From Opitutaceae bacterium (GTDB lineage Bacteria; Verrucomicrobiota; Verrucomicrobiia; Opitutales; Opitutaceae), in contig SXSC01000284.1 of the NCBI GenBank assembly GCA_005792355.1, positions 1-50,769 on the forward strand: a stretch of DNA of 50,769 nucleotides, read 5' to 3'. Position 1 is the stretch's first letter; each line of letters starts with the position of its first letter. Made by a program: the position numbers and the translations under genes. Below are positions 1 through 50,769 of this stretch, in pieces. The notes under the pieces were generated by a model. It saw only the letters and a list, made by a program, of their open reading frames with translations. It did no database searches and was not told the origin of the DNA.

Positions 1-420
1 TACTGGAACAACCACCACCACATGTTCCACACCCTGAAGCGCGTCACCGGTGGCATTCTGTGGGCCAACCTGCACCTGCTCTTCTGGTTGTCCCTCTTCC
101 CTTTCACGACCGGCTGGATGGGCGAAAACCTCTTCGCTCCCACTCCCACCGCCACCTACGGCTTTGTGCTGCTGATGGCCGCGATCGCCTATTATGTGCT
201 CCAACAGACGATCGTCGCCGACCAGGGGCCGCAGGGCACGCTTGCGACGGCCTTGGGCAGCGACCTCAAGGGCAAAATCTCACCCATCATCTACCTGCTG
301 GCGATTCCCATCGCATTCGTGAAGCCATGGATCGCCATCGCTCTCTACAGCACCGTGGCCCTGATCTGGCTCATCCCCGACCGACGGATCGAAAAGAAAC
401 TGGCGCAGGGCGAAGGGTGA
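1..420 (+). CDS. TMEM175 family (DUF1211) potassium channel protein, 3' part
   Basis: The frame is open from base 1 and reads YWNNHHH before the first Met at 22, so the gene enters from the left and only about 139 C-terminal residues are present. The motif YWxNHH followed by a run ending in ANLHLLFWLSLFPF is typical of the DUF1211/TMEM175 family, whose prokaryotic members form tetrameric potassium-leak channels in the cytoplasmic membrane. Three hydrophobic segments are visible in the remaining part (about residues 19-35, 52-70 and 96-120 from base 1), which agrees with the second half of a six-helix unit. It ends with a charged tail (RRIEKKLAQGEG). The Met at base 22 is unlikely to be the start because the conserved YWNNHH lies before it. 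Family call is good; ion selectivity is not shown here. Confidence 0.8.
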   Translation, partial: YWNNHHHMFHTLKRVTGGILWANLHLLFWLSLFPFTTGWMGENLFAPTPTATYGFVLLMAAIAYYVLQQTIVADQGPQGTLATALGSDLKGKISPIIYLLAIPIAFVKPWIAIALYSTVALIWLIPDRRIEKKLAQGEG

Positions 421-445
421 ACGCGATCTCGATCCGGGACAAGTT

Positions 446-807
446 TCAGGCCGGTGCCCACCGCGCAGGTCGCGCATTGTGTCTCCCGCCGGTGTTATCG
501 ACCACGATGCGCAGAAAAAACGACGCGGGCGTCCCCTCGCCCAGCTTGATCCGGTTAACCGAATTTCTCGTGTTCCCGCCGGCATGCGGATCAAAGATAA
601 TCCCCGAACGACCGACCTCGCCGTTGGGGAGCGTAAACTGGTTCAAGGTCGCGAAACCTCCGACCGAGCGGCTGGGTCCGTCCTGCGAAAAAGTCCTGCT
701 CGGGAAACTTGGATCAAAAACGGAGTTTGAGTGATGGAAGCTGCTCGGAGCACGGAGGCGGTGGCAATCGCCGCCAGCGCCAGCGGCATGACACGCGCCC
801 GTCGCAT
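446..807 (-). pseudogene. Decayed small secreted protein (frameshifted remnant)
   Basis: This lies in the 430-base gap between the TMEM175 gene and glgC. On the minus strand a start at 807 gives a signal-peptide-like N-terminus (MRRARV followed by an Ala/Leu-rich stretch and LRAAS) that continues to TPFLIQVS near 710. That frame then turns into low-quality sequence, while the neighbouring minus frame carries a protein-like stretch (SVGGFATLNQFTLPNGEVG ... FFLRIVVDNTGGRHN) down to a stop at 446. Joining the two with one frameshift around 690-720 makes a plausible exported protein of about 120 residues. No family is recognised. It lies downstream of glgC on the same strand. It could be a chance pairing of two open frames, hence the low confidence. 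Confidence 0.35.
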
Positions 808-849
808 CCTGTTTCCCGGATGTGAGGTGTTTGGTCCCACCCCCACCGC

Positions 850-2142
850 TCACACCACCGTGCCCGGCGGCAGCACCGCGTTCTTCGCCACGACCAGCAC
901 TCCGTCGCGGACAATCACGAGGCCTCCCGCGTAGCTGCCATCCGCCTTGCCGCGGGCGGACAGGACACATCCCTCCCCGATGCGCGTGTTCTTGTCGATG
1001 ATCGCACCGAAAATCCGGCAGTTCCTGCCAATCCCGAGATTCGGCCGGCCTTGGACGACATTCGCGGCGATCTCCGCGTCGGTCTCATAAAAGTCTGAGC
1101 CCATCACGATCGTATCCTCCACCACGCTGCCCTCACCGATGCGCGCCCGGATCCCCAGCACGCAGTGTTTCAACGTGGAATCCGTGAGAATCGATCCGTC
1201 GCCGATTACGACGTGATCGATCTGGCACTTGTTCAACTTCGAAGCCGGCAGGAAACGCGCATGCGTGTAAATCGGCGCCGTGGGATCAAAGAAATTAAAG
1301 GGCGGATGTGGCTGGGCGAGGGCCAGATTGGCGTCGAAAAACGCACGCACGGTCCCGATGTCCTCCCAGTAGCCTTCGAAAATGTGCGCAAAAAGCTTCT
1401 TCTGTCCAAGGAGGCCCGGGATGATCTCCTTGCCGAAATCCGTCATCGTGTTGTCGAGCGCCGCCTCGAGAACCGCGCGATTGAAGACGTAGATACCCAT
1501 CGACGCCAGGCAGCGCTTTTCCGGACAGGGAGAGAGCCCTTTTTCCAGGGCGGCGCTCAAGGTCAGGCTGTCAATGACCGCGGGGTCCTTGGGCTTTTCG
1601 ACGAACCGCGCGATCGAGTGATCGTCGCGCACCTGCATGAGTCCGAGACCGGCCACCTTGGAGACTGGAAACGGGATCGCCGCAATCGTCACGTCCGCTT
1701 GATTGGCGAGATGCTCATCGATGATCTCCCGAAAATCCATCCGGTAGAGCTGGTCGCCCGAGAGCACGAGCACGAGGTCATGGGGAAAACTGCGGAAATG
1801 CACCAGGTTTCGCCGTACCGCGTCCGCGGTTCCCTGATACCAATCGGAGCCCTTCTCCGTCTGCTCCGCCGCGAGAATATCCACAAAGCCGCCACCGAAC
1901 GGATCGAAGTGATACGTGCTCTGGACGTGCCGGTGCAGCGACTGCGTCTGAAACTGCGTCAGCAGAAACATCCGGTTGATGTCGCTGTTGAGGCAATTAC
2001 TGATCGGGATGTCGACGAGCCGGTACTTGCCCGCGAGCGGCACCGCCGGTTTGCAACGTTCCAAGGTCAGTGGATTCAGACGGGTGCCACGGCCACCACC
2101 CATGATCACCGCCAGTACACGTTTTTGAGTTGTCGCTTTCAT
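850..2142 (-). CDS. glgC: Glucose-1-phosphate adenylyltransferase
   Basis: It makes ADP-glucose from glucose-1-phosphate and ATP, the committed step of bacterial glycogen synthesis in the cytoplasm. The N-terminal nucleotidyltransferase domain starts at once with VIMGGGRGTRL (about residues 12-22) and the KPAVPLAGKYRLVDI sugar-phosphate region; SGDQLYRMDF is the catalytic Asp region, and YWEDIGTVRAFFDANL ends the Rossmann-like half. A left-handed beta-helix with hexapeptide repeats (GDGSILTDSTLKHCVLGIRA type) forms the C-terminal allosteric part. Length 430 aa is usual. I start at ATG 2142 (MKATTQKRV) because an upstream in-frame Met at 2196 adds 18 unconserved residues. It is divergent from the epimerase at 2231, so the 88 bases between must hold both promoters. 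No other glycogen gene is adjacent. Confidence 0.93.
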   Translation of the reverse strand: MKATTQKRVLAVIMGGGRGTRLNPLTLERCKPAVPLAGKYRLVDIPISNCLNSDINRMFLLTQFQTQSLHRHVQSTYHFDPFGGGFVDILAAEQTEKGSDWYQGTADAVRRNLVHFRSFPHDLVLVLSGDQLYRMDFREIIDEHLANQADVTIAAIPFPVSKVAGLGLMQVRDDHSIARFVEKPKDPAVIDSLTLSAALEKGLSPCPEKRCLASMGIYVFNRAVLEAALDNTMTDFGKEIIPGLLGQKKLFAHIFEGYWEDIGTVRAFFDANLALAQPHPPFNFFDPTAPIYTHARFLPASKLNKCQIDHVVIGDGSILTDSTLKHCVLGIRARIGEGSVVEDTIVMGSDFYETDAEIAANVVQGRPNLGIGRNCRIFGAIIDKNTRIGEGCVLSARGKADGSYAGGLVIVRDGVLVVAKNAVLPPGTVV

Positions 2143-2230
2143 TGGGAATAAAGGGTTTCCGGCTAAAGCCTTGCCCCACGTTTGCGGCCAGCTCAATTTT
2201 CGCCAGCACTATTTCGCTCGAACCATCCTC

Positions 2231-3166
2231 ATGGCCCACCTTCTAGTCACCGGCGCCGCCGGCTTTATCGGCAGTCACACCTGTGACCAATTGCTCGCCG
2301 CTGGGCACACGGTGACCGGCCTGGACAACTTTCGCAGTGGCCGGCACGAAAATCTGGCCGCCGCCGGTCGGTCACCGTGTTTCACGCTGCACGAAGTGGA
2401 CGTCACCGCGACCGGCGCCCTCGACCGGGTGATCTCCGCCGCCCGGCCCGACGCGATCATCCACCTCGCCGCGCTCGTCAGTGTGCAAGAGAGCATGACC
2501 GACCCAGCGCTCAACTTCGCGCTCAATGTCCAGGCCACCCACCTCGTCGCCGAGGCCGCCCGCAGCCACGGAATCCGGCGCGTCGTGTTCGCCTCATCCG
2601 CGGCGATCTATGGCGACACCACCGATTTGCCGATCCGCGAGGCGACCGACAAGAAACCAATCAGCCCCTACGGCGCGGCGAAATTGGCGAGTGAAGCCCT
2701 GCTGCTCGGGCATGGCGCCGCCTTTGGCTGCACGGTGCGCTGTCAGCGGTATTTCAACGTCTTCGGCCCGCGCCAGGATCCGGCATCGCCCTACTCCGGC
2801 GTCATCTCGATTTTCGACCGGCGCTACCGGGCCGGCAAGGCCGTCACGATCTACGGAGACGGAAGCCAGACGCGCGACTTCATCTCGGTCCACGACGTCG
2901 CGCGCGCCAACCTAATCGCCGCGACGCGCCCGGACGTGCGCTCCGGCGCCGCCAACATCTGCACCGGCCGGGCGACGTCGCTGCTGGAGGTGGTGGCGGT
3001 GTTTCGGCAACAGTACCCGGAGGTCGCCGCGCCGACCCATGCCGCGCCTCGTACCGGCGACATCATCCACTCGCGCGGCGCCCCGGATGACGCGGCGGCG
3101 GCGCTCGGCTTCCGCGCGGCCGTCTCTGCGGAAGACGGACTGCGCGAATTGATTCGGACCGGATGA
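2231..3166 (+). CDS. NAD-dependent epimerase/dehydratase, UDP-glucose 4-epimerase-like
   Basis: This is an extended short-chain dehydrogenase/reductase of 311 aa acting on a nucleotide sugar. The NAD-binding Rossmann motif GAAGFIG is at residues 8-14, Asp-Asn at 32-33 follows strand 2, SSAAIYG is at 122-128, and the catalytic YxxxK is Tyr147/Lys151. The substrate-region signatures RYFNVFGPRQDP and YGDGSQTRDFISVHDVARA are those of the GalE/WbpP group. ATG 2231 is chosen because the Rossmann strand begins right after it (MAHLLVTG). The exact substrate (UDP-Glc, UDP-GlcNAc or another) cannot be read from the sequence. It is followed by glmS, which also feeds amino-sugar nucleotide synthesis, so a cell-envelope sugar role is reasonable but inferred. 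Confidence 0.85.
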   Translation: MAHLLVTGAAGFIGSHTCDQLLAAGHTVTGLDNFRSGRHENLAAAGRSPCFTLHEVDVTATGALDRVISAARPDAIIHLAALVSVQESMTDPALNFALNVQATHLVAEAARSHGIRRVVFASSAAIYGDTTDLPIREATDKKPISPYGAAKLASEALLLGHGAAFGCTVRCQRYFNVFGPRQDPASPYSGVISIFDRRYRAGKAVTIYGDGSQTRDFISVHDVARANLIAATRPDVRSGAANICTGRATSLLEVVAVFRQQYPEVAAPTHAAPRTGDIIHSRGAPDDAAAALGFRAAVSAEDGLRELIRTG

Positions 3167-3196
3167 CGCCCGACCCCGGCCATCGCAGCAACGGGA

Positions 3197-3228
3197 GGCG
3201 ACCTCGCGGTTGGTGACCGCCGGTCGCC
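3197..3228. repeat. GC-rich hairpin between epimerase gene and glmS
   Basis: A 7-base outer stem (GGCGACC, 3197-3203, with GGTCGCC, 3222-3228) encloses a second short stem GCGGT/ACCGC. It lacks a following T run, so it is not a standard intrinsic terminator; it resembles the intergenic hairpins found elsewhere in this window. It could slow or end transcription from the epimerase gene. Confidence 0.4.
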
Positions 3229-3327
3229 ATATGACACAGTCACGGCGCCAGCCGTGTATCTCTCATTGCGAAGCACCGCGGTCGGGCTATTACTCCAAAA
3301 AGTTTCTCTTAATTCTCAAACCATCTC

Positions 3328-5181
3328 ATGTGCGGCATCGTCGGCTACGTCGGTAAACAAAAAGCAACTCCCCTCATCCTCGAGGGCCTCAAACGGCTCG
3401 AATACCGCGGCTACGACTCCGCCGGGGTGGTCGTGCTGCAGGGAGGGAAATTCGACGTCGCCAAAAAAATCGGTCGCGTCGCCAACCTCGAAAAGGAGGT
3501 CGCCCAGCACCACCTCTCCGGCACCTATGGCATGGGCCACACGCGCTGGGCGACCCACGGCGGCGTCACCGACGCCAACGCCCACCCCCACGTCAGCAGC
3601 GACGGCGCCATCGCCCTCATCCACAACGGCGTCATCGAAAACTACGCGAAAATCAAAAAGTTCCTGCTGACCAAGGGCTATTCCTTCAAGTCGGAGACCG
3701 ACACCGAGGTGCTCTGCAATTTGATCGCCTATCATTACGCCAAGGAGCCGTTGGCGACGAACGGAGACAGCCGCTTCGTCGAGAGCGTGCGCCGGACCCT
3801 CCGCCACGCCGAGGGCACCTACGGCATCGTCGTGATGGCCCTCGATGCCCCGGGAGAACTCGTCACTGCGCGCAAGGGATCCCCGCTGATCCTCGGGCTC
3901 GGCGATGGCGAGAGTCTCGTCGCCAGCGATGTCTCCGCCATCGTCAGCCGTACCCAGAGCGTGGTTTATCTCAAAGACGGTGAGATCGCCCACCTCACAC
4001 CGAAGAATTTTTCCATCACCACGCTCGGCTCCGACGCGGTCGAACCGGTGATCGACACGGTGACGTGGTCGATCGCGGACTCCGAAATGGGAGAGCACGC
4101 CCATTTCATGGAAAAGGAGATCTTCGAGCAGCCGATTGCGCTCGAGAACGCGATGCGTGGCCGCTTCTCGGAGGACGGCAGTACGGCGCAGTTCGGCGGC
4201 CTGAACATCTCCGCCGGTGAATTTCGCACCATCGAGCGGTTCATGTTCTGCGCCTGCGGCACCGCGCTCCATGCCTGCATGGTCACGGAGCACCTCATCG
4301 AAAGTTTCGCCCGCATCCCGGTGGAATGCGACTACGCCTCGGAATTCCGCTACCGGAACGCGCCGCTCATTCCCAATACGCTCTTCTTTGTCATGAGCCA
4401 GTCGGGGGAGACCATCGACACCCTCGCGGCGATGCGCGAGGCGAAACGCAAGGGCTTCAAGGTGCTCGCCGTCAACAATGTCGTCGGCTCCACCATCGCC
4501 CGCGAGGCCGACGGCGGCATCTACCAGCACGTCGGCCCCGAGGTCGGCGTGGCTTCAACCAAGGCGTTCACCTCGCAACTGCTGATCGGTGCCATGCTCG
4601 CCCTCTACATCGGCCGGATGCGCGATCTGAGTTTCGGCTCCGGCGTACGCTACGTGACCGCGTTGAAGGGCGCACCCGACCTCGTCCGGAAGACGCTCCT
4701 CCAGGCGCCGCACATCAGGGAAATCGCGAAACGCATCGCGAAGTATCACGACATGCTCTTCCTCGGCCGCCTGTCCCTCTTCCCCATCGCCCTGGAAGGC
4801 GCGCTGAAGATGAAGGAGATTTCCTCCCTCCACGCCGAGGGCTATCCCGCCGCCGAGATGAAACATGGCCCGATCGCGCTCATCAGCGATCAGTGCCCGA
4901 GCGTCTTCCTCGTTCCCTCCGGGGAAATCGTGAACAAGATCATTTCGTCGATGCAGGAAATCAAGTCGCGCAAGGGCCCGATCATCGCCATCGTCTCCGA
5001 GGGCGTCGAGTTGCCCGCCGGTCTCGCCGATGAGACCATCCTCATCCCCGAGTGCCACGAAGCCGTGCTGCCGATCGTCGCGTCGATCCCGGTGCAATTG
5101 CTCAGCTATTATGTCGCCGTTGAACGCAAGTGCGACGTCGACAAACCGCGCAACCTCGCAAAATCCGTCACGGTGGAGTGA
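3328..5181 (+). CDS. glmS: Glutamine--fructose-6-phosphate aminotransferase (isomerizing)
   Basis: It converts fructose-6-phosphate and glutamine to glucosamine-6-phosphate, the first step to UDP-GlcNAc for peptidoglycan and lipid A. The N-terminal class-II glutaminase domain begins MCGIVGY with the nucleophile Cys2 exposed after Met removal, followed by HTRWATHG (71-78). Two SIS sugar-isomerase domains follow, with CGTALHA, SQSGETIDTLAA, STKAFTSQL and the C-terminal DKPRNLAKSVTVE tail that closes the active site. Length 617 aa is close to the usual size. ATG 3328 is fixed by the need for Cys at position 2. No glmS ribozyme is recognised in the 160 bases upstream, only a GC hairpin at 3197-3228. 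Confidence 0.96.
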   Translation: MCGIVGYVGKQKATPLILEGLKRLEYRGYDSAGVVVLQGGKFDVAKKIGRVANLEKEVAQHHLSGTYGMGHTRWATHGGVTDANAHPHVSSDGAIALIHNGVIENYAKIKKFLLTKGYSFKSETDTEVLCNLIAYHYAKEPLATNGDSRFVESVRRTLRHAEGTYGIVVMALDAPGELVTARKGSPLILGLGDGESLVASDVSAIVSRTQSVVYLKDGEIAHLTPKNFSITTLGSDAVEPVIDTVTWSIADSEMGEHAHFMEKEIFEQPIALENAMRGRFSEDGSTAQFGGLNISAGEFRTIERFMFCACGTALHACMVTEHLIESFARIPVECDYASEFRYRNAPLIPNTLFFVMSQSGETIDTLAAMREAKRKGFKVLAVNNVVGSTIAREADGGIYQHVGPEVGVASTKAFTSQLLIGAMLALYIGRMRDLSFGSGVRYVTALKGAPDLVRKTLLQAPHIREIAKRIAKYHDMLFLGRLSLFPIALEGALKMKEISSLHAEGYPAAEMKHGPIALISDQCPSVFLVPSGEIVNKIISSMQEIKSRKGPIIAIVSEGVELPAGLADETILIPECHEAVLPIVASIPVQLLSYYVAVERKCDVDKPRNLAKSVTVE

Positions 5182-5427
5182 GCGCGCGGGCGATCGCGGC
5201 GACGACGAAGCCGATTCGACCGGCTCAGGGTTCCGAGCGTCGCTCGCCGCAACGAAATGAAACTCGTTTTTCGGCGGGCTGCGCTCCGTCGCAGCCGCAC
5301 CGTTGGCAGGTCGCACCGTTGGTTCCGAGTTGCATGATTTTTGCCGCTTCGCCGCATTGCACATCGCAATTCCGCCCACCACGCCTTGTCTTTACACCAG
5401 CCAACACCCGCCCCCGCCACCTTGACC

Positions 5428-6818
<1,391 letters not shown>

Positions 6819-6822
<4 letters not shown>

Positions 6823-8402
6823 AAACTCCAAACGACTCCTCCGTTGTTTCCGGCGGCCCGACTGTCGGAGCTGGTTTATCCCGCGACCAGTCGCTCTCCA
6901 ACCCATCCGCAGCGCGGCATAAAGCCACTCCTGCAATCTCCGGCCAGGCCTCATCCCGGATCGTTGTCGCTGCGTTCGTCGGACTTGCCGCATTGCTCTT
7001 CGCTGGCACCGCCGCCGCGCAGCCGGCCTCGCGCCCGAATTTCCTCCTCATCATCGCCGACGATCTCAACTGGCGCGACCTCGGCTGCACCGGCAGCCCC
7101 GACGTGAAGACGCCTCACATCGATCGGCTCGCCCGGGAAGGCATGACGCTGCGCGGGATGTTCACGCCCGCGCCCACCTGCTCGCCCCTGCGCCACGCCC
7201 TCTACACCGGCCTGTATCCCATCCGCAGCGGCGCGTATCCGAACCATACGATGGTGGACCGGCCCACGCGCAGCATTTTCAACCACCTGAAGACCCTCGG
7301 CTATCGCGTCGGCCTCCAGGCCAAGTCGCACGTCAGCCCGCCGGAGTCCTTCCCCTTCGAAGTGATCAGCGCCGACGCCGACGACGCGCCCGCGTTTGCC
7401 AAATTTATCTCGCGCGATCGCGCGCAGCCGTGGCTGGCGGTCTTCGCCTCGCAGGATCCACACGGCCCTTGGACGCGCGGACCGCAAGATCTCTACGATC
7501 CCGCGAAGCTCACCGTCCCCTCCTATCTGCACGACAACGCGACCACGCGGAAACTGCTCGCCGCCTACTTTGCCGAAATCACCCAACTCGATCTTCAGGT
7601 CGGCGCGTGCCTCACTGCCGTCGAAAATTCCGGGCAGCGCGACAATACGCTCGTGCTGTTCCTCAGCGAACAGGGCAGCTCGTTCCCGTATGGTGGGAAG
7701 TGGTCGCTCTACGACAACGGCATCCGCACCGCCGCCTTCGCGCGGTGGCCCGGCCAGATCAAGCCGGGCAGCGCCAGTGAGGCGCTGATCCAATACGTCG
7801 ATGTGACACCCACATTTCTGGCCGCCGCCGGCGGCGACCCCGTGACGATCGACACCGGCTGCCCCGACGCCAACGGCCGGCGCGGTTTCGACGGACGCAA
7901 CTTCCTCGACGTCCTGCGCGGCAAGTCGAATCACCTGCGCGACTACGTTTTCGCGCAGCACACCACGGTCGGCATCAACGGCTACCAAGAGCCCTATCCG
8001 ATCCGCGCCGCGCGTGACGTCCGATACAAGTACATCCGCAATCTGGCTCCGCAAAACACCTACAGCATCGGCGGCATTCACCAGGGAGAGCCGATCGAAT
8101 CCTGGAAAGTCGACGCGCAGACCGATCCCAAACTCGCCGCCCGCATCGAGTGGTTGTTTCGGCGCCCGGCGGAGGAGGTCTACGATTTGGAGACGGATCC
8201 GTTCGAGACGCGAAACCTCGCCGCCGATCCCAGATTCGCCGCCATCAAACTGAAGCTCAGTCGCGAACTCGACGCCTGGATGGCGCAGCAAGGTGACCAG
8301 GGAATGGAGACGGAATTGAAAGCGCCGTCGCGCCAGCCTCGCAACACCGGCAAAGAGGACGATGCGCCGAAGGCCGCGAAGAAGGGGAAGAAGAAAAAGT
8401 AG
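6819..8402 (+). CDS. Secreted sulfatase with atypical leader
   Basis: This second S1-type sulfatase is coupled to the first through an ATGA overlap (6819-6822) with AAGAAGAA as ribosome-binding site. The metal pair Asp81-Asp82 lies in LLIIADDLNWRDLGCTG and the formylglycine motif is CSPLR (121-125). Where most sulfatases have S-D-N/H-G, this one has SEQG (283-286) followed by GGKWSLYDNGIRTAAFARWPG, a variant I have seen in a subset of sulfatases. The hydrophobic export signal (about residues 48-66) is preceded by some 45 polar residues, unusually long. Part of this leader, encoded at about 6858-6930, looks like a dispersed repeat read as protein. The true start could be later, but no good Met/Val start is seen near the hydrophobic run. 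The tail is Lys-rich. Substrate unknown. Confidence 0.85.
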
Positions 8403-8599
8403 GATTTGGGCTCACTTTCCCCGGTTTGTTGCGGCGCCAAGAACTTCCGGAGAATCAATCCACGCGACAGGGGTACCGGGCCCCCATCGTCCGACCAAAG
8501 ACGGATGTGTTCCGGCGTTTCGTTGCCCCGAAGAAATATTTGCCTCCTGGCTGACAACTGTCATTCAGGGCGCCCGTTTCGTCCCACCCCGAACCACCC

Positions 8600-9709
8600 A
8601 TGAAAACTGCTTTGCCCCTGATGCAGAGTATTCTGCTCGCCGGCACCGTCGCTATCGCACTGCCGCCATCGTGGTCCGCCGAAAAAAGATCACCTCAGCC
8701 CGTGACTTGCCTGAAGGGGTTCGATCCAGTCGCCCTGACCCAGGGCCGGGAGGTGCCGGGCAAGACGGACATCGCGGTGGCGCACGGTCGCTACCGTTAT
8801 TTGTTCAGCAGTCAGGAGAACAAGTCCGCTTTTGAGTCGCATCCCGATCGCTACGAAATCCAACTCGGCGGCGGCTGCGGTCGGATGGGACCGCTGTCTG
8901 GGCTGGGCAGTCCGGATCGATTCTGGGTTCATGACCGTCGGATTTACGTTTTCGCGTCCGACCAATGCATGAACTCGTTCAAGGCGGCGCCGGACAAGCA
9001 TATTGAATCCGACGACCCACCGCCGACCGGTTCGGGCGCGGACCTGCAACGTGGACTCGAGCTCGTCGATCGCGCGCTCGCCGGATTTGGCGGCGCGGCC
9101 AGCGTGGATTCGATCACAAGCTTGGAACTCAAGCGCGTGCGGGCCTACAAGGCCGACGGTGAAGACAAAGAGCAGGCGACCTTCAATCGGATGATTTTTC
9201 CCGACCGATTCCGTCTCGACGAAGTGTGGCACAACGGTGCCGTCCACGACTTCGTGCGCTTCGACACGGGCTTCCGGGTGGCCAGCGACGGAGCCTGGCC
9301 GATGGACGAGCTTGTTCGACGCGAGTTCATCAAATCGTTTCGTCGCAATCCACTCGTGCTGCTGAAGGCGCGAAAGGAGCCCGGCTTCCGCGCCGTGGCC
9401 GCTGGCATCGGCAAAATCGGCGAACACGGAGTCGAGTGGCTGGCCCTCGGCCTCGACGGCGCCAACTGCACCCTGGGCATCGAGGTTGCGACCGGCCGGG
9501 TGCTCGGCATTCGTTATCGCGGTCGCGCTCCGAGCGCGATTGGCGACGTCGTCCGAACTTTCTCCGATTTCCGCAACGTGGATGGAGTCAATGTTCCGTT
9601 TGCTGTCGCCACCTCTTTCAACGATGCCGCGGCCAGTGAGCCACGGTTGTATGCCGCAGTGAGGGTGAACCCGAAGTTTGATCCCGGCCTCTTTGCTTCA
9701 CCCGAGTAG
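8600..9709 (+). CDS. Secreted YHS-domain protein with C-terminal LolA-like domain
   Basis: A signal peptide (residues 1-27, ending PSWSA) is followed by a YHS-type segment: CLKGFDPVALTQGREVPGK, then YRYLFSSQENKSAFESHPDRY (about 37-85). YHS domains bind metals or act as small periplasmic domains in metal-handling proteins. A second, weaker copy is seen at about 105-135 (RIYVFASDQCMNSFKAAPDKHI). Residues about 150-369 form a beta-rich region that resembles the outer-membrane lipoprotein-sorting fold (FNRMIFPDRFRLDEVWHNG, IEVATGRVLGIRYRG, FSDFRNVDGVNVPFAV). It starts a separate transcription unit 197 bases after the sulfatases. Function is unknown; the YHS call is good, the LolA-like call is inferred from pattern only. 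Confidence 0.65.
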   Translation: MKTALPLMQSILLAGTVAIALPPSWSAEKRSPQPVTCLKGFDPVALTQGREVPGKTDIAVAHGRYRYLFSSQENKSAFESHPDRYEIQLGGGCGRMGPLSGLGSPDRFWVHDRRIYVFASDQCMNSFKAAPDKHIESDDPPPTGSGADLQRGLELVDRALAGFGGAASVDSITSLELKRVRAYKADGEDKEQATFNRMIFPDRFRLDEVWHNGAVHDFVRFDTGFRVASDGAWPMDELVRREFIKSFRRNPLVLLKARKEPGFRAVAAGIGKIGEHGVEWLALGLDGANCTLGIEVATGRVLGIRYRGRAPSAIGDVVRTFSDFRNVDGVNVPFAVATSFNDAAASEPRLYAAVRVNPKFDPGLFASPE

Positions 9710-9791
9710 TTCTCGGCCGTCAGTTTCGCGAGTCGACGTTGGGAAAAGTCACACTTGACCCGAAAACCCACGCCCGCACCGTTGGCCCGTC

Positions 9792-10067
9792 ATGCGAGCC
9801 ACCCTCTCGCCCAAAGGCCAGATCGTCCTTCCCGTCGCCATGCGCCGCCGGCTCCGCCTCGAACCGGGTGCCACCGTAGATATCGAGGAGCGCGCCGAGT
9901 GCGTTATCATCCGTGCCGCCGGACATCGCCCGTTGCCCCCGCCGCGAGGCACCGCCGCCCAGCTGCTCGCCGATGTTCGCTCCGGCTGCTTCGCCACCGG
10001 CCTTGATGTCGCGCAGGTCGAGGTCGCCTACGCCCGCCGTACCAGCTCCCGGGCCCTCCGCCCCTGA
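9792..10067 (+). CDS. AbrB/SpoVT-type antitoxin (VapB-like)
   Basis: A 91-aa protein whose N-terminal half is a swapped-hairpin AbrB DNA-binding domain: MRATLSPKGQIVLPVAMRRRLRLEPG then VDIEERAECVIIRAA. Such proteins bind their own promoter and neutralise the toxin encoded next to them through the C-terminal tail (here about residues 50-91). The stop TGA (10065-10067) overlaps the ATG of the PIN-domain gene at 10067, so the pair is translationally coupled, antitoxin first. ATG 9792 is chosen as it begins exactly at the AbrB strand. Confidence 0.85.
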   Translation: MRATLSPKGQIVLPVAMRRRLRLEPGATVDIEERAECVIIRAAGHRPLPPPRGTAAQLLADVRSGCFATGLDVAQVEVAYARRTSSRALRP

Positions 10068-10444
10068 TGCTCTTCGACACCGAGTTCCTCATCCACCTCA
10101 CGCGCAAGCCCGGCTCGCCTTGGCATGGCCGTGCCACGGCCTATCTCGCGGCACACGACCCCGACCTCTACACTTCGCGCGTTTGCTGGATAGACTTTGC
10201 CGCCGGCCGCGAGCATCGCGACGAAGTTGACCGCGACCTCGGCCGCTTTGCCGTGCTCGAGGTAGACGAGTCCGTCGCCTGGCAGGCCAGCCGCCTCGCC
10301 CGCACGCTTGGCCCCGCCGGCCGGCACATCGGCGACAACGATCTCTGGATCGCCGCCACTGCGCTCAATTTCGGCCTGCCTGTCGTGTCGAACAACAAGA
10401 AGCACTTTGGCCGCGTGCCCGGCCTCGACCTCCGCACTTACTGA
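10067..10444 (+). CDS. PIN-domain toxin (VapC-like ribonuclease)
   Basis: A 125-aa PIN domain. The first acidic residue is Asp4 (MLFDTEFLIH); the last acidic cluster is GDNDLWIAATAL (Asp90, Asp92), and the C-terminus VVSNNKKHFGRVPGL matches the end of VapC-type RNases. In the second acidic position a WIDFAAG motif supplies Asp43 where a Glu is more usual. These residues hold Mg/Mn for RNA cleavage. It is coupled to the AbrB antitoxin by a TGATG overlap. Together they form a type II toxin-antitoxin module standing alone between catabolic genes. Confidence 0.85.
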   Translation: MLFDTEFLIHLTRKPGSPWHGRATAYLAAHDPDLYTSRVCWIDFAAGREHRDEVDRDLGRFAVLEVDESVAWQASRLARTLGPAGRHIGDNDLWIAATALNFGLPVVSNNKKHFGRVPGLDLRTY

Positions 10445-10560
10445 GGCCTGACCGAGTTCTTCGCCTGACCTGCCAACGGGCCGCCGCCGATGAAACGCGC
10501 GACTTTCGGGGGTCATTCCCAGGTTGACGGCGAGCGGCCCCGGTCGTTTCTCTTCGCTTC

Positions 10561-12666
10561 GTGATTCCCCAATTCGCGGCCCGGATTTCCCATCACTCGC
10601 CAGCGGCTCCCGCCGGTTTCAACGTGTGGTGGGCCATGCTGGTCGCAATCGCCCTCGCGTCGCTGGTGCCTGTTCGCGCCGCCGCGACTGACTTCGCCAA
10701 GTACCACACCTACGACGAACTCTCCGTGGCGCTCAAAGCTGCGGTCGCCGCCCATCCGAATCTCGCCCGGATCGCATCGATCGGCCGGACGCGAGAGGAC
10801 CGGGATATTTGGGCGGTCGAGCTCGCGAGTCTCGCGGGCAAACCGGTCGACCGCCGACCTGCCCTGCTGATCGCGGCCAACTTCGAGGGCGACCACGTGA
10901 TCGGCAGCGAGCTTTCCCTCTACACCATCGACTACTTGCTCAACGCGTATCCGACGGACGCCGACGTCAAGCAACGCCTCGATCATTCCGTCATCTACGT
11001 CGTGCCGCGGGTGAACCCCGACGGTGCCGAGCACATGTTCGCACCCGTCAAGGCACTGCGCCGGACGAACACCACGCCGGCCGACGCCGACAACGACGCC
11101 CGCACGGACGAGGACGGCCCGGAGGACCTGAACAACGACGGATTTATCACCGTCATGCGTGTCAAGGACCCGAAGGGCCCCTACATGGTCAGCCCGGAAA
11201 ACCCGCGCCTGATGAAGCGCGCCGATCCAGCCAAGGGCGAATCGGGCGGCTGGGCGCTGTACCCAGAAGGCATCGACAACGACGGCGACGGTTTCATCAA
11301 CGAAGACGGTCCGGGCGGAGTCGATCCCAACCGCAATTTCCTGCATCAGTACCCGTACTTCGGGGCCGATGCCGGCCGCTACATGGCGAGCGAGCCCGAA
11401 ACCCGGGCGCTGCTCGATTACGTGTTGAAACATCGCAACATCGCGGCGATCCTGACCTTCGGCGAAAGCGACAACCTGATCTCCGCGGCGGGCCGCGCGG
11501 GCACCGCCGCCGGGATCAACCTGACCGACTTTGCCGAGAGCAGCAACGCCGGCGCCCGGCGAGTCGGGATGATGCCGGATTTCGGCGGCGGTGCCGGACG
11601 CGGCGGCGGCACAACTCCGGCGGCCGGCGCAACGACGGCCGCCGGGGACGAAGGCGCTCCCGCCGGTCGCGGGGCCCAAACTCCGAGTGCGGCCGGTCGC
11701 GGCACGCCGGCTCCCACGGCCGGCGGGCGGGGCCCCGGTATTCAGGCGGCCACCACGGTCAATGCGGGCGACACGGAATACCTCAACACGATTGCCACCA
11801 AGTATCGCGAGCTGACCGGCCTGCGCAGCACGGGCTTCACGCGGATGCCGGCCGGTGCATTCTACGAGTACGGCTATTATCAATACGGCGTGCCGTCCTT
11901 CTCCACGCCAGGCTGGGGACTGCCCGAGGCTGCCCGACCCGCGGGATCCGCCGCCGGAGCTCCCGAGGGCGAGGCGGCGGTCCGCCCGGCCGCAACCCCG
12001 GCTGCCGCCCCTACCGCCAGCGCCGGCGCACCAGCCCAACGTGGCGCCGGCCGGGGGACTGGTCGCGGACCCGGCCGTGGGGTGGCGACCGGCGCCGCCC
12101 CGGGCGCGGCCCCGGCGGCGGTCCCGGAAGGAATCGATCTGCGACTGCTGCAGTGGATGGACAGCGAAAAAATCGACGGCTTCGTCAACTGGACGCCGTT
12201 CAAGCACCCGACGCTGGGCGACGTGGAAATCGGCGGATTCAAGCCGTACTCGACAGTCAATCCGCCCGCGGATAAAATCGCCGACCTCGGAGCCGGCCAC
12301 GCCAAGTTTGTCGTCCACCTGACCTCGCTTTTTTCCCGGATCGCGGTGGCGAAGTTCGAGGTAAAGGCCCTTGGCGGTGGAATCTATCACCTCAAGGCGG
12401 AGATCGAAAATACCGGCTACCTGCCGACCGCCCTCGCCCACGGAGTGGTGGCCCGGGCAGTGAAACCGGTCATGGTGCAGCTTGGCGTGCCGCCCGAGGC
12501 CATCATCACGGGCTCGGAGAAAACGAATTCCGTTTCGACTCTCGCCGGTTCCGGCACGCGCCTGGCCTACGAGTGGGTCATCAAGGGCAAGCCGGGCAGC
12601 TCCGTCACAGTGAAGGTGGTTTCGCAGAAGTCCGGCAGCGACGAGGCGACCCTGAAGCTGCCGTAG
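10561..12666 (+). CDS. M14 carboxypeptidase homologue lacking the zinc site (probable pseudo-peptidase)
   Basis: This is a secreted homologue of the next-but-one gene and of M14 zinc carboxypeptidases. GTG 10561 opens the frame; ATG 10636 (MLVAIALASL) would give a cleaner signal peptide. The fold markers VVPRVNPDG (148-156) and GGVDPNRNF (252-260) are kept, as are two Asp-rich inserts (DADNDARTDEDGPEDL and DNDGDGFINEDG) that look calcium-binding. The zinc motif HxxE of the intact paralogue (HGNE) reads EGDH (109-112), the third ligand His is Gly301, and the catalytic Glu position (FSNELW in the paralogue) reads FSTPGW. Two Gly/Ala/Pro/Arg-rich low-complexity stretches (about 341-393 and 458-525) interrupt the domain. 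A C-terminal beta region follows. It is likely a non-catalytic binding or modulating protein, by inference. Confidence 0.75.
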   Translation: MIPQFAARISHHSPAAPAGFNVWWAMLVAIALASLVPVRAAATDFAKYHTYDELSVALKAAVAAHPNLARIASIGRTREDRDIWAVELASLAGKPVDRRPALLIAANFEGDHVIGSELSLYTIDYLLNAYPTDADVKQRLDHSVIYVVPRVNPDGAEHMFAPVKALRRTNTTPADADNDARTDEDGPEDLNNDGFITVMRVKDPKGPYMVSPENPRLMKRADPAKGESGGWALYPEGIDNDGDGFINEDGPGGVDPNRNFLHQYPYFGADAGRYMASEPETRALLDYVLKHRNIAAILTFGESDNLISAAGRAGTAAGINLTDFAESSNAGARRVGMMPDFGGGAGRGGGTTPAAGATTAAGDEGAPAGRGAQTPSAAGRGTPAPTAGGRGPGIQAATTVNAGDTEYLNTIATKYRELTGLRSTGFTRMPAGAFYEYGYYQYGVPSFSTPGWGLPEAARPAGSAAGAPEGEAAVRPAATPAAAPTASAGAPAQRGAGRGTGRGPGRGVATGAAPGAAPAAVPEGIDLRLLQWMDSEKIDGFVNWTPFKHPTLGDVEIGGFKPYSTVNPPADKIADLGAGHAKFVVHLTSLFSRIAVAKFEVKALGGGIYHLKAEIENTGYLPTALAHGVVARAVKPVMVQLGVPPEAIITGSEKTNSVSTLAGSGTRLAYEWVIKGKPGSSVTVKVVSQKSGSDEATLKLP

Positions 12667-12724
12667 CCGTGTCCATCCGGTCGATGTTCGTTTTATCTCT
12701 GAAAACTAAACCACTGAAAGGTGG

Positions 12725-12746
12725 AACCCGATGTCCTCATCGGGTT
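12725..12746. repeat. REP-like hairpin, first of inverted pair
   Basis: A perfect 9-base stem (AACCCGATG/CATCGGGTT) closes a TCCT loop. On the other strand the loop reads AGGA and the stem is followed by CCACC. It forms a head-to-head pair with the hairpin at 12769-12790. Confidence 0.65.
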
Positions 12747-12768
12747 TTGAGGTGCACGCTCTCAAATC

Positions 12769-12790
12769 AGCCCGTTGGGGACAACGGGCT
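12769..12790. repeat. REP-like hairpin, second of inverted pair
   Basis: A perfect 9-base stem (AGCCCGTTG/CAACGGGCT) closes a GGGA loop and is followed by CCGCC. It has the same plan as 12725-12746 in the opposite orientation: GGRA-type loop, 9-base stem, pyrimidine-rich 3' flank. It lies between the two M14 genes and could also dampen read-through. Confidence 0.65.
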
Positions 12791-12846
12791 CCGCCGCTCA
12801 CTGAATCGTTCCAACTGAGACGCCCGCTACCGAACTGGGAGCCTCG

Positions 12847-14697
12847 ATGACCAAAACACTTTCGCTACACTTTATGAACTCAGCCCTGCTCACCGCGGCG
12901 ACCTTGCTCCTCTCGGCCGGCTTGTCGGCGCAGATCAAGCCGCCGGCGACCACTGCCGCGCCACCGGCCATGCCGGTGAGCACCTCGGCGGACTGGGCCA
13001 GCGCCCCGACGTCTGAGCGCGCCTATAAGGTGCGCCTCGACTTTAATCGCTGGCACGATGTCGCCGAACTTCAGGCCGATCTGCGAACCCTCGAAAAGGC
13101 CTACCCAAAATTTCTGAAATTAATCTCGCTCGGTCGCAGCTATGGCGGTCGCGACATCGCGGGGATCGTGGTGAACAACCCCGACACCGGCGCGGACACG
13201 ACCAAGCCGGCGATGTACATCGAGGCCAACATCCACGGCAACGAAATCCAGGGCGGGGAGGTCTGCCTCTACACCATCTGGTATCTGATGGAGAACTACG
13301 GCAAAATTGATCGCATCACGAAGCTCGTCGACGAACGCGCCTTCTACATCGTGCCCACGGTCAATCCAGACGGACGCGATTTTTTCATGCACGGTTCGGG
13401 TGGCGGTGCGCGCACCGGGCATGTGCCGGTCGATGAAGACAACGACTACCTGTTCGACGAGGACGGCCCGGAGGACCTGAATGGCAACGGCGTTATCGAG
13501 CAGATCCGCAAGTATGTGCCCGGTCAGGGCACCCATCGAAAAAGCACGGTCGACCCGCGCATCATGGAGCCCGTCAAGCCCGGCGAGTTCGGCGATTACG
13601 TGCTGCTCGGGCTGGAGGGCATCGATCACGACGGGGATGGCCGCGTGGGCGAGGACGGTCCGGGCGGCTACGATCCCAACCGTAACTTCGCCTCCGACTG
13701 GCAGCCCAATTACGTCCAGCGCGGCGCGATGGACTATCCGTTCCAGCTGCCCGAGACGAAGGCCGTGAACGATTTCCTGCTCGCGCATCCCAATGTGGCC
13801 GGCCTCCAATCCTACCACAACAGCGGCGGCATGATCCTCCGCAGCCCGGGCGCCGAATCGATCGGCGAATACCCCGCGGCCGACGTCCGCGTGTACGACG
13901 AACTTGGCCGGACCGGCGAACGCATGCTGCCGTACTATCGGTACCTGATAATCTGGAGCGGACTGTACACGGTGCATGGTGGAACCACCGACTGGGGCAA
14001 CGACACGCTGGGAATCCTTTCATTCTCGAACGAGCTCTGGAACAGCGGTCAGTATTTCAACAGCCCGGAGTTGAAAGAACAGCAGAAGAACCCGGAGAGT
14101 CCGATTGCCCCGCGGGTCGCCAATCAATTCTTCAGCGACCACCTGGAGTTCGGTGACGAACTGACCGAATGGCAGGCGTTCAAGCACCCGCAGTTTGGCG
14201 AGGTCGAAATCGGCGGGACCTTCAAGAAGACTTTTGGCCGCCTGCCACCCCGTTTCATGAACGAGGAGCTCTGCCACCGCAACATGGCGTTCTCCCTTTA
14301 CCAGGCCAACGAAATGCCCCGGATGTCGCTGGGCGAGACCAAGGTCGAAAAAATCGCGGACGGCGTCTTCAAGGTGTGGTTCGACCTGATCAATACGAAA
14401 GTGACACCCACGATTCTGGCGAAGGCCGCGGCGAACAACGTCGTGCCACCGGACGTGCTCACCATCGAGGGCACCGGCCTTGAGGTGCTCTCGGCGAGTT
14501 GGGTGACCAACAAGTGGCGGCCCGGCGTCGCCCCGATGATCGATCAGAAGGATCTCAAGCGCATCCTCGTGCGGAGCGGCCAGCCCGGCCGCACGACGCG
14601 CACGGTGCAGTACCTCGTCCGCGGATCCGGCGGCGTCACCGTAAAGTACGCCAGCGTGAAGGGCGGCACCGTGCAGAAATCGATCGTGCTGCAGTAA
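12847..14697 (+). CDS. Secreted M14 zinc carboxypeptidase
   Basis: It is expected to remove C-terminal residues from peptides outside the cytoplasm. The start at ATG 12847 or the internal ATG 12874 (MNSALLTAATLLLSAGLSAQ) gives a signal peptide. Zinc ligands are His130 and Glu133 (ANIHGNEIQGGE) and His324 (LQSYHNSGG); the catalytic Glu is Glu396 (SFSNELW). VPTVNPDGRDFF and GGYDPNRNF hold the substrate carboxylate-binding Arg. Asp-rich inserts DEDNDYLFDEDGPEDLNGNG and DHDGDGRVGEDG look like calcium-binding loops. About residues 430-616 form an extra C-terminal beta domain ending VKYASVKGGTVQKSIVL. Length 616 aa is longer than the bare M14 domain. It is the active-looking partner of the degenerate homologue at 10561, from which it is separated by a REP-like pair. 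Confidence 0.88.
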   Translation: MTKTLSLHFMNSALLTAATLLLSAGLSAQIKPPATTAAPPAMPVSTSADWASAPTSERAYKVRLDFNRWHDVAELQADLRTLEKAYPKFLKLISLGRSYGGRDIAGIVVNNPDTGADTTKPAMYIEANIHGNEIQGGEVCLYTIWYLMENYGKIDRITKLVDERAFYIVPTVNPDGRDFFMHGSGGGARTGHVPVDEDNDYLFDEDGPEDLNGNGVIEQIRKYVPGQGTHRKSTVDPRIMEPVKPGEFGDYVLLGLEGIDHDGDGRVGEDGPGGYDPNRNFASDWQPNYVQRGAMDYPFQLPETKAVNDFLLAHPNVAGLQSYHNSGGMILRSPGAESIGEYPAADVRVYDELGRTGERMLPYYRYLIIWSGLYTVHGGTTDWGNDTLGILSFSNELWNSGQYFNSPELKEQQKNPESPIAPRVANQFFSDHLEFGDELTEWQAFKHPQFGEVEIGGTFKKTFGRLPPRFMNEELCHRNMAFSLYQANEMPRMSLGETKVEKIADGVFKVWFDLINTKVTPTILAKAAANNVVPPDVLTIEGTGLEVLSASWVTNKWRPGVAPMIDQKDLKRILVRSGQPGRTTRTVQYLVRGSGGVTVKYASVKGGTVQKSIVLQ

Positions 14698-14732
14698 AGT
14701 CGCCACGAGCAACGCGAAACTAACAGCGGTAA

Positions 14733-16628
14733 ATGAACTTCCGCATCACCCTCGCCGGTATCCTACTCGCCACGGCGCCCGTGCTGCCCGCGGCTCCCGA
14801 TCTCGACGCTCTCCTCGCCAAACCGATCCTCGAACCCAACCTGCCGATGGTGGACGTGCAGGTCTTTACCGCCACGCGCGTGCCGCCCGTGACCATGCCG
14901 GCAACCGCCGCACAGTGGACGCAGGAAGCCGATCGGCTGCGCCGCAAGGTGCTCGATGAGATCATCATGACGGGCGAGGCCCGACGCTGGCAGAACGCGA
15001 AGACCCGCGTGGAATGGCTCGATACCATTGAGACCAGCCAGGGATACCGGATCCGCAAACTGCGATTCGAAGCGCTCCCGGATCTCTGGATTCCCGCCCT
15101 CCTGTACGAGCCGGCCAAACTAAACGGCAAGGTCCCGGTGGTGCTTAACGTCAACGGTCACGAAAAGACCGGCAAGTCCACCCCCTACATTCAAGAGCGA
15201 TGCATCAATCTCGCGAAACGCGGCGTCCTGGCGCTGAACCCGGAGTGGCTTGGCCGCGGCCAACTCAATACTCCCGGTTTCGACCACACCCGGATGAACC
15301 AGCTCGACCTCTGCGGCACGAGCGGGCTTTCCATTTTCTATCTTTCGCTCACTCGTTCGCTGGATCTCGCCTTGTCGCTGGAGCACGCGGATGCCGAGCG
15401 CGTCGCCGTCACCGGCCTCTCGGGTGGTGGCTGGCAAACGATTCTGCTCAGCGCGCTCGATCCCCGCGTACGGCTGGCCAATCCCGTGGCCGGGTACTCC
15501 AGTTATGTGACGCGCACGCAGTTTCCCACGCTGGATTTGGGCGACTCCGAACAAACCCCGTCCGATCTCGCCACCGTCGTCGATTACACCCACCTGACCG
15601 CGATGATGGCCCCGCGCCCCACCCTGCTTACCTACAACGCCAAGGACAATTGCTGCTTTCGGGCCGACTACGCGCTCGCGCCCCTGATCCATGCGGCGCG
15701 CCCGGCCTTCAGCCTGCTCAAGGCGGCCGACCAGCTGCGCTCCCACGTGAACCACGATCCGGGCCACAACTACGGCCAGGATAACCGCGAGGCATTTTAT
15801 CGGATGCTGCGGGATCATTTTTTTGCCGGCTATCCGGCCTTTCCGGTCGACGATATTCCTTCGCTCGCGGAGGTGCGCACGGCTGAACAACTCCACGTGC
15901 CGGTGCCAGCCGGCGGTGAGGACTTTCACACCCTCGCGCTGAAATTGAGCGTTTCACTGCCGCGCGCCGGTTCGCCCGATCGTGATCGCCTGAGCCAAAT
16001 CGTCCGGTCACGGCAGTATCAGATCGATGCCAAAAAGGTGGATACCGCCACGGAAGACAGCCTGGAAATCACGCGCTGGCGGCTGCGAATGAACAACGAC
16101 TGGACCGTGCCGGCGGTGGAAATTTCGCCAGCCAGTCCGACCTCGACCGTTGTGCTGGTCGCCGATGGCGGCCGGGTCAGCGTGGTGGCGCAGGCCCGGC
16201 AGTTCATCGCCGAGGGCCGGCGGGTGGTCGCGGTTGATCCGTTTTATTTCGGTGAATCGAAGATCGCGACCCGGGACTGGTTGTTTGCGATTCTGGTCGC
16301 TGCGGTCGGCGAGCGTCCGCTCGGCATCGCGGCCGGCCAGGTGGCGGCGACGGCGCGCTGGTTGCAATCGGCCCGCGGGCTGGGCCCGGTGACGGTGGTA
16401 TCCGTGGGCCCGCGTTCGAGCCTCTTCTCGCTGGTTGCGGCGGCGCTTGAACCACACGCCATCGCTGGCCTTGAGCAGCAGGGTGCCATGGCGAGCCTGC
16501 GGGAGATCATCGCCGATGACATCACCGTCGACAAACGACCCGAGCAGTTCTGTTTCGGTCTGCTGGCGGAATTCGATATTCCGCAATTGACCGCGCTCGT
16601 GGCGCCGCGCCCGGTGACGAACAAGTGA
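14733..16628 (+). CDS. Secreted alpha/beta hydrolase (dienelactone hydrolase/acetyl xylan esterase-like)
   Basis: A 631-aa protein with a signal peptide (MNFRITLAGILLATAPVLPA). Residues about 90-370 form an alpha/beta hydrolase: VVLNVNGHEK at the oxyanion region, nucleophile elbow GLSGGG (Ser230), Asp305 in YNAKDNCC and His345 in HDPGHNYG. This is the plan of DLH/acetyl-xylan-esterase-type enzymes common in Verrucomicrobia and Planctomycetes polysaccharide or peptide degradation. The C-terminal half (about 430-631) looks like a second, degenerate hydrolase copy: VVLVADGG, VVAVDPFYFGES, VTVVSVGPRSSL (no GxSxG), FDIPQLTALVAPRPV. It starts 35 bases after the M14 gene on the same strand, so it is probably in one transcript with the two M14 genes. 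Substrate unknown. Confidence 0.75.
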   Translation: MNFRITLAGILLATAPVLPAAPDLDALLAKPILEPNLPMVDVQVFTATRVPPVTMPATAAQWTQEADRLRRKVLDEIIMTGEARRWQNAKTRVEWLDTIETSQGYRIRKLRFEALPDLWIPALLYEPAKLNGKVPVVLNVNGHEKTGKSTPYIQERCINLAKRGVLALNPEWLGRGQLNTPGFDHTRMNQLDLCGTSGLSIFYLSLTRSLDLALSLEHADAERVAVTGLSGGGWQTILLSALDPRVRLANPVAGYSSYVTRTQFPTLDLGDSEQTPSDLATVVDYTHLTAMMAPRPTLLTYNAKDNCCFRADYALAPLIHAARPAFSLLKAADQLRSHVNHDPGHNYGQDNREAFYRMLRDHFFAGYPAFPVDDIPSLAEVRTAEQLHVPVPAGGEDFHTLALKLSVSLPRAGSPDRDRLSQIVRSRQYQIDAKKVDTATEDSLEITRWRLRMNNDWTVPAVEISPASPTSTVVLVADGGRVSVVAQARQFIAEGRRVVAVDPFYFGESKIATRDWLFAILVAAVGERPLGIAAGQVAATARWLQSARGLGPVTVVSVGPRSSLFSLVAAALEPHAIAGLEQQGAMASLREIIADDITVDKRPEQFCFGLLAEFDIPQLTALVAPRPVTNK

Positions 16629-16695
16629 GCCGGGCCAAACGTCGGTCCTCCGTGCCGCGCGAAAACCGCCGCGTTCGTGCGCCTCGGCCCCCGGT

Positions 16696-16724
16696 AAACA
16701 TGTAACGTAATACGTTACATGTTT
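16696..16724. promoter_or_regulatory. 29-base perfect palindrome, operator-like
   Basis: Two perfect 14-base arms (AAACATGTAACGTA and its complement) flank a single central A. The AT-rich core stands out from the GC-rich surroundings. Its symmetry and the TAACGT/ACGTTA half-sites look like a binding site for a dimeric repressor of the TetR, ribbon-helix-helix or HigA type. No regulator gene is adjacent: the nearest genes are the end of the esterase (72 bases before) and the small secreted protein 319 bases after. It may be what remains of a lost toxin-antitoxin or mobile unit. Confidence 0.55.
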
Positions 16725-16973
16725 CCCCTCGACGATCGTGGGCGACGAGTTGCCGGGAGTCGATTCTCCGAATCTCGCCACCAGCAGCGCGATGCCTGAC
16801 GCCTGATCAACGCCTTCCCCGATCAACCCGCCGGCCGGCTGCTCGTTTCACCCGCGCTGTGCCCACGCCCAGGAGAAATGCCGGGGCGCCATTCCGCCGC
16901 TCGTCACGGCCAGCCCCGGCCGCGACGTCGCCTGTGTGCGGCACGGCGAAATCTGAACGAGGGGGAATCCGGA

Positions 16974-17003
16974 TTGCATTTTCCGCGCGCGATGCCTCAT
17001 AAT
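16974..17003 (+). promoter_or_regulatory. Sigma-70-like promoter for the gene at 17043
   Basis: TTGCAT (16974-16979) and CATAAT (16998-17003) are separated by 18 bases and lie 40 bases before the start codon at 17043. The -10 box is one of the few AT-rich spots in this stretch. Confidence 0.4.
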
Positions 17004-17042
17004 AATCGCGTCCGCAGCGTTTGAACCCTCGAGGCCCGTACC

Positions 17043-17483
17043 ATGAAATCGCCCGCCATGAAAGTCCCAGCCCTCGCCGCGTTACTGCTCGCTCTCGCAC
17101 CACTCGCCGCGTTCGCGCAAAACATCGCCAGCCAGCCTGGCAGCATGAATCGAAACTTGGATCGCCTCACGCTGTTGCCGGGGCCCTACCTGCTTTCGCC
17201 CGCTCGGGGCGCCGCCCTGCCGGCTCCTGCCATCAAAATCGATACGACGTTGTTTCGCTTCGAGCCCTCGACCTCCGCCGTGAAGTCCGCCTCCGGGAAG
17301 ACGTCCCTTTTTCTGCGCGGCACCGGCACCCTCACGCTCTCAGGGAACAACGGCCAAACATCACCGCGTTTGCGCACCGATCGACCTCCGCCCCTCCTCG
17401 AGTCGTTACGCTTTGAATCGATTCTCCCGACGACGCCGGTCGCGCTCCCGCTCGACGGGAAGGCCGCGCTCAAACGCGACTGA
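17043..17483 (+). CDS. Small secreted protein of unknown function
   Basis: A 146-aa protein with a clear signal peptide (two Lys, then VPALAALLLALAPLAAFAQ). I do not recognise the mature part. It contains a segment GPYLLSPARGAALPAPAIKIDTT and a polar region ending in PLDGKAALKRD. A promoter-like sequence precedes it. Its last 14 bases overlap the 3' end of trmL on the other strand, so the two genes converge with no terminator between them. Confidence 0.6.
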   Translation: MKSPAMKVPALAALLLALAPLAAFAQNIASQPGSMNRNLDRLTLLPGPYLLSPARGAALPAPAIKIDTTLFRFEPSTSAVKSASGKTSLFLRGTGTLTLSGNNGQTSPRLRTDRPPPLLESLRFESILPTTPVALPLDGKAALKRD

Positions 17484-17943
17484 CGCTCGCGGGCAAGAGC
17501 TGGCGCGTTGCCTCGTAACAGGCGACTCCCGCCGCGGTACTCAGGTTAAGCGAGCGCAGCGTCGCGTTCGCCTGCGGAATCGTCACCTTCATCGCGCTCA
17601 GCTCGGCGTGCATCCAGGCCGGCGCTCCCGAACTCTCGTTGCCGAAAACCAGTCCGTCACCATCCGCGAAGCGCGCATCCCAGAAACTTCGCTCCGTCTT
17701 GGTGGTAAACAGCCAGAGACGACCCGGAGCCAGCGGGCTCGCCCGAAAGGTCGCCCAATCGGCATGCTCGTGCACGTCGAGGGATTTCCAATAATCCATG
17801 CCCGCGCGGCGCAGGTTGCGGTCGTTGATGACAAATCCAAGCGGATGGATGAGGTGCAGCCGCGAACAAGTGACCGCACACATCCGGCCAATGTTTCCGG
17901 TGTTGGGTGCGATCTCAGGTTGGAAGAGCACGACATGCAACAT
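17470..17943 (-). CDS. trmL: tRNA (cytidine(34)-2'-O)-methyltransferase
   Basis: A SPOUT-class RNA methyltransferase that 2'-O-methylates the wobble base of leucine tRNAs, using SAM bound in a C-terminal trefoil knot. Signatures are FQPEIAPNTGNIGRMC (8-22), LHLIHPLGF, YWKSLDV, FGNESSG (100-106) and IPQANATLRSLNLSTA (122-137). Length 157 aa is standard. The start at ATG 17943 is right at the conserved MLHVVLFQPE. Its end overlaps the convergent small secreted-protein gene by 14 bases. Confidence 0.92.
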   Translation of the reverse strand: MLHVVLFQPEIAPNTGNIGRMCAVTCSRLHLIHPLGFVINDRNLRRAGMDYWKSLDVHEHADWATFRASPLAPGRLWLFTTKTERSFWDARFADGDGLVFGNESSGAPAWMHAELSAMKVTIPQANATLRSLNLSTAAGVACYEATRQLLPASVSRV

Positions 17944-18076
17944 GCCCGATGCTCGTGGTGCGAAACGAGGTAATCAAGCGCGTGCTCACCCCGCGCCGGG
18001 TGATCGGCCGCTTGCTCGTGGATTGCTTTTCGGCGCAACCCTCCCCAATTTCCGGGTCGCCGCGCCGACGGCCCCT

Positions 18077-18499
18077 GTGCATCCTCTCCCGACCAAGTCG
18101 ATCGTCCTGCTGGACGATGAGAAGTCCTACACGGATCTGATGAGCCAGATTCTGGCCGAGGAACTCGCCTGCCCCGTGCACGGTTTCACTCGCCCACTCG
18201 AGGCACTGCAGGCGATTTCGGCGATCAACCCCGGGGTCATCGTGACGGACTACTTCATGCCCCAGCTCAACGGCATCGAGTTTATCCAGCAGGCAACCCC
18301 GCTCGTACCGGGCACGGCTTTCGTGATGATCACCGGCAACAATCTTTCCGCACAGCAAGATGAACTTGCCCGCCTCGTTGCCCTTAGAGGTTTCCTCGCC
18401 AAACCGTTTGGCTGGCGGACGCTGGCCGCGGAGATCATGCGAGTCTGGCCCGAAAGCGTGCCGGCGCCGACGCTGCGGGGCGACTCGCCGTCACTCTAG
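18077..18499 (+). CDS. Response regulator receiver protein, single domain
   Basis: A stand-alone CheY-like receiver. Acidic pair Asp13-Asp14 (VLLDDEKSY), phospho-acceptor Asp58 (VIVTDYFMP), switch Thr86 (VMITGNN) and Lys109 (FLAKPFG) are all present, so it should be phosphorylatable. There is no output domain. I use GTG 18077, which puts the first beta strand six residues in; the frame is open further upstream but that part overlaps the trmL promoter region and is not conserved-looking. No histidine kinase is next to it. Its 3' end overlaps smpB (opposite strand) by 3-4 bases. Confidence 0.8.
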   Translation: MHPLPTKSIVLLDDEKSYTDLMSQILAEELACPVHGFTRPLEALQAISAINPGVIVTDYFMPQLNGIEFIQQATPLVPGTAFVMITGNNLSAQQDELARLVALRGFLAKPFGWRTLAAEIMRVWPESVPAPTLRGDSPSL

Positions 18500-18975
18500 C
18501 CCAGACGCTTCTTCATCTCCTGATCGATCTCCCGCAGCTCCGCCTTCTTTTTCAGGTCATCGCGCCGATCGTAGAGCTTCTTGCCCGTGCAAAGCCCGAC
18601 TTCGACCTTCACGAGCGCATCCTTGAAATACATCCGGAGGGGCACCACCGCGCGGCCGCCACCGGTTTCCAGCGCCACCCGGATCTTGTCGATCTGCCGG
18701 CGATGCAGCAGCAGTTTCCGAATCCGCTTCGCATCGTGGTTGTGAATGTTGCCAAAGGCGTACTGCTCGATGTGCGCATTGTACATCCAGAGCTCGCCCT
18801 TTTCCACCCGCGCAAAGGCATCGTTAATCTGTGACTTGCCCGCCCGGATCGACTTCACCTCGGTTCCGCGCAACTGAATGCCGGCCTCGAACCGCTCCTC
18901 GACCGAATAATCACGCAACGCCTTCGAGTTGCGCGTTTCGGTATAACGCTTGGCGTCCAGTTTTTTCGCGGCCAT
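18496..18975 (-). CDS. smpB: SsrA-binding protein
   Basis: It binds tmRNA and brings it to stalled ribosomes for trans-translation. The OB-fold core is complete: NSKALRDYSVEERFEAGIQL, GTEVKSIRAGKSQINDAFARV, ELWMYNAHIEQY and the RKLLLHRRQI region, followed by the basic C-terminal tail (GKKLYDRRDDLKKKAELREIDQ) that inserts into the decoding site. I start at ATG 18975 (MAAKKLDAKRYTETRNSKA, 159 aa); an upstream ATG at 19008 adds 11 residues. The ssrA RNA itself is not recognised in this window. It lies just downstream of rpoZ on the same strand. Confidence 0.94.
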   Translation of the reverse strand: MAAKKLDAKRYTETRNSKALRDYSVEERFEAGIQLRGTEVKSIRAGKSQINDAFARVEKGELWMYNAHIEQYAFGNIHNHDAKRIRKLLLHRRQIDKIRVALETGGGRAVVPLRMYFKDALVKVEVGLCTGKKLYDRRDDLKKKAELREIDQEMKKRLG

Positions 18976-19063
18976 CGGCGGGGCGATTTTCGCGTGAACG
19001 TTGGACAAAAAAGACGGCGCCGACCATCACCGGGCCGCCTGAAATCACCCGCGCAAGCCGCGC

Positions 19064-19264
19064 TCAGGCGGTCGCCAGCTCGTGGCTGATCTTGCCCTCG
19101 ATGATCTCCCGCAGCGCGGTGTCCTCCGGCGTGAGCTTTTCCAGCGACACGACCAGCGGGCGGTTGCCGCGGCGGAGCTGTTTTACGCGGCGCGAAACCA
19201 CGTTGATCAGGATGTTGGGATCCTGGATCGATTTGAGTGCTTCCTTGATGTATTCGTCGCGCAT
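19064..19264 (-). CDS. rpoZ: RNA polymerase omega subunit
   Basis: A 66-aa protein with the omega signature: an N-terminal helix (MRDEYIKEALKSIQDPNILI), NVVSRRVKQLRRGNRPLV, and KLTPEDTALREIIEGKISHEL. It helps fold and place the beta' subunit. ATG 19264 is the start; the frame is open for 53 more codons upstream but that part does not look like omega. It is 88 bases upstream of smpB on the same strand and probably shares its transcript. Confidence 0.85.
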   Translation of the reverse strand: MRDEYIKEALKSIQDPNILINVVSRRVKQLRRGNRPLVVSLEKLTPEDTALREIIEGKISHELATA

Positions 19265-19538
19265 GGCAGGGAGAATTCTCGGTGAAAACCCGCAAGAGGA
19301 ACGACCGCCTCCAGTGCCGTCAACTGCGAATTCCGCACCGAATTTCGCCCCAAACCACGGGTGGCTTTCCCGGGTTGAACCACCCCCGCCTGCCCGACCT
19401 TTTGCCTGGATTTTGACCGCCATAATTTTCCATTGAGCCTCCTCGTCTGCCCTTCAACGTAGCGGCCTGCTCAATACTCAACAGACCTCCGCCGGAGAAC
19501 TGCAAAACGGGATTCCCGCAAGCCACGCCCGGATCCTG

Positions 19539-21293
19539 GTGGCCTTCGTGCTCGTGGCGGTGGTGTTTGCGGTCTACAGCAACACCCTGTCTGCCCCATT
19601 CGTTTTTGATGACCACTCGTCGATCCGCAATAACATCTCGATCCGGGAGTTATGGCCGCCCGCGCCGGCCGAACTCGGAGGCACGCGCGGGCGGCCGGTG
19701 GCTAACTGGTCGTACGCGCTGAACTACGCCTTGGGTGGTTACAGTCCGGTTGGTTTTCATCTCTTCAATACGGCCATCCATGCGGCGTGCGCGTTGACAC
19801 TTTTTGGATTGGTTCGTCGGACCATGCGGCAATCGACGCGGGGCGTCACCTCGGAGCGCGCGGCGAACCTCTTTGCCGGCGCAACCGCACTCATCTGGGC
19901 GGTCCACCCGTTGCACACGGAGTCAGTGACCTATCTTTCCCAACGCACCGAATCGCTGATGGGATTTTTCTACCTGGCCACGCTCTACTGCTTTGCCCGC
20001 GGAGTCGACTCGACCGGGAGACCCGCGGCCTGGCTCGCGCTGTCGGTGGCGGCGTGCTACGCCGGCATGGCCACCAAGGAAACCATGGTCACCGCCCCGG
20101 TCGTGGTTTTGCTCTACGACCGGGCGTTTGCACGCGGAGACCTTTGGCTGGCGTTGCGGACCAGATATCGGTTTTACGCCGCACTCGGCTCGTCGTGGCT
20201 CGTCTTGGCAAGTTTGTTGAGCGGCATCGCCAGCCGCGGGGCCGGGTTCAGCCTCGGAGTGTCTCCGCTGGAATACGCCCTGACCGAAGCCTGCGTAGTG
20301 TTGAACTATCTGCGGTTGTCGGTCTGGCCCGCGCCCCTGATCTTTGACTACGGGGACGACATCGTGCGATCGCTGCGTGAGGCCTGGCCGTGTTGCATTT
20401 TGCTTCTGGGACTGGCCACTGCGGTCTTGATCAACCTCGTTCGTCGGCCGGCGTTCGGCTTCCTGCTGGCCTGGCCGTTTCTGCTCCTGGCCCCGACCTC
20501 AAGCTTCGTTCCGATCGCCTTGCGACCCATGGCCGAGCATCGCATGTACCTGCCTCTCGCCGCCCTGGTCGTGCTGGCAGTGCTTGCCCTCCGTCACGTG
20601 GTGGCAACGGGCAGGTGGATGATCGTGGGACTTCTCAGCATCGTCCTTGGTTCTGTCGCGCATCATCGCAACGAAGCCTACCGCGATGAGATCAGACTCT
20701 GGCGCGACACCGTGACGAAGCGACCAGCCAACAGCAGGGCTCACTTGAACCTGGGCGCAGCCTACTTGAACCGGGGCCAAATCGCGGCGGCCCGCTTCCA
20801 CCTTTCACAGGCTATCGCACTCAATCCGAGAAACCCCGAGGCGTTCGTAAATCTCGGATGTCTCGCCGCGCAGTCCGGTCAATTTGCCGAGGCCTTGGCT
20901 CACTTTGAGGCGGCCCTCCGGCTGAATCCGGCGTCGACCACGGCACTCTATAACCGAGGTTGCGTGCTGCAAAAGACCGGCAAGCTCGCCGACGCCGGCA
21001 GGGCGTTTGCCGAGGCGTTGCGCCTCAACCCGAATTACGGTGAGGCGCACAACAATCTCGCGACCGTACTGGCGGCCGCGGGCAGGTTCGAGTCCGCGAT
21101 CTCTCATTACTCTGAATCGTTGCGGATCGCTCCGGCGGACGCTGAGGTCCACGCGAACCGTGCCGACGCCTACCGGGCGCTCGGGAAGACAACCGATGCG
21201 ATTGCTGACTATCTCACCGCGCTCGCACTGCGGCCCGACATGGTGGATATCCGCAGCAAGCTCCAAGCCCTGCAGTCGGTCCCGCCCAAGTGA
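19539..21293 (+). CDS. TMTC-like GT-C glycosyltransferase with C-terminal TPR repeats
   Basis: A 584-aa membrane protein. The N-terminal 370 residues contain about nine hydrophobic helices, and the first loop carries the paired acidic residues FVFDDHSSI typical of GT-C O-mannosyltransferase-like proteins. MATKETMVTAPVVVLLYDR and TYLSQRTESLMGFFYL match the DUF1736/TMTC region. From about residue 395 there are five TPR units (for example AHLNLGAAYLNRGQIAAARF and AFVNLGCLAAQSGQFAEALA). The predicted role is glycosylation of exported proteins with a lipid-linked sugar. The start is uncertain: GTG 19539 begins in the first helix, and CTG codons lie upstream in frame with no ATG. It stands alone, with rpoZ divergent. 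Confidence 0.8.
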   Translation: MAFVLVAVVFAVYSNTLSAPFVFDDHSSIRNNISIRELWPPAPAELGGTRGRPVANWSYALNYALGGYSPVGFHLFNTAIHAACALTLFGLVRRTMRQSTRGVTSERAANLFAGATALIWAVHPLHTESVTYLSQRTESLMGFFYLATLYCFARGVDSTGRPAAWLALSVAACYAGMATKETMVTAPVVVLLYDRAFARGDLWLALRTRYRFYAALGSSWLVLASLLSGIASRGAGFSLGVSPLEYALTEACVVLNYLRLSVWPAPLIFDYGDDIVRSLREAWPCCILLLGLATAVLINLVRRPAFGFLLAWPFLLLAPTSSFVPIALRPMAEHRMYLPLAALVVLAVLALRHVVATGRWMIVGLLSIVLGSVAHHRNEAYRDEIRLWRDTVTKRPANSRAHLNLGAAYLNRGQIAAARFHLSQAIALNPRNPEAFVNLGCLAAQSGQFAEALAHFEAALRLNPASTTALYNRGCVLQKTGKLADAGRAFAEALRLNPNYGEAHNNLATVLAAAGRFESAISHYSESLRIAPADAEVHANRADAYRALGKTTDAIADYLTALALRPDMVDIRSKLQALQSVPPK

Positions 21294-21371
21294 CCCGAGG
21301 ACGAAACCAGTTGGCTTTGACGACGGTTCGCCGTCCAACGGGACGCCGGGACAAGTTGACGTAGGCGATCC

Positions 21372-22808
21372 CTACTTGTGGTCCCACGGCAATTTAACCT
21401 CGAGCCGGGCGTGCTTCCACACTTCGAAGACCTCAAACATCTTGCCCGGGTTCAGGATGCCACGCGGATCGAGCGCATCCTTGACCGCCTGCATCGCGCG
21501 TACTTGAGCCGGTGTATGCTGGATGCGGAGGAACGGTGTCTTCGCCAACCCGATGCCGTGTTCGCCTGAGATCGCGCCATCCAGCGAGACCACCGTCTCC
21601 ATCAGCCGCCGGACCGCCTTTTCCGCCGCGCGGCACTCCGCCGGCACGGCTTTGTGATACATGATGTTCACATGGAGATTCCCGTCGGCCAGATGCCCAA
21701 ACGTCGGGATGTGCAACCCCGACTCGCGACTCAGCCGCGCGAGAAAGCGCGCGAACTTCACGTAATTTCTCATCGGAATGACGATGTCCTCGTTCAGCTT
21801 CGCGTCACCGAGTTCAAACATCGCGCCCGAACATTTGCGGCGCACCGCCCACAATTGCTCGGCCTCGTCGCGCGATCGCGCGGCTCGGTGCGCCTTGGCA
21901 TGAGTCGCCGCCCAGGCCAGCACGGCCGCCCGCTGCTCCCGCACCTCGGATTTCGAGCCCGCCAACTCCAGTAAGATCACCGGTCGGCCAGCCTGTCCGG
22001 GAAACACCTCCCGACCCGTCGCCCGCTCCGCACAGACAACACTGCCGCGATCGAGAAATTCACAGATCGCCGGCTGCACCCGCAGGCGAAACAACCCGAG
22101 CGCCGCCCGGAGCGCCGCCGTTTCGTCGCGAAATGACGTCAGCAGCGTCCAGCGCGCCGCCGGTCGCGGAATCAGTTTCAACACCGCTTCCGTCACAATC
22201 CCGAGCATCCCCTCGCTCCCAATCCAAAGATCCCGCATGTTGAAGCCCGCGGAGAACTTCTTGGTCGCCGTGCCCCACGCCACGAACTCACCAGTCGGCA
22301 GATAGCCACGCAACGCCACGACGAAGTCGCGGGTCACCCCATATTTTCCGCCATGCATCCCGCCGGCGTTGCACGCAATGTTGCCGCCAATCGTGCAATA
22401 TTCCTTGGACGAAGGATCCGGCGGATAAAACCACCCCTTCGCCTTCGCCGCCCGCTGGATGTTCGCGATCGTCGCACCCGTGCCGACGTGCGCCATGCCG
22501 GCTTCGCCGTCGATCACGATCTTGTCCAGCGCGAGGGTGTCGATCACCCAGCCCCCCCGAACCGGGGTCGCCGCGCCGGTGAGGGTCGTGCCGCGCCCGC
22601 GGGTGGTCACGGGCACGCGGTGCCGGCTGGCGAGTTCAAGCACCACGCCGACGTCCACTTCCTTCCGGATGCGGATCACCGCCACCGGCCGAAACGGAAT
22701 CTTCGCACTGTCGAATGACGCTTCCCTGAGCGAGGACTCGTCCGTGCGGACGATCTTTCCTCCAAGGCGTCGTTTCAGCAAGGCGGTGGCAGCGGCGAAT
22801 GACTTCAT
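21372..22808 (-). CDS. FAD-linked 2-hydroxyacid dehydrogenase (GlcD/D-lactate dehydrogenase family)
   Basis: A 478-aa FAD-dependent oxidase/dehydrogenase of the VAO family. The FAD-binding part includes PFRPVAVIRIRKEVD, VPVTTRGRGTTLTGAATPVRGG, and PPDPSSKEYCTIGGNIACNAGG. The C-terminal cap contains GHLADGNLHVNIMYH and GAISGEHGIGLAKTPFL, with metal-binding His residues as in D-lactate and glycolate dehydrogenases, and LDPRGILNPGKMF at the end. It oxidises a D-2-hydroxyacid to a 2-oxoacid and passes electrons to a cytochrome, a flavoprotein or quinone. ATG 22808 (MKSFAAATALLKRRL) is preferred to 22847. It is divergent from the NAD-dependent hydroxyacid dehydrogenase at 22985. Confidence 0.88.
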   Translation of the reverse strand: MKSFAAATALLKRRLGGKIVRTDESSLREASFDSAKIPFRPVAVIRIRKEVDVGVVLELASRHRVPVTTRGRGTTLTGAATPVRGGWVIDTLALDKIVIDGEAGMAHVGTGATIANIQRAAKAKGWFYPPDPSSKEYCTIGGNIACNAGGMHGGKYGVTRDFVVALRGYLPTGEFVAWGTATKKFSAGFNMRDLWIGSEGMLGIVTEAVLKLIPRPAARWTLLTSFRDETAALRAALGLFRLRVQPAICEFLDRGSVVCAERATGREVFPGQAGRPVILLELAGSKSEVREQRAAVLAWAATHAKAHRAARSRDEAEQLWAVRRKCSGAMFELGDAKLNEDIVIPMRNYVKFARFLARLSRESGLHIPTFGHLADGNLHVNIMYHKAVPAECRAAEKAVRRLMETVVSLDGAISGEHGIGLAKTPFLRIQHTPAQVRAMQAVKDALDPRGILNPGKMFEVFEVWKHARLEVKLPWDHK

Positions 22809-22984
22809 GTCAGGTCGTGAAATGAACCGTGATCCGCGCGCCTGCAAGTCGCGGCCGAACGAATCGGGGGAAAAGCGGAATACGCGGCGGTCGGTTCAGC
22901 CCGGGAGCCCTTCCGGCACGTGACGACTTCACCAAACTTTCGCTTTCCTTTCCGCGGATGCGTGTGCGAGTCTGGCAGCTTGCC

Positions 22985-23965
22985 ATGACCAAGATTCTCC
23001 TCACGACCACCTCGTTCCAAGACACACCGGGCGAGCATCACAAGCTCCTCGCCGACACCGGGTGGGAGGTCATTCGCGCCCGCGGCCCGCTGAACGAGGC
23101 CGACACCCTGGCGGCCGTCGGCGATGTCGACGGCTACATTTGCGGTGACGACCTGATCACCCGCAAGGTGCTCGAGCAGGCGCGGCCGAAACTAAAGGTG
23201 CTCTCGAAGTACGGCATCGGGGTCGACAAGATCGATGTGAAATCCTGCACCGAATTCGGCATCCCGCTGCTGTTCACGCCAGGCGTGAACCACACCACGG
23301 TCGCCGAGCACACCTTTCTGCTGCTGCTCGCGCTGGAGAAAAACTTCCTCTTCCACACCGACTCCACCCGCGCCGGCGGCTGGAAGCGCAAGACCGGCCA
23401 CGAACTTCTCGAAAAAACCATCGGCATCATCGGCCTCGGCCGCATCGGCAAGGAGGTCGCCCTTCGCGCCCGTGCCTTCGGCATGAAGACGATCGGCTTC
23501 GATGTTTATTGGGACGAAAAATTTGCCGCCGCCAATGACGTGAAACGGGCCGCCTCCCTCGACGAAGTCTACGCGGTCTCGGATTATATCTCCCTGCACA
23601 CGAACCTGACCCCCGAGACGCGGGACATGATCGGCGCCAAGTCATTTCCCAAGATGAAAAAGGGGGTCATTATCCTCAACTGCGCCCGCGGAGAAATCGT
23701 CCACACCGCCGACATCGTCGACGCCTTGAAGTCCGGCCAGGTCGGGGGCTACGGCACCGATGTGCTCGATGAAGAGCCGCCCAAGCCCGATCACCCGCTG
23801 CTCAAGCTGCCGAACGCGATCGTCACTCCGCACATCGGCTCGCGCACGCACGAGAGTGTGCAGCGCCAGGCTGTCGCCGCGGTCACGAATCTCATTCGCG
23901 CGATGCACGGCGAAAAACCCCTCGCGCAAATCAACCCCGAAGTCCCGGTCAAAAAAGTCGTCTGA
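22985..23965 (+). CDS. NAD-dependent D-2-hydroxyacid dehydrogenase (phosphoglycerate dehydrogenase-like)
   Basis: A 326-aa two-domain dehydrogenase. The NAD-binding motif GLGRIG is at 150-155, with Asp173 after strand 2. The catalytic set is Arg235 (NCARGEIV), Glu264 (LDEEPP) and His283 (PHIGSRTHES). There is no C-terminal ACT domain, so it is shorter than classical SerA and closer to catabolic hydroxyacid dehydrogenases. ATG 22985 is chosen because MTKILLTTTS begins the catalytic domain. It is 101 bases upstream of a malate/L-lactate dehydrogenase family gene on the same strand, and divergent from an FAD-linked D-2-hydroxyacid dehydrogenase, so one hydroxyacid pathway is likely. Substrate unknown. 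Confidence 0.85.
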   Translation: MTKILLTTTSFQDTPGEHHKLLADTGWEVIRARGPLNEADTLAAVGDVDGYICGDDLITRKVLEQARPKLKVLSKYGIGVDKIDVKSCTEFGIPLLFTPGVNHTTVAEHTFLLLLALEKNFLFHTDSTRAGGWKRKTGHELLEKTIGIIGLGRIGKEVALRARAFGMKTIGFDVYWDEKFAAANDVKRAASLDEVYAVSDYISLHTNLTPETRDMIGAKSFPKMKKGVIILNCARGEIVHTADIVDALKSGQVGGYGTDVLDEEPPKPDHPLLKLPNAIVTPHIGSRTHESVQRQAVAAVTNLIRAMHGEKPLAQINPEVPVKKVV

Positions 23966-23989
23966 AAAAACCACGAGACTACGGACCAC

Positions 23990-24049
23990 GGGACCAAAGG
24001 ACAAAGTTGTCTGGTCTCCAAGGTCCCTTGGTCTTTTGGTCCCTTGGTC
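23990..24049. repeat. Direct and inverted short repeats between two dehydrogenase genes
   Basis: GGTCCCTTGGTC occurs twice (24022-24033 and 24038-24049), and GGGACCAAA (23990-23998) is complementary to TTTGGTCCC (24035-24043), so a 9-base stem can form. It is built almost only from GGACCA/TGGTCC words and lies in the 100-base gap of a probable operon. Confidence 0.5.
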
Positions 24050-24065
24050 ATTTTCTCCCAATCTC

Positions 24066-25160
24066 ATGAGCGAAATCTTCTACGTCGTCCCCGAAGCCCG
24101 GCATAACGCCCTGATCGCCGCCGCGTATCGTAAACGCGGTTACTCCGGCCAGGAGGCCGCCGCCGGCGCGCGTTTTTGCGCCGAAGCCACCCGCCACGGC
24201 ATCCGCACTCACAACGGCCTCAAGGCCCTCCACCTCGATCATCTGCTCGGCGCCGGCGCCGGCGGTTGCCAGCCCAGGGCCAAGATCGAGAAGATCAAAA
24301 CCCGCTTCCGCGGGGCCGCTGTGTGGAATGCCAATCGCAAGCTGGGCCAGGCCACCGGTTACGCCGCCATCGAGCAGGCCATCAAGCTCGCCGACAAATA
24401 CGGCGTCGGCATGGTCTCGGTCGACAATGCCTTTCACTACCTGTGGGGCGGCGGTTACGTGATGGATGCCGCCCGGCGGGGCTACATCGCCTACACCAAC
24501 TGCACCGCCGCGCTCGCCGAGGTCGTGCCGTTTGGCGGCAAGTTCCCGACGCTCGGCACCAACCCCCACTCCTGGGGTTTCCCCACCACCGCGGCAATCG
24601 GCTACCCGATCGTGATCGACTGGGCGACGTCGGTCGTCGCCATGGGCCGCGTCCAGCAGCTCGCGCGCGAGGGCAAGTCCCTCCCCCCCGGCGCCGCCGT
24701 CGACGTCAACGGCATGCCCACCACCGATCCGCAGGCGGCGAAATACCTCCTGCCCTTCGGCGCCCACAAGGGCTACGGCCTCTCCCTGATGAACGAGATC
24801 ATCGCCGCGTTCATCGGGGGCTCACTCCCGACGATCCGCAACCGCTGGAACCAGCAACCCGACGAGAAACACACCTGCGCCTTCTTCTTCCAAGTCTGGC
24901 ATCCCGACGCGATGAACGCCGGGGCATTCGCCAAGGGCCGCAACCAGGCGGAAAACGTCCAGGCCGTGATCGCGGACATTCTCGGCCACGGCAACGAGGG
25001 CTGCATGCTCCCCGGCCAGATCGAGGCGGAGGCCGCCGCGCGTTCGGCGAAGAACGGCGGTCTCCTCTTCTCCGAGGCCGAAATCAACGCCTTCAACGAG
25101 GTTGCCGCCGAGGTGCGCAAAGCCCGCTGGAAACTCGCCGATTTCAAGGTTGCCGAGTAA
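24066..25160 (+). CDS. Malate/L-lactate/sulfolactate dehydrogenase family oxidoreductase (Ldh_2)
   Basis: A 364-aa NAD(P)-dependent dehydrogenase with the special Ldh_2 fold, not the Rossmann type. Signatures are the N-terminal helix with CAEATRHGIRTHN (catalytic His region), MVSVDNAFHYLWGGGY, LGTNPHSWGFPT and LLPFGAHKGYGLSLMNEI. The family includes malate, ureidoglycolate, (R)-sulfolactate and 2,3-diketo-L-gulonate reductases, so the substrate cannot be fixed. ATG 24066 matches the family N-terminus. Together with the two neighbouring 2-hydroxyacid dehydrogenases of other folds it suggests stereo-inversion or oxidation of a 2-hydroxyacid such as lactate or sulfolactate. Confidence 0.85.
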   Translation: MSEIFYVVPEARHNALIAAAYRKRGYSGQEAAAGARFCAEATRHGIRTHNGLKALHLDHLLGAGAGGCQPRAKIEKIKTRFRGAAVWNANRKLGQATGYAAIEQAIKLADKYGVGMVSVDNAFHYLWGGGYVMDAARRGYIAYTNCTAALAEVVPFGGKFPTLGTNPHSWGFPTTAAIGYPIVIDWATSVVAMGRVQQLAREGKSLPPGAAVDVNGMPTTDPQAAKYLLPFGAHKGYGLSLMNEIIAAFIGGSLPTIRNRWNQQPDEKHTCAFFFQVWHPDAMNAGAFAKGRNQAENVQAVIADILGHGNEGCMLPGQIEAEAAARSAKNGGLLFSEAEINAFNEVAAEVRKARWKLADFKVAE

Positions 25161-25161
25161 A

Positions 25162-25183
25162 GTTTTAGCGCCGCGCGGAAACC
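25162..25183. repeat. Imperfect GTTTT..GCGC/GCGC..GAAAC palindrome
   Basis: GTTTTAGCGC (25162-25171) faces GCGCGGAAAC around a central C. It is a variant of the palindrome at 26634-26656 and lies directly in front of the start codon at 25185. Confidence 0.45.
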
Positions 25184-25184
25184 G

Positions 25185-25469
25185 ATGGAGGCCCAGGAGG
25201 AGTTCCTGTTTGCCGACGGGCCGGCACCCGAGCTGCACCTGCCGGATCCGCTCGCGGATTTCTACGCGGAAGTTGCCGCCAAGTGGGAGATTCCGCTCGG
25301 CCAGCCCGTGCACATCGCGCTGCGCGAACATCAATTCGCCGACCTCCAGGGCCGGCTGGAACTTTCTCGCGCGCCCGATCTGCCACTTGATCGCCGCGAG
25401 GCGCTGGCGCTCCGCATCGGCACGATTGAGTTCTCCAGCCGCCAGATCGTCGCTTGGTCGCTCGTGTGA
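25185..25469 (+). CDS. Small protein of unknown function
   Basis: A 94-aa protein, acidic in its first half (EAQEEFLFADGP). It contains LPDPLADFYAEVAAKWEIPLGQPVHIALREHQFADLQGRLELSRAPDLPLD and ends SSRQIVAWSLV. I do not recognise a family. It starts 24 bases after the dehydrogenase and its composition is coding-like, so it may be the last gene of that operon. It converges with the ERCC4-type nuclease gene. Confidence 0.55.
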   Translation: MEAQEEFLFADGPAPELHLPDPLADFYAEVAAKWEIPLGQPVHIALREHQFADLQGRLELSRAPDLPLDRREALALRIGTIEFSSRQIVAWSLV

Positions 25470-25470
25470 A

Positions 25471-25494
25471 GGATTTTCGCCTCCGGCGAGAACC
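25471..25494. repeat. Hairpin between convergent genes
   Basis: GGATTTTCGCC can pair with GGCGAGAACC with one bulge. It sits in the 48-base gap between the 94-aa gene and the convergent nuclease gene and is another member of the TTTTCGC/GCGARAA palindrome group. It has no T run, so a terminator role is only possible. Confidence 0.35.
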
Positions 25495-25517
25495 TGATGC
25501 TCTCGCGTCGCGCGAAA

Positions 25518-26180
25518 TCATGGCTCTTCGAGCGCCCACCGGATTTTCGCCGCCGTCGACTCGCCGATACCGTCAATCCACGTCAGCTCTTCCGCCGACG
25601 CCGCCGCCACACCCTGCACCGAGCCGAAGCGTTCGAGCAAATGCGCCGCGCGCCCGGGTCCGACGCCGGGCAGCCCTTGCAGGATGAACAGTTGACGCGC
25701 ACGTTTGCCTTTCGGGCGATAGCCGGGGCGCGGCAACGCGCCGTTCGCGTAACGCCGCGCCTGCCGCCCAAGATAGACGAGCAACCGGGCGGTTTCGTCC
25801 GCGTCCCGGGCACGCAATAGCGCGATTCCGTGGAACACCCCCACCGTGATCAAGGCACCCTGTAACGCCTCACGTGGCACCCCGATTTCGCCGGTATCGG
25901 CGGCCGTGCCTTCCAAAATGATGATGCCCCGGCGGGCGCCATTCGCGAGGGCCGAGGCCTGCCGGAACAGGCGGCCGTCAATCACCGATTGCGCAAAATC
26001 CGGCAGCGCCTTTCGCTCGACCACAAAATTCTCTTCCACCAGGAAATCGCCAATGCCGAGCCTCCGGACTTCCAGCGCGACATCGTCACGACCGCGTAAC
26101 GCCCCGATCGCACCCCCGGCGTTTTCCCGATCATCCGCCACAATCCGAATCGTGGGATTGACGTTATCCACGCCACCCAC
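25518..26180 (-). CDS. ERCC4/XPF-type structure-specific nuclease with HhH tail
   Basis: A 220-aa protein with the XPF/MUS81/Hef nuclease core: IRIVADDREN (Asp-Arg-Glu region, 11-20), LGIGDFLVEENFVVERK with the signature ERKALPD (55-61), then SVIDGRLFRQ. The C-terminus has two helix-hairpin-helix units (LPGVGPGRAAHLLERFGSV and WIDGIGESTAAKIRWAL). In archaea and eukaryotes this family cuts branched DNA at forks and repair intermediates; bacterial forms are rare and their role is less clear. There is no helicase domain, so this is nuclease plus HhH only. The start is a GTG at 26180, five bases from a palindrome at 26185-26209. It is not near other repair genes. Confidence 0.82.
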   Translation of the reverse strand: MGGVDNVNPTIRIVADDRENAGGAIGALRGRDDVALEVRRLGIGDFLVEENFVVERKALPDFAQSVIDGRLFRQASALANGARRGIIILEGTAADTGEIGVPREALQGALITVGVFHGIALLRARDADETARLLVYLGRQARRYANGALPRPGYRPKGKRARQLFILQGLPGVGPGRAAHLLERFGSVQGVAAASAEELTWIDGIGESTAAKIRWALEEP

Positions 26181-26184
26181 TCTG

Positions 26185-26209
26185 AGGTTTTCGCGTGGCG
26201 CGGAAACCT
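26185..26209. repeat. AGGTTTTCGCG palindrome upstream of nuclease gene
   Basis: Two 11-base arms (AGGTTTTCGCG and CGCGGAAACCT) with a TGG centre and one G-T wobble. It is the same family as 26634-26656 and lies just before the nuclease start codon on the minus strand. Confidence 0.55.
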
Positions 26210-26341
26210 AAAAATCCGCGATCCGCTCCCCTCCCATCACACCGGTGGCCCTTGCGAACCATGGTCCACAGATGGGCATGCCAGCCGCTTCTCGGAATCC
26301 CGCCCGGACATTTTGCACCGCGGCAACCGCAACCGAAGGAG

Positions 26342-26361
26342 GGGCGGTTTACCAACCGCCC
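26342..26361. repeat. REP-like hairpin, first of inverted pair
   Basis: An 8-base stem (GGGCGGTT/AACCGCCC) with a TACC loop; on the other strand the loop is GGTA and CTCC follows the stem. It pairs head to head with 26386-26405. Confidence 0.65.
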
Positions 26362-26385
26362 GAATACGGTCGGTCGACGATTCTT

Positions 26386-26405
26386 CGGCGGTTGGGAAAC
26401 CGCCG
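26386..26405. repeat. REP-like hairpin, second of inverted pair
   Basis: An 8-base stem (CGGCGGTT/AACCGCCG) with a GGGA loop followed by CTCC. It has the same loop and 3' flank plan as the hairpins at 12725-12790, with a different stem. Confidence 0.65.
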
Positions 26406-26633
26406 CTCCCCGCGCAGCGATCGAAATCGTCGCCGAAGTGACGAAGGGAAAAGAGCGGCCACCGAGCAGAAAAGCGCGCGTTCATTTTCGGTGGTATTCT
26501 CCGTGACCTCCTGACGGGCCTCAGTGACCTCGGTGACCAGCGGTTCGATTCCTTCGGCTGCGGCTGCCGCGGCGGGAAAAATGCGGTCGATGCGCTTCCT
26601 TGCTCGACCCGACCCGCCGAAGTCTCAACCTCG

Positions 26634-26656
26634 GGTTTTCGCGCCGCGCGAAAACC
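26634..26656. repeat. Perfect palindrome five bases before tRNA-Arg
   Basis: Two perfect 11-base arms (GGTTTTCGCGC and GCGCGAAAACC) around a single C. Related, less perfect copies are at 25162-25183 and 26185-26209. Its position directly in front of the tRNA suggests an effect on tRNA transcription or simply a tolerated repeat insertion. Confidence 0.65.
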
Positions 26657-26661
26657 TATCT

Positions 26662-26738
26662 GGATCCCTAGCTCAGTTGGATAGAGCACTTGGCTTCGAA
26701 CCAAGTGGTCGGGGGTTCGAGTCCCTCCGGGTCTACCA
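26662..26738 (+). tRNA. tRNA-Arg (anticodon TCG)
   Basis: The cloverleaf is clear: D arm GCTC..GAGC, anticodon stem CTTGG/CCAAG with loop CTTCGAA (anticodon TCG, reads CGA), variable TGGTC, T arm GGGGG TTCGAGT CCCTC, and encoded CCA. The acceptor pairs GGATCCC with CGGGTCT, with a G-U first pair and a C-C mismatch at the seventh. DNA after the 3' end changes to AT-rich accessory sequence, as is usual for a tRNA used as an island insertion point. Confidence 0.93.
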
Positions 26739-27122
26739 TTTTGCCTTTGTAAGCAACTGTTCATCATTCATTTTATCTCATTATAGTTCCAAATTCTGTT
26801 TCGGTTCTACATTGGGCTATTTCGGGCATTTTCGGGCGATAGTTTCCCTTTTTCTTCCCTTTTCCCCTTTCGTACTTCGGAGTCCTTGCTTTCCGATAGT
26901 CTACCTGAGCTGAATCGATCTGTCCTCGGTTGCTGGAATCCGCCCCGCCGAAAGCGCTCTACCCTCAAATCAGGCATCGGGACAACAAGCTCACGGCAAA
27001 GGCGCCCACTCCCCTCTTCCGCTCAGCGTAGCGGACTACACCGCCGGAGTTTTACGTGGTATTCCGAGTCGCCGAGGGGGCAGGACTTTCCCCTTTTCGG
27101 TCCCACGGTCTCGCCAGATTAG
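26739..27122. other. AT-richer intergenic stretch after tRNA-Arg
   Basis: No convincing gene is seen in these 384 bases. The first 150 bases are distinctly pyrimidine- and AT-rich compared with the core. A short hairpin (TCCGCT/AGCGGA, 27017-27034) is present. No integrase gene and no second copy of the tRNA 3' end were found in the window. Confidence 0.5.
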
Positions 27123-27608
27123 TCACAGCCTGACGCCAAAGTGGACGCCGCGGTTGGTGACCCAAAGGAAGCGGATTGCGGCCTGTGAAAGCCGTGGGTT
27201 CTTTCGGACGACAACCATGTGGGTGATCGTCGGATTCGTGAGGAACTCCTCCAGCGAAAAGTAGGCGTGCTCCTCTGTTGGCGCCTGATCGTCGATGATG
27301 AAGTTCGTCTCCAGGATTCCTTCGAAGTAACAGGGTATTCCCTCAAGCCAGGCCGGCATGGCGTACTCTGGGCCGAGTTCCCGGGGCGGACCGTCATCAT
27401 CGTCATTGAAGAAGTGGGCGCCCCGGTGCCAGCGGTCGTGGTAATCGGTCAGGCCGACCTCGAAGCCCGGGATTTCATGCAGTGCAAGAATCAGATCTTT
27501 GTCTGCGTAACCCCAGTAGTGCCCGGATGACAGGCCGTGGTGGTGAACAAAGGTCAGAATATCGCGGATGCAGCCCGCTTCTAACTGAGGATTGGCCCGT
27601 GCGTTCAT
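27123..27608 (-). CDS. Protein of unknown function in accessory region
   Basis: A 161-aa protein I do not recognise. It has many aromatic and acidic residues (TDYHDRWHRGAHFFNDDDDGPP), a central LPxWLEGIPCYFEGILETNFIIDD-type segment, and ends with WVTNRGVHFGVRL. No signal peptide or membrane segment. It is the most downstream of five leftward genes and lies 39 bases from the next. The coding potential is supported by length, position and a start (ATG 27608) just after a short gap. Confidence 0.6.
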   Translation of the reverse strand: MNARANPQLEAGCIRDILTFVHHHGLSSGHYWGYADKDLILALHEIPGFEVGLTDYHDRWHRGAHFFNDDDDGPPRELGPEYAMPAWLEGIPCYFEGILETNFIIDDQAPTEEHAYFSLEEFLTNPTITHMVVVRKNPRLSQAAIRFLWVTNRGVHFGVRL

Positions 27609-27647
27609 GTCAGAGTCTCTGACGGACTGGCGATTGCCCGTTGCCGA

Positions 27648-27866
27648 TTACTGGTTCGCTCTCACCCCAGCAGCGAAAGCGATTTCCTTCAGGCGCATTT
27701 GCAGCGTTCTTGCCGCCGCGATTTGGTCTCGAAGGAGTATTTCAAGCAAGGGACTGTCCTCACACGCGAGTCGGTGCGCGGCACAGATTTCGCTCACGAG
27801 GTTTTCGGCGGTGCGTTCGGCGCTCGTGATGGCCTGATTGGCTTTCGTCTCAGGTAGCGTAGTCAT
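27648..27866 (-). CDS. Small helical protein of unknown function
   Basis: A 72-aa, probably all-helical protein (TSAERTAENLVSEICAAHRLACE, LLEILLRDQIAAARTLQMRLKEIAFAAG). No family recognised. It lies in the leftward gene group of the accessory region, 39 bases before the 161-aa gene, and could be an immunity, antitoxin-like or structural small protein, but nothing in the sequence decides this. Confidence 0.45.
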   Translation of the reverse strand: MTTLPETKANQAITSAERTAENLVSEICAAHRLACEDSPLLEILLRDQIAAARTLQMRLKEIAFAAGVRANQ

Positions 27867-27963
27867 TTTGGATAGTGGTTTTCAGGGATGATTGTCGAGT
27901 TGGACGGTAAGTCTCGTGAATGGGAAAGGGAGGGTTTCTTCGGGATCGTCGGATCCTCCATTG

Positions 27964-29130
27964 TCATCGCGAGCTCGCGTGCCAGATGGCGTAGATAATA
28001 GGCGGCCAGAGCGGCCAAAAGAGGCAGGCCATGAGCAGCAGGTCGGTCAGCTTGTCCCGAATCGTCGGTTGCTTTTTGGTCGGTGCGGGATTCGGGGCAA
28101 AATCGCACGGCGGCAGCCCCGGCCGGTGGCGAGTTCGCCATTTGTCCATCGACCGTTCCCGTCCCGCCCACTCGAAGCACGGCATGCGCAGGTACACCTT
28201 TAGCCTGTCTTTGCCGTCCAGGTCGGAGAGTTCGAAGTCATTGCCGGGAAGCGCGTCCAGCTCGGGGCTGAGCCCCTTGATGCGTGGGTCAAGCAGGAGG
28301 GCTCGGATGTAGGGATGGTACTCTCGGCCGGGTTTGGCGTTATGCCGACCCTTCATCTCGCCGAGGTAACCTTCCTTTAGGGCAAACGTAAGGTGCGGCC
28401 GCCAGAAGGAGACTCGATCCACTCGATCCGGTTCTCGCAGCGAAAGCAGTTCGCACTCCGGGTCCCTATTTCCCCGATTGCCGCAATGCCTCATCAGTTT
28501 CCCCTCAATTTCTGACGAGTCGTAGATGCAGCGCACCCAACGCCATCCGCTGGGGAAAACCAGAAAGTCATCAACGGCATTCTGGTGCACCTCGACGCGG
28601 TCAACACCCTGCTCCAGCGTAAAGAGGTACGCGTTCGCCTGCCGAAACGTCCGAAAATGCCGAAGGTTGACCCGTGCCAGGGCGCTTCTCAGGAACGGAA
28701 CCCGGCTACTGGCAACTTGGAGACGCCACCAGTGCAACAAGAACCGCTCTCGCTCGTTCCACCATTGGTTTGGCGGCGGGGAGCCGAGTGACTTCTGCAC
28801 GCGGTGCAGACGCCGCCGCTGGTTGCGAGTGAACGCCGGCATGTGCTGCGCCGAGTTAAGCAAATCGCGGGACCAGAGTCGGAGGAACCACTCGATCCGA
28901 TCATGACGTCGAAGAATCGCGCGCGCCTCGTCCACGCCGCGTGTCGCCAATTCCTCCCGCCACGGGGAGTGGGCCGCCGCCAGTCGCATCATCGAGCGAT
29001 ATTGCTCCCGCCGGGCGATTCGCAGGTACGGTGCAATTGGCTGGGGCACCTCCTCCAGCCGTGGCTCAATATTTCCATCGGCCTTAAGTTTGGTGACGTT
29101 CTGCAAAACGTCTTCAATCGTCATGTTCAT
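27964..29130 (-). CDS. PcfJ-like protein with C-terminal hydrophobic segment
   Basis: A 388-aa protein. The centre resembles the PcfJ domain known from plasmid and phage genomes: EGKLMRHCGN (conserved HC), LLSLREP, PHLTFALKEGYLGEMKGRHN and KPGREYHPYIRALL. The first 200 residues are basic and helical (LRRHDRIEWFLRLWSRDLL, RNQRRRLHRVQKSLG). A hydrophobic stretch at the very end (LTDLLLMACLFWPLWPPII) may anchor it in the membrane, which is not usual for PcfJ. ATG 29130 (MNMTIEDVL) is the first Met. The role is unknown; such proteins are typical of mobile DNA, which fits the setting. Confidence 0.55.
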   Translation of the reverse strand: MNMTIEDVLQNVTKLKADGNIEPRLEEVPQPIAPYLRIARREQYRSMMRLAAAHSPWREELATRGVDEARAILRRHDRIEWFLRLWSRDLLNSAQHMPAFTRNQRRRLHRVQKSLGSPPPNQWWNERERFLLHWWRLQVASSRVPFLRSALARVNLRHFRTFRQANAYLFTLEQGVDRVEVHQNAVDDFLVFPSGWRWVRCIYDSSEIEGKLMRHCGNRGNRDPECELLSLREPDRVDRVSFWRPHLTFALKEGYLGEMKGRHNAKPGREYHPYIRALLLDPRIKGLSPELDALPGNDFELSDLDGKDRLKVYLRMPCFEWAGRERSMDKWRTRHRPGLPPCDFAPNPAPTKKQPTIRDKLTDLLLMACLFWPLWPPIIYAIWHASSR

Positions 29131-29205
29131 TAAGTTTACCGGCTTCGACCGAAGGCGGGGGCGGGTCGAGATCGTCTGAGGGACGGAGTAGATTTCCCAG
29201 CCTTC

Positions 29206-30327
29206 TCAGAACTCGCGCACCGTCTTTTTCGGGCTCACGATGTGCACCGATGAAGGCGTCACCGATTCGTTGTCGCTCAGCGACAATCCTGTCTTTTGAC
29301 CGACCAGAGCGCCCACCGATTTTATCTTTGCGAGCACGGTCGTGCCCGACACGGCGGGCTTGTCATAATCGTAGTCGAACCACGGCAGACCCGCATCGGT
29401 GTAGGTTTTCGCCGTTGGCGGTGAGTGCGGCGGCGTTAAGCCGGTGAGCTGCTTCCAGTCCTCGGCCAGACAAAGTCGGACGTAGCAACGGCTGCTCACC
29501 TGGGTGTCCCAGACCTTCAAACCGTGCGGATCGGCGGAAATTTCCTGCCGGATACGTCCGCCAGCACCGAGCCCTGCTGCTGTGGCGTAGCAAACATCGC
29601 CTTCTTCCTCCAGGGAGAAAGGCGCTGCGAACAACTCCTTCCATTGGTGCTCCAAGTCTTCGGCTATCGCAGTCCGCCAATGCTCCTCGGTGAGCATGGG
29701 AAACGCTTGAATCTGCACCCCGCCCCAAGATTCCTCGCCGGTTAACTGGTGTTCAACGGTGAGCCCTTTCCCGAGGGGCACTGCGACAAATTGCCGGACG
29801 ACATCGTCACTCACTCGAAAGCCATCGAGCCATGGCTGTTCCGGAAGCACCACGTAGTTTTGCGGGGCATCCGTGAGTCCAGAGGCCCACGGCAGGCCGG
29901 AAATGGCACACCTGCCGCCGGTGGCGATCCGCACGGCCATCGGGTAAGACGAATCGAAGTTCAGCCACATGGCCTCAAGCCGGTGCATCGGCAGCATCAC
30001 GCCGCCTGTCTTTTTCCATGTCGCAGGTACTCCGCTGAAGTCATCGACGTGGCGCAGAGGAAACCGCCCGAGCCCCGGAGGCAGCGGGTAATCCTTGCCG
30101 TCGTCCGGAATGCGCAGCGTGCGTTGAAACGAAATCTTGGTGGAAACGTTCACGCTTCTCCGGCAGAAATCTGCGTGGAGCGTCCCTCGAGATTTCGGCA
30201 GTCGCGTCTTTTCTTCGGCGGTTGCACTTGCGATTTTCGCATCGAGCCAACGGCGGACGCGGTCGCAGAGGATTTCTTCCAATTCGGGGAATCTGATGAT
30301 GAGGTGGTCGTGGCTGAGTTCGATCAT
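29206..30327 (-). CDS. Conserved protein with LPWFDYD motif
   Basis: A 373-aa cytoplasmic protein. Near the C-terminus LPWFDYDYDK (314-323) followed by SGTTVLAKIKSVG matches a conserved motif I know from uncharacterised bacterial proteins, mostly of unknown role. Other parts include AISGLPWASGLTDAPQNYVVLPEQPWLDGF and LTGEESWGGVQIQAFPM. No enzyme motif is evident. It begins 21 bases after the XRE regulator gene on the same strand, so the two form a regulator-effector unit under the operator at 30711-30732. Confidence 0.6.
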   Translation of the reverse strand: MIELSHDHLIIRFPELEEILCDRVRRWLDAKIASATAEEKTRLPKSRGTLHADFCRRSVNVSTKISFQRTLRIPDDGKDYPLPPGLGRFPLRHVDDFSGVPATWKKTGGVMLPMHRLEAMWLNFDSSYPMAVRIATGGRCAISGLPWASGLTDAPQNYVVLPEQPWLDGFRVSDDVVRQFVAVPLGKGLTVEHQLTGEESWGGVQIQAFPMLTEEHWRTAIAEDLEHQWKELFAAPFSLEEEGDVCYATAAGLGAGGRIRQEISADPHGLKVWDTQVSSRCYVRLCLAEDWKQLTGLTPPHSPPTAKTYTDAGLPWFDYDYDKPAVSGTTVLAKIKSVGALVGQKTGLSLSDNESVTPSSVHIVSPKKTVREF

Positions 30328-30347
30328 GGAGACGGAGGTTGATGGTT

Positions 30348-30704
30348 TTACCAGTCGCCATCGCGCACTTCGCGAACGAGACGCACGACGGCATGATTTG
30401 GCAGGGTTCGGAGGTTGCGCAGGAGCTGCGCAAAAAGGGCGGGGCGCTTGCAGATGATCTCCTGGAGATCGCTGGAAACTCTGCCGGCGAGTGCGAGCAG
30501 CACGTCGGGGTCTTCGCCGAGCGCGGCGGCCAGGTCCTTGATGGTCTCTTCTCCGGGCGGCGGCTCGATGCCCCGCTCGATCTTGCTCAGGTACGAAGGC
30601 TCGATGTCGACTTCGCGCGCCACCTGGCGCAGGGAAAACGCCGGATCGCCGGACGCCTTTCGCTCCCGCACCGACCGCAGGTAGTCACCAAAAATCTTGG
30701 CCAT
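30348..30704 (-). CDS. XRE-family HTH transcriptional regulator
   Basis: A 118-aa protein with an N-terminal helix-turn-helix of the Cro/CI type (FSLRQVAREVDIEPSYLSKIERG, about 23-45) and a short helical C-terminus. ATG 30704 (MAKIFGDYLRSVRERK) is chosen; a further 12 codons upstream would run through the operator. A perfect inverted repeat lies 7 bases in front of the start, so autorepression is likely. It leads the leftward gene group of the accessory region. Confidence 0.85.
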   Translation of the reverse strand: MAKIFGDYLRSVRERKASGDPAFSLRQVAREVDIEPSYLSKIERGIEPPPGEETIKDLAAALGEDPDVLLALAGRVSSDLQEIICKRPALFAQLLRNLRTLPNHAVVRLVREVRDGDW

Positions 30705-30710
30705 CGCAAC

Positions 30711-30732
30711 GTGTGTAGCTTTTACTACACAC
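30711..30732. promoter_or_regulatory. Operator of the XRE regulator
   Basis: Perfect 8-base arms GTGTGTAG and CTACACAC with a 6-base spacer (CTTTTA), directly in front of the regulator gene. The geometry (arm centres 14 bases apart) suits a dimeric Cro/CI-type protein. Confidence 0.7.
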
Positions 30733-30740
30733 TTGCGCAA

Positions 30741-31129
30741 GCGAAATCCTTATGCGTTGAATTCCAGCTGCAACCATTCCCCCGCCGCTCGTGCTGGAAC
30801 TGGTTGCGCCTCGGACGCCGTCCTCCGGCTTGAAACGATTCGACTCCAAACCAACAGGTGCCGTGCCGCTCTTTTACGCCAAGTCAGGAAGTGATCCCTC
30901 CCACAGAATGGGCGCCGTCGACCAATCCACGATCACGCACCAAAGCAATCCACGCAGAGGAATTGCCAACAACCGCGGCGGTGATCGATAGCCTGTAGGG
31001 TACTCTGACGACGGCAAAGCACGACCGTCGCGCGAGCCGCCACCCTCAAACCTCCATTTTTTCGCCCGCGGTCTCTGGCCCCGAGGTCGAGTCAATATAA
31101 CCGTCTTCGGACCAGCAGAGGATCCAATT
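30741..31129. other. Intergenic region between divergent genes
   Basis: These 389 bases separate the leftward regulator group from the rightward secreted-protein gene. No gene is convincing. An AT-rich CAATATAAC at about 31093-31101 could be a -10 box for the secreted protein, but no clear -35 is seen. Confidence 0.4.
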
Positions 31130-34100
31130 ATGCGAAAGGCAATTTTCCCGTTTGCGCTGGGTGCGGCCCTGCCTCGTCTCAATTTTTCCATCGCACGTGC
31201 GGGTGACTGGGCGGAGAATCGCGCATGCGCCGCGATCACACGTCGCTCTCCAACCGGAGCGCTGACGATGGCCACGTTGAGCCTACTCCTTTCAGTCACT
31301 TCGGCTAACGCGCAGTCGAAGTCGGCTCAGGTATTCGTCCATGGGAAGTCTGTCCAGTTATTGCCTTCGAGTCCACTTCGCGTGGTCGGCTTCGGTGATG
31401 TCACCACCTACTTCACGACGTTTAATGGCACAAGCGGTTCATTCCTGATCGATTCCGCCCGGGGTGGTATCGTGAGCGGCGAGTTGCGGCCGCGCACAAC
31501 CACCGCCGGGCTTTACGAGGGGGCTTATGCGCAAGCCACCCCACTCCTCATCGTCGATTTTGGATCGTATGCCGTTTCGTTGCCGACTGCCGACTCGGAC
31601 CAAAATGGAATACCCGACGCGATTCAATTTGACCGCGACGGCAACTTCTCCGCCAGCGGCTCCGGGTTCAGTGTGCCCACCGGTTTGCCCTTTTCGATTT
31701 CGATCCGTTTCAACCGCTCGGCGGGCTCTGCCGATGGTACTTATACGGCGACCACTCAGAACGCAGCTGGGCAGGCGAACACCGTCTCGGGTCAGTACTC
31801 GCTGCTCAGCTACCAAGGTTCGGTGAGCTATACGCGGGGCAGTTCAAACACCATGGGCGTTTCCGTGACCGGACTCTTCCAAGGTGGCGTGACGCTGACC
31901 GGCTCGACTACTTTTACGACTGCGAATGCAGACCAGCTGTCCTATGCTGCATTCACCGGCCGCGATTCCGCTGGAACTGCTTATCAGGCCAGAGCCGGTA
32001 CGCTCACGCGCTCCGGGAACACCTATCGAGGAGATCTCGTTCTCGTCGACGGTTTGCCGCAGACCTCCTGGGCTGACTTCACCTCCTACGTGTTCGTCAT
32101 CACCGACCTGAATGACGCAAACGGAAACGGAATTCCCGATTTCACAGACCCTGCAGCCATCCCGCCGGTCATCACCACCCAACCACGCTCTCAGAGTGCG
32201 ACCGTCGGCCAAGTCGTATCCCTGTCGGTTGTGGCCACTGGCGCGCCGTCGTTTCAATGGGCCAAGGGAGGAACTGCGATCCAAGGCGCAACGTCTGCCT
32301 CCCTCTCCTTTCCGAGTGTTCAATTGTCCGATAGCGGCAGCTACACCGTTGTCGTCTCCAATTCCTCCGGCACCGTGACCAGTAGCGCTGCCGCACTCAC
32401 AGTGACGGCCGCCCCGGCCGCACCGACTTTCGTGGTTCAGCCATTCTCGCTGACGGTTGCCCGCGGGGTCACAGCCGTCCTGGTGTGCGAGGTTGCAGGT
32501 TCTCCCTCGCCGACCCTGCAGTGGAAGCGAAACGGCATCACGTTGTCCGGTGCAACCACCCGCACACTCCTCCTTTCCCCAGTCGGATCGACTCTCGCCG
32601 GTGGTTACACCTGCACCGCGACAAACTCCGTCGGAACCACGACCAGCACTCTCGCCACCCTGGCAATTCTCGATACCACCGACCTTGGCCGTCTAGTAAA
32701 CCTCTCAATCAGGACTAACGCTGGCGCAGGAGCCGAGACCCTGATCACTGGCTTCTCGGTCGGAGGCGTAGGAGCGATTGGCAGCAAACCGCTCTTGTTG
32801 CGCGCCATGGGCCCATCGCTGTCTCAATTCGGCGTCCCGGGTGTGTTGGGTGACCCACTTCTGACCGTGTATTCCGGCGCCGTTGCGACCGCGATGAACG
32901 ACGACTGGGCCGGCGATTCGCAGCTGCGCGCTGGCTCAGCCAACGTCGGTGCGTTTGCCTTTGCAGGCGATACATCCAAGGACGCCGCCGTCCTTGCTCC
33001 CTCGGTGGCCATCGGCAGCTACACCGCCCAGATCAGTGGAGTGGAAGGTGCCACGGGGGTGGTGCTGGCCGAAATCTATGATGCGACCCCCGCAGCCTCG
33101 ATCACCGCATCCACTCCACGGCTGGTTAACGTTTCCGCTCGCGCCAAAGTCGGCACATCATCGGACATGCTCATTGCCGGGTTCGTGATTGGCGGCAGCA
33201 CTGCCAAGACTCTCTTGGTCAGGGCGGTCGGCCCGACGCTGACTAGCTTTGGCGTGACGGGTGTGCTCTTGGACCCGAAATTGGAGCTCTACTCGGGCAC
33301 CAGGTTGCTCGGATCGAGCGATGACTGGGGCAACGATTCCGATATTGCCTATGCGGCGGCTTTGGTCGGCGGGTTTCCACTCGCCAGCGGCAGCAAAGAC
33401 TCGGCGATTCTCATCTCCCTCCCGCCGGGAAGCTATACTGCGCAGGTCAGCGGAGTCGCCAACACCACAGGAGTCGGACTTGTCGAACTCTACGACGTGC
33501 CAACTCCTGCGTTGGCACCGAGCCTGGGCAACCAGCTTGTCGCCTACTACGCGCTCAATGGAAACACCAACGATTCGAGCGGAAATCAGGTGTCCGCAAC
33601 TGGAGCACCCTCGGTTACATTCTCGACCGACCGTTTCGGCCGGGCCAGTTCGGCCGCTACCTTTGGGAAAACCGGATTTATCGATATTTCCAACCGCCGA
33701 CTGCTCCACGGCGCAACCGAGGCTACTATCTCCGTCTGGTTCGAAAGCCGGATGTTATCGTCGGAGGGAGGATTCCTGGTTGCCGCAGGCGATGCCCGGG
33801 CGGGGTTGGACCCCTTCTATTTGAGTATTGGAAACTCGGGTGTCTTATCCGCGGAGTTCACGGACTCGAGCCTCGGTCCTTCCCATCCGAATCGCAGCAT
33901 TGGAGGCAATCAAGGACTACAGATCCCAACGGGGCAGTGGATCCACGTAGTTGTCCAGTTTCGATCTGTGGGAAGCACCACGGTTTTTGAGCTCTACGTT
34001 GACGGTCAGCTTCGTCGGCAGACCGCGTATCCGCGCAGTCATCGCATCTTCTTCGATACGTCAATGTCGGTGCAGATCGGCTGCCTCACGAGTTTCTCCG

Positions 34101-34198
34101 ATGCGAGCTTTCGAGGGAAAATCGACGAAGTTCGTTTTTACTCACGAATGCTTACTCCGGCCGAAGTTCAGAATCTATTCGAGTCGACTGCCAATTAG
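31130..34198 (+). CDS. Large secreted protein with Ig-like, duplicated beta and LamG domains
   Basis: A 1022-aa exported protein. Either ATG 31130 or ATG 31268 starts it; the second gives a compact signal peptide (MATLSLLLSVTSANAQ) and has GGAG in front, while the first adds 46 residues including a second hydrophobic run. After an N-terminal beta region (to about 340, with DSDQNGIPD and NDANGNGIPD calcium-type loops) come two Ig-like domains (about 343-433 and 434-518; SYTVVVSNSSGTVT and YTCTATNSVGTTTS). Two copies of a beta module common in Opitutaceae follow (about 520-661 and 662-800: LLLRAMGPSLSQFGV, LLVRAVGPTLTSFGV). The C-terminus (about 801-1018) is a LamG/concanavalin-like domain ending GKIDEVRFYSRMLTPAEV. 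No anchor is seen. It probably binds a surface or polysaccharide. Confidence 0.8.
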   Translation: MRKAIFPFALGAALPRLNFSIARAGDWAENRACAAITRRSPTGALTMATLSLLLSVTSANAQSKSAQVFVHGKSVQLLPSSPLRVVGFGDVTTYFTTFNGTSGSFLIDSARGGIVSGELRPRTTTAGLYEGAYAQATPLLIVDFGSYAVSLPTADSDQNGIPDAIQFDRDGNFSASGSGFSVPTGLPFSISIRFNRSAGSADGTYTATTQNAAGQANTVSGQYSLLSYQGSVSYTRGSSNTMGVSVTGLFQGGVTLTGSTTFTTANADQLSYAAFTGRDSAGTAYQARAGTLTRSGNTYRGDLVLVDGLPQTSWADFTSYVFVITDLNDANGNGIPDFTDPAAIPPVITTQPRSQSATVGQVVSLSVVATGAPSFQWAKGGTAIQGATSASLSFPSVQLSDSGSYTVVVSNSSGTVTSSAAALTVTAAPAAPTFVVQPFSLTVARGVTAVLVCEVAGSPSPTLQWKRNGITLSGATTRTLLLSPVGSTLAGGYTCTATNSVGTTTSTLATLAILDTTDLGRLVNLSIRTNAGAGAETLITGFSVGGVGAIGSKPLLLRAMGPSLSQFGVPGVLGDPLLTVYSGAVATAMNDDWAGDSQLRAGSANVGAFAFAGDTSKDAAVLAPSVAIGSYTAQISGVEGATGVVLAEIYDATPAASITASTPRLVNVSARAKVGTSSDMLIAGFVIGGSTAKTLLVRAVGPTLTSFGVTGVLLDPKLELYSGTRLLGSSDDWGNDSDIAYAAALVGGFPLASGSKDSAILISLPPGSYTAQVSGVANTTGVGLVELYDVPTPALAPSLGNQLVAYYALNGNTNDSSGNQVSATGAPSVTFSTDRFGRASSAATFGKTGFIDISNRRLLHGATEATISVWFESRMLSSEGGFLVAAGDARAGLDPFYLSIGNSGVLSAEFTDSSLGPSHPNRSIGGNQGLQIPTGQWIHVVVQFRSVGSTTVFELYVDGQLRRQTAYPRSHRIFFDTSMSVQIGCLTSFSDASFRGKIDEVRFYSRMLTPAEVQNLFESTAN

Positions 34199-34396
34199 CC
34201 ACCTCGTGAATCGTCGCACCGATTATTCCGCGTCCCTGGCTACCTTGACCGGAGCTTTCTGAGCGTGCCCTTGCCGTCCTTGAAAATCGTTGGTCCCCTC
34301 TGCGTGTTGTCCTGGTGAGGATACGTTAGGTTGTCTCTGCATTCCCATCGAAATTCCTCGCGGAAGCTTCACGAAGCAAAGACCATACCCACGTCC

Positions 34397-37300
34397 ATGA
34401 CCGCTGTGCCCGCTTCCTTACCGAAACAAGCCCAGCTCGTTCGCGTTCGCACCCGGCACTGGCTCGTGGAGGACGTTTCTCCGTCTCCCTCCGGCACATG
34501 GCTCCGCCTCGCCTGTGTCGACGACGATGCGCAGGGCGAGCAAGTGGAGGTCATCTGGGAGGCCGAACTCGACGGTCAGATCCTTGATGTCGAGGCGTGG
34601 GCCAGAATCGGCCACAAGGGTTTCGACGAGCCCCGGCACTTCGCCGCGTATTTCAATTCCCTCCGCTGGCACTGTGTCACCGCCACAGACCCTAAGCTTT
34701 TTCAGGCGCCCTTTCGCGCCGGCATTCGGATCGACGCCTATCAGCTCGAGCCGCTTCGCAAGGCCCTCCAACTTCCGCGCGTCAACCGCTTCATCGCCGA
34801 CGACGTGGGTCTCGGCAAGACCATCGAGGCTGGCCTCATCGCCTGCGAACTCCTGCTTCGCCGCCGTGTCCGCGACGTCGTCGTCGCTTGCCCGCCATCG
34901 ATGCTCAAACAATGGCAGGATGAACTCGATGCCCGCTTCGGCCTGCGCTTCGAGATTTTCGACCGCGACTACGTGGAGCGTATCCGCCGCGAGCGCGGCT
35001 ATGCCGTCAACCCGTGGAAGACTTTCCCGCGTTTCCTCATCTCGCACCGGTTGCTCATCGACGAGAATTACGCCGCGCCCATGCGCGACTGGCTGGATAA
35101 CATCCGCCCGGGCAGCCTCCTCATCCTCGACGAGGCCCACCATGCCGCACCAGCCAGCGGAGCCAAGTACGCCATCGACTCCAAAATTACCCGCGCCATC
35201 CGTGACCTGGCCCCGCGTTTCGAGCACCGCCTCTTCCTTTCCGCCACCCCGCACAACGGCCACTCCAATAGTTTCAGCGCCCTCCTCGAACTCCTCGACG
35301 ACAAGCGCTTCATGCGCGGCGTTCCCGCCCTGAAGAGCAACCGCGATGCCGTGATGGTCCGCCGCCTCAAGGAGGACGTGCGCATTATCGCCGGTGGTTT
35401 TCCCGTTCGAAAGGTCGTGCAGGTGGACCTCGTCGGTCTTCCCGCCGACGCTCCCGAACTTTCCCTTGCCGATCTGCTCGACGCTTATTTCACCGCGCGG
35501 CGCCAGCGTTTCGCCACCGCGAGCAAGCGCGAGCAAACACAGGGTGTACTGATTCTCTCCACGCTGCAGCAGCGTCTCTTTTCATCGGTCGAGGCCTTTC
35601 ACCGCACGCTTGGTGCCCACCGTCGCGCGATGGAGAAGGTCTGGGCAGGAGAGACCGTCACCGCGCGTTCGGTCCCCACGAATGACCCCTGTCTGTTCAA
35701 TGCTGGCTACGACAGCGACGACGAACGTTCCCAGCTCGACCCAGAGCAGCAGGAAACCGAGGCCGCCGCCGCCCTAGAACGCGCGAGCGGAGTCGTCGTC
35801 GGCGCCATCGCAAGCGCCGACGTATCCCGCGAGCGCAGTCTCATCGCCGAGATGTCGCGCATCGCCGAAAGATTCCGGTTCCAGCCCGACGCCCGCGTTC
35901 GCTGGCTGATCGACTGGCTGCAATCCCACGCCTGTCCCGGTATCCATTCTCACAATTCCGCTGCGACCGCGCCCGGTGCCCCGTGGTCCTCCCTCCGGCT
36001 GATCATCTTCACTGAATACGAGGACACCGCCCGCTATCTGCGGTCCAAGCTAAGCGCCGCCATCGCCGGCACCGACCGCGAAGCCGAGCGCATTGAAGTT
36101 TTCCACGGTCCGACTCCGCCCGATAAGCGAGAGGTCCTGAAGCGCGCCTTCAACGAGCCACCCGATCGCCATCCGCTCCGTATTCTCATCGCCACCGATG
36201 CCGCCCGCGAGGGCCTCAACCTGCAGGCGCATTGTTGGCACTTGTTCCATTTCGACCTCCCCTGGAATCCCTCGCGGCTGGAGCAGCGCAACGGCCGAAT
36301 CGACCGCAAACTCCAGCCCAATGGCGAGGTCTTCTGCCACTACTTCGTCTATACGCAGCGCCCCGAGGATCGCGTCCTCCGCGCCCTTGTGCGCAAAACC
36401 GAGACCATCCGCCTCGAACTCGGCAGTCTCTCCGAGGTTATTGAAAAACGCCTCCGCGCCGGCATTCGCCGCGATGAGGTCGAGGCCGCCGCGGCCGCCA
36501 TCGAGGGTCTGCATGACGACCCCGAGAAGAGCGCCGCCCGTGAGACCGAGTTGGAAGACGCCGCCGCCGAGCGGCGAACCCGCCTCAGCGCCGAGATCGA
36601 CATTCTCACGAAGCGCCTCGACGATGCCCACCGCTGGATCGGGCTCGACGAGGTCCAGCTTCGCGACGCCCTCAGTTGCTCGCTCGACCTGCTCGAAGCC
36701 GAGCCCCTGCGCGAAGCCCCCACGCCCGCCGGCGAGCCCACGCGCTACATCTTCCCCAACCTCCAGGTCCGCAAGGGCAGCGACCCCACGTGGGGGGCCA
36801 CGCTCGACACCCTCCGCACTCCGCCCGAACCCGGCCAGCCGCTCTACGAATGGCGCCGAGAGTCATCGCTCCGCCCGGTCATCTTCAAGGCCCCCGACGG
36901 CTTCGATGGTGACACCGTCCAACTCCATCTCTCGCACCGTGTCGTGCAGCGGCTCCTCGGCCGTTTCCTTGCTCAAGGGTTCGTCTACCACGACCTTTCC
37001 CGGGCCTGCCTGGCTCAATCCTCAGATGCGATACCCCGCGTTGTGCTTCTCGGCCGTCTCTCCATTTTCGGCCACGGTGCGACCCGTCTTCACGAGGAGA
37101 TCATCACTGTCACCGCCCGCTGGAGCGACCCCACGGCCCGCAAGGGACCGCTCGCCCCGTATGCGCGTGATGCCGAATCGAAGACCGCCGCCTTGCTCCA
37201 GGAATCGTTGAAACCCGCCGCCGCCACCCGCCCTATTCCGGCAGCGGTCCAACAGCGCCTGCAAGCCGCCATGGCGCAGGATATCCGCGATCTGCTTCCT

Positions 37301-37654
37301 CACTTGGAGCAGCGCGGCGAAGTCACCCGCCTCGATGCCGAAAAACTTCTCGCCGAGCGCGGGCACATCGAATCCGCCGCCCTCCGCAACACCTTAGAGG
37401 ATCAGCGGCGCCGAGTGCTCGTGAAATTCAGGCAGACCGAGGCCGATCAGCTGTACCTCCCGCTGTCGGGCGAATCAGGCGATGCCACCGCGCGCCGACA
37501 ACGCGCCGCCGACCGCCGCCACTGGGAGCGCTGGCTCGCCAATGTCGACAGTGACCTCGCTCGCGAGCCCCAGCGCATCACTGAGTTTTACCTGACCAAG
37601 TCCTCTCGCCTCGAACCGGTCGGCATTGCCTACCTCTGGCCTGTCACAATCTGA
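34397..37654 (+). CDS. drmD: DISARM SNF2-like helicase DrmD
   Basis: A 1085-aa SF2 ATPase of the SNF2/RapA type, matching DrmD of class 1 DISARM anti-phage systems, in which it works with an adenine methylase and DrmA/B/C against incoming DNA. Motif I DDVGLGKT (135-142), motif II DEAH (245-248), SATPHNG (282-288), ATDAAREGLNLQ (about 599-610) and QRNGRIDR (about 630-637) are all intact. A helical C-terminal half with many Arg/Glu residues follows. ATG 34397 (MTAVPASLPKQAQL) is preferred; the frame is open to TTG 34331. It is the first gene of a rightward operon; the next start is only 19 bases after its stop. About 200 bases upstream should hold the promoter, but no strong boxes are visible. 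Confidence 0.85.
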   Translation: MTAVPASLPKQAQLVRVRTRHWLVEDVSPSPSGTWLRLACVDDDAQGEQVEVIWEAELDGQILDVEAWARIGHKGFDEPRHFAAYFNSLRWHCVTATDPKLFQAPFRAGIRIDAYQLEPLRKALQLPRVNRFIADDVGLGKTIEAGLIACELLLRRRVRDVVVACPPSMLKQWQDELDARFGLRFEIFDRDYVERIRRERGYAVNPWKTFPRFLISHRLLIDENYAAPMRDWLDNIRPGSLLILDEAHHAAPASGAKYAIDSKITRAIRDLAPRFEHRLFLSATPHNGHSNSFSALLELLDDKRFMRGVPALKSNRDAVMVRRLKEDVRIIAGGFPVRKVVQVDLVGLPADAPELSLADLLDAYFTARRQRFATASKREQTQGVLILSTLQQRLFSSVEAFHRTLGAHRRAMEKVWAGETVTARSVPTNDPCLFNAGYDSDDERSQLDPEQQETEAAAALERASGVVVGAIASADVSRERSLIAEMSRIAERFRFQPDARVRWLIDWLQSHACPGIHSHNSAATAPGAPWSSLRLIIFTEYEDTARYLRSKLSAAIAGTDREAERIEVFHGPTPPDKREVLKRAFNEPPDRHPLRILIATDAAREGLNLQAHCWHLFHFDLPWNPSRLEQRNGRIDRKLQPNGEVFCHYFVYTQRPEDRVLRALVRKTETIRLELGSLSEVIEKRLRAGIRRDEVEAAAAAIEGLHDDPEKSAARETELEDAAAERRTRLSAEIDILTKRLDDAHRWIGLDEVQLRDALSCSLDLLEAEPLREAPTPAGEPTRYIFPNLQVRKGSDPTWGATLDTLRTPPEPGQPLYEWRRESSLRPVIFKAPDGFDGDTVQLHLSHRVVQRLLGRFLAQGFVYHDLSRACLAQSSDAIPRVVLLGRLSIFGHGATRLHEEIITVTARWSDPTARKGPLAPYARDAESKTAALLQESLKPAAATRPIPAAVQQRLQAAMAQDIRDLLPHLEQRGEVTRLDAEKLLAERGHIESAALRNTLEDQRRRVLVKFRQTEADQLYLPLSGESGDATARRQRAADRRHWERWLANVDSDLAREPQRITEFYLTKSSRLEPVGIAYLWPVTI

Positions 37655-37673
37655 TCACGCAGTTGCCCCGACC

Positions 37674-40097
37674 ATGCGATACGACCGTCCCGAACAAATT
37701 GCCGAAATCCTGTTTGCCGAGCTATCGCATTTTGGAGTGAACTTTAAACCCTCAGGCAGCACCGGAGTCATTCGCTACAATGAGGTGCTGTTATTAAATG
37801 AGCCGTTCGTTGGTTACGCGGAAGTAACTGCACCAGATGGCAGAGAGGCCTACCTGGTTTGCCGAAATTATACACCTATCGACTTCAGACCAAAGAAACA
37901 CGGTCTCAAATTTGCTAGCTATCTAGCCCCGTTGGGTGCTTTGCTCGCGCAGAGGCCGGGACACTCCACGCGGGTTGTACAACGTACCGTTACGCTCGAC
38001 GCTAAGGCACAGTTCTCTCCGAAGCGCGATCACGATGGATGGGACGCAAGAAACATTCGCATTGGATGGAATAACGAAGAACTCCAGTCCGAGTCACTCA
38101 GAGACTTGATCCGACAACTTCGGTTGCAACGAGAGGCGCCGGGTCAGGTCGCTGTTCTTGCGCAACCGGATGCGCCAATGATCTCGTTCAGTCTTGAGCT
38201 CAGGTCGCGCCGGCCAGTTATACAAGTCACGCAGTTGCCTGATCGGGCGATTCTCGACGATATTCAGGATCCTGTTTTCCGACACTCAATCGCTGGGCCG
38301 ATTTTGATCACCGGGGCACCCGGAACCGGGAAAACTACCGTCCAAATCAAGCGTCTGGCCCAAAAAACCAAATGGGAATTCTTAACCGCGGATGAGCGAA
38401 GTGGTTTGGATGCCTCCTCGTGGGTTGATAACGAAGGTTGGATCTTCTTTACTCCCACCGCTCTTCTTAAGAGCTACCTAAAGGAGGCCCTGGCGAAAGA
38501 ACGTCTCGTAGCGAGCGATACAAGCGTGAGAGTTTGGCGCGACTATCAGGTCGAGCTTCTCCGCCGCGTTCGGTTTCTTCGGGTCTCGGATTCGGATGAC
38601 GCCTTCCGTCGCGCACCAGATGGCATTTCGATTCTCCGCGATCGCAGTAGCGCATTTTCCGTCAAACTCGCGGTTGCTTTTATTAACTGGCTGACCGCTG
38701 AAATCGAAACCCATGTTCGAAACATAATGGAGTTGCCAGAGGACTTTCGCAACCCTCTGGCAGCAATTTCCAATCGAAGAGACCAGTTAGCCCCTAGAAT
38801 CAAAGAGAAACTGGGTTACGCGCATCTTTTTCGGAAGATCCCCGCTCTATACGATAGATTCCGTAAAGAACCCGACATCCGCCGGCAATACTACCGCGAA
38901 GGATTCGACCTGGATCTCGCGCTAAAGGAGATGCGAATCGACGCACAAGAGATGTCGATTCTGTTGTACGCAGCCCTTCGATGGGTTCGCACTACTTGGT
39001 TGGACTTTAATGCCGACATTTCGAATCGCAATGCCGGAGGACCAAGCTACCTCATCCAGGACCAACGGACAATTGTTGCAATCGATGAAGCGTCCGATTT
39101 TTCGGCCGTTGAGATTGCTGCCATGTCGCTTTTGGCAGATCCACGAAAGGCCTCTGTCTCATTGAGCGGTGATCTGATGCAGCGTCTTACTACGACAGGT
39201 CTTCGCGCATGGGTCGAGTTGGAGGAACTTGGGATAGACGCACCTCGCTTCGACTTACGACGCGCCTACCGGCAAACGGATCGACTCACTCGTCTAGCCG
39301 GGAAACTCTATTCCGCGTTTTCGGGCGATACGAAGGCTCCTACAGATTCTGTTAACCCTGCGGATAACGACCCGCCTGTATTAGTTCAGTCTGCTGCGAC
39401 AACCGGAGAGGCTGCGGTGTGGATCGGAAAGCGGATTCGGGAGATCTTTGACCTTAGCGGCGGTCGCCTGCCGTCCATCGGCGTCTTGATGCCGGCTGAG
39501 GAAGATGTGGTTCCGTTCACAAAACTCCTCGGGGAAGCTCTCTTCGATGCATCTATCGATGTTGAGGGCAGCTTGGGAGGCCAGAGTCTTGGAAATACAA
39601 ATAAGGTACGCGTTTTTTGCGTGGATCATATTAAAGGGCTAGAGTTCGAGTCGGTCTTCTTCTGCGACATCGACATCATGGCCGAGAAGCAGGGAGAGCT
39701 GATTGATAAGCTCGTTTATGTGGGTCTTAGCCGGGCACGGAGTTTTCTTGGCATGACCTACCGGGTTTCTTTCCCGAAGAGATTGGCGATTATTCAGCGT
39801 GACCTGCTGTTTGCGGACCGTTTTGCCCCTGAGCAAACTCTGCAACCATGGCGGAGCTATCTTGACGAAGACCTAGTCGGCCAGATTGGCGAACCAGACC
39901 AGGCGCTGCTCGATAAACATTTTGCATTCTATTGGAACTTGGCTTGCGGGAAGATCGCGGCAGTCACCCCTGCGCAAAAGGATTTCGTTCGGTTTTCGAA
40001 GTCGGTCAGTACCGCCGGCAAACTCACTCCCCGAAACGAACATCAACGAGCATTCAAGGTGTTTCTGGAACAGCGGGCGTTGCGAGCCGCTGACTAA
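37674..40097 (+). CDS. UvrD-like SF1 helicase embedded in the DISARM operon
   Basis: An 807-aa superfamily 1 helicase. A poorly recognised N-terminal domain (about 1-200) is followed by Walker A GAPGTGKTT (about 214-222), a large insert, a Walker B of the form VAIDEASDFS (about 468-477), the motif III region SLSGDLMQRL, VDHIKGLEFESVFF (motif V) and LVYVGLSRARSF (motif VI, about 679-690). All ATPase motifs look usable. ATG 37674 follows the drmD stop by 19 bases; the next gene follows by 15 bases, so it is inside the operon. It is visibly poorer in GC than drmD and drmMI (for example many ATT, TTA and AAA codons), suggesting separate acquisition. This gene is not part of the textbook class 1 DISARM set. 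Confidence 0.8.
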   Translation: MRYDRPEQIAEILFAELSHFGVNFKPSGSTGVIRYNEVLLLNEPFVGYAEVTAPDGREAYLVCRNYTPIDFRPKKHGLKFASYLAPLGALLAQRPGHSTRVVQRTVTLDAKAQFSPKRDHDGWDARNIRIGWNNEELQSESLRDLIRQLRLQREAPGQVAVLAQPDAPMISFSLELRSRRPVIQVTQLPDRAILDDIQDPVFRHSIAGPILITGAPGTGKTTVQIKRLAQKTKWEFLTADERSGLDASSWVDNEGWIFFTPTALLKSYLKEALAKERLVASDTSVRVWRDYQVELLRRVRFLRVSDSDDAFRRAPDGISILRDRSSAFSVKLAVAFINWLTAEIETHVRNIMELPEDFRNPLAAISNRRDQLAPRIKEKLGYAHLFRKIPALYDRFRKEPDIRRQYYREGFDLDLALKEMRIDAQEMSILLYAALRWVRTTWLDFNADISNRNAGGPSYLIQDQRTIVAIDEASDFSAVEIAAMSLLADPRKASVSLSGDLMQRLTTTGLRAWVELEELGIDAPRFDLRRAYRQTDRLTRLAGKLYSAFSGDTKAPTDSVNPADNDPPVLVQSAATTGEAAVWIGKRIREIFDLSGGRLPSIGVLMPAEEDVVPFTKLLGEALFDASIDVEGSLGGQSLGNTNKVRVFCVDHIKGLEFESVFFCDIDIMAEKQGELIDKLVYVGLSRARSFLGMTYRVSFPKRLAIIQRDLLFADRFAPEQTLQPWRSYLDEDLVGQIGEPDQALLDKHFAFYWNLACGKIAAVTPAQKDFVRFSKSVSTAGKLTPRNEHQRAFKVFLEQRALRAAD

Positions 40098-42356
40098 TCA
40101 CTTCCCGCTGAAATGTCCGCCCCCTCCTCCAAAGACCCCATCCTAGCCGATCATCTGGCTTGGCTTGGCTATGTCCAGCCGGAGGGTCTCGTCGTCTCGG
40201 CGCCGGCGTTGAAGGATGCGCAGACGGTCATCGACCGAGCCCAACTCGGCGACCTGCAGCGCCGTTTCGCCGACCACGTCACGGATCTTCGCCTCGCTGA
40301 CAGCGACACGGCGGACACTGCCGCCGGCATCGCCGACGTCCCGCGCTTTCTTGCGGATTTCCTCGGTTGGCCCACCGACCTCCTTGTGGGCTGGGATGCC
40401 GCCCGCCCGCTTCCGCCCGACCTGACCGTCTCGCTCCCCGAGTTCGCCGAGGCCCTCTCACCCACCTACGCCGTCGTCCAGCCGCGCCCCAAGGACGGCG
40501 CGCCGCCGTGGCTGCTGCTGATTCAAGCGCATGCGCCGACCACTGATCTCGACAAACCCACCGCCGGTCACGATCGCGGTTGGCACGCTTCGCCCGCGAA
40601 GAAGTTCGAGCGCCTCCTCCGCGAGACGCAAGTGCCCATCGGCCTCCTCACCAATGGCGTCGCCTTCCGTCTCATCTACGCTCCGCCCAAGGAAAACTCC
40701 GGTGCGCTCACTTTCCCGGCCGGCGCGATGTCGGAAATATCCGGCCGGCTCATCCTTGGCGCGTTTCACCTGCTGCTCAACTCGTGGACGCTCTTCAACG
40801 CCCCGAGCGATGCCCGCCTGCCGGCCCTCCTCCAGCGCAGCCGCGACTATCAGGCCAGTGTTTCTGAAATCCTCGCTGAGCAGGTCCTCCACGCCCTCTA
40901 CGAACTCCTGCGCGGATTCGAGGCCGCGGACGGTCGCGCGCAGCAAAAACTCCTGCGCGAACTCGCCGCCAGTCATCCTGCCGACATCTACGGTGGCCTC
41001 GTCACCGTGCTGCTGCGCCTGGTGTTCACGCTGTTCGCGGAAGATCGCGGCCTGATGCCGGGCGGCGCTGTCTATGTGCGGAATTATGCCGTGCACGGAT
41101 TGTTCGAGCGCTTGCGCGCCGACGCCGAGCGTTACCCCGACACCATGGATCACCGCTTCGGTGCGTGGGCGCAGCTCCTGGCGCTCTTTCGCCTCATCCA
41201 CGGCGGCTGCGAACACCCCGAGTTGAAGATGCCCGCCCGCGCCGGCCACCTCTTCGACCCCGACCGCTACCCGTTCCTCGAAGGCAGAAAGACGCGCTAC
41301 GATCCCATCGGCGCGCTCCCACTCGTCAGCGACGGCACACTCCATCGCATTCTGGAGAAACTCTGCATCCTCGAGGGTGAACGCGTCAGCTACCGCACGC
41401 TTGACGTGGAAGAAATCGGCTCGGTCTACCAGACAATCATGGGTTTCGCCGTCGAGCCGGCGGCTGGACTCTCAGTCGCGCTCAAGGGCAAGCGGAAGAA
41501 TGGCGGGGTGCCCGCCTCTCCCGTCATCAGCCTGGAGCAACTTCTCGACGTCCCGGCCAAGGACCGCGCCAAGTGGCTTAAGGAAAACGCCGACACCCAA
41601 CTCTCCGGCGAAGCGGACAAACTCCTTAAGACTGCCGGCACCGTGGACGACCTCCTCGTCGCCCTGGGAAAGCGCATCGATATCCACGCTACGCCGACAC
41701 TGGTGGCGCAGGGCGGACTCGTGCTCCAACCCACCGACGAACGCCGCCGCAGCGGCTCCCACTACACCCCGCGTTCGTTCACCGAGCCCATCGTCCGCAA
41801 AACCCTCGAACCGATCCTCAAGCGTTTCGGGGAAAAACCGACGCCCGCCCAGATTCTCGACCTCAAGATCGCCGACATCGCTGTCGGCAGTGCCGCCTTC
41901 CTCGTCGAAACCTGCCGCCAACTCGCTGACCAGCTCGTCCGCTCCTGGCGGGTGCATGGCGGACGCCCTTTGCTGCCGCCTGATGAGACCGAGGAATTGC
42001 TTGCCATGCGCACCATCGCGCAACGCAGCCTCTACGGCGTGGACCGTAATCCCATGGCGGTGGACCTTGCCAAGCTGTCTCTCTGGCTCGCCACCCTGGC
42101 CAAGGACCATCCCTTCACGTTCCTCGACCACTCGATCCGCTGCGGCGATTCTCTCGTAGGCCTCACTGCGAAGCAGATCGCCGCCTTCACCTGGGGACCG
42201 ACCGCCGGGGTACAGCGGCTCCTTGGGCAGGACCGACTGGAGAAACGCATCGCCGCCGCCACCGCCTATCGGCGCGACATCCTTGAAGCCGGTGATCTGC
42301 TGCTGCCCTCACTCAAGACGCAAAAACTCACGTTGGCCGACCAGGCCTTGGATGAA

Positions 42357-42366
42357 TCCGTTTTGT
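42357..42366 (+). other. Frameshift site in drmMI
   Basis: The sequence TCCGTTTTGT holds a run of four T. Reading codons GAA TCC GTT TTG continues the wrong frame; one more T gives GTT TTT GTC and restores the family-like protein downstream. Confidence 0.7.
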
Positions 42367-42619
42367 CGGCGACCTCGCCATTGCGGCATTCTTCGGTGCG
42401 GAGAAAGACAAGGCCCGCCAGCAACTGCGCGACGACTTGTTGCAGCGTTATACCGCCACGGCGGCCGACGTCTCTAGGAGAATGGAGCTTAAGAAACCTG
42501 TCGCCACGCTGCGCAGAGGCCAATTCCCGGTCGCTCCGTTCCACTGGGAGATTGAATTCCCGGAAGTGTTCGACCGCATGGATCCCGGCTTTGACGGCAT
42601 CGTCGGCAATCCGCCGTTT

Positions 42620-43690
42620 CTAGGCGGCAGCAGAATTTCATCGATAGGGGGACAGTCCTATTTGGATTGGGTTAAGAAGGTTCACGAAGAATCTCACGGC
42701 AATGCTGACCTCGTCGCACATTTCTTCAGGCAGGCTTTCAATTTACTGAGGCCGAGTGCCAGCTTTGGACTTATTGCTACAAACACGATTGGTCAGGGCG
42801 ATACCCGCGCTACTGGACTGCGCTGGATTTGCACGCATGGCGGAACCATCTACGCTGCACGCAAACGCTTTAGATGGCCCGGACAGGCAGCGGTAGTGGT
42901 CAGTGTTGTCTGGATCATCAAGGGCCGCATCGGCGGAGAGCTCGACCTTGATGGAAACGCTGTGAAGGTCATTACTGCATACCTATTTCACGCAGGAGGT
43001 CATGAAAATCCGCGTGTGCTCAAATCGAACGGTGGGCGAACTTCCCTCGGCGTAAAAACGTACGGACAAGGGTTTGTATTCGATGACGCAGACCCAGCCG
43101 CCAATCCCTTGGCTGAAATAGATTCGCTGACCACTTCCAACCCCCGCAACGCCGAGCGCATATTCCCATACATTGGGGGCGAGGAGGTAAACGACCATCC
43201 AGAACACAAGCACTCACGTTACGTAATCAGCTTCGAGGATTTCCCCCTCCAGCGCTCGCACGTTGGTTCATCATGGAGCGGAGCAACTGGCGACCAAGAG
43301 GAAGCATGGCTCAGAACGGGAATCGTCCCACATGACTACCCAAAACCCGTTGCCGCCGATTGGCCGGACCTCTTACGAATCGTCGAACAGAAGGTGAAGC
43401 CTGAAAGGCAACTCAACAATCGGGAAAGCTACCGGCGATACTGGTGGCAATTCGCTGAGAAACGTCCTGAGCAAGCTGCATCGCTCGCCGGCCTGAAACG
43501 AACGATAGTGGTCGCGCGAGTGGGACAGCACGTCTCATTTACGTTCGTCTCTCCACGCAGTGTATTTTCAGAGCAACTTGTCGTTTGCGCGCTCGAGGCG
43601 GCCTCTACGTTCTGTTGTTTGCAGTCTCGTCCCCACGAAATCTGGGCTCGGTTTTCTTCGTCCTCGATGAAGGATGACTTGCGCTACACC
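42620..43690 (+). other. AT-richer target-recognition segment of drmMI
   Basis: Codon use changes from strongly GC-ending to mixed (for example ATTGCTACAAACACG, GTTAAGAAGGTT) right after the NPPF motif and returns to GC-ending at about 43690. The segment corresponds to the sequence-specificity part of adenine methylases of this type. The boundaries are estimates by eye. Confidence 0.5.
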
Positions 43691-44415
43691 ACCACCGATT
43701 GCTTCGAGACCTTTCCATTCCCAGCCGGGTTCGAGACGAACGCCGTGCTGGAGGCGGCGGGGCGGGAGTATTACGAGTTCCGCGCGGCGCTCATGCAGGA
43801 CCTCTGGCTCGGTCTCACGGAAATCTACAACCTCTTTCACGCACCCGATGACGAGGCCCTGGCGCGCTTAGAAGCCCTCTACCGCAAACGCGCCGCCACC
43901 CCCGATTGGCGCACCGCCGAGGCCGTCCCCGCCGACCGCTCGCCGCTGTCGCTTTACACCACCCCCGCCGCCGCGCTCGCCGCAGTCCGCCGCCTGCGCG
44001 AACTGCACGCCGCCATGGACGCCGCCGTCCTCACCGTTTACGGCTGGACCGACCTCCTCCCCAAATGCACCTGCGAGTTCCTCCTCGACTACGAAGACGA
44101 AGAGGATGACGCCGCCGAAACCACCGGCCGCCGAAAGAAGAAGCCCTGGCGCTACCGCTGGCCCGACGAGACCCGCGACGAAGTCCTCGCCCGCCTCCTG
44201 AAACTCAACGCCGAGCGGGCGGAGGAAGAACGCCTCGCGGGTTTGGCGGCTGGCGCCGCCAAACCCAAAACCAAACTCACGGCCGGCGTGAAACGCTTCC
44301 GCAAGCCCAAGTCTGCTGGCATCGCTCCAATCCAACCCGAACAACTGCCACCGGTACAGGGGGACCTATTTGAATAGCACTCACTCCATCCAGCTCGCAA
44401 AATATCCTACACGCC

Positions 44416-47400
44416 ATGGCTCTCTACGTTTATATCACTGAGTCCTGCAAACAGGCCGCGCTCCGGCACAGCCTCCAGGATGAACTCGAACGCTTTCGGG
44501 ATCGGATTGAGGCGGTCCAGGATGTCCGGCTCTTCGACCCGTTTCCTCCACCGTACCTGGTAAAGAAGAAATTTGGGAGCAGACAGGGGCGCCTCGTCGC
44601 GTCGATGAAGCTGGATGTCAGAGGCCACTCGGTCGTCGTGTTTCACGCCGTGATGATCCGCGGTGATGCGGCCTATGAAGATCATTTCAGCAAGGACCCG
44701 CTCGCCTACGGTAAGCGCAATTTCGATCCCCAGTTCTCCGACGTCGATTTAGAGGGGTTTGTCGCGCAGCGCACCGCGGTGGCACCGCCGCCGGAAAAGC
44801 AGCAGCCTACGACTACGGAGTACGGATACTTGCACCAGGTATTCGGAGCGAAGGGAGACTCGGACGGCGAACAGGTGGTTTGCGAGTCGATCGACTGGGT
44901 AAATCGAATCGGCGAGGCCCCCTTCAAGAACCGGCTCGAAAGCATTTTCCAGATCCTCACCCAGATCGATGGAGATGAAATTCCGGGCGGCAGAGAAAGC
45001 AGCACGCCCACCTCTGTCGGAGTGTCGGTGGTCAGTCGCTCGTTCCCGGAGCACAACATCCGGCTGCTCGTCAGTCCGAAGAACGGAGGTCCCGGTGCCG
45101 ACGAACTCAAGTTGAGCGATGCCGCACGCGATGTGCTTGCCGCGGAGCGCCCGGGTCGGGAAATGATCCTACAGGCCTCGCGACGGGCTTACCCGAATCT
45201 GCTGCTGGCCGATCTGGATTTGTGGTCCGAACTCCAGCGGGACAGACACGCCAACCTCGCCCTCTCGCCAGAAGAAACCGATGTCTTGAATGCGGCACGA
45301 CGTACCGAGGGTGGATTTCCTCTCTTCATCAACGGACGGGCAGGGAGCGGCAAAACCACGCTGCTACAGTACCTGTTCGCCGAGTTCATGTTCTTTCATT
45401 TGAGCAGTGACGAGCGAGCGGTATCTCCAGTGTACTTCACCTGCAACTCAGAACTCCTTTCCCAATCGCGACGGATGGTGGAGAAGCTCCTCCGCTGCAA
45501 TGCGCAGTGGTGGGATCGCGACAATCGCGCAGAACTGGTGGAGAATTTCTCCGACCAGCTGGACGGGGCGTTCAAGGAATTCCATGTGCATCTCTACTCT
45601 CTCCTAGCGCCAGGTGAGCAGGCCGAACGGTTCACGAGGGGAAAGTACGTTTCCTTTTCGTCCTTCAAGCGGCTCTGGCACACACGATTCGGCCGGGAGC
45701 CTGCCGCCCTCCGCGAGCATGGTCCCGACATCTCCTGGCATGTAATTCGCAGCTATATCAAGGGGCTGACACCGGAGGAACTGACGGATCCGGAGGAATA
45801 CCAGCAGCTCGATCAGAAGCAGATCACGGTTACGCAAAGAACCTTCGAGGTGGTTTTCAACAAGGTCTGGACTCGGTGGTATCAGCCGAAATGCGACGAC
45901 GAGCTGTATTGGGATGATCAGGATCTGGCCCGATATTTGATTTCGGAAAACCGCATCCGCCCGATGTATTCGGCGGTGTTCTGTGACGAGGCACAGGACT
46001 TTACCCGGGTGGAACTGGAGTTGCTGCTGCGTTCGTCGGTCTATTCCGAGCGAAAGATCGAGCCGACCGACATTGCGAGAGTGCCCTTTGTCTTTGCCGG
46101 CGATCAGTTTCAGACCTTGAACCCAACCGGATTCCGCTGGGACTCGATTCGAGCGTCGTTCGTGGAGAAATTCATCCTTTCCCTCGATCCGGGGCGGCGT
46201 TCTCGACTGAGCGACCTGAATTTCCGGGAACTGACACTGAATTATCGCTCTTCCCGGACGATTGTTCGTTTCAGCAACTTTGTTCAGGCACTGCGCGTCC
46301 GGCTGTTTGGTCTGACGGGCGTGCGGCCGCAGCTTCCCTGGGATCGGGAAAAGACAGCAGCCCCCGTGATCGGCGTCCCGCGTGAAAAGGCGGATTTCTG
46401 GGAGAGACTGAAACGGGAGCGTGACATCGCGATCATCGTGCCCTGCGGGGATGGGGAGGAACTTGAGTATATTGCGAAAGACCCGGTCCTCTCCAGCAAG
46501 ATTCGGGTGGAGGATAAGGTGCCCGATGCCCTTGTGCTCAGTTCCTCCCGGGCCAAGGGTCTCGAATTCAATCGAGTGGTGGTCTACGGCTTTGGCGAGG
46601 CGGACGAGGCGAAAGGCGGACTCCTTGAACCCCTGCGCGGAAAGGGTTCGTATGCGGACGACCCCGACAAGTCGCTTCCCTACCAGTACTTTATCAACCG
46701 GCTTTACGTCGCGGTTAGCCGGCCAAAGCGGCGGTTGTTCATTGTGGACTCAGCCGACGCCTTCAAAAACTTCTGGACCTTTGCAAACGATGAGGGGTTC
46801 GAGAGCGCCATCGTAGCTGGAATCAAGGAAGGAGAACAGCTGTGGCGTTCCGCCATCGGTAGGCTCGAGTCGGGAGCCGTCGATGATTTGTCGGCGGACC
46901 GTACTGAGGATCCCAAGCAACACGCAGATGCACTCGCGCGGCAGGGCCGGGCAAACGGTGATCCGCTGATGCTGCGCTACGCGGCCGCGTCCTATCGGAA
47001 TCTGAACGACCTCATGGAGGCGGACCGGTGCAAGGCCGAAGCGCTGGTATTGGAACAGAACTTTTTGGAGGCCGCACGGGTTTTCCTTTTCTGCAAACTT
47101 GTTGATGACGCCGTCAGCGCGTTCTGGCGCGCGGGCCGCGACGGCGGCTGGAAGGAGATCCTCGCGACGGCTGAGCAACACCCAGGGGTCAACACGAAGC
47201 TGGAGTTTGCTTTTTCGCAATTGATTGCCGGTCCCGGCGGGATTGACCAGGCGATCAAAGCGTTTGCACGACTTGCGGAGGCGGTGGCGACTCCCGAGCG
47301 ACTGCCTCAGATCGCTGGCGTGTCGGCATGGGTCAACGGAGTGCGGGCCGCTTTAGAAAAACTCCACGCGATCAAGGCGGAAGAAGTGGAATGGGGGCAA

Positions 47401-48861
47401 CTGGGTGGCCTGCTGGAGAAGGTTTCCCGTGCGACAACGCTGGTGTCTCCCGCTGCTCAGGCGTGGGTGCAGTTCAGGGCGGGAGCCATGTCAAAAGCAG
47501 CGGTGCTCTGGGAGAAATGCAAGGACACGACGGGCAGGGACTACAAGACAGCCAAAGCCTACTCGACGCCGTTTCCAGATAAACTGGCTCCGATGGTTGA
47601 ACTGGAGAAATTTGCCGAGGCGGTACGTGAATGCGCAGAAAATCCGACGGTCCAGATTCCGGCCGGTTTGGCTCCTTTCGCCGTGCGTGCCCACGTGCAG
47701 CTGGGATTGCTCAAGGAAGCCCTACATTACTCGCGGCATGGCAAATCGATCGAACTCGTCTGGCAGGTGATTGGGGCCACGAACGAGAAAAGCGAAGTCA
47801 GAGAGCGGGCGTTTGGCGTACTATTCGCCATTGCGGCTGAACATTCAGATTCAAACTTGTTCAGCAGCTACGCCGAACGCACGCACTTCGGCGCCTTCCG
47901 GCCAAACGCGAATCTCCAAAAGTGGATAGAAGGGCAGCGCCCGTTTCTCGACGAAGCCTGGATGCGAGGGGTTGCAAGGAACCGTGCGATTGCCGAACTC
48001 ACGTGGGACGACAGGAAGGGCAAGATCAATCAGCGGCCGATGGCCGAGTTCCTGAAGAAAACGTTTTTCCCATCGGGTCGACCCACTCTGTCGGCCAATC
48101 GACTCGAAGAGTTGGGCGCCGCTACCGAGTTGTTGGGAAATCGATCGGAAGCGCTGTTCTTTTACGAGTGGGCTCGATCCCAAGAATCGGGTGAGCCTCT
48201 CACCCCCCGACGGGCCGCGGAACGCTGGATTGCCTGCAAGGAACGACGGGCGCGCTGGGAAGAAGGACGGGGTGACGACCGCCAAGCTCGCCTCCATCGA
48301 GCTGAGGCCAACGAAGCACGAATCGCGCTCGGCGGTGAGGCGATAACCGCGGCATTTCCCGAGTATCCGGATTGCGGGTCGATAGATGCGTTGATCGACG
48401 AATACCTCAGCGGACCAATCACGTCGCGGTCGCCGTTTACGAGCCAAAGCACACCAGCACCTGTCGTGCCTGCTTCCTCAGAACCTGCCCGTCAGACGCC
48501 TGCGCCGCTGGCCCCGGCCGTTCAGCCGCCACCGGCAACCCCGCGGATTCCTGCCAAGACCGAGTTCGTTCTCGACGGGTTGAAAGTTGAGTACTTTCGA
48601 GGGCCTGCAAAGCTGGTGCTTCGCAGCGAGACGGACGGAGCAACCGCGAGCTTTCGAGTTGGAGTGAAGTCGGCACAGGGCATCGATGTTGAAGTCGTGG
48701 AACGTCCGGTTGGGAGCGGGCACTGGGTGGTCGACGCTTGGTCCGCTGAGATCGACCTCACTGGGGCCCGCGGCCCCTCCGTCAGATTTCGGAATTCTGC
48801 GATGAACGTCCAGTTTGAAGCAGAATCCCATGCTGGGGATTTGACTGCACCAAGCTCATGA
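44416..48861 (+). CDS. Giant UvrD-like SF1 helicase with helical-repeat and beta C-terminal regions
   Basis: A 1481-aa protein with all SF1 motifs: Walker A GRAGSGKTT (307-315), DEAQD (524-528), FAGDQFQTLNP (motif III, about 560-570), LNYRSS (IV), SSSRAKGLEFNRVVVYGF (V) and LYVAVSRPKRRLFIVD (VI, about 762-777). Residues 1-300 form an N-terminal domain without a known match. About 800-1335 are helical and TPR-like (ADALARQGRANGDPLMLRYA, ANRLEELGAATELLGNRSEA). A Pro/Ala-rich linker (about 1336-1382) leads to a final 100-residue beta domain. The helicase-plus-helical-array plan recalls TRANK1-type UvrD proteins (inference). It starts 38 bases after drmMI and its stop overlaps the drmA start (ATGA). 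It is not in the standard DISARM gene list. Confidence 0.82.
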   Translation: MALYVYITESCKQAALRHSLQDELERFRDRIEAVQDVRLFDPFPPPYLVKKKFGSRQGRLVASMKLDVRGHSVVVFHAVMIRGDAAYEDHFSKDPLAYGKRNFDPQFSDVDLEGFVAQRTAVAPPPEKQQPTTTEYGYLHQVFGAKGDSDGEQVVCESIDWVNRIGEAPFKNRLESIFQILTQIDGDEIPGGRESSTPTSVGVSVVSRSFPEHNIRLLVSPKNGGPGADELKLSDAARDVLAAERPGREMILQASRRAYPNLLLADLDLWSELQRDRHANLALSPEETDVLNAARRTEGGFPLFINGRAGSGKTTLLQYLFAEFMFFHLSSDERAVSPVYFTCNSELLSQSRRMVEKLLRCNAQWWDRDNRAELVENFSDQLDGAFKEFHVHLYSLLAPGEQAERFTRGKYVSFSSFKRLWHTRFGREPAALREHGPDISWHVIRSYIKGLTPEELTDPEEYQQLDQKQITVTQRTFEVVFNKVWTRWYQPKCDDELYWDDQDLARYLISENRIRPMYSAVFCDEAQDFTRVELELLLRSSVYSERKIEPTDIARVPFVFAGDQFQTLNPTGFRWDSIRASFVEKFILSLDPGRRSRLSDLNFRELTLNYRSSRTIVRFSNFVQALRVRLFGLTGVRPQLPWDREKTAAPVIGVPREKADFWERLKRERDIAIIVPCGDGEELEYIAKDPVLSSKIRVEDKVPDALVLSSSRAKGLEFNRVVVYGFGEADEAKGGLLEPLRGKGSYADDPDKSLPYQYFINRLYVAVSRPKRRLFIVDSADAFKNFWTFANDEGFESAIVAGIKEGEQLWRSAIGRLESGAVDDLSADRTEDPKQHADALARQGRANGDPLMLRYAAASYRNLNDLMEADRCKAEALVLEQNFLEAARVFLFCKLVDDAVSAFWRAGRDGGWKEILATAEQHPGVNTKLEFAFSQLIAGPGGIDQAIKAFARLAEAVATPERLPQIAGVSAWVNGVRAALEKLHAIKAEEVEWGQLGGLLEKVSRATTLVSPAAQAWVQFRAGAMSKAAVLWEKCKDTTGRDYKTAKAYSTPFPDKLAPMVELEKFAEAVRECAENPTVQIPAGLAPFAVRAHVQLGLLKEALHYSRHGKSIELVWQVIGATNEKSEVRERAFGVLFAIAAEHSDSNLFSSYAERTHFGAFRPNANLQKWIEGQRPFLDEAWMRGVARNRAIAELTWDDRKGKINQRPMAEFLKKTFFPSGRPTLSANRLEELGAATELLGNRSEALFFYEWARSQESGEPLTPRRAAERWIACKERRARWEEGRGDDRQARLHRAEANEARIALGGEAITAAFPEYPDCGSIDALIDEYLSGPITSRSPFTSQSTPAPVVPASSEPARQTPAPLAPAVQPPPATPRIPAKTEFVLDGLKVEYFRGPAKLVLRSETDGATASFRVGVKSAQGIDVEVVERPVGSGHWVVDAWSAEIDLTGARGPSVRFRNSAMNVQFEAESHAGDLTAPSS

Positions 48862-50672
48862 CTTCTCCCGAATCCCGCGCCAAACTCCTCGAAGCCCTCC
48901 AGCTCGATCTGGTGGGACCGTGGCCGGGTCATGCCTTCGATCGTGAACTGCTGCCCGAGAACCCGACGCGATGGTATCTGACCGGCTATCTCGTGCCCGA
49001 GGCGGCGCCCGTCGAGCATCGTACAGATGCCGAGGCGAAGGAAGAGGTGGATGCGGCGGGCGAAGGCGGCGGGACCGATGATTCCTCCGTTCCCGACAAG
49101 GAAGCTGCTCCGCCGAGTCTGCTACCCAGCTCGATGGGCCTGAGCGTGCTGATCCCGACCGGAACCAAAGTGATGAAGGTCGATGTCACGTGGGGGACCT
49201 ACCTTTGGGAAGATCCGACCAAGGAAGAGCCCGAACCCGAGGACCAAGGGCTGGGCGTGAAGCTGGTCGAACCATCGGCACTGTACCCGACCACAGACGA
49301 CAAGTCCGCGGCGGTCGCGGAAGACGGTGAGGCCAATCCCCAAGGCGCGAAGGCCGTTCCGCAAAAGGGGTTTCGTCGCTCGCCGCACGCCGAAGTCTTC
49401 ACGCTGCCGCTCCCGGCACCGAATGGCCGCCCGGAGTCGCGGGCCGTGCCAAACAGCGACGGGCTGCGCGTCGTGGCGACCTTGCGCCCCGTCGCCCCCG
49501 ATGCGCACGGACGAATCCCGGCCGGGACGCGGGCGCTGTGCGTATTCCTCGTTAATGGACGCCCGGCCGGCGAGAAGGCGTATCAGGGCAATGCCTTTCA
49601 GGCCCGGCTGCGGCTGGGCTGTGCCGAAGGGTTTGTTCCCCGGCCGGATTTGCGCGGCAGCGACAGCCTGGCCTCGATGGATATCAAGGTCGCCGACCTG
49701 CAATACCGACGGGCCTTTGACTTTGTGGCGGGCATCGGGTGCTCTGCGGAGCCGGTCGATTCCGTCGAGGGGCAGCCGTGCCACCAGGTTCAAACCTGCT
49801 GGATGCCGGGCGCGGCGGTGGAGTTTATCGGCCACTTGGAGGCCGCAGCGCTGCCGGGGGTGGAACTGCAAATGGAAAAACTCGCCGGCATCAAGGACCT
49901 CGCGGATGCCCAAGTGAAACTACAGCCGCTGGTGGCCCATTATCGGGCTTGGATTACCGCGCAGGCCGCTATCATTCCGGCCGAACTCGCGGGCGATGCG
50001 GAGCGGGCCAAAACCGCGAAGGAGTTGATCCGCCGCGCACGTCTGGCGGCAGACCGCATGGAGGCGGGTATTCAGCTCCTCGGTACCGCGGATGTTCACG
50101 AAGCGTTTTGCACCGCAAACCGCGCCATGGCACGGCAAGCCCGCCAGCGCGAAATGCAGCGCACCGGGAAGCCGGCGGCGCAGGCCGAAGCCCCGGCGTG
50201 GCGGGCGTTTCAGCTCGGGTTCATTCTGCTCAACCTGCGCGGTCTGTCGGATCCGGCGAGCGCCGACCGGGAATTGGTCGACCTGCTCTTCTTCCCCACT
50301 GGCGGCGGCAAGACGGAGGCGTACCTCGCGCTCGCTGCGTTCTCCATCGTGCTGCGACGGCTGCGCCATCCGGGACGCCGGGGCGCCGGGGTGGACGTGC
50401 TCATGCGGTACACGCTGCGGCTGCTCACGCTCGACCAGCTCGGCCGCGCCACCGCACTGATTTGCGCCTTGGAACTGGAGCGACAGCAACGCGCCAAGGC
50501 CGGCGACAAATCGCTCGGCGACTGGCCGTTTGAGATCGGCCTGTGGGTGGGCTTGGCCGCGACGCCCAACCGCATGGGTGGCCCCGGTGACAAAGGCCCG
50601 GGCGCAGAAAATACGGCGTACCGTCGGTTGCGTGTAGAACGCCAGTTCATCTTCGACAGCGGCGCCAACTAG
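48858..50672 (+). CDS. drmA: DISARM helicase DrmA, truncated
   Basis: The first 590 residues match DrmA of DISARM: ELLPENPTRWYLTGYLVPE near the N-terminus, VDVTWGTYLWE, the motif FFPTGGGKTEAYLALAAF with Walker A (about 479-489), DVLMRYTLRLLTLDQLGRA, and the LGDWPFEIGLWVGLAATPNRMG region. DrmA normally continues for several hundred more residues with a Cys-rich segment and the second RecA-like domain; here the frame ends at 50672 after about 20 unrelated-looking residues. No other frame of the last 100 bases continues the family. So the gene is cut by an insertion or rearrangement near 50630-50680. The ATG overlaps the stop of the giant helicase (ATGA), giving translational coupling. The remaining fragment keeps Walker A but lacks the later helicase motifs. 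Confidence 0.8.
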   Translation: MTSPESRAKLLEALQLDLVGPWPGHAFDRELLPENPTRWYLTGYLVPEAAPVEHRTDAEAKEEVDAAGEGGGTDDSSVPDKEAAPPSLLPSSMGLSVLIPTGTKVMKVDVTWGTYLWEDPTKEEPEPEDQGLGVKLVEPSALYPTTDDKSAAVAEDGEANPQGAKAVPQKGFRRSPHAEVFTLPLPAPNGRPESRAVPNSDGLRVVATLRPVAPDAHGRIPAGTRALCVFLVNGRPAGEKAYQGNAFQARLRLGCAEGFVPRPDLRGSDSLASMDIKVADLQYRRAFDFVAGIGCSAEPVDSVEGQPCHQVQTCWMPGAAVEFIGHLEAAALPGVELQMEKLAGIKDLADAQVKLQPLVAHYRAWITAQAAIIPAELAGDAERAKTAKELIRRARLAADRMEAGIQLLGTADVHEAFCTANRAMARQARQREMQRTGKPAAQAEAPAWRAFQLGFILLNLRGLSDPASADRELVDLLFFPTGGGKTEAYLALAAFSIVLRRLRHPGRRGAGVDVLMRYTLRLLTLDQLGRATALICALELERQQRAKAGDKSLGDWPFEIGLWVGLAATPNRMGGPGDKGPGAENTAYRRLRVERQFIFDSGAN

Positions 50673-50769
50673 AACCCGACACGTAAGTATCTGGTTTTAC
50701 GTGGGCGCCGGCCTGCGTGAGCGGTAGTGCTTGGGGCCTTTACGCAGACCCCATGATCACCCCGGCTCA
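50673..50769. other. Window end after truncated drmA
   Basis: A 7-base inverted repeat (CACGTAA 50680-50686, TTACGTG 50697-50703) lies 7 bases after the drmA stop. A possible start codon is at 50753 (ATGATCACC) close to the edge. This could be the left end of an insertion element that cut drmA, but too little sequence is present to name it. Confidence 0.35.

What the first reader, a model, noticed from the sequence alone, without database searches (positions are those of the whole stretch)
34397..50672. Class 1 DISARM-like operon with two extra SF1 helicases built in
Seen: five tightly spaced, co-directional genes with gaps of 19, 15 and 38 bases and a 4-base overlap: drmD-like, UvrD-like helicase, adenine methylase, 1481-aa UvrD-like helicase, drmA-like. 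Known: class 1 DISARM is described as drmD, drmMI, drmA, drmB and drmC. Inference: the two SF1 helicases sit between, not beside, the core genes and are translationally linked to them, so they may be functional parts of a DISARM variant with three or four motor proteins. They could help process or block foreign DNA, or replace a missing subunit.
Basis: partly seen in the sequence, partly recalled or inferred. Interest (0 to 1): 0.88.

Follow-up and report, generated by a model that had tools for sequence, protein, structure and literature searches.

The report
DISARM operon carrying two helicase inserts
A bacterial anti-phage operon of a known type (DISARM) carries two extra DNA-helicase genes in two gaps where its relatives carry other, often defence-like genes or nothing, so the gaps look like swappable slots; in this assembly the operon itself is broken.

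Summary
The gene order and spacings are as described. The core is class 1 DISARM (DrmD 1034 bits, cut-off 610; DrmMI; N-terminal half of DrmA), and both extra proteins carry SF1 helicase motifs.

The helicases do not look like conserved subunits. In the 8 loci with 67-79% identical DrmD, the stretches held show neither; in the same gaps they carry unrelated genes (Fic, AbiU/AIPR, Schlafen-like, BrxD-like, RES/HEPN, a ResIII helicase) or nothing. In my sample, window included, slot 1 is filled in 6 of 20 readable loci and slot 2 in 10 of 13. helA has low G+C. Of 13 readable helA-family places, 5 lie in operons with an SNF2 helicase and a DNA methyltransferase (this DISARM, an ARMADA-I-like operon, three type III R-M operons).

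Best reading: variable accessory slots of class 1 DISARM, here holding two SF1 motors, probably co-expressed auxiliary or back-up effectors. New variant of a known kind.

The parts
34397..37654 (+). drmD, SNF2-like helicase of class 1 DISARM (longest frame starts at TTG 34331)
   Evidence: NF038317 1034 bits over a 610 cut-off; PDLC02621 1018 bits; 67-79% identical to 8 Verrucomicrobiota loci
37674..40097 (+). helA, SF1 (UvrD/HelD/GajB-like) helicase in slot 1; alternative start TTG 37626 overlaps drmD
   Evidence: SF1 motifs; G+C 0.531 and GC3 0.550 against 0.648-0.668 and 0.768-0.795 in drmD, drmMI N-part and drmA; relatives
40113..42623 (+). drmMI, N-terminal part (adenine methyltransferase, MmeI/type IIG-like); the DrmMI-matching frame breaks at about 42294-42490
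   Evidence: PDLC02638 730 bits; N6_Mtase
42437..44377 (+). drmMI, C-terminal part (end of methyltransferase domain and target recognition domain) in another frame
   Evidence: PDLC02643 555 bits, profile 836-1250; MmeI_TRD
44416..48861 (+). helB, 1481-aa SF1 helicase in slot 2: conserved N-terminal region of unknown fold (1-~290), SF1 core (~300-790), long C-terminal region
   Evidence: SF1 motifs; relative in genome G047, 45% over the first 820 residues, 40% over 1049
48858..50632 (+). drmA, first ~591 residues only, cut by an insertion
   Evidence: NF038325 profile 2-572 of 1165; no other match to this profile in the genome
50633..50769 (.). end of a high-copy insertion sequence; the contig ends inside it
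   Evidence: 18 further near-identical and 4 diverged copies in the genome; flanks differ in the copies printed. That it is an insertion sequence is inferred; no transposase was seen

Best explanation
This is a class 1 DISARM operon (drmD-drmMI-drmA; drmB/drmC not found in the assembly) whose two internal gene junctions act as accessory slots. In related operons the slots are empty or hold unrelated genes, many resembling known defence or toxin genes; here slot 1 holds helA and slot 2 holds helB, two SF1 helicases with open frames. The core would methylate host DNA (DrmMI) and attack or block unmethylated incoming DNA (DrmD, DrmAB). The slot genes are co-transcribed with the core (inferred from spacing) and most likely add a second line: helA as an auxiliary motor that works with methylation-guarded SNF2 systems, helB as a self-contained helicase-effector. 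Shown: identities, motifs, slot variability in the sample, recurrence of helA beside SNF2 plus methyltransferase genes. Inferred: co-transcription, direction of action, functional cooperation. In this assembly the system is probably inactive (frame break in drmMI, insertion in drmA, no DrmB-type domain found).
For: Core identity. Slot variability: among 20 loci with DrmD over 40% identical and a readable drmD-drmMI junction, 6 carry co-directional genes there (window, L070, L071, L074, L075, L076); among 13 with a readable drmMI-drmA junction, 10 do (window, L072, L074, L075, L065, L055, L056, L086, L057, L089); without the window 5 of 19 and 9 of 12. L087, L090 and L092 have neither slot filled. 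Cargo: Fic, AIPR/AbiU, AlbA-Schlafen, ResIII helicase, BrxC/D-like ATPases, deoxyribosyltransferase/TIR-like (weak), RES-HEPN with LmuB-like (weak), AAA_15/PtuA/AriA-type ATPase plus AriB/DUF4435-like (weak), RmrA-like. Cargo differs between operons 79% identical in DrmD (window and L074). helA has low GC3, 0.55. helA family in operons with SNF2 plus methyltransferase in 5 of 13 readable places.
Against: helB's G+C is only mildly different (0.591; drmMI C-part 0.590), so its late arrival is not shown. The slot counts come from a sample chosen by DrmD similarity, not from all DISARM loci; of 30 plasmid hits I opened 11, one of them without annotation. Only 3 of the 8 closest loci reach drmA. 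helA and helB were each seen in DISARM once, so a chance insertion in a decaying locus is possible. The assembly is fragmented with an estimated contamination of 5.06%. No function was tested. Several cargo genes match their families weakly, and some have no match at all (the 186-204 aa family, L070's 186-aa gene, L074's 500-aa gene). In a second DISARM group one slot gene is stable, so slot genes can become fixed.
Confidence: 0.72

Rival explanations
1. One reading: a DISARM variant with three or four motors in which helA and helB are integral subunits, as ArmD is in ARMADA type II.
For: Tight spacing and a 4-b overlap. ArmD, a UvrD-family helicase, is essential in ARMADA II (PMC12458937 section 6). 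The helicase half of ArmD aligns with helA (25% over 211 aa, E 7e-6; hhalign 97%) and weakly with helB (hhalign 72%). helA family lies beside SNF2 plus methyltransferase in three system types.
Against: Neither gene was seen in the 8 closest DISARM loci (3 of which reach drmA) or in 30 DrmD-bearing plasmid records. helA relatives also stand alone. Three DISARM operons with drmA and drmB have both junctions empty. helB gave no match to ArmD's N-terminal domain, and in ARMADA II the SF1 gene follows the YprA gene instead of preceding it.
Confidence: 0.15
2. Guardian model: slot genes, including helA/helB, are back-up toxic effectors that fire when a phage inhibits DISARM, as PrrC does for EcoprrI.
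For: Many slot genes in relatives resemble toxins or abortive-infection proteins: Fic, AbiU/AIPR, RES-HEPN, AriA/AriB-like, TIR-like, RmrA-like. Precedent: prrC embedded in a type IC locus and PARIS sensing an anti-restriction protein (PMC12707154 passages).
Against: No toxin domain was recognised in helA or helB. A single-sequence fold of helB 1-300 failed (pLDDT 33) and a low-power profile comparison with RelE-type sequences gave nothing.
Confidence: 0.3
3. Decay product: unrelated mobile helicase genes inserted into a dying operon, without function there.
For: drmMI frame break, drmA cut by an insertion, no DrmB-type domain or drmA remainder in the assembly; low G+C of helA.
Against: Both SF1 frames are open over 823 and 1481 codons with their motifs and sit precisely between genes. 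The drmMI break may be an assembly error and the insertion may be recent.
Confidence: 0.2

Closest known systems
Class 1 DISARM (drmD, drmMI, drmA, drmB, drmC)
   Same: drmD over the curated cut-off, drmMI and drmA N-half in the usual order and strand; examples with drmA and drmB opened on plasmids.
   Different: Two SF1 helicases in the two internal junctions; drmMI frame-broken, drmA truncated, drmB/drmC not found.
ARMADA type II (armA-D; E. coli ATCC 8739)
   Same: SNF2 helicase, PglX-like methyltransferase, YprA-like helicase and a UvrD-family SF1 helicase in one operon; ArmD is essential (PMC12458937 section 6).
   Different: The window's DrmA matches the DISARM profile; ArmC matches DruE best. 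ArmD follows ArmC. helB's N-terminal region does not match ArmD's. There are two SF1 genes in the window.
ARMADA type I-like operon of a Croceicoccus marinus plasmid (L085/L108; the name is my inference)
   Same: helA-family gene after a YprA-like (MZB, DruE-like), a DpdE/DrmD-like SNF2 and a DrmMI-like methyltransferase gene, with two short genes between.
   Different: Different backbone; helA at the end, followed by an HNH nuclease gene.
SNF2-DUF4391-helA-type III R-M operon (Aeromonas, Raoultella plasmids; IMG/VR contig L103)
   Same: helA-family gene between an SNF2 helicase and a DNA methyltransferase, as in the window.
   Different: Type III methyltransferase and restriction subunits; no YprA-like helicase annotated there.
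Embedded guardian genes of restriction loci (prrC in EcoprrI; BrxU beside BREX)
   Same: Extra defence genes lodged inside or beside a restriction operon (PMC12707154 passages).
   Different: No toxin domain recognised in helA or helB.

Membership tests
Class 1 DISARM | drmD (SNF2-like) | tested here: met
   NF038317 1034 bits, cut-off 610
Class 1 DISARM | drmMI adenine methyltransferase | tested here: inconclusive
   Both parts match DrmMI (730 and 555 bits), but in two frames; true frameshift or assembly error not decidable
Class 1 DISARM | drmA helicase | tested here: inconclusive
   NF038325 417 bits over 2-572 of 1165, cut-off 950; gene cut by an insertion
Class 1 DISARM | drmB (DUF1998/MZB protein) | tested here: not met
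   No MZB match in the held assembly; a DrmB model itself was not run. The contig ends in drmA and the assembly is fragmented, so this counts against a complete system here, not against the class of the parts
Class 1 DISARM | drmC (PLD nuclease) | tested here: inconclusive
   PLD-domain matches exist on other contigs, none on this one; reported dispensable and often missing (PMC9142583 passages)
SF1 helicases (helA, helB) | Motifs I, II, V and VI in order | tested here: met
   (motif names recalled)
ARMADA type II | YprA helicase with fused DUF1998, followed by a RelE-UvrD gene | tested here: not met
   DrmA is of DISARM type; helB precedes it; no RelE match for helB's N-terminus (weak test)
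ArmD family | RelE-like N-terminal domain on a UvrD helicase | tested here: inconclusive
   helB N-terminus: hhalign probability 0.2 with a two-row profile, fold at pLDDT 33; helA matches ArmD only in the helicase region
Class 1 DISARM | Anti-phage activity | not testable with these tools
   Needs an intact homologue at the bench

The most novel reading that the evidence does not exclude
Class 1 DISARM is a modular chassis with two fixed internal docking positions for interchangeable second-line modules (abortive-infection, PARIS-like, Lamassu-like, BREX-like or helicase modules). helA defines a plug-in SF1 motor family shared by DISARM, ARMADA type I and SNF2-linked type III restriction-modification.
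Probability: 0.35. Interest if true: 0.7.

Novelty: new variant of a known kind. Interest (0 to 1): 0.5.

Why it matters
If the two junctions are true docking slots, DISARM operons become a place to find new defence genes systematically: whatever sits between drmD and drmMI or between drmMI and drmA is a candidate partner or guardian. It might account for the 'auxiliary genes' mentioned for DISARM (PMC9142583 passage), and it makes a testable claim that helA-type SF1 helicases cooperate with methylation-guarded SNF2 systems in general.

Tried and rejected
Profile searches for helB: no NCBIfam match, only weak GajB and UvrD_C_2 matches. PDB sequence search: helB nothing at E 0.01; helA only HelD over 36 residues; helB 1-300 one match at 1.9e-5 over 25 residues to a C-type lectin, judged chance, and one at 0.86. 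AlphaFold of helB 1-300 without an alignment failed (pLDDT 33), so no fold search was made. The RelE idea for helB's N-terminus, raised by the ARMADA paper and by eye, was tested with a two-row profile against ArmD's N-terminus and two RelE/ParE proteins: no match; power is low, so it stays open. Viral contigs: no helB relative; a first helA scan found none, the profile scan one. Phages: no helA match. A guess that ARMADA lies at one tRNA-Phe of E. coli ATCC 8739 was wrong; the second was right.

Papers: 'DISARM drmD UvrD' 0; 'DISARM drmA drmD helicase' 5; 'ARMADA DISARM antiphage' 3; 'DISARM embedded accessory genes BREX PARIS' 1, a general R-M review; 'DISARM drmMI operon accessory', any two, 25 of 10,041 listed, mostly off topic; 'nested within, defence systems, DISARM, operon' 1; 'DISARM slot operon cargo' 0; 'DISARM Verrucomicrobi defense systems' 5. 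Except for PMC12458937 (sections 5, 6 and figure legends whole, other passages), PMC9142583, PMC12707154 (passages) and PMC11980606 (outline, passages), I saw only titles and abstract openings. None of what I saw describes SF1 helicases in DISARM or variable slots. Most subscription papers are not held, and the original DISARM paper was not read.

Considered and rejected: that G295's helA relative lies in a DISARM locus (no match to the DISARM proteins in the 20 kb around it; other methyltransferase types were not tested there); that helA is HelD (only the P-loop region matches).
Full report
WHAT IS THERE. The window is the whole contig C247 of a fragmented assembly (8.4 Mb, 416 contigs, completeness 98, contamination 5.06). 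Its last 16 kb hold drmD (34397-37654), helA (37674-40097), drmMI (40113-44377 in two frames), helB (44416-48861) and the start of drmA (48858 on), all on the + strand with gaps of 19, 15 and 38 b and a 4-b overlap. DrmD scores 1034 bits against the curated DISARM DrmD model (cut-off 610), DrmMI 730 and 555 bits for its two parts in PADLOC, and DrmA 417 bits over the first half of its model. helA and helB match Pfam UvrD models only below cut-off; Viral_helicase1, an SF1 model, is just over its cut-off for helA. Both carry SF1 motifs I, II, V and VI in order (motif names recalled), conserved in 10 helA-family proteins and in helB's nearest relative.

TWO LESIONS. drmMI: the N-terminal frame matches the DrmMI profile PDLC02643 to position 761, the C-terminal frame from 836 on, and the two overlap out of frame. 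Relatives L072, L073, L074, L075 and L065 have one frame of 1401-1578 aa. An assembly error cannot be excluded. drmA: from 50633 the sequence is the end of a repeat (begins TGTAGAACGCC) with 18 further copies at 98-100% and 4 diverged ones in the genome (40 of 58 candidates scored). The 12 of 22 copies whose contig length was seen all lie within 2 bases of a contig end, with differing flanks in those printed. I infer an insertion sequence; no transposase was seen. The native drmA stops near residue 591, about 110 residues past the start of motif I (PTGGGKT at 480), and no other match to the DrmA model exists in the assembly. No MZB/DUF1998 domain, the mark of DrmB, was found. As assembled, this operon cannot make a complete DrmAB.

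THE TWO GAPS ARE VARIABLE. None has helA or helB in the stretch held. Slot 1 (drmD-drmMI) is visible in all 8: L070 two genes (204 and 186 aa), L071 a Fic protein, L074 198 aa plus an AIPR/AbiU-like protein, L075 186 aa, L076 an AlbA-Schlafen-like protein; L072, L073 and L077 nothing. The 186-204 aa protein is one family in three loci. Slot 2 (drmMI-drmA) is visible in 3: L072 a 1096-aa ResIII helicase, L074 a weakly deoxyribosyltransferase/TIR-like protein plus 500 aa without a match, L075 a weakly LmuB-like protein plus RES-HEPN. L073 has four genes after drmMI, of which three are BrxC/D-like, before the locus ends. L070, L071 and L076 end with the contig in drmMI, and L077 shows no drmA. 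Genome G307 (L065, DrmD 52% identical) has nothing in slot 1 and a weakly LmuB-like protein in slot 2.

On plasmids, 30 records carry DrmD at E 1e-60 or better; I opened 11, one without annotation (H28). Both junctions are closed in Calothrix, Sphingomonas and Paracoccus. Slot 2 holds an AAA_15/PtuA/AriA-type ATPase plus a weakly AriB/DUF4435-like protein in Nostoc UHCC 0926 and a pair of the same lengths, by annotation only, in Nostoc carneum. It holds an RmrA-like gene plus a ~171-aa gene in Acidibrevibacterium, a similarly annotated pair and a PLD gene in Methylocystis, and MqsA- and SecB-annotated genes behind an ISAs1 copy in Thiodictyon. Synechococcus (drmA not within the stretch) and Bradyrhizobium (insertions after drmMI, no drmA annotated) count for slot 1 only. 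In all, slot 1 has co-directional extra genes in 6 of 20 readable loci; the two Nostoc plasmids have only opposite-strand genes there. Slot 2 has them in 10 of 13. The window is counted in both; without it the counts are 5 of 19 and 9 of 12. None of the 30 DrmD-bearing plasmid records is among the 10 with a helA match or the 5 with a helB match.

A second, more distant DISARM-like group (DrmD 30-37%: L058, L060, L061, L062, L066) also has genes between drmMI and drmA in 5 of 5. In four of them one is a 62-72% identical protein of 624-636 aa, whose L058 member is restriction-enzyme-like, so in that group one slot gene has become stable. Other fetched DrmD loci were left out of the counts: L059, L063, L064, L069 and L035 end or lose the operon before drmA, and L067 and L068 have no gene matching the drmA queries.

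RARITY. In 387 genomes sampled from the phylum, DrmD is over cut-off in 14, helA-family in 2 and helB in 3, the window's genome included each time; one helB match is a 28% match to the helicase core only. Only the window's genome has them together in one operon. G047 has a 45% helB relative on one contig and a below-cut-off SNF2 match on another, without a match to other DISARM proteins on either stretch; G004 has DrmD over cut-off and the weak helB match on different contigs. In 220 genomes of the same family, helB was found in no other and helA in one other, a fragment on a 3.2-kb contig.

WHERE helA LIVES ELSEWHERE. I looked at 13 readable places: window, G295, 10 plasmid hits (one a shortened gene next to an IS6 copy) and one viral contig; the short G435 contig is left out. 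Five are inside operons with an SNF2 helicase and a DNA methyltransferase: this DISARM; SNF2-DUF4391-helA-MTase III-REase III in Aeromonas, Raoultella and IMG/VR contig L103; and, in Croceicoccus, a YprA-like helicase with an MZB domain, a DpdE/DrmD-like SNF2, a DrmMI-like methyltransferase, helA and HNH. This last order fits ARMADA type I as described in PMC12458937 (section 5); the name is my inference. The other eight stand alone or near nucleases or other defence genes. For G295 and the unannotated Azospirillum record this rests on finding no match to my reference proteins. In the tree the window's helA pairs with stand-alone G295 (0.997), not with the type III or ARMADA-type copies. The associations therefore look like separate events, though with few sequences.

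HOW IT LIKELY WORKS. Reported for DISARM: methylation marks self; DrmAB binds 5'-overhang DNA, and its ATPase is stimulated by unmethylated DNA (PMC9142583, passages). Tight spacing suggests that slot genes are transcribed with the core (inferred). The kinds of gene found in the slots suggest second-line functions. An SF1 helicase is essential in the related ARMADA II (PMC12458937 section 6), which shows that such a motor can work with this type of core. I therefore favour co-expressed auxiliary or back-up effectors over core subunits. helB has a conserved N-terminal region of unknown fold and a long C-terminal region, consistent with an effector that carries its own sensing or interaction parts; this is inference.

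COMPARISON AND NOVELTY. The core belongs to class 1 DISARM, but drmB fails the test in this assembly, so I file the parts and not a complete system. It is not ARMADA. Nothing I saw in the papers returned (mostly titles and abstract openings) describes the variable slots; DISARM 'auxiliary genes' are mentioned, and genes embedded in restriction loci are known in general. Verdict: new variant of a known kind; interest 0.5, resting on the slots more than on the two helicases.

Noticed in passing
50633-50769: End of a repeat, probably an insertion sequence, with 18 further near-identical and 4 diverged copies in the genome; it seems to break many contigs. Family not determined.
   Followed up: partly
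31130-34198: 1022-aa protein with two Ig-like stretches and a Laminin_G_3 domain, co-directional and 132 b before the longest drmD frame; probably unrelated to the operon.
   Followed up: no
L078, L080, L103: Recurrent operon SNF2 helicase-DUF4391-SF1 helicase-type III methyltransferase-type III restriction subunit on Aeromonas and Raoultella plasmids and a viral contig; in Aeromonas two more genes lie before the last one.
   Followed up: partly
L085:1-11864 and L108:1-7085: ARMADA type I-like operon on a Croceicoccus plasmid that ends with a helA-family gene and an HNH nuclease gene.
   Followed up: partly
L056:12786-14713, L086:22563-24490: PARIS-like pair (AAA_15/PtuA/AriA-type ATPase plus weakly AriB/DUF4435-like protein) between drmMI and drmA of a Nostoc plasmid DISARM operon; a pair of the same lengths in a second Nostoc plasmid, by annotation only.
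   Followed up: partly
L058:7993-9903, L061:9049-10932, L066:6791-8674, L060:12036-13910: A 624-636 aa gene, 62-72% identical, restriction-enzyme-like in the one member tested (L058), between drmMI and drmA in a second Verrucomicrobiota DISARM group.
   Followed up: partly
L070:6773-7387, L074:12092-12688, L075:4287-4847: A 186-204 aa protein family of unknown function recurs directly after drmD.
   Followed up: no
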